Program-made: the position numbers and the translations under genes | Notes under the pieces: generated by a model | Databases searched by the model: none | The model's input: the letters and a program-made list of their open reading frames with translations, nothing else | What the model was told of the DNA's origin: nothing | Shown here: positions 1-36,358 of the stretch, piece after piece | Layout: each line of letters opens with the position of its first letter | Position numbering within the stretch: position 1 is the stretch's first letter | Origin: a virus | Direction: 5' to 3' (one strand) | Length of the DNA stretch: 36,358 nucleotides | Virus record (IMG/VR): IMGVR_UViG_3300020156_000064 | Location: 1 to 36,358 of that record

Positions 1-23
1 TGTCTTCCGGCCGGGCCTTCCTA

Positions 24-43
24 AAAAACTGAGGAGTGCTCAA
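24..43 (-). terminator. possible weak terminator with T-tract
   Basis: Immediately after the HNH gene stop, the minus strand reads a short stem (TGAG/CTCA) followed by a run of six T. T runs are rare in this GC-rich DNA, and the position suits the end of a leftward transcript. The stem is only about 4 bp, so the call is tentative. Confidence 0.35.
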
Positions 44-343
44 TCACCATGCGTGCGTAGGGATGAACACCGAGGTCAGAGCCTTCGTGCCCATCTCCTG
101 GTTGCAGCAGCGCGGCCTTCCATCGCGGCCAAGGCAGCGCGGACAGGGGCTGTTGCTCCCGTGCATGGGGCGCATGGCATCAGGGTCGAGCCGCTGATGC
201 GGGTTGTCCTTGAGGCTGACGATGTGGCCCGCCTCGTTCGCCCCCTCGTGCCCGCACACGTAGCAGGTGTGCCCGTACCTGGCGAACATCTCGGCACGGC
301 ATCGCTGCCAGGGCCTCCCCGTACGGTGCCGCCCCCTGGGCAT
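44..343 (-). CDS. HNH endonuclease
   Basis: This 99-residue protein has an HNH nuclease pattern: a CxxC knuckle (C27, C30), the AGHIV motif with H40, H61 and N64 in a HGSN motif, a second CxxC (C67, C70) and a CCNQ segment near residues 79-82. Phage HNH proteins of this size commonly sit next to terminase genes and help cut packaged DNA at cos or headful sites, as a metal-dependent nickase. No terminase is visible here because the window ends 43 bp further left, so the packaging role is inferred. The ATG at 343 follows a G-rich stretch that could act as ribosome-binding site. The gene is separated from the replication operon by a hairpin and about 150 bp, so it may have its own promoter. Confidence 0.85.
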   Translation of the reverse strand: MPRGRHRTGRPWQRCRAEMFARYGHTCYVCGHEGANEAGHIVSLKDNPHQRLDPDAMRPMHGSNSPCPRCLGRDGRPRCCNQEMGTKALTSVFIPTHAW

Positions 344-347
344 CAGA

Positions 348-385
348 CCCCCCGGGTAGGTAGTTCGGCGTACACCCCCCGGGTA
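348..385. repeat. direct repeat CCCCCCGGGTA, two copies
   Basis: An 11-base sequence occurs at 348-358 and again at 375-385, just upstream of the HNH start. The second copy sits in a GTACACCC..GGGTAC context that recurs in similar form at 10205-10218 in the divergent control region. This could be an operator, but the evidence is only the repetition and the placement. Confidence 0.35.
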
Positions 386-476
386 CGCAGAAGGAGTGCC
401 ACCCGGCTACGGGCGCACTCCTGCTGCGACTACGGTGCGCCGGAATCGGACGCCGATCAAGGGCTCCGATGCGCGC

Positions 477-495
477 ACGCGCCGATGCGGCGCGT
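477..495 (-). terminator. hairpin after HTH gene
   Basis: A perfect 8-bp stem (ACGCGCCG/CGGCGCGT) with a 3-base loop begins a few bases past the stop of the minus-strand HTH gene. It has no T-tract, as is common for actinobacterial terminators. It probably ends the replication operon before the HNH gene. The rest of 344-498 holds no gene that I can support. Confidence 0.6.
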
Positions 496-498
496 CGA

Positions 499-747
499 CT
501 ATCCCCAGCGACCCCGCCGACGACGCACCTTCGGGTCAGCCAGCCAGCGCAGGATGCGCACCGCCGTCGACCTGTCGTAGTTGTGCCCCGTCTCGACCCG
601 GTGAAGCGTCGACTGGGCCATCCCCAGGGCCTCGGCCACCTCGGCGTAGCTGGCCCCGATCCTGCGCCGGGTCAGCTGGACCTGGACGTGCAGCGTCTCC
701 AGCGTCGCCGCCAGCTCGGCGTAGGTGTCATCGTCCTGGGCGCTCAT
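499..747 (-). CDS. small XRE-type helix-turn-helix DNA-binding protein
   Basis: This 82-residue protein has a Cro/cI-type helix-turn-helix over about residues 30-62. The recognition-helix region reads MAQSTLHRVETG, preceded by an SYAEVAEALG turn. It ends in a basic tail (RRRRGRWG). It likely binds an operator in this phage or works as a small regulator. The ATG at 747 overlaps the stop of the upstream gene as ATGA, so it is translationally coupled as the distal gene of the operon. A strong hairpin follows. Its target is not evident. Confidence 0.75.
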   Translation of the reverse strand: MSAQDDDTYAELAATLETLHVQVQLTRRRIGASYAEVAEALGMAQSTLHRVETGHNYDRSTAVRILRWLADPKVRRRRGRWG

Positions 748-1418
748 GCCGCCGCCTCTGCGCCGGCCGCCCGGATGTGGTCGACCAGGAGCCCGATCGT
801 CTCCTCCGACCAGGTGGCCCCGCAGAGCAGCTCGCCCGTCACGAGGTCCCGGTCGGTGTTGATGCAGTACGCCGCCCGAGCGTTCCGGCCGTCCTCGGTC
901 AAGCTGATGCTGAGGGTGGAGTGCCGACCGCACCGCGGGCAGGCGATCCAGGGCTGGAACGGGGCCGCGACCCAGCCGGTGGCGACCGCCGCCTGGCCGC
1001 GCCAGTAGCGCATCTCGCGCCAGAAGCGCTCCAGGGTGTCGTCGTCCATCACGGGGGCCGCCCCGACGAGCGCCCTGATGTTGTCCTCGACCCGGATGCG
1101 CAGGGGCAGGCCGCGCACCTGGCACCAGCTGGCGACCGTGACCGCGATGTAGACGTGCCGCGCCATCGCCTCGAACAGCCCCGGCGGCTTGCTCCCGGGC
1201 TTGCCCCCGCCCGAGCCCGACGAGCCGCCCACCTTCAGGCCCTCGTGCCCGATCTCGCGCAGCTGGGCCAGGAGGCCGTCCTGGACCGTCGTCCAGGCCC
1301 GGCGCATCCTCTTGTGCCGGCGCTCGGTGGTGTCCCAGATGACCTCGGTGTGCTGGTGCGGCTCGCACAGCTCCTCGGCGAGCCCGGCCAGCTCGGCCAT
1401 GATCCGATCGCGGTCCAT
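744..1418 (-). CDS. hypothetical protein with C-terminal zinc ribbon
   Basis: This 224-residue protein is of unknown function. The N-terminal half is mostly helical. A glycine/serine-rich linker (near residues 65-78) leads to a middle helical region, and the C-terminal part has a zinc-ribbon-like pattern with CPRCG near residue 158 and two further cysteines (YCIN, LCGA). Its start overlaps the stop of the resolvase-like gene (TGATG) and its stop overlaps the next start (ATGA). That tight coupling in a replication/recombination operon suggests a DNA- or RNA-binding accessory role, which is inference only. Confidence 0.75.
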   Translation of the reverse strand: MDRDRIMAELAGLAEELCEPHQHTEVIWDTTERRHKRMRRAWTTVQDGLLAQLREIGHEGLKVGGSSGSGGGKPGSKPPGLFEAMARHVYIAVTVASWCQVRGLPLRIRVEDNIRALVGAAPVMDDDTLERFWREMRYWRGQAAVATGWVAAPFQPWIACPRCGRHSTLSISLTEDGRNARAAYCINTDRDLVTGELLCGATWSEETIGLLVDHIRAAGAEAAA

Positions 1419-1783
1419 CACGCGGCCACCTCCTGGGCCAGCTGGTCGACGAACCAGCGGCGGCTCGGGCGGTGCCGGGACCGCGGCACCTTCGGGGCGA
1501 GCAGGAGGTCGAAGACGACACCCCGGCCCAGGTGGCCGTTCGAGGCGACCAGGGGCAGCGCGCCGACCCAGCTGGCGACCTCGACGACCTTGTTCCACTC
1601 GGACGGGCCGATCAGCCCGGTGCGCTTGCACTGGATGAACAGCAGCTCGCCGGGCTTGAATGCGATCAGGTCGACCTTGCTGGAGCCCTTCGACCCGGCG
1701 GCCCTGACGACCTCGTAGCCGTTCTCGGTCAGCACGTCGCGCACCTTGTGCTCGAAGCGCGTCCCCTGCGCATAGCGGCTCAT
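1418..1783 (-). CDS. Holliday junction resolvase-like PD-(D/E)XK nuclease
   Basis: This 121-residue protein has the layout of archaeal-type Hjc resolvases: an early acidic residue (E11) in an FEHKV helix, a serine-rich loop RAAGSKGSSKVD (catalytic D38), and a QCK motif (Q51, K53) after a beta strand. Such enzymes cut four-way junctions or branched DNA with metal ions. In phages they resolve replication and recombination intermediates before packaging. Length and motif spacing fit. A more general restriction-endonuclease-like branched-DNA nuclease cannot be excluded. It is coupled to both neighbours by ATGA/TGATG overlaps. Confidence 0.75.
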   Translation of the reverse strand: MSRYAQGTRFEHKVRDVLTENGYEVVRAAGSKGSSKVDLIAFKPGELLFIQCKRTGLIGPSEWNKVVEVASWVGALPLVASNGHLGRGVVFDLLLAPKVPRSRHRPSRRWFVDQLAQEVAA

Positions 1784-2199
1784 CAGGCCACCGCCGGCCG
1801 GTCGCTGGCCGCGGGGGCCGGGGCCTGGAGCTTCGCCAGGGACACCTTGACCCGGCGGGCGAGGTCGGAGGGCAGCACGAGCCCGTCGTCGGCCGAGATC
1901 GCGGCGGCCCGCACGATGGCCGAGATGTCCTCGACCTCCAGGTCCAGGAAGCGCGCGATGTGCGGCGGCACCAGCACGGGCTCCAGCTGGAGCGCCTGGG
2001 CGTGCGCGATGAACGTCTCGACGCCCGGGATGGCCTCGCCGCGCTCGACGCGCCCGATGGTCGTCCGGGAGCTGACGCCCGCGGCGTCGGCGATGTCGTC
2101 CTGGCTGATGCCGAGCGAGCGCCGGGTGTGCGTCAGCTGGTCGCGCAGCCTGGTCCAGCGGGCGTACGCCGCCGGGGTCAGTGCCGAGAAGATGGTCAT
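1783..2199 (-). CDS. XRE-family transcriptional regulator
   Basis: This 138-residue protein has a Cro/cI helix-turn-helix at about residues 24-60 (SLGISQDDIADAAGVSS, then IGRVERGE), followed by a helical C-terminal domain and an Ala/Pro-rich tail. The ATG at 2199 has a GGAGG ribosome-binding site about 8 bases upstream. It lies within the replication operon, about 100 bp after the polymerase gene, and could be a phage regulator or an auxiliary factor. It is not an obvious repressor, since it lacks a recognisable LexA-like cleavage domain. The 2200-2300 gap shows only a weak 7-bp stem. Confidence 0.75.
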   Translation of the reverse strand: MTIFSALTPAAYARWTRLRDQLTHTRRSLGISQDDIADAAGVSSRTTIGRVERGEAIPGVETFIAHAQALQLEPVLVPPHIARFLDLEVEDISAIVRAAAISADDGLVLPSDLARRVKVSLAKLQAPAPAASDRPAVA

Positions 2200-2300
2200 G
2201 GTCGGTACCTCCAGTGACGTGCGTCGTGCGGGCTGGAGCGTCCTATGACGCCCCAGAGGGTGCGCCGGCCGCCTTGCCCGCAGCCGACGCACCCGGGGTC

Positions 2301-4253
2301 CTACGCGGCGACCAGCTCGGCCGCCGCCGCCTCGGCCTTCGCCTTGGCGATCTTCTCGGCACGGTCGCAGGTCATCCAGCGGCTCGTGCCGTCCTCGTCG
2401 ATCAGGGCCACCGCGGTCGCCGAGATCGGGACGCCCAGCAGGGTCATGCGCATGGCCGCCTCCAGGGCCGCCATGCACTCCTCCAGGCGCTCCTCGGGCA
2501 CCTGGAGGATCAGCTCGTCGTGGATCGGAACCCAGAGCATCTCGGCCAGGCCCATCTCGGCCAGCTTGTGCAGCGCGGCGACCAGGAGGTCCCGGCTGCT
2601 GCTCTGGATCATGTAGTTCAGGAAGCGGAACGTGGCCGCCTCGCGCGCCCCGTCGCGCACGATGCTGGTCGCCGGGATGCGGCGGTGCGTCAGCGTGCGC
2701 ACCTCGTTCTCCTCCTGGAGCCGACGCGAGTAGACGTTCACCGCCGGGTACGCCTCCCGGTACGCCCGGGTGGCGGCCAGGGCCTCGTCGACCGAGATGC
2801 CGGTCGCCTTCGCCAGCGGGGTCGCGCCGCCGCCGTACGCCTGGAGGAAGTTGACGCGCTTGCCGACCTGGCGGTCTACGCCGATCTTGTCGGCGGTCAG
2901 CTGGTGGAGGTCGCCCCCCGCGTGGATCGTCGCCAGCATGGTCTCCTCTTGCGCCAGGGCCGCCAGCACGCGCAGCTCCACCGTGTCGAAGTCGGCCCCG
3001 ATCAAGACGCACCCGGGGTCCGGCAGCAGCGTCGCGCGCATCCGGGGGTCGGCCTTGGCGTAGTTCTGGATGTTCGGGGCCGCCGAGGTCATGCGCGCCG
3101 TGATGGCCCCGAGGCTGTCGACGCTCGGGTGCAGCCGCCCGTCGAAGCTGTCGGCGACCAGCCCGATGATCTCCTCGGCCTTCGACATGGTGTTCAGCTG
3201 CTCCTTGTACGCCAGGAGCAGGTCGACCACCGCGCGGGCCTCGTCGTCCAGCGGGTAGTCGGCCATCAGGGGCAGCGCCTCGCCGTCGAGGCTGGGCGCT
3301 CCGCTCTTGGTCTTCGGGTGGCCCAGGGCCTCGAAGTCGACGCCGTGCTCGCGGAACCAGGCGACCAGCTTCACGTTCTGCCGGGGCGTCAGGCCGATGC
3401 GCTCGACCAGCTGGGCCTCGGGCACCTTGCACGCGCCGGCCGCGGCGTCGTACTCGGCCTGGAGGCGCTCCGAGTCGACGCGCATCCCGCGCATCTGCAT
3501 CCGGGTGACGAGCCCGGCCAGCCAGGTCTCGGTCGCCAGCAGCTCGGGCGTCGACTGCGAGCCCGCGACCAGCACCGGGTAGAGCCGACGACAGGCGATC
3601 GCGTCCAGGCCCGCGTAGGCCAGGTAGACCTCCTCGTCCAGCCCGATGTTGTTCCAGCCGTACCGCTCGACCTTCTGCCCGGTGCCCTTCTGGCCGTGCT
3701 CCTTCCAGAGCGCCGAGAAGCGCGCCTTCAGGGCCACCTCGGCCGCCGACAGCTCGGGGGCACCGAGCTGGTGCGTCGTCAGCGCCTTCAGGTCGACGGC
3801 CTCGGCCCCGCCCTTCTTGTCGTGCCGGTCCAGGCTCAGGGGGTTGGCGATCCGGGCGAGCAGCCGGGTGTCGATCGAGCGGTCCGTGATGTCGACCCCG
3901 AAGGCCCGCCAGACCGCCACCGAGTCGTAGCGGGTGTGCGAGCAGAAGCGCAGGCGCTCGTCGCGCAGCACCGCCTCGGCGATCTGACGCTGGGCCGGGT
4001 CGTCCATGCGCAGGACCCAGGCCGCGGTCTCGGTGCCGAACTGGACCAGCCGCACCTCGAACGCCCAGTGAAGCGCCGGGGGCGACAGCTTCGTCTCGTG
4101 CGCGGTGGTCTCCACGTCCAGGCCGACGACGCGGCGGGGGTCGGCGATCAGCGCGCGCCACATCTCGCGCGCCTCCTCGGTGCCGAACTCGCCGGGGGCC
4201 GGGGCGTAGACCGAGACGGGCTCGCCGCCCAGGGTCAGGTCGATGTGCTTCAC
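2301..4253 (-). CDS. family A DNA polymerase with 3'-5' exonuclease
   Basis: This 650-residue phage replicative polymerase is related to DNA polymerase I without the 5'-nuclease. The exonuclease domain shows Exo I DVE (D46, E48), Exo II with D110 in SHTRYD, and Exo III Y213/D217. The polymerase domain shows motif A GADFDTVELR (first D at 421), motif B with K465 in GKRVNFLQAYG, and motif C HDE at 578-580. Motif A reads DFDTVELR where DYSQIELR is usual, so the acid and the ELR end are kept. The start is the GTG at 4253, whose GTGA overlaps the primase stop. It would copy the phage chromosome together with the neighbouring primase-helicase and SSB-like protein. All catalytic residues are present, so the enzyme looks intact. 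Confidence 0.93.
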   Translation of the reverse strand: MKHIDLTLGGEPVSVYAPAPGEFGTEEAREMWRALIADPRRVVGLDVETTAHETKLSPPALHWAFEVRLVQFGTETAAWVLRMDDPAQRQIAEAVLRDERLRFCSHTRYDSVAVWRAFGVDITDRSIDTRLLARIANPLSLDRHDKKGGAEAVDLKALTTHQLGAPELSAAEVALKARFSALWKEHGQKGTGQKVERYGWNNIGLDEEVYLAYAGLDAIACRRLYPVLVAGSQSTPELLATETWLAGLVTRMQMRGMRVDSERLQAEYDAAAGACKVPEAQLVERIGLTPRQNVKLVAWFREHGVDFEALGHPKTKSGAPSLDGEALPLMADYPLDDEARAVVDLLLAYKEQLNTMSKAEEIIGLVADSFDGRLHPSVDSLGAITARMTSAAPNIQNYAKADPRMRATLLPDPGCVLIGADFDTVELRVLAALAQEETMLATIHAGGDLHQLTADKIGVDRQVGKRVNFLQAYGGGATPLAKATGISVDEALAATRAYREAYPAVNVYSRRLQEENEVRTLTHRRIPATSIVRDGAREAATFRFLNYMIQSSSRDLLVAALHKLAEMGLAEMLWVPIHDELILQVPEERLEECMAALEAAMRMTLLGVPISATAVALIDEDGTSRWMTCDRAEKIAKAKAEAAAAELVAA

Positions 4254-7057
4254 GCGGTCACCTCCGGGTCGGCCGGGCGCAGGGTGCCCGGGGTGCAGCT
4301 GGGGCAGAGCAGGAAGTAAGTCATCTCGGCGTCGGGCACCTTGGCGGTGCCGCAGGTGTCGCAGACCGGCACCGGCAGCTCGGGGGCATCGGCCCGGAAG
4401 ACCTCGAACCAGTCAGCGGGCAGGACCGTCGACTGGGCGACCGGAGGGGTCGGGAGGAGCGCCGGGCGCTCGGCCGGGGCCTCGGGAGCCGCCCCGATGT
4501 GTCCCACCTGCGGGAACAGCCCGTCGGGCTGGGTAGCGGGGGTAACGGGGGTAACCCCGACCGCCCCCGTCTCCTGCGCGCAAAACACTTTTTCCGTGAC
4601 GCGCGGCTCCTGCGCGGAAAAAGAAAATTCCTCCGTAGGTGCATTGGTGTTCTGGTTACCCCCGTTACCCCCGTCGCCAGCGGCAGAATCGGGCGAACTC
4701 GGGATGGGGTCGGACGTAGCGGGCACGGGGCCGCCGTCCGGCCGGGTGCGCACCGCGTAGGTGTTCACGTTGCCGTGCGACTTGCCGAGGGCGACCAGCT
4801 GGACCTCGCCGAACCAGCGGTCGAGGTTGCCCGCGTACTCCTGGCCCAGCTGGCGGTTGTACGCGCGGGCGTCGGTGCCAGACAGGTCGGTCATGCCGGG
4901 CGGGGTCTCGCTGTGGGGGTCCTTCAGCATGGCGTCGCGCGCCTGGGCGACCGTGAACGCCTGGCCGTCGCCGAAGGTCTTCAGCAGCCACTCGACGTGG
5001 CGCGTCCAGTAGGTGAGGCTGAACGACGACTGCGACCGCCACTCGGTCATGTTGCCCAGGAAGCCCGCGATGCCCGCGTGCGCCAGGATGCCGCCCAGCA
5101 CGCGCTCCCAGGACTCGAAGGAGCCGAAGCTGACCGCCTTCGGGGCCTTCGGCTGGCCCGCGGCGAACCAGGACCGGACCAGGGTCAGCAGGGCCTCGAC
5201 GATCGCCGGCCGGTTGTCCAGGGTCCACTGACGGAGGTCGGCGTGCATGAAGTCGTCGGCCGTGCGGTCCTGCGGGTTCTTGCCCGTCGGCCGGATGGCG
5301 ATCCGGTAGACCCGGCGCACGATGTCGCCCTCGACCCGGACGCCGTTGCCCAGGCTGACCCAGGTGACCTTGTTCGGGAACTCCAGCATCTGGTTGATGC
5401 CGAGCTGGCGGTCGCTCCAGGTCTCCGAGGTCAGCGCGCGGGCCAGGCTGGCCCCGTGGAGATGGTGCGCCTCGTCGAAGACGAAGATGTCGCCGCCCTG
5501 GCGGAACGTCGCCGTGATGACCTTCCGGTTCTCCTGGTCGTCCAGCGACCAGGGCATCGGGTCGACGGTCTGCCCGGTGGCGACGATCGCCATCATGTCG
5601 GCCAGGTAGTTCTTGCCGACGCCCATCTGGAGGCCGTCGACCACCGCCAGCGGGGCCGTGCGGACCATGCCCCGGACGAACGGCGTCAGGATCATGGCGA
5701 GCGCGTTGGCCCGGTCGGCGTCGGTCGGCATGTCGCGCAGCAGGTCGGCAATCCAGCCCTTCGTGATGAAGTCGCGGGCCGCGGCGACCTGGGCCTCGGT
5801 GGGCTCGTCGGGCACGTTGATGCGCTGCATCGCGGCATCCATCGTGACCAGCGTCCGGGTCTCGGCGTCGTAGCCGTTGACCTGGCAGATGGTGCCGTCG
5901 GGCCGGACGAAGGGCGACCGCACGATGTGGTCCAGCGGCGTGAAGCGGTCGTAGCGGCTCATCACGGCGTCGATGGTCTGGCCGTCCGGCCAGGTCCAGC
6001 TGATGCCGATCTGGTTGCCCTCGTTGTCCGTGACGGGCTTGGCGGTGCCCACCGTGTCCTGGACGACATCCAGGAACTTGCCCTTCGGGATCGCCTTCAT
6101 GGCCTTGGCCTCCCGGCCCAGGCGCTTGACCGTGACGACCTCGCTGATCGCCTCGCCGTGGTTGAACAGCCGCCGGCCGTCCCAGCGGTCGAGCAGGTGC
6201 CCGGTCAGCTCGTCGATGACCAGCTTGCGGTCCTGGTCGACCAGGACGATCGGGCGGTCCTCGCCGGTCGAGCTGGTCGCCGCGGTCGCCGGTCCCGACG
6301 ACGCCCCGCGAGTCTTCGGCTTCGGCTTCGGCTTGGCGTCGCAGGGCTTGCTCGGGTGCGCCTGCTCCAGCAGGTTGCCGATGAAGGCCGTCCGCCGGTC
6401 GTCGCGCTTCTTGCCGAGCACGTCGTCCAGGCCGTTCGTGCCGCCCGCGGGCAGCCGGACGTAGGAGACCGCGGTCGCGCCCTCGGCCTTCGCCGCGTTG
6501 CCGAGCTTCACCGCGGCGTCGTAGACATCGCGGTTCGTGGCGACATCGGCGTCCAGGCAGATGTAGACGTGCCGCCCGTCGCAGACCTCCAGGTCGGAGT
6601 CCGGGATGCCCTCGGCCGACCAGTTCCGGCAGCCGCCGACGCCGACGATGGTCAGGTCGTCCGGTGCCCAGCTGGCCGCCGCCAGGCCCTGCTTCGTGCC
6701 CTCGACGATCAGCACGCGCTCGGAGTCCTCGACGATGCGCAGCGCGTTCAGGACCGCGCCGGCCCCCTTCGGGAACAGGTACTTGTAGGTGTCGCCGTTG
6801 CGCTCGAACTCGGCGTCGGGGCGCAGCTGCTCCGTCACCTGGCCGTCGATGGTGATCCACGGGAAGACGATGGAGGGCACCGCGTCCTCGGCCGCCCAGG
6901 CCGCCCACTCGGGCAGCTGGTCGACGCTCGTGATGGAGCGCAGGCCCTTCTCCTTGGCGATGCTGGCCGTGATGGCCGCCGCCTTCAGCTTCTCGACGTG
7001 CTCGGGGGTCAGCGGCAGGCTGTCCCACTCTGCGGCGTCAGTGCCGATCTCAGTCAT
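4250..7057 (-). CDS. bifunctional DNA primase-helicase (Toprim plus DEAH-box P-loop ATPase)
   Basis: This protein is 935 residues from the ATG at 7057. Its N-terminal third carries Toprim features (LIVEGTKQG, then LDADVATN), typical of primases that make RNA primers. A basic, low-complexity linker follows near residues 240-275. The ATPase part has a Walker A MGVGKN (K482) and a Walker B FDEAHH (D528), a replicative helicase type. A long low-complexity tail ends in a zinc ribbon (CDTCG...CPSC). The start codon overlaps the stop of a small upstream frame (ATGA), and its own stop overlaps the polymerase start. The tail coding region at 4537-4673 has an unusually AT-rich core flanked by a perfect 20-bp inverted repeat. 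This may be a cis element embedded in the gene, as the lambda origin is in gene O. Confidence 0.9.
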   Translation of the reverse strand: MTEIGTDAAEWDSLPLTPEHVEKLKAAAITASIAKEKGLRSITSVDQLPEWAAWAAEDAVPSIVFPWITIDGQVTEQLRPDAEFERNGDTYKYLFPKGAGAVLNALRIVEDSERVLIVEGTKQGLAAASWAPDDLTIVGVGGCRNWSAEGIPDSDLEVCDGRHVYICLDADVATNRDVYDAAVKLGNAAKAEGATAVSYVRLPAGGTNGLDDVLGKKRDDRRTAFIGNLLEQAHPSKPCDAKPKPKPKTRGASSGPATAATSSTGEDRPIVLVDQDRKLVIDELTGHLLDRWDGRRLFNHGEAISEVVTVKRLGREAKAMKAIPKGKFLDVVQDTVGTAKPVTDNEGNQIGISWTWPDGQTIDAVMSRYDRFTPLDHIVRSPFVRPDGTICQVNGYDAETRTLVTMDAAMQRINVPDEPTEAQVAAARDFITKGWIADLLRDMPTDADRANALAMILTPFVRGMVRTAPLAVVDGLQMGVGKNYLADMMAIVATGQTVDPMPWSLDDQENRKVITATFRQGGDIFVFDEAHHLHGASLARALTSETWSDRQLGINQMLEFPNKVTWVSLGNGVRVEGDIVRRVYRIAIRPTGKNPQDRTADDFMHADLRQWTLDNRPAIVEALLTLVRSWFAAGQPKAPKAVSFGSFESWERVLGGILAHAGIAGFLGNMTEWRSQSSFSLTYWTRHVEWLLKTFGDGQAFTVAQARDAMLKDPHSETPPGMTDLSGTDARAYNRQLGQEYAGNLDRWFGEVQLVALGKSHGNVNTYAVRTRPDGGPVPATSDPIPSSPDSAAGDGGNGGNQNTNAPTEEFSFSAQEPRVTEKVFCAQETGAVGVTPVTPATQPDGLFPQVGHIGAAPEAPAERPALLPTPPVAQSTVLPADWFEVFRADAPELPVPVCDTCGTAKVPDAEMTYFLLCPSCTPGTLRPADPEVTA
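4537..4673. repeat. 20-bp inverted repeat flanking an AT-rich core inside the primase gene (possible origin)
   Basis: The left arm at 4537-4556 reads CGGGGGTAACGGGGGTAACC, itself a tandem of a 10-base unit. The exact reverse complement is at 4654-4673. Between them lie a 9-bp inverted repeat CTTTTTCCG/CGGAAAAAG (4588-4596 and 4615-4623), a direct repeat CTCCTGCGCG (4571 and 4607) and A/T runs foreign to this GC-rich genome. The encoded residues form a low-complexity linker, so the DNA rather than the protein appears to be constrained. Iterons beside an AT-rich segment suggest a replication origin. Confidence 0.6.
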
Positions 7058-7139
7058 GCTTGTGCTACTTTCAGCTGGTAGTTCATCGAGAGGCCGGGCG
7101 GCATGGGGATGTCGTGCCCGGCCTTCTTGCTGTCCGGGG

Positions 7140-7502
7140 TCAGCCCCGAAGGGCCGAGACCCCGAAGGTGCGCCGGGCCTGCTCGGCGGCTTCCCAGGTC
7201 GGGCAGCTCGGCGTCCAGGGGCCTGCGACCACGCAGAGCCAGAGGTCGGATTGGCGCGGGCAGCCGCACGGGGCGCGCTCGCCGGTCCACTCGGGCTGGC
7301 GCACAACGTCGGAGCGGTCGATCGGCTCCAGCAGGGCGTCCAGCTCGTCCCGGCGGAACCGGACCGACTGGGTGCCCGCCAGCTTGTGCCGGGTCAGCTT
7401 GCCCTCGCGGGCGTAGCGGTCGATGGTCGCCGCCGAGCACCCGAGGTGCGCGGCGGCCTGGGCCTTGGTCATCCAGGTGGGCGTCGTCATGCGGACGATC
7501 AT
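7140..7502 (-). CDS. excisionase/MerR-type helix-turn-helix protein (3' end possibly frameshifted)
   Basis: As written this gene encodes 120 residues. The N-terminal part is a helix-turn-helix of the excisionase type: MTKAQAAAHLGCSAATIDRY, then REGKLTRHKLAGT and a VRFRRDELDALL helix. A CGC and a further cysteine follow. It may act as a recombination directionality factor or a small regulator, although no integrase is in view. The start at 7502 has AAGGTG just upstream, and a tandem 10-bp repeat overlaps this region. The frame stops at 7140. A -1 shift at the G4 run on the minus strand (7144-7147) would add about 29 well-biased codons and end as ATGA on the primase start, the junction style used elsewhere in this operon. 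Confidence 0.8.
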   Translation of the reverse strand: MIVRMTTPTWMTKAQAAAHLGCSAATIDRYAREGKLTRHKLAGTQSVRFRRDELDALLEPIDRSDVVRQPEWTGERAPCGCPRQSDLWLCVVAGPWTPSCPTWEAAEQARRTFGVSALRG

Positions 7503-7506
7503 AGCA

Positions 7507-7525
7507 CCTTGCACAACCTTGCACA
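7507..7525. promoter_or_regulatory. tandem 10-bp repeat CCTTGCACA at the HTH gene start
   Basis: CCTTGCACA occurs at 7507-7515 and again at 7517-7525, exactly one helical turn apart and just upstream of the HTH gene start codon. Repeats in this position suit an operator for autoregulation by the encoded HTH protein. The purine-rich complement also supplies that gene's ribosome-binding site. Confidence 0.45.
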
Positions 7526-7564
7526 GCCATGCCGAACCCCCGCATGTCGTCGTGTCGGGGCGAC

Positions 7565-7601
7565 GAAGCCCGGCGGCCAGGGAAGGCGACCGCCGGGCTT
7601 C
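7565..7601 (-). terminator. hairpin terminator after the SSB-like gene
   Basis: A perfect 12-bp stem (GAAGCCCGGCGG/CCGCCGGGCTTC) with a 13-base loop lies 16 bp past the stop of the SSB-like gene. Transcription of the downstream HTH and primase genes is therefore probably attenuated or restarted here. It has no T-tract. Confidence 0.65.
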
Positions 7602-7617
7602 ACTCCTCCCCAGGAGG

Positions 7618-8214
7618 TCAGAACGGCGGCTCGTCGTCGTCCTTGATGCCAAGCGCCGCCTTCGTCGTTGCCTTCGCGGTCTTCGCCGCCGGGGTCTTCT
7701 TGTCGGCGTAGACGCCCGTCGCCGGGCCGGTCGCCTTCGGCTCGGGGGCGTGCGCCGGCCGGTCGGGCGCGCGGACGACGCCGCCCGGCGGCACGTACTC
7801 GAAGGCGTAGACCCGGGGGTCGGCGGCACCGCCCGCACCCTCGGCCCAGCGGCACGTCAGGCGGCCCCCGGTGTCGAGGTCGCGCACGCCAGCGTCCCGG
7901 CAGGCCGCCTTCAGGCCGTCCAGCATCTGCTTGCCCTTGATGAACAGCCGCCGCTCGGTCTCGCCGTACTCGTCGGCGACGCCCGTCTCCAGCACGATCA
8001 CGTCGTCCATCACGGGCCGGTTCGGCTCGCCGGTGGCGGGGTCGACCGCCATGCCCGCGGTCGGCTTGCCCTTGTGCCAGAACATCGGGTCGCCGACCTT
8101 GCCCGGCACGTACTCGGTGCGCTGCTGCTGCTGGAAGTCGACGATCTCGCCCGACACCTGGTCGCCCAGCTTCTTGAACTTGGCGGTCGGTGCCTTGTTT
8201 CCGAACAGGCCCAT
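7618..8214 (-). CDS. single-stranded-DNA-binding-like protein
   Basis: This 198-residue protein has a beta-rich N-terminal two thirds, a basic Ala/Lys-rich linker and an acidic C-terminal tip DDDEPPF. The tip closely resembles the DDDIPF tip by which bacterial SSB proteins recruit partner enzymes. That, with its place in a replication operon, supports a single-strand DNA-binding role that protects and organises phage replication forks. I do not see a clear classical OB-fold signature by eye, so the assignment rests on the tail and the context. The ATG at 8214 has an AAGGAG site 6 bases upstream. A hairpin follows the stop. Confidence 0.65.
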   Translation of the reverse strand: MGLFGNKAPTAKFKKLGDQVSGEIVDFQQQQRTEYVPGKVGDPMFWHKGKPTAGMAVDPATGEPNRPVMDDVIVLETGVADEYGETERRLFIKGKQMLDGLKAACRDAGVRDLDTGGRLTCRWAEGAGGAADPRVYAFEYVPPGGVVRAPDRPAHAPEPKATGPATGVYADKKTPAAKTAKATTKAALGIKDDDEPPF

Positions 8215-8245
8215 CTCGGTCTCCTTCGTGACCTCGGTACGGGTG

Positions 8246-8419
8246 TTACTCGATGACCCAGCCGCGCGGCAGCTGGGGGACTGGGGATGCGCCCGGGAGC
8301 GCAGGCGGCACGTCGGCCGGGTAGACCCGGGCGAGCACGGCCACCGTTGCGCCGGCCGCGGCGACAGCCAGCAGCACGGCACCGGAGACGATCAGGGCCA
8401 GGTAGCGGCGCTCGCTCAT
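8246..8419 (-). CDS. small single-pass membrane protein
   Basis: This 57-residue protein has one hydrophobic helix at about residues 6-31, preceded by MSERR and followed by a Pro-rich tail. The positive N-terminus predicts an inside N-terminus and an outside or periplasm-side tail. It is coupled to the nuclease gene by an ATGA overlap (start 8419, nuclease stop 8416). Its function is unknown. Small membrane proteins in phage early operons often modify the host envelope or exclude other phages, but nothing here shows that. Confidence 0.65.
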   Translation of the reverse strand: MSERRYLALIVSGAVLLAVAAAGATVAVLARVYPADVPPALPGASPVPQLPRGWVIE

Positions 8420-9426
8420 GCGGCGGCCTCCAGCTCGGCCCGGCGGGCCGCGGCGGCCCGGGTCAGCTCGTCGGTCCAGAGGCCCTGGCCCTTCAGGTCG
8501 CGCCAGAGGCCCTTCAGGGACTCGACGTGCGGCGCGTTGCGGACCAGGTGCAGGTGCCGCCGGGTGTCCTCGGGCGACGGGGGCGGGCTGGTGAACGGGC
8601 GGCCCAGGGCCTTCGACGCCTTGCGCAGCTGGCGCACGCGGTGCGCGACCTGGGCGGCCTCCCAGCCGGTCACGAGGTCGACGAGGTAGAGGTCGCACCG
8701 GGCCGAGCCGACGGGCGCGTGCATGACCAGGCCGACCTCCAGGTCCAGGTCGTCCGGGAGCGGCACCAGGTCGCCCGCCTCGGAGAGCATGGCGTCGGCG
8801 TTGGCGTACTGGGCCAGCTGGCAGGCGATCTCCAGGAACCCGAAGTCGACCGACTGCTGCGACTTCAGGTCGGCCACGACGAGCCGCCCGTCGCGCAGGC
8901 GCACGAGCCGGTCGAAGGTGCCCGCGCTCTCGACGGTCGAGTTGATGACGATGCGCTCGATGTACTCGACGGGGCGCTCGATGCCGTTGCGGTCCATCGC
9001 GTCCAGGTACGCCTGGAGGTCGGCCAGCTCGGCCTCGGTGGCGAGGTGCTTCACCTCGTCGAGCCGCCCGGCGTCGGCCCACTCCGAGAGGGTGTGCGCC
9101 TCGGTGCCCGCCTTCGAGCCCCGGTTCGCGCCGGCCGCGTCGGCGGCCTGGTCGCAGAGCGCGTCCAGCCGGGCCTTCGCCTCCTTGGCCGAGCGCCAGT
9201 CGTCGCCCGCGGCCTCGATCTCGGCGGCCATGTCCGGGATCGCCCGGAGCAGCTGGGGCGCGACGGCCAGGCCCTCGGCGACCTTGCGGCGCTTCCAGTT
9301 CATGAGGCCGTTCAGGTCCTTCAGCGTCCCGACGACCGTCGTGGCCCGGGTGTACGCCTGGCCGTCGATCAGGTAGCGGCCGTAGTGGTCGCGCTTCGGC
9401 TCGGGCCGCAGGCTGGGGATCGGCAT
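8416..9426 (-). CDS. RecB/Cas4-like PD-(D/E)XK exonuclease
   Basis: This 336-residue protein has the RecB-family nuclease signature in order: GTEAH with H111, FDR with D172, DLK (D186, K188) and the QLAQY motif (Q203, Y207). These residues form the metal site of Cas4/RecB-type single-strand exonucleases. I see no Cas4-type cluster of four cysteines for an iron-sulphur centre. Phage members process DNA ends for recombination or degrade host DNA, and the SSB-like protein next to it fits recombination. The start at 9426 is set by the ATGA overlap with the upstream gene. The much longer upstream reading frame is a shadow of that gene. Confidence 0.82.
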   Translation of the reverse strand: MPIPSLRPEPKRDHYGRYLIDGQAYTRATTVVGTLKDLNGLMNWKRRKVAEGLAVAPQLLRAIPDMAAEIEAAGDDWRSAKEAKARLDALCDQAADAAGANRGSKAGTEAHTLSEWADAGRLDEVKHLATEAELADLQAYLDAMDRNGIERPVEYIERIVINSTVESAGTFDRLVRLRDGRLVVADLKSQQSVDFGFLEIACQLAQYANADAMLSEAGDLVPLPDDLDLEVGLVMHAPVGSARCDLYLVDLVTGWEAAQVAHRVRQLRKASKALGRPFTSPPPSPEDTRRHLHLVRNAPHVESLKGLWRDLKGQGLWTDELTRAAAARRAELEAAA

Positions 9427-9887
9427 CAGGCCACCGCCCCGGCGGGCTCGGACCAGTCGGCGTACGCCATGCAGCACCGGCCGCACGCGGCGTCCGGGGT
9501 CAGCTCGTCCGGCCAGGCGTGCTCGCAGGCCCGGGGGTCGACGGGGCCGACCTCGCGCAGCAGGTCCAGCAGGCACTCGGCCTGCTCGACGAGGATCGCG
9601 TGCTGGGCCTGGAACCGGCGGGCCTGGGCCGACCGGGTGCGCACGACCGCGGCCCCGCGCTTCCCGGCGGCCCGGAGCTTCTCGCGCTCCAGCTCGTCGA
9701 CGAGCTTCTCCAGCTCCTCGCCGCGGGCGTCCGGGAAGGCGATGCGGGCCTGGTTGCGCAGACGCTCGCGCTCGGCCGCCTGGGCGTTGCGCAGGATCGC
9801 GGCGCGGCGCTCGGGGTCGCTGGATGCCACAGTGCCGACCTCCATCGGGTCGATGTGACCCAGATAGAGGTCGGCACTGTTACGCAC
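9426..9887 (-). CDS. hypothetical helical protein, GTG start overlapping an upstream stop
   Basis: This protein is 153 residues from GTG 9887, or 139 from ATG 9845. It is highly charged and helical, with Glu/Arg-rich heptads over about residues 25-110 and a C-terminal CGRCC motif. I do not recognise it. The GTG overlaps the stop of a possible short upstream frame (GTGCGTAA), which favours that start through coupling. Neither start has a good ribosome-binding site. A perfect 14-bp inverted repeat at 9829-9842/9867-9880 spans both starts, so translation may be controlled by RNA structure. As an early gene of the leftward operon it could be regulatory. Confidence 0.6.
   Translation of the reverse strand: MRNSADLYLGHIDPMEVGTVASSDPERRAAILRNAQAAERERLRNQARIAFPDARGEELEKLVDELEREKLRAAGKRGAAVVRTRSAQARRFQAQHAILVEQAECLLDLLREVGPVDPRACEHAWPDELTPDAACGRCCMAYADWSEPAGAVA
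9829..9880 (-). promoter_or_regulatory. 14-bp inverted repeat across the start of the first left-operon gene
   Basis: ACAGTGCCGACCTC at 9829-9842 is perfectly complemented at 9867-9880, with 24 bases between. In the leftward mRNA the hairpin would enclose the ATG at 9845 and begin just after the GTG at 9887. It could therefore hide an initiation site, or as DNA it could be an operator. Confidence 0.55.
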
Positions 9888-10083
9888 TTAGCGAACGACA
9901 CCGACCCAGCTGTTGAAGCATCGAACGGTGTGTCGCTATGGTGAGTGCTCCGAGTGTGCTGGTAACACACCCGGTGCGGTGCCCGACACCTCTTGTCCAG
10001 GTTCGGGTGCTGATCTCCAGTGACGGCCCGGCCGGGCGCAGGTGGAACTGCATCCGGCCGGGCCGCAGTGCGTTGCGGACCAT
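9880..10083 (-). CDS. possible short leader ORF
   Basis: This ORF has 67 codons from ATG 10083. The first 28 or so codons have the high third-position GC of real genes here, and the later ones are mixed. It lies just downstream of a predicted leftward promoter, and its TAA overlaps the GTG of the next gene. Both favour a translated leader. Against it, the ribosome-binding site is poor (AAGG abuts the ATG) and the ORF contains a 12-bp inverted repeat that could equally be a purely regulatory leader. The product is Arg-rich and I recognise no domain. Confidence 0.3.
   Translation of the reverse strand: MVRNALRPGRMQFHLRPAGPSLEISTRTWTRGVGHRTGCVTSTLGALTIATHRSMLQQLGRCRSLSA
10024..10065 (-). promoter_or_regulatory. 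12-bp inverted repeat in the leftward leader
   Basis: CGGCCCGGCCGG at 10024-10035 pairs perfectly with 10054-10065 across an 18-base loop. It lies about 30 bases after the predicted leftward transcription start, the place for an attenuator or antitermination element. It lacks a T-tract. Confidence 0.5.
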
Positions 10084-10103
10084 CCTTGCGTCGGTCTGAC
10101 CAC

Positions 10104-10132
10104 AGCTTAGACCGAGCGTGACCCCCGAGCAA
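10104..10132 (-). promoter_or_regulatory. predicted leftward promoter
   Basis: On the minus strand, TTGCTC (10132-10127) and TAAGCT (10109-10104) are separated by exactly 17 bases. This fits the vegetative sigma factor and drives the replication operon. The start of transcription would be near 10097. Confidence 0.5.
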
Positions 10133-10362
10133 GGAGCACCGGCCGTGTCGGCGCGGTCCGTTCGGCCCATATCCCGCCGCCCATGAAGGGCGTTGTGCAG
10201 GAGATACACCCCGGGTACTCGACGCGCCGCTGACAGCGCACAAACGTCCTACCGAACGTGTGTACGGCTACCCACAGTTACTAAGAAGTGAGGGAGCCGG
10301 GGGACGACGCCCGAAGACGCCGACCGCATGACCTTGCAGGTGAACAGCGGTGCGTCGAACTG

Positions 10363-10397
10363 GTGTCGGGTAGGTGACAGACGACTACCCCCGACAC
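10363..10397. promoter_or_regulatory. imperfect inverted repeat upstream of the rightward promoter
   Basis: GTGTCGGGTAG (10363-10373) and CTACCCCCGACAC (10385-10397) form an 11-bp dyad with a two-base bulge. It ends about 50 bp upstream of the rightward -35 box, a suitable site for an activator or repressor. Apart from this, the two promoters and the 10205 motif, I see nothing else in 10133-10512 and no convincing gene. Confidence 0.45.
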
Positions 10398-10444
10398 AGT
10401 GCGTACCCAGCAGGCACACAGCCAGGTGATCTTCCGGGAGCGGG

Positions 10445-10487
10445 TTGTGACCGCGCCGGCCTTCGTGTAGCGTCTTCGTTGTAAGAC
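10445..10487 (+). promoter_or_regulatory. rightward promoter P1 with operator-like start block
   Basis: TTGTGA (10445-10450), a 17-base spacer and TAGCGT (10468-10473) match a housekeeping-type actinobacterial promoter. The block GTCTTCGTTGTAAGAC (10472-10487) overlaps the -10 end and the start point and has a 5-bp dyad GTCTT/AAGAC. The same core occurs at two further plus-strand promoters. The first gene starts at 10513, giving a short leader. Confidence 0.7.
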
Positions 10488-10512
10488 GCCGTAGGACACG
10501 AAGGAGCCCGAG

Positions 10513-12258
10513 ATGCCGCAGCTGACCACCGCCCCCGCCGACATCGCCCCCGCCAAGCTGACCCGGGTCGAGCCGGGGTTCTACCGGCACGAGGCGACCG
10601 GCATCGTGGCCTGGAAGGACGAGGCGATGGGCGACTGGCGCGTCTGCAACGACGAGAACTCGCTGGCCTTCGCCTACGCCCACACGCTCGCCGAGGCCCG
10701 CCGGGTCGTCGCCGCCGAGGTCGCCCGCCGGGACCGCGAGGCCCTGGAGGCCCGCGAGGCGTTCGCCGCCGACCACCCCGAGGCCGTCATCCAGCACGCC
10801 GAGCGCGCCAGCTGCTCGACCCCCGAGCCGGGCTGGTCGTCGCAGTGCCGCGCCATCGGGTGCCCGGGTCACTGGCGCACCGGGCTGGAGACCGAGGCCG
10901 AGGCCCGCGAGGCGTACCTGGCGCACCAGTGCGCGCCGGCCGTCGAGCTGACCGAGCAGCGCGTCGAGGTCAAGAAGCGCCGCACCCGGGTCGAGGTCGT
11001 CGACCTGCTGGCCTGGGCCTGCTTCACCGTCGAGGCCCGGCAGAAGGCCGACGCCCGGCACGAGCGCACCGAGTGGGCGACGCCGAACCTGGTCGAGCGC
11101 CTGGTCGCCGCGGGCTGGGTCCAGGGCTCGGCCGACTACCCCGAGCTGACCGAGGAGGGCTACCGGGTCTACCGGGCCGCCCGCCCGGTCGACCGCGACG
11201 ACGCCGCCGACTTCTCGGCGATCGAGCAGCTGGTCGACGGCTGGTTCGGCCGGGTCGTCGTCATCCCCTGCGGCGGTAAGAAGCTGGACGAGGCCGCCCC
11301 GGCGGGCGAGCTGTACGTCGGCAGCTACCACCGCGCCGCGCGCCGGGCCGCCGACGCCCTGGGCGGTCGGGTGCTGATCCTCTCGGCGCTTCACGGCCTG
11401 GTCGACCTCGACACCGTGCTGGAGCCGTACGACCTGCGCATGGGCCAGCCGGGCTCGGTCGCCCCGGAGCGCCTGGCCGAGCAGGCGGTCGCCCTGGGCG
11501 TCGCCGACAGCCTGAACGTGGCCGTGCTCGCAGGGAAGGCGTACGCCGACGCCGCCAGCTCGGTCTGGCCGCACGCGGTCCGGCCGCTGGACGGTACCCG
11601 CGGCATGGGCGAGCAGCTGGCCCGCCTGGCCGCCATCGCGGCCGAGGCCCCGTCGCCCTCGCAGAAGGCCATCGGCCAGGCGCAGATCGGGGCCTGGCTG
11701 GACCGGCACGACATCGCCATCCGGGAGATGACCGAGGCCGAGGCGACCCGGGTGGCCGCGGCCTACCACGCGGCCATCGAGGCCGACCGCGACGCCGCGC
11801 TGCTGGAAGACGCCGACCGGGCCGCCGGCCGCCTGCTCGACGAGGTGCTCGGGGCCGACAGCCCGGCCAGCCTGCGCGACAGCTTCGAGACCCTGGCCGC
11901 GGCCCGGGACGCCGAGACCGACGAGGAGCGCCGCAACCAGCTGGCCGCCGCGCTGGGCCTGGCCTACGACCGCATGGTCCTGGCCGAGCGCTTCGGGGTC
12001 GACACGACCGGCTGGAGCGCCGAGGCGATCAGCCAGCGGTTCGCCCAGGAGGTCGCCGCCGACAATCGCCGGGTCGTCCAGGAGGCCCAGGAGGCCGCCG
12101 ACGCCGAGCTGCGCCGGGTCGTCTTCGAGCTGATCGAGACCGGCGGGGCGTGCCAGTACGGGGCGATGTGCGGCCGACCGGCGGCCAAGGCGCTGACGCA
12201 CCCGGTGCTCGGCCTGCTGGCCGCCTGCGAGGGCTGCGCCCGCATCGCGTCCAGGTGA
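10513..12258 (+). CDS. DUF6884-like protein with zinc-knuckle ends
   Basis: This 581-residue protein is the first of the rightward segment. The middle (about residues 247-375) has the pattern IPCGGKK (C253-K257), then ELYVGSYHRA, LSALHGLVD and LEPYDLRMG. I associate this pattern with DUF6884-type domains of actinobacteria and their phages. The order (Cys-Lys motif, SALHGL, PYD) also recalls the core domain of archaeosine synthase ArcS, a link that is only my inference. A cysteine cluster lies near residues 100-120 (SSQCRAIGCPGHW), and the C-terminus has a CxxxxxC...CxxC zinc-ribbon pattern. The rest is Ala/Glu/Arg-rich helix. A biochemical role is not established. The ATG at 10513 has AAGGAG 7 bases upstream. 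Confidence 0.75.
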   Translation: MPQLTTAPADIAPAKLTRVEPGFYRHEATGIVAWKDEAMGDWRVCNDENSLAFAYAHTLAEARRVVAAEVARRDREALEAREAFAADHPEAVIQHAERASCSTPEPGWSSQCRAIGCPGHWRTGLETEAEAREAYLAHQCAPAVELTEQRVEVKKRRTRVEVVDLLAWACFTVEARQKADARHERTEWATPNLVERLVAAGWVQGSADYPELTEEGYRVYRAARPVDRDDAADFSAIEQLVDGWFGRVVVIPCGGKKLDEAAPAGELYVGSYHRAARRAADALGGRVLILSALHGLVDLDTVLEPYDLRMGQPGSVAPERLAEQAVALGVADSLNVAVLAGKAYADAASSVWPHAVRPLDGTRGMGEQLARLAAIAAEAPSPSQKAIGQAQIGAWLDRHDIAIREMTEAEATRVAAAYHAAIEADRDAALLEDADRAAGRLLDEVLGADSPASLRDSFETLAAARDAETDEERRNQLAAALGLAYDRMVLAERFGVDTTGWSAEAISQRFAQEVAADNRRVVQEAQEAADAELRRVVFELIETGGACQYGAMCGRPAAKALTHPVLGLLAACEGCARIASR

Positions 12259-12279
12259 GACCCCCGGCGGGGTTGATCG

Positions 12280-12323
12280 TTGCCCGGTCAGCCCCGCCCC
12301 TGATACCGTCCCCGTTGTAAGAC
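12280..12323 (+). promoter_or_regulatory. rightward promoter P2
   Basis: TTGCCC (12280-12285) and an extended -10 TGATACCGT (12301-12309) are spaced 18 bases apart. They are followed by CGTTGTAAGAC, identical to the start block of P1 and P3. The promoter lies in the gap after the DUF6884-like gene and would drive the small gene at 12353. Confidence 0.6.
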
Positions 12324-12352
12324 GTTCGTAGACCCCGAGGAGACACGCCGAG

Positions 12353-12547
12353 ATGGCCGACACGACGACCTACCAGACCTTCAGGACCAGCGCGCCGACG
12401 AACTCGGCCGTGCGCGTCCTGACCGCCGAGATGGCCGCCGCGCTCGGTGGCGTCCGGCTGACCTACGACCAGGTGATCGCCGCGTGCGTGGCGGTCGCCA
12501 GCCAGCACCGCGACGAGCTGACCGCGGCCCTGCGCCCGGCCAGCTGA
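12353..12547 (+). CDS. small hypothetical protein
   Basis: This 64-residue soluble protein has a Thr-rich N-terminus and two predicted helices (VLTAEMAAALGG and YDQVIAACVAVASQHRDELTAAL). No domain is recognised. It has its own promoter (P2) and is followed at once by a hairpin, so it may be expressed separately from, or at a higher level than, the genes around it. That is a pattern seen for small regulators. The ribosome-binding site GAGGAG lies somewhat far (about 12 bases) from the ATG. Confidence 0.6.
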   Translation: MADTTTYQTFRTSAPTNSAVRVLTAEMAAALGGVRLTYDQVIAACVAVASQHRDELTAALRPAS

Positions 12548-12552
12548 CGAAG

Positions 12553-12583
12553 GAGGCCCCGGGCGCGCACCGCCCAGGGCCTC
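12553..12583 (+). terminator. hairpin after the small P2 gene
   Basis: A 13-bp stem (GAGGCCCCGGGCG/CGCCCAGGGCCTC) with one mismatch and a 5-base loop starts 6 bases after the stop at 12547. It is probably a terminator or attenuator that limits read-through into 12615. No T-tract is present. Confidence 0.6.
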
Positions 12584-12614
12584 GAAGCCGACACGGACTC
12601 AGGAGGTCCAGGTC

Positions 12615-12884
12615 ATGCGAGATCACGTTACCAATCAGTTCCCGGTCGAGCAGCTCCAGGTCGAGCACGCGACGGCCAAGCAGTCGCCCATCCCGGGCCT
12701 GGTCCGGCTCCAGCTGGACGTGACCCCCGATGAGGCCCACCGCATCGCCTACGCCTGCGACGGACGCCTGGCGGGATTCGCCGGGCTCCTCGAAATCTCG
12801 GCGCTCTGGGCGCGCTACGGCGTCAGCCCGGACCAGCCCGCAGGCATCCTGCCCCAGCGCCGCGCCAGCGACCCGGGGGAGTAG
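12615..12884 (+). CDS. small hypothetical protein
   Basis: This 89-residue soluble protein has no recognised domain. An AGGAGGT ribosome-binding site lies 6 bases before ATG 12615. The sequence suggests a beta segment (GLVRLQLDVTPDEAHRIAY) followed by a helix ending in ALWARYG and a disordered tail. It sits 3 bases before the next gene's GTG and is probably co-transcribed with the membrane-protein genes. Confidence 0.6.
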   Translation: MRDHVTNQFPVEQLQVEHATAKQSPIPGLVRLQLDVTPDEAHRIAYACDGRLAGFAGLLEISALWARYGVSPDQPAGILPQRRASDPGE

Positions 12885-12887
12885 GCC

Positions 12888-13679
12888 GTGACTCCGCTCT
12901 GCCTGCGGTGCGGCGCGCGCCGCCCGAACCCCGTCTGTAGCTGCTCGAAGGAGAAGACCATGAAGCGCACCACGCGCTCGGCCGTGAAGGCCATCTGCAT
13001 CGGCGGGGCCGTCGGCCTCGTGTTCAACCTGCTGTCGGCCTTCAGCGCCGGGGCCTGGTCGGTCGTCTGGGGCCTGATCGGCATCGCTGGCGGGGTCGTC
13101 TTCGCCATCGGCCTGCTCTACCTGGTCGCCTCGCTGGGCCGCCGGGGCGGTCGGGCCTCGAAGCCGAAGCGCCGGCCGAGCTTCCTGCGCCGGGTCGCCG
13201 ATGCCGGATACCGGCCCTGGCTGGTCGCTGGCGCGTCGGCCTTCTACGGATACCTGGCCTGGCTCCAGCTCGTCGAGGCCATGACCGCGGTCATCGCGCA
13301 GGACCCGAACCGTGCCGCCGCCCAGCTGATCTGGGGCGTCGTCCTGCTCTGGCTCGTGAAGGTCTTCGCCGGGCTGACCATCGACGCCGCCAGCTCGAAC
13401 CGGAAGGCCGCCCGGGACCGGCGGATCGACGCTCGCGCCGAGGAGCTGGCCCGCGGGCCGATGGAGGCCAGCGAGCTGCGCGCCCTGGCCGACGCCGCCA
13501 CCGACGCCCGCGACTGGGAGGAGGCCGCCGCGCTGCTGGAGGCCGCGGGCCGGGTCATGCGCCGGGACGCCGAGCGTCGGCACGACGAGGCGATCGCCTT
13601 CCTGCGGGAGACGAACGAGCGCGCCCGCGCTGACCTCGACCGCATCCGGCTGGGCCGTCTGAACGAGGGGGCGTACTGA
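12888..13679 (+). CDS. polytopic membrane protein with optional N-terminal zinc knuckle
   Basis: From GTG 12888 the product has 263 residues. From ATG 12961, in the same frame, it has 239. Both starts have good ribosome-binding sites (GGGGGAG and GAAGGAG). The longer form adds CLRCG...CSCS, a likely zinc knuckle. The body has about four membrane helices (two near the N-terminus of the short form, two more near its residues 82-100 and 118-140). A basic segment lies between the helix pairs, and the cytoplasmic C-terminal 90 residues form a helical, highly charged region. It resembles in general form the Spd membrane proteins that accompany TraB on Streptomyces plasmids, a structural analogy rather than an identified homology. 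Its stop overlaps the next start (TGATG). Confidence 0.7.
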   Translation: MTPLCLRCGARRPNPVCSCSKEKTMKRTTRSAVKAICIGGAVGLVFNLLSAFSAGAWSVVWGLIGIAGGVVFAIGLLYLVASLGRRGGRASKPKRRPSFLRRVADAGYRPWLVAGASAFYGYLAWLQLVEAMTAVIAQDPNRAAAQLIWGVVLLWLVKVFAGLTIDAASSNRKAARDRRIDARAEELARGPMEASELRALADAATDARDWEEAAALLEAAGRVMRRDAERRHDEAIAFLRETNERARADLDRIRLGRLNEGAY

Positions 13680-14725
13680 TGGAGACCCTGCTGAAGCTGG
13701 CCCAGGATCACCTGGCCCTCGTGATCGGCGGGGCGGTCGCCGCCCTCCTGGTCGTCGTGCTCGTCACCCGGGCGGTCGCCAAGGCCGCCAGGAAGGCCGA
13801 CGAGCCCCTGGCGAACGTCGCCATGCTGCTCGGCCTGGGCTGGTCGTCCGAGGCCGTCTGGGAGCTGTCGGAGGGCCTGCCGACCGGCCTGCGCATCGCC
13901 ATCTTCTCCGTGCTGGAGGTCATCCTCCTGGTCTCGATGGTGCGCACGAAGCGCGCTGTGGAGGAGCTGGGTCGCGCCGGCCGCGCGGGCCGGACCGTCT
14001 GGGTCGTCGCCTCGGTCATGGCTGTGGTCGGCATCTTCGCCGCCGACGGGCTCGGCGAGGGCGCTCTGCGCGCCGCGGTGCCCCTGCTGCTGACCCTCAC
14101 CTGGTGGCAGGGCGTCGTCCCGGAGGGCCTGAAGCGCGCCGACGGGGCGGTCTCCTGGCGGTGGACCCCGCGGCGGCTCCTGCTCGCCCTGGGGGCCATC
14201 GAGCCGGGCGAGCGCGACATCGAGACGGTCAACCGGGAGCGCCTGACCCAGCAGCTGACGCGGCTGGAGTTTGGCCGCCAGCACGGCCTCGGCTGGCTGG
14301 CCCCGGTGCGCAAGGCGCGGCTGATGCGCCTGTCGCTCCACGCCGACGACGACATGATCGCCGAGGTGCGTCAGCGGGTGGCGCGCGCCAGCTGGTTCAC
14401 CGTGACGCAGCTGCGTCAGGTCGGTGGCGCACCGCTGACGCAGGCCGATGACGCACCTGCGACGCAGGGCCTCGTCGTGCCGACGCGGCGCGTCACCCGG
14501 GAGCTGACGCGGCCTCTGACCAGCAGTGACGCGGCTGGCGCAGACCCCGCGGCGCGCGCCGCCAGCCTGGTCGTGACGCAGGGCATGGCGGTGCGCGAGG
14601 CCGCCCGGGAGACCGGGGCCGCCGAGGCGACGGTGCGTCGCCGCGTCAAGGAGATGACGCAGCCTGACGCGACGCAGGCGACGCAGAAGACGAACGGGCA
14701 CCCGGTCCTGGCCGCCGGCCAGTGA
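13679..14725 (+). CDS. membrane protein with C-terminal helix-turn-helix
   Basis: This 348-residue protein has membrane helices at about residues 12-32, 70-87, 104-122 and 130-143, and a basic cytoplasmic domain with WTPRRLLLALGAI. The C-terminus contains a helix-turn-helix-like segment VREAARETGAAEATVRRRVKE. A membrane anchor plus a DNA-binding end suits a protein that ties plasmid or phage DNA to the envelope during transfer. That is inference. Its last 150 codons carry an extraordinary density of TGACGCAG-like repeats, giving repeated Thr-Gln dipeptides (VTQ, LTQ, ATQ, MTQ). The repeats continue past the stop, so the DNA itself is likely selected. The start is fixed by the TGATG overlap. 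Confidence 0.72.
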   Translation: METLLKLAQDHLALVIGGAVAALLVVVLVTRAVAKAARKADEPLANVAMLLGLGWSSEAVWELSEGLPTGLRIAIFSVLEVILLVSMVRTKRAVEELGRAGRAGRTVWVVASVMAVVGIFAADGLGEGALRAAVPLLLTLTWWQGVVPEGLKRADGAVSWRWTPRRLLLALGAIEPGERDIETVNRERLTQQLTRLEFGRQHGLGWLAPVRKARLMRLSLHADDDMIAEVRQRVARASWFTVTQLRQVGGAPLTQADDAPATQGLVVPTRRVTRELTRPLTSSDAAGADPAARAASLVVTQGMAVREAARETGAAEATVRRRVKEMTQPDATQATQKTNGHPVLAAGQ

Positions 14726-14775
14726 CGCACCGCCCGACGCAGTAGACGAAGGAGACCCAGGAGACCATGACGCAA
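14256..14775. repeat. cluster of about 18 [T/C]GACGC[A/G] octamer repeats, candidate transfer or replication site
   Basis: TGACGCAG or a one-to-two-base variant occurs on the plus strand at 14403, 14436, 14449, 14460, 14481, 14505, 14527, 14574, 14655, 14665, 14670, 14679, 14723, 14735 and 14768, with an outlier at 14256. Reverse-strand copies are at 14367, 14411, 14488 and 14641. TGACGCAGCTGCGTCA at 14403-14418 is a perfect 16-bp palindrome. The cluster spans the 3' end of one gene, the intergenic gap and the first codons of the next. Confidence 0.7.
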
Positions 14776-15153
14776 CGACGACGCCGCACGCCGCGCGACC
14801 CCCGGTTCGCCGACTACCCGGATGACTTCCTGGCCTGTCGCGTCGACCGGCACGACCTCCCCGGGATCATGACCCCCGACGAGGCCCAGCGGTGGCGCTA
14901 CCCGGACGCCGACGTGCTGGCGACCCGGCGCAAGTGCCGACGGTGCGGAGCCGTCGAGGTGCGCCTGACGAACGAGCTGGACGGGACGCTCTACCGGCCG
15001 ACCCGGTACGACTACCCGGAGGGCTACCTGCTCCGGGCTCCCGAGGGGGTCGAGGGGCCGACGCCCCGGCCGGTCGCCCGGCTGGAGCAGGTGCGGCGCT
15101 TCCTGGACCGCAACCCGACGCCCCAGCGGCGCTTCCTTGCGCCGGGCCAGTAG
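14767..15153 (+). CDS. hypothetical basic protein with zinc-finger-like cysteines
   Basis: This 128-residue protein has an Arg-rich N-terminus (MTQRRRRTPRD), a CRVDRHD motif near residue 24 and a CRRCG knuckle near 58. Together they could form a Cys/His zinc site. Tyr/Arg-rich and Pro-rich segments follow (RPTRYDYPEGY). Similar small zinc-knuckle proteins are common in actinobacterial mobile elements, but I cannot name a family. Two ribosome-binding-like sequences precede ATG 14767. Its first codons belong to the TGACGCA repeat cluster, and promoter P3 overlaps its 3' end. Confidence 0.65.
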   Translation: MTQRRRRTPRDPRFADYPDDFLACRVDRHDLPGIMTPDEAQRWRYPDADVLATRRKCRRCGAVEVRLTNELDGTLYRPTRYDYPEGYLLRAPEGVEGPTPRPVARLEQVRRFLDRNPTPQRRFLAPGQ

Positions 15154-15189
15154 GTCAGGTAGCGTCTTCGTTGTAAGACCCATGTCTTA
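15137..15189 (+). promoter_or_regulatory. rightward promoter P3 with palindromic start region
   Basis: TTGCGC (15137-15142), a 17-base spacer and TAGCGT (15160-15165) are followed by GTCTTCGTTGTAAGAC (15164-15179), identical over 16 bases to P1. A further dyad TAAGAC-ccat-GTCTTA spans 15174-15189. It sits at the 3' end of the previous gene and would drive the membrane-protein and translocase genes. Confidence 0.7.
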
Positions 15190-15198
15190 GAAACAGCC

Positions 15199-15241
15199 CC
15201 GGGCGGGGCGCACAAGCCGCCACAGCCAGCGCCCCGCCCGG
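15199..15241 (+). terminator. leader hairpin between P3 and the membrane-protein genes
   Basis: A perfect 13-bp stem (CCGGGCGGGGCGC/GCGCCCCGCCCGG) with a 17-base loop lies about 30 bases after the P3 start and before the AAGGAG of the next gene. It could be the terminator of the preceding gene, but its position after P3 also suits an attenuator. Confidence 0.6.
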
Positions 15242-15266
15242 TCTCTCCAGGAAGGAGACCCCCATC

Positions 15267-15482
15267 ATGGCCCAGCTGGTCCCGTACGTCCGGCCCGCCG
15301 CGCCGAGTCGCCTGGTCAGCCCCGCTGACCTGGCCGACCTGGAGCCGGTCGAGCGCAGCATCATCGAGGGCGAGTACGTCGAGGCGTACCCGGGCGTGAA
15401 CCCCGTCTGGCACATCCTGGTCATCGTCGCGCTTCAGGCCGCCGGCCTGGTCGCCATCGCCGTCTGGGCGGTGGCCCGATGA
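15267..15482 (+). CDS. small membrane protein
   Basis: This 71-residue protein has one C-terminal membrane helix (about residues 48-69, HILVIVALQAAGLVAIAVWAV) and a soluble N-terminal half (SPADLADLEPVERSIIEGEYVE). It is the first gene after P3 with AAGGAGA 9 bases before the ATG. It overlaps the next gene by ATGA. Its function is unknown. Its place at the head of a run of membrane proteins ending in a DNA translocase suggests a part in the same membrane complex. Confidence 0.65.
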   Translation: MAQLVPYVRPAAPSRLVSPADLADLEPVERSIIEGEYVEAYPGVNPVWHILVIVALQAAGLVAIAVWAVAR

Positions 15483-15712
15483 TCGGCAACGTCGTCGCCC
15501 GCCTGTCGTTCGCCGCCGCCGCGGCGCTGCTGGGCCTGTCGCTCCAGCTCGCCTGGACCGGCTGGTTCGACAGCCCCGAGGGCCGCCCGGTCGTCAAGGT
15601 CGTGACCGACCACGCGCACTACGAATCGGACAAGGCCGAGGATGGCTCGCGCTGGGTCACCTGCTTCTCGGCCCAGCGTTGCACCGAGCTGAACGGCAGG
15701 CCGCGCCAGTGA
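15479..15712 (+). CDS. small exported or membrane-anchored protein
   Basis: This 77-residue protein has an N-terminal hydrophobic segment (residues 4-26) that could be a signal peptide or anchor. An extracytoplasmic domain follows, with two cysteines (TCFSAQRC, near residues 61-68) that could form a disulphide. Start and stop both overlap neighbours (ATGA, then GTGA), so it is tightly coupled within the operon. I do not recognise a family. It is the only clearly export-prone protein in this segment and might face the cell wall or a partner cell. Confidence 0.6.
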   Translation: MIGNVVARLSFAAAAALLGLSLQLAWTGWFDSPEGRPVVKVVTDHAHYESDKAEDGSRWVTCFSAQRCTELNGRPRQ

Positions 15713-16188
15713 ACACGACTACGGGCGGTAACTCTCAAGTCTCTACTGGAGACCTGGAGCAGACCCCCCTGGAGCGCGAAACGGCCCCTGAACTCTCTAC
15801 TCGGGGCGAAAGTCTCCAGCGGTCTCTAGTCACTCTCCGTGCCCGGCTCCTGGGGGCGCTCGCGCGCTCCCGGGGCTACTGGATGCCGCCGCGGCTCCTG
15901 ACCGACCGGCCGGAATCGGTCGCCGAGCTGGCCGCGTACGCGCGTCGCGGGGGCTACGCGGCCCCGCACGGCGTCGGCCGTCGCCTCGGCCTCGCCTGGT
16001 TCTACGTCGTCGCTCTGCCGACGACCGTCGTCTGCCGATACGTGGCCTGGTTCGCCGAGCGCCCCGGGCGCTGGCTGGCCGCGGCCTTCATCTGGCAGAC
16101 CGTCATCCGGTCGGAGCCCGGCATCTGGGCCGTCGACCACATCGTCCGTCCGGTCCTGGCCGCCGCGGCCTGGGCCTTCCTTCCCTGA
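15709..16188 (+). CDS. membrane protein with unusual N-terminal coding sequence
   Basis: This protein is 159 residues from GTG 15709, which overlaps the preceding stop. Residues 1-43 are Ser/Thr/Glu-rich and encoded with rarely used codons (TCT, ACT, CAA, CTA, AGT), in sharp contrast to the neighbours. This stretch carries the ACTCTC/GTCTC motif cluster. The rest is basic, with hydrophobic helices near 93-115 and 143-158. Function is unknown. Membrane location and operon context link it to the translocase group. Confidence 0.65.
   Translation: MNTTTGGNSQVSTGDLEQTPLERETAPELSTRGESLQRSLVTLRARLLGALARSRGYWMPPRLLTDRPESVAELAAYARRGGYAAPHGVGRRLGLAWFYVVALPTTVVCRYVAWFAERPGRWLAAAFIWQTVIRSEPGIWAVDHIVRPVLAAAAWAFLP
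15731..15837. repeat. cluster of ACTCTC and GTCTC motifs
   Basis: ACTCTC occurs at 15731, 15792 and 15832. GTCTC occurs at 15739, 15812 and 15822, the first in a dyad GTCTC-tactg-GAGAC. The stretch is visibly poorer in GC than its surroundings. It may be a protein-binding array overlapping the coding sequence. Confidence 0.45.
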
Positions 16189-16200
16189 GAGGAGCCCGGC

Positions 16201-16668
16201 ATGGGTAGGGGATCAGGTTCTGGCCTGCGGGCCATGCATCAGAAGTCGGTCAAGGGGCTGGCCTGGGCCAGCTTCGTCATCGCGCTGGCGTGCGGGGCGC
16301 TGCTGCCCGGCACGTTCGTCGGCGAATGGGTCGTGACGGTCCTGGGCTGGCTGCCCTGGGGCGCGACCATCCCGGTCATCGTGCTCATCGTCGGCTGGGT
16401 CGGTGTCTTCCTGGACACCTACCTGGACCTGGAGCCGAACCAGCTGGCGGTCTGGGGTGCGCTGCTGCTGCCCTCGGTCGCCGGGGCGGTCTCGGGCGGC
16501 ATGGCCGACTGGACCCAGGACATCGCCGACACCGTGCTGGAGGCCGTCGACCAGTCGCTGTTCGCCGCCGCGCCCGAGGGCCTCGGCTCGACCGCGCTGG
16601 CCCTGGCGACCTCGGTGGCCGCGGTGCTCATGGCCCAGCGCGTCGTCAAGAAGGGTCGGCGAGCCTGA
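16201..16668 (+). CDS. polytopic membrane protein
   Basis: This 155-residue protein has about four hydrophobic helices (near 20-40, 48-70, 83-101 and 130-148) and basic ends (KSVKG near the start, VVKKGRRA at the end). An amphipathic stretch, DWTQDIADTVLEAVDQSLF, lies before the last helix. No enzyme motif is seen. Size and four-helix layout are comparable to SpdB2-type pore or channel proteins encoded next to TraB in Streptomyces plasmids, an analogy only. A GAGGAG site lies 8 bases before ATG 16201. Its stop overlaps the next start (TGATG). Confidence 0.68.
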   Translation: MGRGSGSGLRAMHQKSVKGLAWASFVIALACGALLPGTFVGEWVVTVLGWLPWGATIPVIVLIVGWVGVFLDTYLDLEPNQLAVWGALLLPSVAGAVSGGMADWTQDIADTVLEAVDQSLFAAAPEGLGSTALALATSVAAVLMAQRVVKKGRRA

Positions 16669-17447
16669 TGGACGTGTTCAGCTTCCTGCTCGTCGTCTAC
16701 ATGCTGAAGGTGCTGGCCGAAGACACCTGGCACGGCGTCAAGGGCACGCCGAACCCCCGGCACGCCGCCCGGGAGCGCCGCCGGAAGACCAGGGCGCGCT
16801 CGCGCACCTGGGGCGCGCTGACCACCTACTGGGGCGACCTGGTGGAAGACGCCGCGGCAGAGGCCACCGAGCACCGCCGCCGGAAGGCCGAGCGCAAGCG
16901 CCGGGAGCGCGCCGAGCGCGAGGCCGCCGAGCTGGCCGACCCGGCCGCCGCGCCGGCCGAACCCGAGACGCCCGGCCCCGCCGAGGGGGAGGAGCCGGTC
17001 GACCTGGACCTCGACGACCCGAAGGAGGAGACGCCCACCGAACCCATCCCGACCGAGCCGCCGGGCTCCACTTCCCCGGAGCCCGGCCCGACCCCCGACA
17101 ACGTGATCCCTTTCCCGGCCCCCAGGGCCACCGCACCGAAGGAGCAGGACATGGCTACCACTGAAGTCACCGGCCTCGACCCGGCCATCGAGTACGCCAA
17201 GGCGCTCGCGTCCTACGCCGCCGAGCACGCCCAGGCGGGAAACGAGGGCTACATCGGCTTCCTGACCCAGAGCAAGGTCCAGGGCTCGGCGCTCTCCTCG
17301 GCGCACGAGATGCAGGAGGCGTTCGCCGCCGCAGCCGCCGCGGCCGAGCGGCACAAGGGCGAGCTGGAGAAGCAGAAGACCGTCCAGGAGGCGTACAACA
17401 CGAACCCGGACGCTGGCGACAAGGCGTTCCAGCAGAACGGCCAGTGA
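16668..17447 (+). CDS. membrane-anchored coiled-coil protein with a possible internal start for a helical C-terminal domain
   Basis: This 259-residue protein has a short N-terminal hydrophobic helix (residues 3-15), then a very basic Arg/Lys/Glu coiled coil (about 40-90), a long acidic Pro-rich linker (about 90-155) and a C-terminal helical domain of about 98 residues. That last domain begins at an in-frame ATG (17151) with a perfect AAGGAG site 7 bases upstream, so a separate 98-residue protein may also be made. The domain is Ala/Gln/Glu-rich and reads as two helices. The gene directly precedes the translocase and ends before a strong hairpin. A bridging or coupling role is plausible but not shown. 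Confidence 0.7.
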   Translation: MDVFSFLLVVYMLKVLAEDTWHGVKGTPNPRHAARERRRKTRARSRTWGALTTYWGDLVEDAAAEATEHRRRKAERKRRERAEREAAELADPAAAPAEPETPGPAEGEEPVDLDLDDPKEETPTEPIPTEPPGSTSPEPGPTPDNVIPFPAPRATAPKEQDMATTEVTGLDPAIEYAKALASYAAEHAQAGNEGYIGFLTQSKVQGSALSSAHEMQEAFAAAAAAAERHKGELEKQKTVQEAYNTNPDAGDKAFQQNGQ

Positions 17448-17453
17448 ACCGAA

Positions 17454-17490
17454 GCGAGGCCCGGGGCGGACATGGAGCCCCGGGCCTCGC
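17454..17490 (+). terminator. hairpin upstream of the translocase gene
   Basis: A perfect 14-bp stem (GCGAGGCCCGGGGC/GCCCCGGGCCTCGC) with a 9-base loop lies between the coiled-coil protein gene and the translocase. It probably reduces transcription into the translocase gene. No separate promoter for the translocase is obvious. Confidence 0.6.
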
Positions 17491-17526
17491 GCCCCATCGT
17501 CGCAGAGCACACCAGGAGGGTGCGAG

Positions 17527-19557
17527 ATGAAGACGCCGACCGTCGAGAAGCCGACCGCCGCAGCTGCGCCGGCCGCGCCCGCGTTCGTCGGGCCGCCGGT
17601 CGACGGCCTGGAGCAGACCGTGAAGCCCTGGGCCGCGATGGGCGCGCTGTTCGTCGCCGCAGGGGCCGCCCGGGTGGCGATCGTGGCGACCGGCCACGAC
17701 GCCGAGATCGCCTGGGCGACGGCCTCGGCCGCCTTCGTCATCGCGGTGGTCGCCGCCACCGTGTCGAAGCGGCGCTTCATGTCGAAGCGCCTGCGCTCCC
17801 GGTTCACCGCGGCGCTCTACCTCGGGGCCACCTGGGTCGCCGGGGTGGCGCACCTCGGCATGAGCTGGGGCGCGGTCGCCGTGCTGACGATCGTCGGGGC
17901 GTCGCTGTCGCTGGCCTTCTGGTCGGAGCACCCGGTCGGCGTCGCCGACGAGGGCGTGCGCCTGGTCGACGACCCCGACATCTACGTCGAGCGCTGGGCG
18001 CGCAACCTGGGGGCCAAGGGCAAGAGCCTGGTCGGCTCGCGCCTGCTCCCGAACCCCGAGCGCATCCGGGCCGGGTACCGCTACACGCTGGAGCTGGTGC
18101 CGGGCTCGCAGACCATCGCGGGCGTCATCACGCAGCAGGAGCAGCTGCGCGGCGGCCTGCGCCTGAAGCGCGGCCAGGAGGTCATCGTCGAGGAGCACCC
18201 GGACGAGCCCGCCCCGACGGCCCTCGTGACCATCGTCGAGCAGTCGCCGGTCAAGCAGTCGCGCCCCTGGCCCGGTGCCGCGGCGGCCTTCGACGCCAGC
18301 GCGGGCTCGGTCAACCTGGGGCCGTTCGTCGATGACGAGGGCACCGCGCGCTGGTCGGTCTACCAGAAGAACGGCATCTTCGGCGGCTTCATGCAGGGTG
18401 ACCCGGGCTCGGGTAAGAGCCGCATGTTCGAGTCGATCGCCATGTCGGTCGCGTCCAGCGAGACGCACCCGACGGTCGTCTGGTTCGCCTGCGGCCAGGG
18501 GGGCGCGTCGTCGCCCATGCTCGTCGAGCACGCCGACTGGTCGGCGACGACGATCGAGGATTTCCACGAGATGCTGACCGCCGCGTGCAACCTGTACGTC
18601 TGGCAGTCGAAGCAGAACAGGCACCTCGGGCTCCCGGGCTTCACCCCGATGGACTCCCGGCCGGGCCTGGTCATCTTCGTCGACGAGCTTCACGGCCTGG
18701 TCGACCCGAACGAGCACGCCATCCTCGGCCCTGCGAACGCGGCCCTGATGCTGCGCATCGCCCGGGAGGCGCGCAAGGCCGGGGTGGCGATCATCGCGGC
18801 CGACCAGTCGCCGACGCTCGACGCCTTCGGCGGCTCGGGCAACGGGATGCAGACCCTGCGCTCGGCCCTGCTGAACGGCAACGGCGTGCTGCTCCGCTCG
18901 GAGAACAACAACGCCAAGCAGGTGTTCAAGGTCGACATCGACCCCCGTGCGTTCCCGAAGCTGCCCGGCTACGCCTGGCTGGCCCGGCCCGCCGAGGGAG
19001 AGCGGTCGGCCCCGTTCCGGGGCTACTTCGTGAACGACGAGCAGATCGCCGTCGAGCCGAAGCGCTTCGCCTGGCGGTCGCTGACGCCGAAGCAGACGAA
19101 CCTGACCGGCTCGGATGCCTACGCCCGGCGGCACGAGGTCGCCGCCGAGCGCGCCGAGGCGCTCGCCCTGGAGCTGGAGCTGGCCGAGGCCGGGATGCTC
19201 GGCACGCTGGAGCAGCTGGGCGCGCAGATGGACGCCGCGGCGCTGGCCCGCACCGAGGCCGCCAAGGCCGACGTGCAGCTCGACTTCGCCGACGGAATCC
19301 CGCCGGTCCGGCCCGTGCCGCGCTTCTGGCTGACCGCCGGGGCGCGCGCCGAGGCCCAGCCCATGACGCCCGCCGAGACGAAGGTGCTCCAGGCGCTCGC
19401 CCGGGGCGGCTCGATGAAGGTCGGGGCGATCGCCGAGGCCGCGGGCATCAGCCCGCAGGGGGCCGACGGGGCGCTGAAGCGCCTGGCGGCCCGGGGCATG
19501 GTGCGCCAGCCCCAGAAGTACGGACCGTACGAACTGACCGCCGCGCACGCGGCCTGA
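17527..19557 (+). CDS. TraB/FtsK-like DNA translocase with four TM helices and C-terminal winged helix
   Basis: This 676-residue protein begins with an Ala/Pro-rich N-terminus and four membrane helices (about 35-55, 61-80, 94-110 and 113-132). A linker domain of about 150 residues leads to a P-loop ATPase with Walker A GDPGSGKS (291-298, K297) and Walker B LVIFVDELHG (D386, E387). It ends in a winged helix (about 613-670) like the FtsK gamma domain. TraB proteins of Streptomyces conjugative plasmids share this plan: a membrane-anchored hexameric pump moves double-stranded DNA and its winged helix reads short repeats. A chromosome-segregation FtsK would be longer, with the same order. HerA-type or packaging ATPases lack this winged-helix end. 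The start has AGGAGGG 7 bases upstream. All key residues are intact. Confidence 0.85.
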   Translation: MKTPTVEKPTAAAAPAAPAFVGPPVDGLEQTVKPWAAMGALFVAAGAARVAIVATGHDAEIAWATASAAFVIAVVAATVSKRRFMSKRLRSRFTAALYLGATWVAGVAHLGMSWGAVAVLTIVGASLSLAFWSEHPVGVADEGVRLVDDPDIYVERWARNLGAKGKSLVGSRLLPNPERIRAGYRYTLELVPGSQTIAGVITQQEQLRGGLRLKRGQEVIVEEHPDEPAPTALVTIVEQSPVKQSRPWPGAAAAFDASAGSVNLGPFVDDEGTARWSVYQKNGIFGGFMQGDPGSGKSRMFESIAMSVASSETHPTVVWFACGQGGASSPMLVEHADWSATTIEDFHEMLTAACNLYVWQSKQNRHLGLPGFTPMDSRPGLVIFVDELHGLVDPNEHAILGPANAALMLRIAREARKAGVAIIAADQSPTLDAFGGSGNGMQTLRSALLNGNGVLLRSENNNAKQVFKVDIDPRAFPKLPGYAWLARPAEGERSAPFRGYFVNDEQIAVEPKRFAWRSLTPKQTNLTGSDAYARRHEVAAERAEALALELELAEAGMLGTLEQLGAQMDAAALARTEAAKADVQLDFADGIPPVRPVPRFWLTAGARAEAQPMTPAETKVLQALARGGSMKVGAIAEAAGISPQGADGALKRLAARGMVRQPQKYGPYELTAAHAA

Positions 19558-19570
19558 CGAGGAGGCACCG

Positions 19571-19837
19571 ATGGCATTCGAGCCCGACCCCGATCACGTC
19601 CCCTGGCCGCACGAGGAGGGCCTGCGCACCTACCTCCAGGCCAAGCTGGACCAGGTGGCCGCGGCCATCGACGCCAAGGATGCGGACGGGGTGGTCGACG
19701 TACTGGAAGACCTCGGCCGCGACGGCTACCCGGAGCTGGCCCAGGCCGTGCTCCAGGCGCTCGTCGCCGCCGGGCTCCAGCGCTACTACCTCCTGGCGAT
19801 CCTGGGCCTTCAGCAGCCGAAGGGGGACCAGCCGTGA
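19571..19837 (+). CDS. small acidic helical protein
   Basis: This 88-residue acidic protein is predicted helical (LRTYLQAKLDQVAAAIDAKD, then helices around VVDVLEDLG and PELAQAVLQALVAAGLQRYYLL). It has no membrane helix and no recognised domain. A GAGGAGG site lies 5 bases before ATG 19571, and its stop overlaps the next start (GTGA). Directly after the translocase, it could be a small partner of it. Confidence 0.65.
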   Translation: MAFEPDPDHVPWPHEEGLRTYLQAKLDQVAAAIDAKDADGVVDVLEDLGRDGYPELAQAVLQALVAAGLQRYYLLAILGLQQPKGDQP

Positions 19838-19974
19838 GGCGTCGCCGCCGGCCGAGCTGGGCCGCCTGGATGTGCCGCTGGCTCGGGCACAAGCCCTACG
19901 TCTCCGTGATGACCATCGCGGGCGTCGAGCTGCAATCGTGGCCCGCGTGCGAGAGGTGCCGCGTGCTCCTCTGA
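19834..19974 (+). CDS. tiny basic protein with cysteine/histidine knuckle
   Basis: This 46-residue protein starts at GTG 19834, overlapping the previous stop, with AGGGGG about 6 bases upstream. It begins RRRRR and holds a CRWLGH motif and a CERC knuckle near its end, so it may bind zinc and nucleic acid. It is the last gene before the bidirectional terminator. Small size lowers confidence, but the coupled start and the stop close to the terminator support it. Confidence 0.55.
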   Translation: MRRRRRPSWAAWMCRWLGHKPYVSVMTIAGVELQSWPACERCRVLL

Positions 19975-19992
19975 TCGGGCCGTAGAGACGAC

Positions 19993-20033
19993 GAAGCGCC
20001 CCCCGCCTCCAGGACGGAGACGGGGGGCGCTTC
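19993..20033. terminator. bidirectional terminator between convergent operons
   Basis: A perfect 13-bp stem (GAAGCGCCCCCCG/CGGGGGGCGCTTC) with an inner CTCC/GGAG pairing, and flanking ACGAC/GTCGT, separates the rightward segment from the leftward lysis genes. It serves both strands. Confidence 0.85.
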
Positions 20034-20050
20034 TGGTCGTAGGGACGCTC

Positions 20051-20422
20051 TCAGCGGTCGGAGCCGACGCCAACGTGAACGTCGGGAGCACCGGCCGGGG
20101 TCGGGCTGGTCGCCGGGGCCACGTAGACCCCGAGTGCGCCGGCCACCGTGATGAGGATCAGCAGCACCTCGTCGGGCTCGATGCCGCCCAGGATCACGGT
20201 CACGAGCACCTGGAGCGCGGCCAGCACCGCGGCCACCGCGCTCTTGCTCCACTTCGCCTGCGGGGCCAGGGGCACCAGCCAGACGCCGACCGCGGTCGTG
20301 AACGCGATGGCGACCTGGACCCACTCCTGCGCGTCGAGTCGGCTGTCGCCGCCGAGCGCCTGATACGCGGCCACGATGGCCGCCGTGATGATGGCCGCGA
20401 TGGCCTTGCCGTAGGTCTGCAT
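20051..20422 (-). CDS. holin-like membrane protein
   Basis: This 123-residue protein has helices at about 7-22, 34-52, 60-78 and 83-103 and a short hydrophilic tail. It is the most distal gene of the lysis group, three genes after the amidase. Phage holins of high-GC Gram-positives often have this size, several helices and a charged tail, and permeabilise the membrane so that the endolysin can reach the wall. The ATG at 20422 has AGGAG upstream. The assignment rests on position and topology. Two other membrane proteins lie beside it. Confidence 0.65.
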   Translation of the reverse strand: MQTYGKAIAAIITAAIVAAYQALGGDSRLDAQEWVQVAIAFTTAVGVWLVPLAPQAKWSKSAVAAVLAALQVLVTVILGGIEPDEVLLILITVAGALGVYVAPATSPTPAGAPDVHVGVGSDR

Positions 20423-20429
20423 GGGTGGG

Positions 20430-20789
20430 CTACTCCTGTCGCTGATGAACGGACTTGTCGGGGTCGTCCGTCTGGACCATGCGCACGAGGTGCTCCCGGT
20501 CCACCCGGTCGTCGAGGATCGCGGCCTTCCAGCGCCGCAGGGTGGCGATCATGTCGCCCAGCTCGTCCCGGAGCGTGCGGACCTCCTTGCGCGCCTCGCG
20601 CGCCTCCTGGTCCAGCTCCCGGACTCGCTTCTGGAGCGGCTCGACCAGAGTCAGAGCCGTGTCGGTCAGAACGTCGGCCGTCTCGGCCCTGATGCGCTTG
20701 CGCTGGAACACCGCGCCGATCAGGGCTGCGATGCCTCCCAGGCCACCGACCGCGCCGATGACCGCCGTCACCGCCTGGGTTGGGTCCAT
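20430..20789 (-). CDS. membrane-anchored coiled-coil protein of the lysis group
   Basis: This 119-residue protein has one N-terminal hydrophobic helix (about residues 5-27) followed by a long heptad-rich coiled coil (about 35-90, with VEPLQKRVRELDQEAREARK). Anchor plus coiled coil resembles an inner-membrane spanin or an accessory holin. A true spanin would be unexpected in a single-membrane host, so a holin-like or regulatory role is more likely. A GAGGAG site lies upstream of ATG 20789. It sits between two polytopic membrane protein genes. Confidence 0.6.
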   Translation of the reverse strand: MDPTQAVTAVIGAVGGLGGIAALIGAVFQRKRIRAETADVLTDTALTLVEPLQKRVRELDQEAREARKEVRTLRDELGDMIATLRRWKAAILDDRVDREHLVRMVQTDDPDKSVHQRQE

Positions 20790-20791
20790 CC

Positions 20792-21262
20792 CTAACGCTC
20801 CTCGGCCAGCAGGGTGACCTCGGCAGTCCGGCCCGCCCTGGCGGCCTTCGTTGCCCGACGGAGGTCACGGACGATCTGGAAGACGCGCGCCCAGGAGGCC
20901 AGGGCGATCGACGCGACGAACGAGCCCGCGACGATGGCCTGGGAGCCGCCGACGGTCGCCAGCGCGACCGAGTACATCGAGGTGGCCGTCGCCAGGATGA
21001 AGACGCCGATGGCCTCGACCTTCAGGCTGGAGTAGAGCGTGCCGGTCCAGAAGCACCCGGCCAGCCCGATGACGCCGCCCGCCAGCAGCTCGATCTGCCA
21101 GAGCTGCTGGACGGTCGGGTGCATCTCGTTGGCGACCGACCGGGGCGACAGGCCGATGAACAGCAGGACCGCCCCCGCGATGGTCGCCGCCAGGAGCACG
21201 GCCACCTCGAACGGATGCCGCCCGGTCGAGACCTGTATGGGTCGCAGGTAGCGGTTCGGCAT
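20792..21262 (-). CDS. four-helix membrane protein, lysis-associated
   Basis: This 156-residue protein has helices at about 17-38, 57-76, 80-101 and 105-125, then a basic cytoplasmic tail (RDLRRATKAARAGR). It lies directly after the amidase gene with a 3-bp gap, the usual holin position. It may be the holin itself, with the two smaller membrane proteins acting as antiholin or partner. Which of the three is the pore former cannot be told from sequence alone. Confidence 0.6.
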   Translation of the reverse strand: MPNRYLRPIQVSTGRHPFEVAVLLAATIAGAVLLFIGLSPRSVANEMHPTVQQLWQIELLAGGVIGLAGCFWTGTLYSSLKVEAIGVFILATATSMYSVALATVGGSQAIVAGSFVASIALASWARVFQIVRDLRRATKAARAGRTAEVTLLAEER

Positions 21263-21265
21263 GGG

Positions 21266-22198
21266 CTACGCCGCCATCCGTGCGGCCAGCAGCTCGACGA
21301 CGCGCTCGGCCTGGTCCTGGGGGAGCGCGGCGACGATGGCCTCGGCGATGCGCTCGGGGTCGACGCCCGTCAGCACGCCCTGGATGACCGCGGCAGCGAT
21401 CGCGCCCTCGTCGGTCTGGTCCTTCGAGGCGATCCCCTGGGCGACCGCGAGGGCCTTGGCCGAGTAGTCCCGGGCCGCCACCGCCGCGGCGTAGGTGTTC
21501 TGGAGGTAGGAGGCCGGAGCCCAGTGCGTGTTCACCGGCTGGCCGTTCGGCAGCGTCCCGGGCTTCGGCGCACCGGGGGCCGGGATGATGTTGTCGGTGT
21601 TCCAGACTTCCTTGACGGTCGGCAACTCGTCGCCTCCTGCGATCAGGGCCGAGACGCGCTTGCGCTCGGCCGCCATGTCGACCCCGAACGGGTCGGACTT
21701 CGTGCTGGTCTCGCCCGCGGGGCGTCCCGCGTACGGCTGGTGTTCGTAGTGGCCCGCCAGCCGCCGGGCGGGATCGGCGTTGAACCGGCGCATGATGGCC
21801 GCCGTCGCGCGCCGCGCGGCGTCGAGCTGGACCGCCGGCCACGCCTCGCCCCGGTTGTCGTTCGCCATCTCGATGCCGAGCAGCTGGGTGTTCCCGAGGC
21901 CCTTGTTCGGCCCGGCCCAGCCGACCTTGTTGTGATTGCAGCGCCCGGCCGCGCAGACGTAGACCGTGCCGTCGCGCCAGATCATCAGCTGGGCGATCGG
22001 AGGCGGGGCGCTCGTCGACCCGTTCAGGATCACGTTCACCTCGCCCTGGGCGGTCGCCGTCCGGGAGCCCGCGGTGGCGTGCCAGGTGACGCCCTCGGGG
22101 TCGAACTCGGCCGAGCCCCGGGTCGCCCAGCCGTCGACCGCGACGACGCGCAGCCCGGCCTTCTTGAGCTCGTCGACCAGCCAGGTCAGTCGGGCCAT
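21266..22198 (-). CDS. endolysin, N-acetylmuramoyl-L-alanine amidase (Amidase_2 type)
   Basis: This 310-residue protein has an N-terminal amidase/PGRP-like domain (about residues 1-190). The likely zinc ligands are H40 (TWHATAG), H150 (LAGHYEH) and D169 in the KSDP motif, with E110 in GIEMAND near the active site. It cleaves the bond between muramic acid and the stem peptide at the end of infection. A Pro-rich linker (GAPKPGTLPNG) leads to a C-terminal helical region (about 240-310) that could bind the wall, although no classical SH3 or LysM motif is seen. An AGGAG lies 6 bases before ATG 22198. It heads the lysis cluster, with three membrane proteins downstream. Confidence 0.88.
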   Translation of the reverse strand: MARLTWLVDELKKAGLRVVAVDGWATRGSAEFDPEGVTWHATAGSRTATAQGEVNVILNGSTSAPPPIAQLMIWRDGTVYVCAAGRCNHNKVGWAGPNKGLGNTQLLGIEMANDNRGEAWPAVQLDAARRATAAIMRRFNADPARRLAGHYEHQPYAGRPAGETSTKSDPFGVDMAAERKRVSALIAGGDELPTVKEVWNTDNIIPAPGAPKPGTLPNGQPVNTHWAPASYLQNTYAAAVAARDYSAKALAVAQGIASKDQTDEGAIAAAVIQGVLTGVDPERIAEAIVAALPQDQAERVVELLAARMAA

Positions 22199-22210
22199 GC
22201 AGGTCTCCTG

Positions 22211-22666
22211 TCAGATCGGGCCGAGCGCCGCGGGTGACGCCGCCCGGCCGGGGTTGTCGGGCTTGCCTGGGTCGTCAGGTCGGCCCGGCTCGTCGCCGGG
22301 CTCGAACGGGGGAGGCTCGGGTGCCTGGGGCGGATCGGGCGGCCCCGTCGGTCGCTCGACCTCCGGGGCCACCGCCTTGATCCGGCCCGGCAGCTCGCCC
22401 GCCAGGCGCTCCTGGATGCGGCGCTCGACCTCGGCCTCGATGACCTGCTCGATGTCGCCGGCCGGGCCGATGCTCTCGATGCGGGCGTTGCGGAACGCGC
22501 GCCACTGGTCCGTGAGCACGTCGCGTACGACCGTGAACCCCTCCTCGGCCGCCATCGCGGCGACGACGTGCGCCACCTCGATCGGCAGCCAGGTGGCCCC
22601 GTTGTCCGGGCTGTACTGCTCGGCGTCGACCGCCTGGCCGCTGGTCATGTGGATGCGTACGCGCAT
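22211..22666 (-). CDS. hypothetical protein with Pro-rich tail, between tail and lysis genes
   Basis: This 151-residue protein has a folded-looking N-terminal domain (MRVRIHMTSGQAVDAEQYSP, then a helix near VAHVVAAMAAEEGF). An acidic helical stretch and a long Pro/Gly/Asp-rich disordered tail follow (from about residue 103). No family is recognised. It overlaps neither neighbour but is spaced tightly (4 and 12 bases). It may be an accessory virion protein, by position only. Confidence 0.6.
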   Translation of the reverse strand: MRVRIHMTSGQAVDAEQYSPDNGATWLPIEVAHVVAAMAAEEGFTVVRDVLTDQWRAFRNARIESIGPAGDIEQVIEAEVERRIQERLAGELPGRIKAVAPEVERPTGPPDPPQAPEPPPFEPGDEPGRPDDPGKPDNPGRAASPAALGPI

Positions 22667-22670
22667 GGCG

Positions 22671-23198
22671 TCACCCGATCCGGCGGTACTTGGCGTAGGA
22701 GCCCGCGACCACCTGGGAGGCCGTCGCGTTCGAGGCGAACTGCGCCCACTGGAGCTGGATGTTGCCGCTGGTGCCGCCGATGGTCAGGACCGCGCGCTCC
22801 AGGCTCCAGGTCTGGAGGCCCTGGCTGTTCCGCGGGTTCGTCATGCCGACCTGGGTGCCGACGCCGTGAACGGCCCAGCGCATCTCGGTCGTGTTCGCGT
22901 CGCCCTGGATGGCGTTGGCCGAGCCGGGGCCGCCGACATCCCGGTTGCCTGAGGTGCCGGTCGGCACCGACCACATCGTCCTGATGCCCGCGGCCTGGAG
23001 CCCGGACCACCGCAGATAAAACTCGATCTCGTACTGCGCGCCGGACACGACCGGGAACACCAGCTCGGTGTCGTTGACCGGCACGATGCTGCTCGCAACC
23101 TGCTGGTTCGAGGTCTTGAACACGAACGTCGGCGACAGGTCGTTCAGCAGCGACGACGTGATGCGCGTTCCCGCGGCTACGACCGGGTAGCTGCCCAC
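22671..23198 (-). CDS. minor tail protein (accessory)
   Basis: This protein is 175 residues from GTG 23198, with GAGGAGG 5 bases upstream. It is beta-rich, with Asn/Ser/Thr-rich turns and no charged clusters, as is typical for receptor-binding or tail-tip decoration proteins. It follows directly after the giant tail-tip gene in the transcription order and precedes the endolysin. A fibre or tip-associated protein that contacts the host is likely. No enzymatic motif is visible. Confidence 0.65.
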   Translation of the reverse strand: MGSYPVVAAGTRITSSLLNDLSPTFVFKTSNQQVASSIVPVNDTELVFPVVSGAQYEIEFYLRWSGLQAAGIRTMWSVPTGTSGNRDVGGPGSANAIQGDANTTEMRWAVHGVGTQVGMTNPRNSQGLQTWSLERAVLTIGGTSGNIQLQWAQFASNATASQVVAGSYAKYRRIG

Positions 23199-23208
23199 AG
23201 AGCCCTCC

Positions 23209-26200
23209 TCACATCGAGAGAAACGTCGGCCGCCAGAGCCGAACGTCGGTGCCGGTGTCGTGCTCCAGGGCCACGCCGTTGACCGCCCGGATGACCGTCA
23301 GCTCCTGCTCGCGCTCCAGCACGAGGTCGTCGACCTCGACGTAGAACGGGGCCGCGTTCGTCGTGCCCGCCGACCGGCTGGCCCGCAGGTTGATGGACGG
23401 GGCCGACGGTGGCGGCTCGGTCAGCGGGAGCGTGACCGTCCAGTGCCCCGGCTCGGTCGCACCCTCGGCCCAGACCCGGCACCTGGCCTCGGTCTGGGTC
23501 AGCTGGATGCGCACGAGCAGCGCGGTCGTCAGGCCGGTTACGCCCGTGCTCGGGAAGCCGACGAACGTCGTCTCGACGCCGCCGACCACCTGGTTCATCC
23601 AGTGCGACGCCTGGGTGCCGCCGACGTTGAACTGGACGTTCAGCGCCACGTAGGTCGAATCGGCGTCGCCGACCCGGCAGTTCAGGAGCACGTTCCCGGA
23701 GCCCGTCGGGGCCGCCGGGAGCCGCCACCGCAGCCTGATGTCGCCCGGCAGGAAGCCGATCGGCATCGAGGAGACCAGCACGAGACCGGCCGCGTTGAGG
23801 TCGTAGACCCCTCGGGAGCCGTTCGCGTGGAACCTGGCCGCCGCCCCGGTGTGCGTCCATGCGATCGCCGAGCTGTCGACGCCCCAGCCGTTGCTGACGT
23901 TGCGGGTGAAGTCGTCAGCGATCAGCCCGCGGTCGCTGACCGCGGTCACCGTGACGCGCTCGCCGCCGACGTTCAGGTCCAGCGGGAGGTCGGCCGGGTC
24001 GACCGTCCAGCCCACCTGGTCCCAGCTCGTCACGACCAGCTCGGTCGCGCCGGCCGTCGCAGGGGCCGCCAGGGTCGTCAGGTCGGTGTCGACCCGATCG
24101 TCCGTGTCGTCGGCGACCGCCACGTCCCAGGGCTGGGCGGGCGAGCAGTTCAGCTCGACATCCCAGCCGTACGGGCCGAGCGTCTGGGTGAAGCCCTCGA
24201 CCACGAGGTCCAGGGCGTCGCCCGCCACCTGGCTCGGCGGGTTGTCCAGGGTGAACCGGGAGCCGACGCCCATCGTCAGCCAGTACGGGATGAGGCCCAC
24301 ATTGCGCGCCAGGTTCAGCTCGATGCGGGGCCACCGCATCGCGTCCCAGGTGCCCAGGTGGAGACGCCAGCCCGCGGCGTCGACCAGCTGCTCGTCGGTC
24401 GCCACGTTGACCGTCACGGCCTCGTCGTAGCGGCCATTCAGAGCGATGTGCGCCTCGTCGGCCTCGTGCGCCTCGCCGCCCGCGTCGCGCTTCGCCGTGA
24501 TGTCGTTGCGCACGCGCTGGTCGTCGTCGGTCGGCTCGGGCGGGGCCGCGATGTGGCCCTGCTCGAAGTCGAGCGCGACGGAGACCGGGACGTTGAACCG
24601 AGCGCCGCTGGGCTTGTAGGCCAGCGCGGTGCCCCGTTCGTAGAGCACGCCCTGGTCGGCGTCCTCGACGGCCTGGAGCAGCTCCAGGAACGACGCCGCG
24701 CGCTGGCGGCCCTGAGGCTGGCTGTCGCCCGCCTCGACGAAGACGCGCACGCCCTCCTCGTCGCAGAGCCGCTGAACGCGGTCCGAGCCCAGCTCGCCCG
24801 AGTAGCCGTTCGACACCTGGCTGAAGGAGTCGGCGACGAAGGGGAGCGAGTGGTGCCCGACGTAGACGTGCGAGACCGCGGCGTCGGTCATGGCCGCCGA
24901 GCCCGGGATGACGAATGACGTGATCGTGCCGACCGTGCCGGGCTCGATGCCCGAGTAGGCCCAGAACACATCGTCGCCGACCTGGTGCCACAGCATGTCC
25001 CAGTCGATGTTCGCGCCCGACTGGACGGCCTCCAGCTGGACCGCGACCCACTGGCGCACGTCGACCGCGTAGGCCGGGCCAGCGCCGCCGGTAATCACTA
25101 CGTCGTCGGCGTCCAGGCCCTCCATCCAGAAGCCCGCGTTGTCGACCCGAATGCGCCAGGTCTTCACCGTGCCCGAGCAGCCCCAGCTGACCAGGGTCTG
25201 CGGGGTCGCCGACGGGATGGCCGCCAGCTTGAACAGCAGCATGGCCGCCCAGCCGCCCGAGCCGGTCGACCGACGCACGATGCCCGAGACCTTCGAGCTG
25301 GAGCTGTTCAGCTTCAGCGCCGTCTCGCCGCCCGGCAGCGTGTCGTCGGCCGCGAACGTCACGTCGAGCACCGTCGCCGGGGTACCGCCGGCCACCGCCG
25401 ACGAGGCGATCGTGGCGTCCTGGCCGTCCTCCAGGGGCCAGTAGCCCGCGGGGTTGTACCGGGTCAGCTGGCGGTAGAGGGGCGACCGGAGCGCCGAGCT
25501 GCCCTGCTGGAGCCGACGCAGGATGCCCGACGCCTGGATGGTCGTCACGCAGTCGTTCGCCGACTGGTCCCAGCGCACCGGCCACTCGGCGACCGTGCCC
25601 GTGAACAGCAGGGCCGAGATCGCCACGTCGTCGATGTCGACGTGCAGGTCCCCGACGTTCGTGTTCCCGACGAAGCGCCAGACGTAGAAGCCCGGCCCGG
25701 TTCCGAGCAGCTCGGTGGCGTCGTCGGTCGACAGCTGCCACTCGGTCGGCTCGGGGTCGCCGTCCAGCCAGATGCGCTGGCGGATCGTCGGGCCGTCGGC
25801 CTGGACCCTGACCCAGACCTTTGCGCCGGCCGAGTAGCTGACGCCCGGGTCGAGGTTCTCGGCCAGGTCGGTGTTCAGGCCGTCCTTGCGGCGCATGATC
25901 TTGATCGTGATCTCGCCCGCGGGCTTGAACTCGGTGAAGACCCGATAGGCGTTGTTCGTGTCGGTGTAGCGCACGACCGCGCCGACGATCATCGGTGCGC
26001 CGGTCGTGACGACCGGCATGGTCGCGCTGAACACCATGTCGACATCGCGGGCGTTCGAGGAGCCGAGGATGCCCCAGACCGCGCTGTTCGCCACCGCCAG
26101 GCGCACCCGGCCGACCGAGCCGGTCGTCGACCAGCTGTCGAGCCCGGTGTGCCCCCAGGTGCGCCCCGAGGTCGAGGTGCCCCAGCCCTGGGTCACCGCG

Positions 26201-27084
26201 GCGCGCTCGAAGGTGTCGCTGCCACGCTCCAGCCGCACCTGGAGCGGCGTGTTCTTGGCGAGCTGGCCGAACCAGACGCCCGCGGGGTTGCGGGGCGAGT
26301 AGTTGCCCGATCGGTTGTCGAGCGTCAGCGAGCAGCGCCCGGGGTCGACCCGGGCCGCCTCGTCGCCGCGGCCCTGCTCAATGACGATGCCGTTCTGGAC
26401 GCGCACGTCGTCCGTGATCTCCGACCAGCTCCAGTTCCCGGGGTCGCCAGCCGGGTCGGCCCCGGGGGCCAGCCAGACGGAGACCGGGAGCGGAGCGGTC
26501 GGGAAGGTCGCGTAGGTCGGCACGGGCACGTTCACGTCGTCGACCAGGGCCTCGTCGGCGGTGCCCGCGTCCCGGTGCGACTGGAACAGCACGCTGGCGG
26601 TCGTCGTGCTGGCGAACCAGGCCGGGGTCGCCGTCGACCGCATCACGGTCCAGACCACCCGGTCGGGCGACTTCTCCCAGTAGAGCGTTCCGCCGGCCTC
26701 GCGGATTCGGAGGTAGCGGTGCGCGTGCGCGTCGTACGGCTCCTCGACGCCGCCGGGGTCGAAGTAGCCGACGCTGTTCGAGCACCGCACCCGGCCGAGC
26801 GCGGCGTCGATGTTGGCCGTGATCTCGGTCCCGGCGGTTGCGCTCTCGACCTTCATCTCGACGTACGCCTCGGCCGCCGTGCTGGCCGCCGGGGGCGTCA
26901 TCTTGGCGTAGACCGCCGAGCCCGCCGGGGTGTACGCCTGGGCGCTCCTGATGGCGTTGTAGCCCGTATCGCAGACGAGACGGGCCGAACCCCCCGACAC
27001 CGAGCTGGTGCCGTAGGAGCCCGGCCAGAGGGTGGCGCGCTGGTCGGTCGAGAAGTCGTCGACCAGGGTGCTGACGAGCGGCAC
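23209..27084 (-). CDS. giant tail-tip protein (baseplate/minor tail) with repeated beta-sandwich domains
   Basis: This protein is 1291 residues from GTG 27084, with AGGGGGT upstream. It follows the tape measure gene in transcription order, where the distal tail and tail-associated proteins are normally encoded, and it probably combines both. By eye there are related jelly-roll-like segments at about residues 8-205, 290-490 and 1057-1258. Two of them share a D-x-F-x-R...GWG...W-x-HTG start. A further concanavalin-like segment lies near 546-746 (NPAGYWPLEDG). The region around 225-285 (ITDDVRVQNGI, then LTLDNRSGNYSP) resembles the tail-tip part of many actinophage minor tail proteins. It should form the tip and bind sugars or wall polymers of the host. 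Confidence 0.8.
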   Translation of the reverse strand: MPLVSTLVDDFSTDQRATLWPGSYGTSSVSGGSARLVCDTGYNAIRSAQAYTPAGSAVYAKMTPPAASTAAEAYVEMKVESATAGTEITANIDAALGRVRCSNSVGYFDPGGVEEPYDAHAHRYLRIREAGGTLYWEKSPDRVVWTVMRSTATPAWFASTTTASVLFQSHRDAGTADEALVDDVNVPVPTYATFPTAPLPVSVWLAPGADPAGDPGNWSWSEITDDVRVQNGIVIEQGRGDEAARVDPGRCSLTLDNRSGNYSPRNPAGVWFGQLAKNTPLQVRLERGSDTFERAAVTQGWGTSTSGRTWGHTGLDSWSTTGSVGRVRLAVANSAVWGILGSSNARDVDMVFSATMPVVTTGAPMIVGAVVRYTDTNNAYRVFTEFKPAGEITIKIMRRKDGLNTDLAENLDPGVSYSAGAKVWVRVQADGPTIRQRIWLDGDPEPTEWQLSTDDATELLGTGPGFYVWRFVGNTNVGDLHVDIDDVAISALLFTGTVAEWPVRWDQSANDCVTTIQASGILRRLQQGSSALRSPLYRQLTRYNPAGYWPLEDGQDATIASSAVAGGTPATVLDVTFAADDTLPGGETALKLNSSSSKVSGIVRRSTGSGGWAAMLLFKLAAIPSATPQTLVSWGCSGTVKTWRIRVDNAGFWMEGLDADDVVITGGAGPAYAVDVRQWVAVQLEAVQSGANIDWDMLWHQVGDDVFWAYSGIEPGTVGTITSFVIPGSAAMTDAAVSHVYVGHHSLPFVADSFSQVSNGYSGELGSDRVQRLCDEEGVRVFVEAGDSQPQGRQRAASFLELLQAVEDADQGVLYERGTALAYKPSGARFNVPVSVALDFEQGHIAAPPEPTDDDQRVRNDITAKRDAGGEAHEADEAHIALNGRYDEAVTVNVATDEQLVDAAGWRLHLGTWDAMRWPRIELNLARNVGLIPYWLTMGVGSRFTLDNPPSQVAGDALDLVVEGFTQTLGPYGWDVELNCSPAQPWDVAVADDTDDRVDTDLTTLAAPATAGATELVVTSWDQVGWTVDPADLPLDLNVGGERVTVTAVSDRGLIADDFTRNVSNGWGVDSSAIAWTHTGAAARFHANGSRGVYDLNAAGLVLVSSMPIGFLPGDIRLRWRLPAAPTGSGNVLLNCRVGDADSTYVALNVQFNVGGTQASHWMNQVVGGVETTFVGFPSTGVTGLTTALLVRIQLTQTEARCRVWAEGATEPGHWTVTLPLTEPPPSAPSINLRASRSAGTTNAAPFYVEVDDLVLEREQELTVIRAVNGVALEHDTGTDVRLWRPTFLSM

Positions 27085-27101
27085 CGGGCCACCCCCTTCG
27101 T

Positions 27102-28937
27102 CTAGTTCTGCTGGAGGTTGGCCGTGCGGAACAGCTTCCGCATCAGCCTGACCATCTCGGTGTCAGCGCCGGTCACGTTGACCTCCAGGAGCTGGACCCC
27201 GCCCATCGCCTGGCGCTTCAGCGGGGTCACCTGCGCGCCCTTCGACAGCGAGACCATCTCGGGGCCGCGCTCGCCGACGACCGCGAGGCCCGACTGCTTG
27301 ATGACGCCGCCCTTGGCGAGATAGGGGATGTTGGGCGTCCCGACGCTGACACCCGGGATGTTGACCCCCGCGAACGAGAAGCCCGGGATGCCGAACGACA
27401 GGTTGTTCCAGCCGCTGATGATCCGGTTCACGGCGGACTTGAAGCCCGTCCACAGCCCGTTGAAGGTGCCCTTCAGCTTCGAGCTGATCCGGCCCGGGAT
27501 GCCGACGATCCAGTTGTAGAAGCCCTGGACCTTCGTCTTGATCCAGTTCCAGGCGGTGCCGGTCGCCGACTTCACGGCGGCCCAGGCGGTGTTCCACTTG
27601 TCCCTGATCCAGCCCGGCACGTTCTTGATCCAGTTCCAGAAGCCGAGCACGACCGCCTTCATCGCGCGCCAGATCATCGTGTAGTACGCCTTGATGAAGC
27701 CCCAGACGTACTTCCAGATGGTCTGGAACCAGGTCGTCTTCGTGGCGATGAGCACGATGATGGCGATCAGCGCCGCGATGGCGATCACGACCAGGCCGAT
27801 CGGGTTGGCGCTCATGGCCGCGTTCAGCAGCCACTGGATGCCCGCCCAGACCTTCGTCGCCGCGCCGACGATGACCGTCCAGGCGTAGTAAGCCTTCATG
27901 GCGACGCCGTAGGCGACCCAGGCCGCGACCAGGGTCGTGATGACGCCCGGGGGCAGCGCCGCGATGATGGCCGCCAGCGCGCCCGCGATGGCGAGCGAGA
28001 CCGGGGCCAGCGGCGCGACGGCCTTGGCGATGTTCACCGCGGCCGACGCCAGGGAGCCCAGGAGGTCGACGACCTTCGGGCCGTTGGCGTTCACGTACTC
28101 GACGAAGCGCTGGAGGCCCGAGCCGTCGGTCGCCGTCGCCCAGGCGGCCATCTTGTCGGTCGCCTCGGCCAGCCAGGCGAGGATGCCCTGGCCGTTGCTG
28201 GCGAACGAGCTGCTGAAGCGGCCGATGGTCACGCCGACGTTCTTGGCGATCCGGCCGAGGTTGTCGAAGGCCGGGCCAGCCTGCCCGGACAGGAAGGCGA
28301 CCATGCGCTCGACGCCGCCGCCGGCCTCCCAGCGGGTGACCGCCGAGACGAACCGGGTGGCCGCCGCCGAGGCCACGTCGAACAGGGGCTGAAGCTTCGG
28401 GATGATGCGCGACAGCAGGTTGAACCCGTTCGTCATCAGCGCGTAGGTGGCGGGCTTGTTCTGGTTGACGAATCCCGCCCAGGACTCCTTCATCGAGTCC
28501 ATCGCCATCGTGACGTTGCGCAGGGCCGGGGGCATCAGGTTGTAGCGCGCCAGGCGCTCGTTCTGGGCCTTCGCCAGCGCCTTCTCGAAGGTGCCCGCCG
28601 AGCCCAGGCCGTTCGCGTTGGCGACCCTGATCTGCTCTTGCAGCAGCGTGATCTTGTCCATCAGGTCGGCCGACTTCTGGCTGGCCTCCTGGACCTCGGT
28701 GAAGCTGCTCTTGAACACCGCGCCGAAGACGCCCGCCGACGCGCCTGCGCCGGCCAGAGCAGCGCCCAGCCCCGCGGCCCCCGCCGCAGCCGCGCCCAGC
28801 ACCGGGGTAATCGCCGGGCCGAGCGCGGTGCGGACCACCTTGCCCGTGTCGTTGGCCGATTCCCTGATCTTGCGGAAGACCGCCGAGGCTCGGTCGCGCG
28901 CCAGCACGTTGAACACCAGGCTCGTGTCGGATGCCAC
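27102..28937 (-). CDS. tape measure protein
   Basis: This protein is 611 residues from GTG 28937, with GAGGT upstream. An Ala/Gly-rich N-terminus with hydrophobic stretches, long helical regions and a central group of hydrophobic segments (about 325-420) are typical. A Trp-rich set of short repeats follows ([35 protein letters not shown]). The tape measure sets the tail length and is ejected at infection, the hydrophobic parts probably entering the membrane. At roughly 1.5 angstrom per residue this predicts a tail near 90 nm, short for a siphovirus. It lies directly after the frameshifted chaperone genes. The C-terminus has a soluble [20 protein letters not shown] motif, commonly seen at the end of actinophage tape measures. 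Confidence 0.9.
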
Positions 28938-28946
28938 CGCGCGACC

Positions 28947-29503
28947 TCACTTCTTGTCTGGGTCCTTGTTCGCCTCGTCGACGAACTTGCACAGGGACTC
29001 GAACTGCTCGACGGTCAGCTGGCCGACCTCCCAGGGACGGATGCCGAGGTAGTGCGCGAACAGGCCGAGCCGGGTCAGTGCTCGGTGTTCGAGGTCGCTT
29101 TTCCCTCGTCGTCCGGCCCGAGGGCCAGGGCCTCGGCCTCTGCGATCTGGCCGTCGATGATGCCCAGGGCCATGTCGCGCTCGGCCTCGGACAGCCCCGA
29201 CTTCTCGACGCGCTCGCGCACCTGGCGCAGCTCGTCGGCCGAGTGCTGGACGACCAGCTCCTCCGTGTAGAAGTCGGGCACGTCCTCCAGGCGCAGCGTC
29301 GGGTGATCGCGGCGCATGAGCAGCCAGAGCAGGACCCGACGGGCTCGGATCGAGCCCGCCTGCGCCTCGGCGCAGAACTGGTCCCAGTTGGAGCCGTACG
29401 CCTTCTCGACCGCGGCGGCCTCGGACTGGCGCACCCGGCCGGGCAGGAAGGTCCAGCGGCGCTGGCCCTCGGCGTTGCCCTCGGGTGTGTAGGTGACGAA
29501 CAT
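28947..29503 (-). CDS. tail assembly chaperone, -1 frameshift fusion (gpGT type)
   Basis: This is the extended form of the gene at 29075-29503. The slippery heptamer GGGAAAA (minus strand, plus coordinates 29105-29099) is in the right phase, G GGA AAA. Slipping back one base after codon 135 opens a second frame of 50 codons, rich in preferred codons, that ends at 28947, 10 bases before the tape measure start. The joined product has 185 residues. In siphoviruses the minor fusion product and the short form wrap the tape measure during tail assembly. The second frame has no good start of its own, which supports frameshifting. Confidence 0.82.
29075..29503 (-). CDS. tail assembly chaperone, short form (gpG type)
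   Basis: This 142-residue, acidic, mostly helical protein is encoded immediately upstream of the tape measure. The ATG at 29503 overlaps the previous stop (ATGA). It is the major, unshifted product of the chaperone pair, ending seven codons after the slippery site. It is not expected in the mature virion. Position, size and frameshift site all agree with the family. Confidence 0.85.
   Translation of the reverse strand: MFVTYTPEGNAEGQRRWTFLPGRVRQSEAAAVEKAYGSNWDQFCAEAQAGSIRARRVLLWLLMRRDHPTLRLEDVPDFYTEELVVQHSADELRQVRERVEKSGLSEAERDMALGIIDGQIAEAEALALGPDDEGKATSNTEH
29099..29105 (-). other. programmed -1 frameshift site GGGAAAA
   Basis: The heptamer reads G GGA AAA in the zero frame and fits the X XXY YYZ rule. 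It sits 21 bases before the zero-frame stop of the chaperone gene, as usual for tail chaperones. Confidence 0.82.
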
Positions 29504-29988
29504 CAGACCCTCCTGGTGATCTGTCGGGCGACGTTGCCCATTGCCTGGATGACCGCGGCCCGGTAGGCCGCGCGGTTGCCTTGCATCGAGTCGTCGAACC
29601 AGCCGGGCTTGCCCAGCTGCTGGACCCAGGCGTCGCGCCCGTAGACCGGGTGACGCCAGCCTGCGGCGCGGTTCGTGCGCTTCGGGGCGTTGGCGAACCC
29701 CCGCGGCATCCCGCGCTTCTTGGCCTTGACCCTCGCGCCGGCCGAGCGGCCCGAGAGACGCGCCTCGGCCTTGATCTGCCGGGCGATGGCCGTGCGGAGC
29801 GAGCCGCCTTCGGAGAGGCCGGACGACGACATGCCGAGGATGGCCGACTTGGCCTCGGCGACCGCGGGGGCCAGAGCCCCGCGAATCTCCTTGGTCAGCC
29901 CCCGACGCAGCGCCTTGCCATCCTCGTGAGACCGCAGGGCGCGCGTCAGGCGCTGGAGGTCGGAGGCGTCGACCCGGTACTCGATCAC
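29503..29988 (-). CDS. HK97 gp10-like neck/tail-joining protein
   Basis: This 161-residue basic protein has an N-terminal segment MIEYRVDASDLQRLTRALR followed by helical Ala/Lys-rich sequence. A Gly/Pro/Arg-rich middle (AKKRGMPRGFANAPKRTNRA) and the WRHPVYGRDAWV motif follow. This pattern is typical of HK97-gp10-like proteins, which lie at the head-tail junction. It overlaps both neighbours by ATGA. Its location after rather than before the tail-tube genes is less usual than in HK97. It could also act in joining the tube to the terminator. Confidence 0.75.
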   Translation of the reverse strand: MIEYRVDASDLQRLTRALRSHEDGKALRRGLTKEIRGALAPAVAEAKSAILGMSSSGLSEGGSLRTAIARQIKAEARLSGRSAGARVKAKKRGMPRGFANAPKRTNRAAGWRHPVYGRDAWVQQLGKPGWFDDSMQGNRAAYRAAVIQAMGNVARQITRRV

Positions 29989-30395
29989 GCCGTCGCGCGG
30001 GTGACCGCCCCGCTCGTCGGCCAGCCGACCTCGACCTCGGCCACGTCGCCGACGGAGCCGTTGATCGGTGCCCAGCTGTTCACCAGCACCGAGCCGGTGT
30101 ACTTCGGGTTACTGACGCCGACGACCGAGTTGTTCAGCCGCACCTCGAACGTGGTCGTCTGGCCGAGCAGGGCGAACATCGCCTCGTCGATCGCGTTGTC
30201 GGCCACGTCCTGCTTGAACGTCAGCGACAGCTCGCCGGACTTGATGCCGCCGAGGTTCTCGGCCCAGCCGCCGGAGCCGAAGGTCGTCGCCTCCTTCGTC
30301 TCGGCTTCGATCGACAGCTCGATCTTCGAGCAGTAGTTGGAGTAGTCGACCCCGCCCAGCGCGACGTAGCTGGCGAGGATGACCTGCTTAGCCAT
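29985..30395 (-). CDS. tail-tube protein paralogue B
   Basis: This 136-residue, beta-rich protein resembles phage tail-tube subunits. It shares several segments with the neighbouring larger protein: an ETKEATTF motif (residues 32-39), WAENLGGI, and a NGSVGDVAEVEVGWP stretch near the C-terminus. Both genes therefore look like copies of one ancestral tube gene. A GGAG site lies upstream of ATG 30395. Its stop overlaps the next gene. It might be the main tube protein or a specialised tube-initiation ring. Confidence 0.75.
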   Translation of the reverse strand: MAKQVILASYVALGGVDYSNYCSKIELSIEAETKEATTFGSGGWAENLGGIKSGELSLTFKQDVADNAIDEAMFALLGQTTTFEVRLNNSVVGVSNPKYTGSVLVNSWAPINGSVGDVAEVEVGWPTSGAVTRATA

Positions 30396-30533
30396 CGTGA
30401 TCTCCTTCTGAGGGCATGGCGAATCGCCCTCGTGCTCGCCGAGGGGCGGGTTAACAGGGCTCTGACCTGCGGTAACGCCCTGAGAGCGCTTCTGCGGGCC
30501 TGAGTTTCGGACGTAGGCCGAGGTATGGGCCGC

Positions 30534-30549
30534 GGCGCGTTCGCGCGCC
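30534..30549 (-). terminator. hairpin after tail-tube protein A
   Basis: A 6-bp stem GGCGCG/CGCGCC with a 4-base loop (CGAA on the transcribed strand) lies about 22 bp after the stop of the larger tube gene. The 176-bp gap 30396-30571 also holds GAGGGC..GCCCTC (30410-30431) and CAGGGC..GCCCTG stems. It has no gene. These structures may tune read-through between the two tube genes. Confidence 0.5.
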
Positions 30550-30571
30550 TACGGAGGTCGGTTTTCGCCGG

Positions 30572-31312
30572 TCAGGCGATGCCGATGGCGACGACCGCCA
30601 GGAACGAGGGCGTCGTGCCCGTGATGGTCCAGCTGGCGCGATACCAGGTGTCAGTCACCGGACCGGCGGTGCGCAGCAGCTGGCCGCCCGCGGCGGTGGC
30701 CGCCGTGAAGGCGAGCCGGTCGGTCGGGCTGGCGAACCCCTGGGCGTCGTCGCTCTGGACCTTCACCGTGATGGTCGGTGCGGCGGTGCCCGCGACGCTC
30801 AGGACGTGCAGCGCCGCGTAGAGCTGCTGGCCCGCGGCGACCGCGCCGAGCTGGAAGGCCGAGCCGTTGCCGGTCGCCGTCCGGGCGATGCCGGGCGGGT
30901 TGGCGATGACGCCCCGGACCAGCGGCCAGTTCCCGGCCACGTTGGCCGTCCAGGGGGCCACGTCGCCGACGGAGCCGCCGATGTTGTACTGGCCCCGCAG
31001 AGCGCCCGTGAAGTAGGCGAGCGCCCCGTCGGCCGCGCCGGCCGGGCACGCGGTCCAGGCGCTGACGCCGCCCAGGCTGTCCCAGCCTTCGGCGTCCAGG
31101 GCACCGGCCCCGGCCTCCCACTGGCCCTCGGCCGACATCGAGACCGAGGCGATGCCCGCCAGCTGCTCGGCCCAGGCGTTGCCCTCGGGCACGAAGGCGG
31201 TCGCATCCTTGGTCTCGCGCTCGGCCACGACCTCCAGCTGGTTCATCCGGGTGGTCAGGTCGACGCCGCCCGTGAACAGCCGGACGTTCTGCCAGACGAA
31301 GCGCGCCATCAT
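30572..31312 (-). CDS. tail-tube protein paralogue A with extra C-terminal domain
   Basis: This protein is 246 residues from ATG 31312 (a second ATG follows at 31309), and its start overlaps the previous stop. The N-terminal part (about 1-150) carries the same motifs as the next gene product (ERETKDATAF, AWAEQLAGI, NIGGSVGDVAPW). The C-terminal 95 residues are an added beta-rich domain (from about GNGSAFQLGAV) that could project from the tube, as Ig-like or sugar-binding decorations do in other phages. It is probably a major virion protein. GGGAG lies upstream of the start, and a hairpin follows the gene, as it does for the capsid gene. Confidence 0.75.
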   Translation of the reverse strand: MMARFVWQNVRLFTGGVDLTTRMNQLEVVAERETKDATAFVPEGNAWAEQLAGIASVSMSAEGQWEAGAGALDAEGWDSLGGVSAWTACPAGAADGALAYFTGALRGQYNIGGSVGDVAPWTANVAGNWPLVRGVIANPPGIARTATGNGSAFQLGAVAAGQQLYAALHVLSVAGTAAPTITVKVQSDDAQGFASPTDRLAFTAATAAGGQLLRTAGPVTDTWYRASWTITGTTPSFLAVVAIGIA

Positions 31313-31743
31313 CAGCTCCCTAGCACTCGGACCGTGATGTCGGCCCCGTAGAAGGACTCGTTCGAGGAGTCGGTCAGCATTCGGTAGCCGTCGATTCGGA
31401 CGATCGAGAGGTCGTCGGCCGCGCCGTTCAGGGCGGCCTCGCCGGGCTCGCCGCGGGCCGCCAGCAGGGCCGCCCTGATCGAGTGCTCGCCGGTCCGGCT
31501 CAGGTACTGGTCGAGGAGCATCTGGCCGTCGGCATCCTCGGAGGAGCCGACGAGCACGCGGCACGTCACCTCGGCCACGTCGTGGCCCGCCCCGAAGGAG
31601 CCGTTCGGGTCGATGGTCACCTCGCCCGCGTAGAAGCAGGGCACGACAGGCTTCGCCGGGGCGTAGGCGTAGGCGTCCAGGTGCGGGATGTCGGCCGCGC
31701 GCACCGCGGCGGCCAGCTCGGTCTTCACCGTGAAGATGTCCAT
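31312..31743 (-). CDS. tail terminator/head-tail joining protein
   Basis: This 143-residue protein lies between the connector and the tail-tube genes, coupled to both (ATGA overlaps). It starts with a helix (MDIFTVKTELAAAVRAADI) and continues with beta strands (VVPCFYAGEVTID, VAEVTCRVLV). It ends in a SFYGADITVRVLGS strand, a pattern usual for tail-completion or terminator proteins that cap the tube and join it to the head. The assignment is by gene order and fold impression. Confidence 0.65.
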   Translation of the reverse strand: MDIFTVKTELAAAVRAADIPHLDAYAYAPAKPVVPCFYAGEVTIDPNGSFGAGHDVAEVTCRVLVGSSEDADGQMLLDQYLSRTGEHSIRAALLAARGEPGEAALNGAADDLSIVRIDGYRMLTDSSNESFYGADITVRVLGS

Positions 31744-32336
31744 CAGGCGAACCCCGGGAGCGTCAGGTGGGCGATCAGGGCCTCGACATCGGGGTCGACC
31801 CGGGAGACGCGCACCGCGCCCCAGTCGGCCGAGCCGATGACGCCCTGGGGGCTGTCCTTGCGCCGGTAGAGCCGGGCGGCCAGCAGCTGGGTCGCCAGGG
31901 CGACCTCGGAGGGCACCGCCGGCCATCCCCAGCGGCCCGTCACGCGCACGTTCGTCGTGCCCGCGCCCCAGCCGTAGGTCGTCGACAGCGACGTGATGGG
32001 GCGGCCCAGCGAGACCGCGTTCAGCTGGCCGAACTCGAAGGAGGTGTTCGGGGTCCAGGTGCCGGACGACGCCGCGCCGGTCTCGACGGTCACGCCGTCG
32101 GTCGCGCCCAGGTCGTCGATCAGCAGCTGGTAGGCCACGCCGTCGAAGAACGACCTGCCGTTGACCGGGAACGTCCGGGTCGACGGGGCGTCGTCCAGCG
32201 AGAAGCGCCGGCCGGTGCGGGCGTCGATGAGCCGGGAGGCCGACGTGATGGCCGCCTGGATCAGCTCGTCCCGGTCGTCGGTGGTCAGCTTGCCCAGCGC
32301 GGCCTTGACGGTCGCCAGCTCGGCGTAGTCGGCCAC
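31743..32336 (-). CDS. head-tail connector (adaptor) protein
   Basis: This protein is 197 residues from GTG 32336, with GAGGAG 6 bases upstream. An N-terminal helical segment (YAELATVKAALGK, then DELIQAAITSASRLIDARTGR) is followed by a beta-rich domain. The C-terminus returns to helix (EVALATQLLAARLYRRKDSP, then VDPDVEALIAHL). This is the usual outline of gp6/gp15-type adaptors that form a ring beneath the portal. A strong double hairpin precedes it, so the connector and tail genes may form a separate transcript. Confidence 0.78.
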   Translation of the reverse strand: MADYAELATVKAALGKLTTDDRDELIQAAITSASRLIDARTGRRFSLDDAPSTRTFPVNGRSFFDGVAYQLLIDDLGATDGVTVETGAASSGTWTPNTSFEFGQLNAVSLGRPITSLSTTYGWGAGTTNVRVTGRWGWPAVPSEVALATQLLAARLYRRKDSPQGVIGSADWGAVRVSRVDPDVEALIAHLTLPGFA

Positions 32337-32363
32337 GTCGGGCTCCTCTCGTGTGCGTAGGGA

Positions 32364-32423
32364 CCGCGAACGGCCCGAGGTGGCGGGATGTACGGGGGCA
32401 CATCGACCTCGGGCCGTTCGCGG
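32364..32423. terminator. 18-bp hairpin upstream of the connector gene
   Basis: An 18-bp perfect stem (32364-32381 with 32406-32423) has an inner GATGT/ACATC pairing, so the whole 60 bases can fold into one long hairpin. A second stem CCCCGGG/CCCGGGG lies at 32486-32507. The two fill the 222-bp gap 32337-32558 and probably stop leftward transcription after the head genes. I see no gene in the gap. Confidence 0.72.
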
Positions 32424-32558
32424 GGCTTGACGGGCGACGGGGGACCGCCGAGACGGCCTCGGCACCGAACCGGCACCGCCGCCCGCCCCGGGCCAGGAGT
32501 CCCGGGGTTAAGCCGCCCGAGGCCGACCGCGGTGCGCGCAGATCGGCCCCTGGCGGGG

Positions 32559-33002
32559 TCAGCGGGAGGTGCGTCCGCCCTCGGTGGTGGCGGTGCGCTT
32601 CACCGGGTCGGCCTTCGGCTGGGCCGGGGCCTCGGTGTCGCCGCTGGTCTCCTCGGCGGCCTCGGCGAGCTTCTCCCGGACGAACCGGGTCTGGCCCTCC
32701 TGCGCCTCGGCGACGGTCACGGGCGACTTGGCCTCGGCCCGAGCGATCGCCGCGGCCTGCTCGTCGAACGCCTGCGGGCCGGGGGTCGCCATCGGGGCAC
32801 CGTGAACGGACGAGCCCGCGGCGGCACGGTCGGCCGCGGCGCGCTTGTTCGCCTCCAGCTGGGCGACGGACTGCGGCGTGCCGTCCGGGTGGACGTAGCC
32901 CTCATCGCCGGGCTTCGGCCACTCGGCCGTCCCCTGCTGCTGCTTCGCCACCTGGGCGCTGTCGGTGTCGGCGACGCGCGCCTCGTTCAGCTTGTCGGTC
33001 AT
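32559..33002 (-). CDS. hypothetical acidic, disordered head-region protein
   Basis: This 147-residue protein is very hydrophilic and rich in Ala, Glu, Gln and Asp, with WPKPGDEGYVHPDGTPQS as the only ordered-looking segment. It has no recognised domain. The ATG at 33002 has GAGGAGGG about 9 bases upstream. It lies just after the capsid protein and a small protein gene, so it could be a decoration protein, an internal head protein or a scaffold helper. A strong terminator follows. Confidence 0.65.
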   Translation of the reverse strand: MTDKLNEARVADTDSAQVAKQQQGTAEWPKPGDEGYVHPDGTPQSVAQLEANKRAAADRAAAGSSVHGAPMATPGPQAFDEQAAAIARAEAKSPVTVAEAQEGQTRFVREKLAEAAEETSGDTEAPAQPKADPVKRTATTEGGRTSR

Positions 33003-33222
33003 GCGTGCTGCCCTCCTCGGGCGTAGTTGTGCTGGGTGCGGGGTTGTGGCCGAGCAGCCGCAGCTGCTCGTCGACCTGGGCGACCCGATCGGCGAGGCCG
33101 CGGGCCACATAGCCCCGGCGCTCGTCCAGGTACGCCGCGATGAGCGCCTCGTCCCGGGTCGGCACCTCGATGAAGTCGAGGCCACCGTTCCGGGTCGCGC
33201 GCACCGGGATTCGGTCAGGCAT
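32902..33222 (-). CDS. small head-region protein, probable 3' frameshift
   Basis: The ATG at 33222 has an ideal GGAGG site 5 bases away. About 63 codons (PDRIPVRATRNGGLDFIEVP, then a helical part with DEALIAAYLDERRG) have normal high third-position GC. After the C4 run on the minus strand (33043-33040) the written frame loses that bias and runs on 100 bases into the next gene, to 32902. A -1 shift, or one more C, would give a GC-biased end of 13 residues and a TGA at 33001-32999, overlapping the next ATG as ATGA. So the true gene is probably 32999-33222, with a sequence error, mutation or programmed frameshift. Its function is unknown. Confidence 0.6.
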   Translation of the reverse strand: MPDRIPVRATRNGGLDFIEVPTRDEALIAAYLDERRGYVARGLADRVAQVDEQLRLLGHNPAPSTTTPEEGSTHDRQAERGARRRHRQRPGGEAAAGDGRVAEARR

Positions 33223-33238
33223 GGGCACCTCCAGCGGT

Positions 33239-33286
33239 GCCTCCGTCCAAGATCACGACCTCGAGGTTTTGATCTTGGACGGAGGC
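33239..33286 (-). terminator. 17-bp hairpin after the major capsid gene
   Basis: GCCTCCGTCCAAGATCA (33239-33255) pairs perfectly with 33270-33286 across 14 bases. It follows the capsid gene stop at once on the minus strand, so it probably trims or terminates the abundant capsid mRNA. It also lies just upstream of the ribosome-binding site of the next gene. Confidence 0.78.
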
Positions 33287-33302
33287 GTTACCGCAGGTCA
33301 GA

Positions 33303-34667
33303 TCACGCGCCGAAGACCGGGGCGACCAGGCCGGTGCCGCTGATGATGGCGACCGACTTCGGGTAGCGGCTCGCGTGCAGCGCCGCGTAGTTGTAGAAGC
33401 GCAGCACGACCGACAGCTGGTCGAACTTCTGGTCGCGCGACGCCTCGGCCCGCGGGGTGCCCTCGAACAGAATCACGTCGCTGGAGCGCAGGACGATGAT
33501 CCGGTCCTCGTTCGTGCCCGTCCCGAGGTTGGTGGGGATGTTCGGGTCGACGTAGACCGGCAGGCCCTGGAGCGTGCCGACGAGGCCCTGGGAGATGACG
33601 CCGCCGGTCGTGCCCAGCTGGTTCTGGCCCGTGCCGTTCGGCACGACCAGGGGGCGGCCCTGCGAGTCGACCGCGGCCAGGAAGGCCGCCCAGCGCCGCG
33701 GGTGCATGAAAATCTTGTCCGGCGGCATGAAGCGGTTCGTGTGAACCTGCTGGATGGCGTCGGCGATCTTCGGGTAGAGCTCGCCGAGCGTCGGCGAGGC
33801 GTCGGTGTACGTCACCGAGATGGCCCCGGAGACGTTCAGCAGGCCGACCTTGTTCGTCGCGTTGTTGCTGATGACGAAGGTGTCGAGCTTCACCGCGTAG
33901 TCGTTCGCCAGGTCCTGGAGGAGCACGTCGTCCAGGTTGACCGGGCTCTGCTCCAGGAGCTGGAGCGAGACGACCTGCTGGCCGCCCAGGGTGGCGACCG
34001 CCGCGCTGACCGAGCCGGTCGTCGCGTCGGTGTTCTGGAGGGCGCTGTTCTGGGTCGCCTGCTCGGCGACCGCGGTGCCGGTCACGAGCCGCGGCAGCGA
34101 GATCGTGTCGGTGCCGCCCGGGAGCGCCTGCTGGGCCACCTGGTCGGCGATGACCCGGCCCGCACGCGCCAGGTCCATGAACTGGTTGACCATCCAGAGC
34201 GGCGGCACGAACTCGCCGCCGGCCCCGTCGGTGGTGGTCAGCGCGCGCTGCTCCAGCACCTGGCGGTCGTTGCGCTCCAGGCGCTCCATCGAGCCCCGGT
34301 CGCCACGCTGGGTGGCGCGGTAGAGGTCCCGGAAGTAGGAGACCGGGCCGCCCTGGCGGTAGACCTCGGGCTCGCTGGTCACGCGGGCACCGCCGGTCGG
34401 CCGCGGGGCCGACGCGCTGGTGCGCGCGGTCAGCTCGGCGATCTCGGCCTCGCGGGCCTCCTCGGCGAGCAGGCCGTCGAGGGCCTCCTGCCGACGGGTG
34501 ACCTCGGCGTCGGCGGTGTCCCGGCTGGCGGTGGCCGCCTCGACGGACTCGACGGTCAGGTTCGGGTCGGAGCGCAGGGCGACGAGGGCCTCCTGCGCGG
34601 TCTGACGGGTGGCGATCGCGGCGGCCAGCTCGGTGCGGGCGCGCTCGATCAGCTGGGCGAGCGTCAT
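33303..34667 (-). CDS. major capsid protein, HK97 fold, with N-terminal delta (scaffold) domain
   Basis: This 454-residue protein has N-terminal residues (about 1-95) that form a charged coiled coil of the delta-domain type, serving as internal scaffold and usually removed by the protease encoded upstream. The rest has HK97-fold features: GAGGEFVPPLWM, the TISLPRLVTG strand, a long spine helix region and FMHPRRWAAFLAAVD. It ends with the VILFEGTPRAE and LRFYNYAALHASRYPKSVAII strands. Subunits assemble into the icosahedral prohead. The start ATG 34667 has AGAGGT upstream. Strong hairpins lie on both sides of the gene. Confidence 0.93.
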   Translation of the reverse strand: MTLAQLIERARTELAAAIATRQTAQEALVALRSDPNLTVESVEAATASRDTADAEVTRRQEALDGLLAEEAREAEIAELTARTSASAPRPTGGARVTSEPEVYRQGGPVSYFRDLYRATQRGDRGSMERLERNDRQVLEQRALTTTDGAGGEFVPPLWMVNQFMDLARAGRVIADQVAQQALPGGTDTISLPRLVTGTAVAEQATQNSALQNTDATTGSVSAAVATLGGQQVVSLQLLEQSPVNLDDVLLQDLANDYAVKLDTFVISNNATNKVGLLNVSGAISVTYTDASPTLGELYPKIADAIQQVHTNRFMPPDKIFMHPRRWAAFLAAVDSQGRPLVVPNGTGQNQLGTTGGVISQGLVGTLQGLPVYVDPNIPTNLGTGTNEDRIIVLRSSDVILFEGTPRAEASRDQKFDQLSVVLRFYNYAALHASRYPKSVAIISGTGLVAPVFGA

Positions 34668-34774
34668 GGCGGCTCGACCTCTCTGTTCGATGGGTTGATG
34701 ACGCCCGTGTCCAGGTCAGACCGCCGACCGAGGCAGAGCGCCGGTCGGGCTGGTGCGCGCAGAGCACGGAGAAG

Positions 34775-34800
34775 ACCCCGCAGGCCGACGGCCTCGGGGT
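34775..34800 (-). terminator. hairpin between protease and capsid genes
   Basis: A stem ACCCCG-c-AGGCC/GGCCT-CGGGGT with one bulge and a 3-base loop lies 15 bases after the protease stop. It may separate low-level protease/portal transcripts from the abundant capsid mRNA. The 147-bp gap 34668-34814 holds no gene. Confidence 0.6.
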
Positions 34801-34814
34801 GGTCTGGGGTTGGG

Positions 34815-35465
34815 TCAGCGGGCGAGTGCCAGCGCCAGCAGCGCCTTCGCCCGGGTGTCCTGGGCCGCGCCAGAGCGCAGGCCCGAGTCCGTGAAGGGGT
34901 TCGCTCCGTAGCCGACGATCGCCACGTCGCCGCGGTGGATGTCCACTTGGTCGATGCGGTACTCGGTGTAGTCGGGCGACCAGACGCCGCGCGTGATGCG
35001 GAAGGCGAACGACATCTCGTCGATGAGCCCGGCCCGCAGCTTCGGGGCGATGTACTGGACATCGAGGTCGGCCGGGTCCAGGTCGGCGTCGACCAGGAGC
35101 CCGCGGTCGTCCATCTCCAGGCGCAGGGTGCCGGTCGTCGTCCGGGCGACCCGGCGCATCTGGTCGTGCCCGAGCACCAGCGGCACGTCGAGGTCGGCCC
35201 GGTTCAGCGTCTCGTCGAACGCGCCGGCCGACACGACCTCGGTGTAGGGGCCGTAGAAGTCGTACATCTCGTACGGCTCCTCGGTCACGCTGGCGTGCCC
35301 CGTGAAGCGCAGCAGCTCGCTGTCGGGCTTGGCCCGCAGCTCGATGCCGCCCAGGTGCGCACGGGTCGCCGGGCGGCCATCGCGGTCGCGCCGCTGGGAA
35401 GGCCGGTCAGCGCGCTGGCGCACCGCCTGGGCGCGCTGGAGCGCGGCGGCTCGCAGCTCGGTCAT
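34815..35465 (-). CDS. HK97-type prohead maturation protease
   Basis: This 216-residue protein contains catalytic-type H100 in LGHDQM and S152 in DEMSFAF, the His/Ser pair of caudoviral prohead serine proteases. FTGHASVTEEPYEMYDFYGP at about residues 55-74 resembles the conserved first strand of the family. It cleaves the scaffold domain of the capsid protein during prohead maturation. The ATG at 35465 has GGAGGG 7 bases upstream and follows the portal stop after 3 bases. Its position between portal and capsid is standard. Confidence 0.92.
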   Translation of the reverse strand: MTELRAAALQRAQAVRQRADRPSQRRDRDGRPATRAHLGGIELRAKPDSELLRFTGHASVTEEPYEMYDFYGPYTEVVSAGAFDETLNRADLDVPLVLGHDQMRRVARTTTGTLRLEMDDRGLLVDADLDPADLDVQYIAPKLRAGLIDEMSFAFRITRGVWSPDYTEYRIDQVDIHRGDVAIVGYGANPFTDSGLRSGAAQDTRAKALLALALAR

Positions 35466-35468
35466 CGG

Positions 35469-36358
35469 TCATCCCTCCGTCGCAGGTGCGGGGTTCGTGC
35501 GGGCCGCACCGAACAGCCGGTCGAACTCGGCGATCTGCTCGGGGGTCAGCGGGGGCAGGTTCTCCAGGGCGCGCGCCTCGTTCACCGTGCGCATCCGGGC
35601 CTCGATCTGGACCCGAAGCGTCGCCGCCCGGGTCGCCGGGTCCATCGCCAGCAGCGCGTCCCGGTTGAGCTTCACCAGCCGGGGCCGGGGGAGCAGCTCG
35701 GACAGAGCGCGCTCGCGCCGGGTGATCGCCGGGCCGATGTGCATCAGCAGCAGCTGGAGGTTGCGCTGGCTGATGTTGGCGTAGGTGACCGCCGAGCCCG
35801 GGATCGAGCCGTCGATCAGGTCGGCGGGCACGTCGAAGAAGCGGGCGATGTCCGGGACGCCGAACTGCATCAGCTCGACGTAGGCCCCCTGGTTGTTCGC
35901 CGCGTTGATCGGCTTCAGCTCCCAGTCGGAGCCCGTGACGAAGACGCCGCCGGGCGTCATGGCCGCCTGGGCGCGCGCCTTGACGACCGCGGCCTGCTCG
36001 GGCGGGATCGTCTGCTGGGTGTTCTGGAGCACCGCCGCGGGCATCGCCGACGAGCCGAACCAGTCGAGCGCGAAATCCTGGGCCGAGAGGTAGGCCCCGA
36101 TCGAGTACGCGGCGAACGCGACGGGCGACAGCCCGACCGCCAGGCCCGCGACCGGGTACTGGATCTCGTGCCACATCTGCTCGCGCTGGTAGACCGTGCC
36201 GCCGACGTTGTAGACGACCTCGCCGCCCTTCAGCGTCAGCGACACGTCGGCCAGGTTGACCAGCTCGATGCGCGCCGGGAGGCCCAGCCCGTTCGTCTCC
36301 GTGATGACGCCGAAGGCGTTCCCGGCCCGGTCCAGGTCGAACTGGGTCATGTAGAGCG
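35469..36358 (-). CDS. portal protein, HK97 family (N-terminus cut by the window)
   Basis: At least 293 residues lie in this window, with the frame open to its edge. The visible GNAFGVITE, RIELVNLADV, WHEIQYPVAG, SPVAFAAYSIGAYLSAQDF and FGVPDIARFFDVPADLIDG segments are typical of the middle and crown of HK97-type portals. About 100 N-terminal residues expected in the family should lie beyond 36358, so the ATG at 36350 is unlikely to be the true start. The dodecameric portal forms the DNA entry pore and docks the terminase and the connector. The C-terminus is followed within 3 bases by the protease gene. Confidence 0.9.
   Translation of the reverse strand, partial: LYMTQFDLDRAGNAFGVITETNGLGLPARIELVNLADVSLTLKGGEVVYNVGGTVYQREQMWHEIQYPVAGLAVGLSPVAFAAYSIGAYLSAQDFALDWFGSSAMPAAVLQNTQQTIPPEQAAVVKARAQAAMTPGGVFVTGSDWELKPINAANNQGAYVELMQFGVPDIARFFDVPADLIDGSIPGSAVTYANISQRNLQLLLMHIGPAITRRERALSELLPRPRLVKLNRDALLAMDPATRAATLRVQIEARMRTVNEARALENLPPLTPEQIAEFDRLFGAARTNPAPATEG

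Follow-up and report, generated by a model that had tools for sequence, protein, structure and literature searches.

The plus-strand block at 12888-19837 of the window (the whole stretch of DNA that was analysed, 36,358 nt, contig IMGVR_UViG_3300020156_000064) is likely to be a TraB-type cassette for the transfer of double-stranded DNA, carried by an actinobacterial tailed phage that is probably temperate. The TraB homology and fold of its ATPase, the plasmid-like gene order, the co-conservation of the genes in viral contigs and an octamer array were observed directly; the expression state, the hexamer, the protein that reads the array and transfer itself are inferred without any experiment. 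The host of the virus is a soil actinomycete. An initial annotation of this DNA had described a conjugation-like transfer module; its observation as a whole is confirmed and its interpretation is supported, with the movement of DNA still an inference. Three of the four refuting conditions set out there were checked, and the interpretation withstood all three.

The block is part of a plus-strand gene run (10513-19837) and lies between minus-strand replication genes and lysis genes. This is the opposite-strand slot that had been noted earlier, with genes and strands as then described. The features are:

2301-4253, minus strand, PolA, on the replication side
4250-7306, minus strand, primase/helicase, on the replication side
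8416-9576, minus strand, exonuclease, on the replication side
12888-13679, plus strand, 263-aa membrane protein with three predicted TM helices and a Cys-rich N-terminus, without a clear family
13679-14725, plus strand, 348-aa membrane protein with three predicted TM helices and a C-terminal HTH (weak HTH matches); the octamer-array gene
14244-14775, clt-like array of 19 TGACGCAG sites, 16 forward and 3 reverse, lying in the 348-aa gene and reaching past its stop codon into the gene that follows
14767-15153, plus strand, 128-aa protein with one CxxC, in the slot of a zinc-protein gene in some plasmids; matches phrog_4480 (unknown function) at 5e-6
15267-15482, plus strand, 71-aa protein with a single predicted TM helix
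15479-15712, plus strand, 77-aa protein with one predicted hydrophobic segment
15679-16188, plus strand, 169-aa protein whose conserved P-P / Y-A-R / R-P-x-R core is, by homology, common to plasmids and phages
16201-16668, plus strand, 155-aa membrane protein with three TM helices (prediction and homology)
16668-17447, plus strand, 259-aa coiled-coil protein with an N-terminal hydrophobic stretch and a conserved C-terminal QEAYxxxPDAGDKxF motif
17454-17490, perfect 14-bp inverted repeat between the coiled-coil and ATPase genes, a possible attenuator or operator
17527-19557, plus strand, 676-aa TraB/FtsK-type membrane DNA translocase (NF041214 profile, TcpA/FtsK fold, tblastn)
19571-19837, plus strand, 88-aa protein 3' of the ATPase, the final gene of the block
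21266-22198, minus strand, endolysin, on the other flank with tail, major capsid, protease and portal genes

The best full-length profile for the ATPase is NF041214 (plasmid_TraB), which aligns residues 30-673 with positions 8-635 of 639 (E 2.3e-12) and covers the membrane, motor and C-terminal parts, as the TraB plan proposed earlier would have it; packaging, HerA and defence ATPases are not the best full-length matches. By tblastn the protein matches 65 actinobacterial plasmids. Counting against a stronger identification, the score is 46 bits, short of the 800-bit equivalog cut-off, while pCQ4 TraB scores 848. Because of this shortfall we would class the protein, on its sequence, as a member of a TraB-like subfamily and not as a TraB equivalog. 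The Walker A motif is GDPGSGKSR, and among 11 homologues K297 and E387 are invariant and D386 nearly so, which agrees with the P-loop residues K297 and D386 picked out in the initial annotation.

An AlphaFold2 model of the ATPase (mean pLDDT 71) places a winged helix at 615-670 (helices at 615-655 and a strand at 668-670, pLDDT about 78-86), and MarR_2 matches residues 613-661 above its Pfam cut-off (31.1 vs 27 bits), so that the predicted C-terminal winged helix held up. The four TM helices claimed for the N-terminus do appear in the model, at 26-134, but with low confidence (pLDDT 50-60), and only three pass the hydropathy threshold. In Foldseek searches the best matches to the model are TcpA (1e-14) and FtsK (3e-13), with HerA at 1e-4, and the VIA Z values are about 27, 24 and 16-19, respectively. 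TcpA, the best fold match, is the conjugation coupling protein of Clostridium perfringens pCW3, whose conjugation system is of a different kind, and its identity to the window protein is only 14-15%. Pfam FtsK_SpoIIIE is undetected in the window ATPase, which also counts against the assignment; in relatives where it is present it scores 14.8-17.8 bits against a cut-off of 24. The winged helix matches MarR_2 and not FtsK_gamma. A chromosomal FtsK/SpoIIIE translocase would be expected to have FtsK_SpoIIIE above the cut-off or a gamma domain, and this criterion is not met by the predicted protein. The FtsK-like translocases of large Streptomyces phages (Wofford, Jay2Jay and others) belong to the same motor superfamily and match over 150 residues only (E 0.02-0.7).

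Short stretches around the Walker B strand also match PADLOC mad8 (3.7e-8) and HerA (0.05), which would suit an ATPase of the HerA/MADS type acting in defence or counter-defence. We consider this very improbable: TraB gives a stronger match, and over the full length, HerA is neither the best profile nor the best fold and lies well under TcpA and FtsK, no nuclease or Sir2 partner was found in the block, and the membrane genes are co-conserved with the ATPase.

Among the other genes, the six small membrane proteins reported earlier can be recognized only in part. TM segments are predicted in the 263-, 71-, 77- and 155-aa proteins, and the 169-aa protein, with no TM helix above threshold, is less clear. 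Likewise, the coiled-coil anchor has its hydrophobic N-terminal stretch but no helix above threshold, and the supposed zinc knuckles are CxxC-type clusters in the 263- and 128-aa proteins that match no family. The membrane protein with an HTH is present as described. This 348-aa protein occupies the slot of the DUF2637 gene of relatives, and its TM region is homologous to a 483-aa protein of L022 (29% over 148 aa, E 6e-10); DUF2637 is above cut-off in its equivalents from L011, L012 and L042. The coiled-coil protein matches an Amycolatopsis plasmid protein (E 5e-14) and is also conserved in viral relatives.

The core order of 169-aa protein, 155-aa protein, coiled-coil protein and ATPase is the same on actinobacterial plasmids, with position-matched homologues of all four on Amycolatopsis, Saccharothrix and Pseudonocardia plasmids. 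Alignment queries against viral and genome contigs, where single-protein scans found nothing, recovered the same core, with variations, in a dozen other viral contigs (L010-L013, L022, L023 and L042-L047), most of which have tail, portal, terminase or capsid genes. The survey proposed in the initial annotation thus finds the ATPase and membrane genes kept together. A set of 50,697 GenBank phages contains no homologue of the ATPase at E 1e-5 and no match at the DNA level. The location in a phage genome, adjoining lysis genes, might suggest a virion-related role in DNA packaging, in ejection or as a membrane pore during infection. Such a role seems hardly credible, given that the relative G005 has a separate terminase and portal, that the G157 genes have the same layout, that the cassette is on the strand opposite to the late genes, and that plasmids carry the same cassette in regions lacking any annotated phage gene.

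The window yielded no gene for an integrase, Rep or Par, so lysogeny is not shown for its phage; the Rep search was, however, not systematic and the contig is incomplete: the portal gene is cut at its end and no terminase gene was found in it. With the same limitation, recombinases of the tyrosine and serine types are absent from the window, and nothing in it matches ParA. Among the relatives, recombinases are present in five of about 11 contigs (tyrosine in G005, G161 and G162; serine in G157 and G006) and ParA is unmatched in 11 contigs, the window and 10 viral relatives; for these reasons a temperate phage that integrates is no less likely than a plasmid prophage. GntR and NUDIX genes adjoin the cassette in L022 and L047, and a NUDIX gene does so in L042. 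In pSAM2 the NUDIX protein Pif has a part in conjugal immunity (PMC3218068).

The array was defined as TGACGCAG with at most one mismatch on either strand. All five exact copies in the window fall within it, as do 19 of the 63 near-matches, within 0.54 kb, a density 29-fold that of the remaining window; neither 300 synonymous shuffles nor 300 codon permutations reached the observed cluster. A word cluster in the ATPase gene, CGCCGAGG, ranks second in the window and likewise exceeds its own shuffles; it was set aside as a common word with 364 near-matches in the window. The array resembles clt sites, 8-bp repeats bound by TraB (PMC12857230), and no recognition by any protein has been shown.

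Different octamer arrays are present in the equivalent of the 348-aa gene in five relatives, and a sixth is weak; the L044 array was counted as weak since it rests on a Pro-Glu-rich stretch. These octamers are often read in more than one frame, and therefore selection acts on the DNA. No convincing array was found in the equivalent gene of L023, L010, PhiNon1, L004-L008, L045 or L046, and its absence from the plasmid homologues L004-L008 counts against the transfer reading. A CCCCCACC cluster 3' of the membrane-HTH gene of pCQ4 was rejected as C-rich low complexity. DUF2637 genes do not carry such arrays as a rule: of 28 further ones from actinobacterial genomes, a single gene exceeded all of its shuffles, and its word was GC-simple. 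A blind search of viral contigs for three-copy octamer patterns was too loose, giving hundreds of loci that were nearly all single-frame peptide repeats. Among 357 such arrays only those of L012 and L022 adjoin a cassette of this type, and only four of the 40 densest arrays listed use more than one frame.

Which protein might read the array is more difficult to explain. Where clt octamers have known readers, these are TraB proteins. Between L022 and L042, however, the ATPase recognition helix is almost unchanged although the octamers differ, which would weakly contradict recognition by the ATPase, for which there are no binding data; L011 and L012 share the octamer TGAACACC and a near-identical HTH helix in the membrane-HTH protein. 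It is possible, and still doubtful, that the membrane-HTH protein reads the array within its own coding sequence in more than one reading frame, one gene thus serving as cis-acting address and as membrane receptor that hands phage DNA to the TraB-like pump, in a tailed-phage lineage that spreads both in virions and through mycelial contact.

The same two pairs, in which the octamer tracks the membrane-HTH protein and not the ATPase helix, together with the lack of a ParA match in the 11 contigs, would also fit prophage maintenance. The membrane-HTH protein would bind the array in its own gene and tether phage DNA to the membrane, as a single-protein partition system (plasmid R388 StbA and pSK1 Par are examples), and the pump would move prophage DNA across septa within one mycelium, not between mates. 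We regard this as unlikely but worth keeping in mind; the informative pairs are only two, the membrane-HTH gene belongs to a cassette common to plasmids, and TraB-type pumps are known for transfer (PMC12857230). Less probable again is that the array has nothing to do with transfer and serves as an iteron-bearing replication origin or an autoregulatory operator. In plasmid L007 octamer arrays do lie on both sides of a Rep-like reading frame, and in L024 they are found close to parA, but those of the phage relatives sit in the membrane-HTH gene of the cassette and not beside a replication gene.

For a TraB-type transfer cassette, then, we predict the following. The plus-strand operon would be switched on in lysogeny and the ATPase would form a membrane-anchored hexamer. 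Either it or the membrane-HTH protein would engage the TGACGCAG array (14.24-14.78 kb) on phage DNA, and unprocessed double-stranded DNA would be pumped into the next hypha or compartment. Transfer would presumably be helped by the coiled-coil protein and the small membrane proteins, in the role of Spd proteins.

The TraB proteins of Streptomyces plasmids (pSVH1, pIJ101 and pJV1 types) share with the window N-terminal membrane helices, an FtsK-type motor, a C-terminal winged helix, a colinear full-length profile, nearby 8-bp repeats and small membrane neighbours. Unlike these systems, the window has a coiled-coil protein and a DUF2637-type membrane-HTH gene, and its array is inside a coding gene instead of beside tra. 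The plasmid-phages PhiNon1 (Nonomuraea), pZL12 and pCQ4 (Streptomyces) combine tailed-phage genes and a transfer block in one element, as the window does. PhiNon1 has a DUF2637 gene, small genes and the ATPase followed by lysis genes on the other strand, and a single record of pCQ4 includes traA, traB, a terminase and a portal. pZL12 is a plasmid-phage precedent whose sequence was outside the comparison. The ATPases are distant (23% identity to PhiNon1, about 25% to pCQ4 TraB), the equivalent gene showed no octamer array in either PhiNon1 or pCQ4, and the three are known replicons whereas the window is a contig fragment. AICEs such as pSAM2 have TraB-type transfer and resemble some of the phage relatives in their GntR regulator, NUDIX gene and, in some, integrase; unlike them, the window has virion genes and PolA-type phage replication.

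The combination of phage and transfer block is therefore already known from pZL12, pCQ4 and PhiNon1, and the octamer array in the membrane-HTH gene is the new feature. Octamers inside this gene are an unexpected place for the proposed cis-acting transfer site, and their location offers a testable answer to an open point, as no clt motif has been described for pSAM2, the model AICE (PMC9513070). In conclusion, the virus may also pass straight from one cell to the next with no particle being made. Uncultivated actinobacterial tailed phages repeatedly carry a plasmid-type transfer cassette that GenBank phages lack, and therefore plaque isolation may hide viruses that have two routes of spread.

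The window, an IMG/VR virus record, is linear, 36,358 bases long and a fragment; the portal gene is truncated by the contig end. Its main features are:

minus strand: genes for a PolA-type polymerase, primase/helicase, exonuclease, endolysin, major capsid protein, protease and portal
27102-28937: looks like a tape measure gene, a putative assignment made because it is similar to phage tape-measure genes
10513-19837, plus strand: run of genes sited between the replication and lysis genes
10513-12258, plus strand: first gene of this run, a 581-aa protein that matches DUF6884 (8e-22) and also resembles the defence models DpdC (4e-6) and PDC-M57A; no function is assigned
1418-1783, minus strand: small Hjc/Mrr-type nuclease (Hjc, 3.5e-10) that may resolve Holliday junctions
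15199-15241: perfect 13-bp inverted repeat separating the 128-aa gene from the 71-aa gene
19993-20033: 18-bp (94%) inverted repeat, terminator-like, in the gap that separates the cassette from the lysis genes converging on it

In the 676-aa ATPase (17527-19557), only the C-terminal MarR-type winged helix is above the Pfam cut-off, and the FtsK/SpoIIIE match in PHROGs is weak. NCBIfam, as the initial annotation would predict, matches it colinearly to plasmid transfer protein TraB over nearly its full length (residues 30-673 of 676, E 2.3e-12). The score of 46 bits is far under the 800-bit cut-off, which pCQ4 TraB passes. The mad8 and HerA matches in PADLOC are short. An AlphaFold2 model built from an 11-sequence alignment (mean pLDDT 71) is confident for the motor and for the winged helix, which had also been proposed, and not for the membrane helices. 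Foldseek places TcpA of pCW3 first (1e-14), FtsK next and HerA at 1e-4; VIA-align Z scores are 27 for TcpA, 24 for FtsK, 16-19 for HerA and 15 for TrwB.

ATPase homologues are present on 65 actinobacterial plasmids (tblastn, best E about 5e-23), with identities below 30% in all among the matches listed. Plasmids of Amycolatopsis, Saccharothrix, Pseudonocardia and Nocardiopsis repeat a similar gene order, which runs from small genes through a DUF2637-type gene (350-430 aa) and further small genes to genes of ~180 aa and ~145 aa, a long coiled-coil gene and the ATPase. Compared position by position, the 169-aa protein matches its Pseudonocardia plasmid counterpart at 1e-7, and plasmid counterparts are matched by the 155-aa protein at 7e-4, the coiled-coil protein at 5e-14 and the ATPase at 3e-31 to 2e-10. 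The plasmid equivalents of the 348-aa membrane-HTH protein are alike in position and architecture only; sequence similarity was found with the phage relative L022. A second, weak ATPase-like match (E 4e-4) lies 2 kb past the main one on Amycolatopsis plasmid pAS20800 (L006, 10014-10298), and locus L027 has a similar one (13146-13784).

Scanning viral contigs with three alignment-based queries gave 13 besides the window, 12 of them clearly related. The initial annotation had suggested a survey of co-conservation, and all 12 have the 169-aa gene, the coiled-coil gene or both ahead of the ATPase, while many also have the 155-aa gene there; one locus (L013) begins inside the cassette, and its 169-aa gene was called only as a remnant. 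In most, the genes after the cassette lie on the opposite strand and have tail, capsid, portal or lysis functions. L022, on the 44-kb contig G005, is accompanied by genes for a terminase, a portal, a capsid protein, a tape measure and a tyrosine integrase, and contig G157, which is laid out in the same way, carries genes resembling those for terminase, portal and capsid. Recombinases are of the tyrosine type in G005, G161 and G162 and of the serine type in G157 and G006; the window and 10 viral relatives have no ParA match. In a tree, the window ATPase clusters with phage ATPases plus one Dactylosporangium contig (support 96/94).

GntR and NUDIX genes are next to the cassette in L022 and L047, and a NUDIX gene does so in L042 (GntR and/or NUDIX genes at L022 633-2155, L047 5041-5796 and 14283-14921, and L042 1-651). 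The NUDIX genes are like Pif, the immunity protein of pSAM2; the GntR regulators are like KorSA.

The proposed architecture, a conjugation-like module in a tailed-phage genome, is confirmed, by the plus-strand block between replication and lysis genes and by its TraB profile match. Profile, fold, and plasmid and viral synteny support the view that the block works like a TraB transfer operon, with DNA transfer itself inferred; we do not claim that the ATPase is a TraB equivalog, and a plasmid-prophage state is unproven. The block has no DNA-level match among GenBank phages, and neither the ATPase nor its L022 homologue has a GenBank phage protein match at E 1e-5. What is new is a phage lineage without GenBank phage members, whose TraB-like proteins form a distinct subfamily and are conserved together with their cassette.

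Also new are octamer arrays within the membrane-HTH gene, found by searching for clt-like repeats. In the window, a 284-bp stretch (14403-14686) holds 11 sites that match TGACGCAG exactly or with one mismatch; 300 synonymous shuffles gave a mean of 6.7 and a maximum of 9, and none of 300 codon permutations reached 11. The tile with this cluster ranks top in the whole window. All five exact copies in the window are inside the gene, and 19 of the 63 near-matches fall in 14244-14775, partly past the stop codon. Exact forward copies occupy one reading frame; near-matches occupy two, on both strands. The Poisson tail of 2e-21 is post hoc because TGACGCAG was picked from the data.

The relatives have their own octamers. 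In L022, CGGACCAG has 10 exact copies, split evenly between two frames. L011 and L012 both have TGAACACC, with 10 and 20 exact copies; most share a frame, and 1 and 3 respectively lie in a different one. L047 has CGTCCCAC, whose 22 exact copies use three frames and lie to either side of the membrane domain; the gene that holds them sits after the ATPase. L042 has a CGCGCGGC-like array, and DUF2637 is above cut-off in the gene product. The array of L044 is weak. When each gene was shuffled 40 times, 12 of 122 genes in six contigs beat all their shuffles, and six of these are membrane-HTH genes; the other six put the false-positive rate near 5%. By z, the membrane-HTH gene is the top gene in the window, L022, L042, L047 and L011, and second in L012. 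Only one of 28 other DUF2637 genes beat its shuffles. In the literature, only a genome assembly mentions the DUF2637 family, as far as an incomplete check could tell.

Arrays were also seen elsewhere. Dactylosporangium sucinum (L024) has two CCGTTCCG arrays of 17 and 14 near-copies (17135-17418 and 18032-18325) with no called gene there, adjoining parA and ~5 kb past another such cassette; these could be iterons, parS or clt. On Pseudonocardia plasmid pLS2-1 (L007), GGTCCGG arrays at 2272-2527 and 3635-3933, probably iterons, flank an unannotated Rep-like HTH reading frame.

The 8-bp clt repeats are recognised by the TraB winged helix (PMC12857230, PMC3583192). The ATPases of L022 and L042 are 63% identical and have an identical recognition helix (RQVHNLLGDL); their octamers differ and their membrane-HTH proteins are unlike. 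L011 and L012 have an octamer in common, and the HTH helices of their membrane proteins are nearly identical; their ATPase helices are more different. These comparisons, made on sequences and on only two pairs, favour the membrane-HTH protein rather than the ATPase as the putative reader. In this system, the array and the protein that reads it are of greatest interest, and they are directly testable.

Follow-up and report, generated by a model that had tools for sequence, protein, structure and literature searches.

The phage and its TraB-type module

The stretch of DNA analysed here, called the window below, comprises positions 1 to 36,358 of IMG/VR record IMGVR_UViG_3300020156_000064, a virus record that is probably incomplete. 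Its gene content identifies it as a tailed phage with a conjugation module of the TraB type known from Streptomyces. Structural, lysis and replication genes are all present: PHROGs matches include portal, head protease, major capsid protein, tape measure and endolysin, together with DNA polymerase, primase and exonuclease, and the capsid protein reaches at most 48% identity to mycobacteriophages. No Rfam or tRNA feature was found in the window. The TraB-type module is encoded on the + strand, with replication genes on one side and structural genes on the other; the + strand region to which it belongs begins with the gene of a 581-amino-acid protein with a DUF6884 domain (10513-12258, E 8e-22). 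On the minus strand, the 3' part of the primase-polymerase gene carries a strongly clustered group of GGGGGTAACGGGGGTAACCCC and its inverted partner GGTTACCCCCGTTACCCCC, with four copies in about 135 bases (4535-4672).

The gene at the centre of this study (13679-14725, + strand) encodes a membrane protein of 348 amino acids with three to four predicted transmembrane (TM) helices, a low-confidence linker and a C-terminal helix-turn-helix (HTH). Its single-sequence model is poor (pLDDT 47) and served only for the helices and the low-confidence linker. The HTH, at about residues 291-326 (14549-14656, + strand), is drawn from weak HTH matches with boundaries set by eye, as in the other loci; from the covariation described below, we propose it as the reader of the repeats. 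A homologue in viral contig L095 is 28% identical over 332 amino acids (E 2e-19). The protein gave no match to DUF2637 (PF10935) at E<=0.05, and is not counted as a member of that family. Directly upstream is a gene for a predicted membrane protein of 263 amino acids (12888-13679, + strand), a position occupied by a 3-TM gene of similar size in loci L085-L087. Downstream follow, all on the + strand, a gene for a small protein with a Cys motif, CRRCG (14767-15153; phrog_4480, E 5e-6), and three conserved module genes whose products may be Spd-like: one with an uncertain start (15679-16188; 30-42% identity to L094-L099 and L014), one encoding a membrane protein (16201-16668; 31-42% to L014 and L094-L099) and a third at 16668-17447 (29-46% to L094-L099).

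The module also encodes a TraB-type DNA translocase of 676 amino acids (17527-19557, + strand). The NCBIfam profile plasmid_TraB (NF041214) aligns with residues 30-673 over profile positions 8-635 of 639 (E 2e-12), with a score far under the curated cut-off of 800 bits. A Walker A motif is visible in the alignment, and residues 613-663 (19363-19515, + strand) form a MarR-like winged helix (PF12802, E 3e-7). Foldseek searches with a model of modest confidence (pLDDT 57, used only for fold class) returned TcpA and the FtsK motor, and the protein resembles TraB-like proteins of 45 actinobacterial plasmids. With an N-terminal TM region, an FtsK-type motor and a C-terminal winged helix over its full length, it is, as far as profiles and fold class can tell, a full-length, distant TraB. 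The sequence-only reading had placed a translocase with a winged helix in this operon, and the end-to-end profile match bears it out.

A repeat array in the 3' part of a membrane protein gene

The motif [T/C]GACGC[A/G] (YGACGCR) occurs 62 times in the window. Twenty-one of these sites, 16 on the + strand and 5 on the - strand, fall within the 519 bp of 14256-14774, against 41 across the other 35.8 kb or so. The cluster is thus denser than the rest of the sequence, as had been noticed from the letters alone; the earlier count of about 18 copies in 400 bases was slightly low. No other 7-mer of the window is as strongly clustered as TGACGCA (9 copies within 408 bases vs 0.06 expected), all five copies of TGACGCAG in the window belong to the cluster, and the perfect palindrome TGACGCAGCTGCGTCA is present inside it at 14403-14418. 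The sites occupy both strands and more than one reading frame. They cover the 3' part of the membrane protein gene and continue, as claimed, across its stop codon (overlapped by TGACGCA at 14723), the following gap (a site at 14735) and the next start, where ATGACGCAA at 14767 coincides with the start codon of the Cys-motif gene, which lies within the last repeat.

We compared the coding part of the array, which contains 18 sites, with shuffled versions in which the protein was held fixed and synonymous codons were either redrawn or only permuted. Redrawn codons gave a mean of 4.7 sites (maximum 12) and permuted codons a mean of 7.1 (maximum 14); none of 5000 shuffles reached 18. Since synonymous shuffles never reach the observed count, the DNA itself, beyond the protein, is under selection in the array region, in agreement with the sequence-only reading. 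The Thr-Gln bias of the encoded linker is therefore a consequence of this selection, and the earlier suggestion that the repeats force these dipeptides into the protein agrees with the shuffles, the several frames and the two strands alike.

Arrays in other TraB elements

Searches of INPHARED and IMG/VR with single sequences found no relatives, and tblastn with the TraB proteins of the window and of contig L014 gave no match in 50,697 INPHARED phage records. Alignment-based scans did find relatives in IMG/VR, and TraB modules were seen on at least a dozen of its contigs (L014, L094-L104). We assembled about 70 TraB loci from plasmids, genomes and IMG/VR contigs, and sought the strongest clustered 6-8-mer of each locus blind to gene positions. 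About 27 other TraB elements, ten of them viral contigs or plasmid-phages, likewise have an array inside a membrane HTH gene, often reaching over its stop codon, but built from another 6-8-mer. The repeated words include GGTGCCCA (L005, L012), CCTCCG (L014), CGCCAC (L008), CGAACC (L040), GGGACACC (L043), CGTCCCA (L044), CGACCACC (L047), AGTTCCGC (L049), CCGGACCA (L052), CGAGAC (L085-L087) and CCGGTCCG (L092), and in viral contigs TGGTCC (L094), CGCGCA (L095, L097), CCGGAG (L096), CTGCCA (L098), CGTCACC (L099) and GGTTCA (L102). An S. melanogenes plasmid has 12 copies of CGTGAAC at the matching place. Several of the viral contigs are phages rather than miscalled plasmids, since L094, L095 and L097 have a holin or neighbouring phage proteins in common with the window, and L014 has its own terminase, portal, head protease and serine integrase.

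Of 21 loci whose best k-mer cluster had p<=1e-10, 10 had it at the stop of a TM gene, against 1.75 expected (binomial 2e-6), and so had 13 of 29 loci of a larger set, against 2.5 expected (3e-7); inspection added further loci. Among control regions of 13.6 kb, 1 of 20 reached 1e-12, compared with 16 of about 49 TraB loci. Synonymous shuffles in 25 loci gave array-gene counts that reach or exceed at least 999 of 1000 shuffles in 23 of them, values that are optimistic because each motif was picked as the most clustered word of its locus. Between L005 and L012, 56 of 56 motif bases are identical vs 83% outside the motifs; such motif-specific conservation was not seen in the pairs L008/L010 and L026/L027. 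In L096 and in L042, whose record has an apparent frameshift, the domains are permuted to the order HTH-linker-TM, and the repeats are again in the linker.

About half of the TraB loci lack a strong array in the TM gene, and in some (L021/L022, L053) the array is located elsewhere. In L021 (1501-2100) and L022 (1401-2000), 13 copies of CCCGCTCA/CCCGCTC occupy mostly non-coding DNA some 7 kb upstream of traB. L008, L010 and L009 have a second CGCCACC cluster, of the same motif as the array in their TM-HTH gene, between that gene and traB (L008:4785-5232, L010:3805-4285, L009:731-1229). We considered a placement rule by constant distance from traB (upstream zone -4.7 to -3.0 kb, p 2e-5) and dropped it, since in L044 and L049 the TM-HTH gene is downstream of traB and the array follows it there. 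The scans also brought up two pairs of tandem TraB-like frames, each with one full and one partial frame (G469:C1:7175746-7178995, G524:C238:9824-13041), and, on phage contig G001 (about 92.6-93.2 kb; L064:601-1200), eight copies of ATTGCCAC (p 3e-22), located at a primase gene or shortly after it, which are possible replication iterons.

Is the motif conserved in relatives, a check whose failure the sequence-only reading had named as a refutation? Taken literally, the motif sequence is not: the L095 protein is a homologue at the identity given above, and its repeats read CGCGCA. The array itself is conserved, and its retention with a new motif is as expected for an element-specific address.

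The probable reader of the repeats and a candidate transfer address

Two readers had been put forward, the winged helix of TraB and the HTH end of the membrane protein. Across 25 loci, motif similarity tracks similarity of the HTH (Mantel r=0.36, permutation p=0.0002, partial 0.37; r=0.28, p=0.008 in an 18-locus version) and does not follow that of the TraB winged helix (r=-0.05, p=0.75), a result that favours the second candidate and speaks against the first. Individual cases agree with this. L085-L087 have CGAGAC and the HTH sequence GA[DE]LDRxFGTxxYG in common, whereas their TraB recognition helices differ and their TM domains show little similarity by BLAST. L095 and L097 combine a common HTH with CGCGCA, although only L097 has the DUF2637 TM domain (the other DUF2637 matches being L086 and L002), and L040 and L102 have a common HTH type with GGTTC[GA]. 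Conversely, L094, L098 and L099 have a near-identical TraB recognition helix, YSERQ[VI][HY]NLL, yet three motifs. Exceptions exist, as L026/L006 and L091/L006 are alike in HTH but unlike in motif. Moreover, HTH and array are neighbours on the DNA, the array being apart from the gene only in L006 and L103, so that co-inheritance of physically linked sequences could yield part of the covariation. Array position, domain permutation, swaps and covariation together indicate that the repeats are most likely read mainly by the membrane HTH protein.

Known transfer systems offer the closest comparison. Repeats in clt that are bound by TraB or TraA are already known (PMC3583192, PMC4170104, PMC12857230), and their motifs differ between elements, from the 8-bp TRS of pSVH1 to the TGACACC repeats of pWTY27 (PMC3583192). 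The clt loci of pSVH1, pWTY27, pJV1 and pIJ101 resemble the window in being element-specific clusters of short repeats in the transfer region of a TraB-type double-stranded DNA system. However, the reported loci hold about 3-9 repeats in about 50-175 bp, compared with 21 sites over 519 bp here, and they adjoin traA (pWTY27) or lie near korB (pIJ101), whereas the array of the window is inside a membrane HTH gene. The TraB-type proteins of pSVH1 and pWTY27 have themselves been shown to bind clt (PMC3583192), while covariation points to the membrane HTH protein in our case. SpdB2 of pSVH1 and the DUF2637 (PF10935) membrane proteins are similar to this protein in being integral to the membrane, DNA-binding (a prediction for the window protein) and encoded with traB; pSVH1 SpdB2 interacts with TraB, but its reported DNA binding is non-specific (PMC4170104), and the window protein is without a DUF2637 match. 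Actinomycete integrative and conjugative elements of the pSAM2 type also rely on TraB-dependent transfer. No clt has been described for pSAM2, the model integrated element (PMC9513070); elements located on genomes in the present comparison have the array arrangement. Plasmid-phages with tra genes are known as well: pCQ3 and pCQ4 are, like the window, phage genomes with a tra module, in their case traA-traB, and pZL12 is mentioned as another one from Streptomyces. In both pCQ4 and pCQ3 we found 14 copies of CGCATC, a repeat that differs from that of the window, towards the 3' end of a 3-TM HTH gene that lies upstream of traA; their TraB proteins are only about 25% identical to that of the window over half the length. 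The papers searched held no report of an array for pCQ3 or pCQ4.

The reading that we favour, at a probability of roughly 60%, is that the array is a clt-type address, read mainly by the self-encoded membrane HTH protein, which would present the element to the TraB pore. The membrane protein would bind the repeats through its HTH, the repeats lying in turn within the DNA that encodes its own linker, HTH and tail. Because of this location, protein and site would be passed on as a pair and remain matched. Bound in many copies along some 500 bp, the membrane-anchored protein could then keep the element, excised or episomal, at the membrane; there a hexamer of TraB might assemble and pump double-stranded DNA to a neighbouring cell or through the mycelium, possibly assisted by the small Spd-like proteins. 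Binding, anchoring, hand-over to TraB and a role in transfer are what we infer from these sequence comparisons. The earlier suggestion of a clt/TRS-like or origin site is thus retained in its first half, given the TraB module and the arrays at the corresponding place in many TraB elements; the alternative of a replication origin with iterons gained no support.

How do other explanations compare? The array could be a classical clt, with TRS-type repeats that TraB itself recognises through its winged helix and whose placement in the membrane protein gene is incidental. The homology of the translocase to TraB, the binding of repeated clt motifs by TraB/TraA in pSVH1 and pWTY27 (PMC3583192) and the resemblance of pWTY27 TGACACC to TGACGCA all suit this idea, but the motifs do not track the winged helix, the recognition helices of L094, L098 and L099 are alike where their motifs are not, and the array goes with the TM-HTH gene even downstream of traB; we regard it as unlikely. 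The main functional rival, which we hold to be rather unlikely, is a partition role, in which the HTH protein on its array would fix the position of an episomal prophage for inheritance, conjugation not being the purpose. A membrane HTH protein with a repeat array does resemble a centromere with its binding protein, and spdA2/sps of pIJ101 influences stability but leaves transfer unaffected (PMC4170104). However, the arrangement recurs beside traB, including in the chromosomally integrated L040 and L086, and nothing ParA-like was noticed among the module genes.

An operator array regulating transcription of the downstream module genes appears highly improbable: the HTH could belong to a regulator and some sites do lie between the membrane protein gene and the next, but 10-30 copies towards the 3' end of a gene and few at a promoter would be unusual, and the domain-permuted cases retain the array in their linker codons. 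Finally, a low-complexity linker with repeated dipeptides might by itself produce repeated DNA. Peptide repeats do accompany arrays (TQ in the window, NDH in L047, SPE in L096), yet the chance that they explain them is close to negligible in view of the synonymous shuffles of the window and of the 25 loci, the sites on both strands and in several frames, the continuation of the array beyond the stop codon and the conservation specific to motif bases in L005/L012.

Arrays inside a membrane HTH gene, their recurrence and the covariation of motif and HTH were not found in the open-access papers searched. A more general proposition, to which we give about even odds, is that TraB elements, phages included, carry a self-addressed membrane anchor, an HTH protein with its binding sites arrayed in the linker or tail codons of its gene, and that HTH and array evolve or are swapped as one cassette; each element would then have a private address, the code from HTH to motif would be readable, and the TraB winged helix would be minor in recognition. 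The natural swaps between L095 and L097 and among L085-L087 are ready-made tests of specificity. The way in which TraB systems choose their own DNA has been worked out in just a few small plasmids, and the rule of looking in the linker or tail codons of the membrane HTH gene would predict the address of many elements from sequence. It also suggests what DUF2637-type membrane proteins, a family of unknown function in Pfam, may do. TraB modules with element-specific sites occur in several phage lineages, and such phages might therefore spread by conjugation besides virions.
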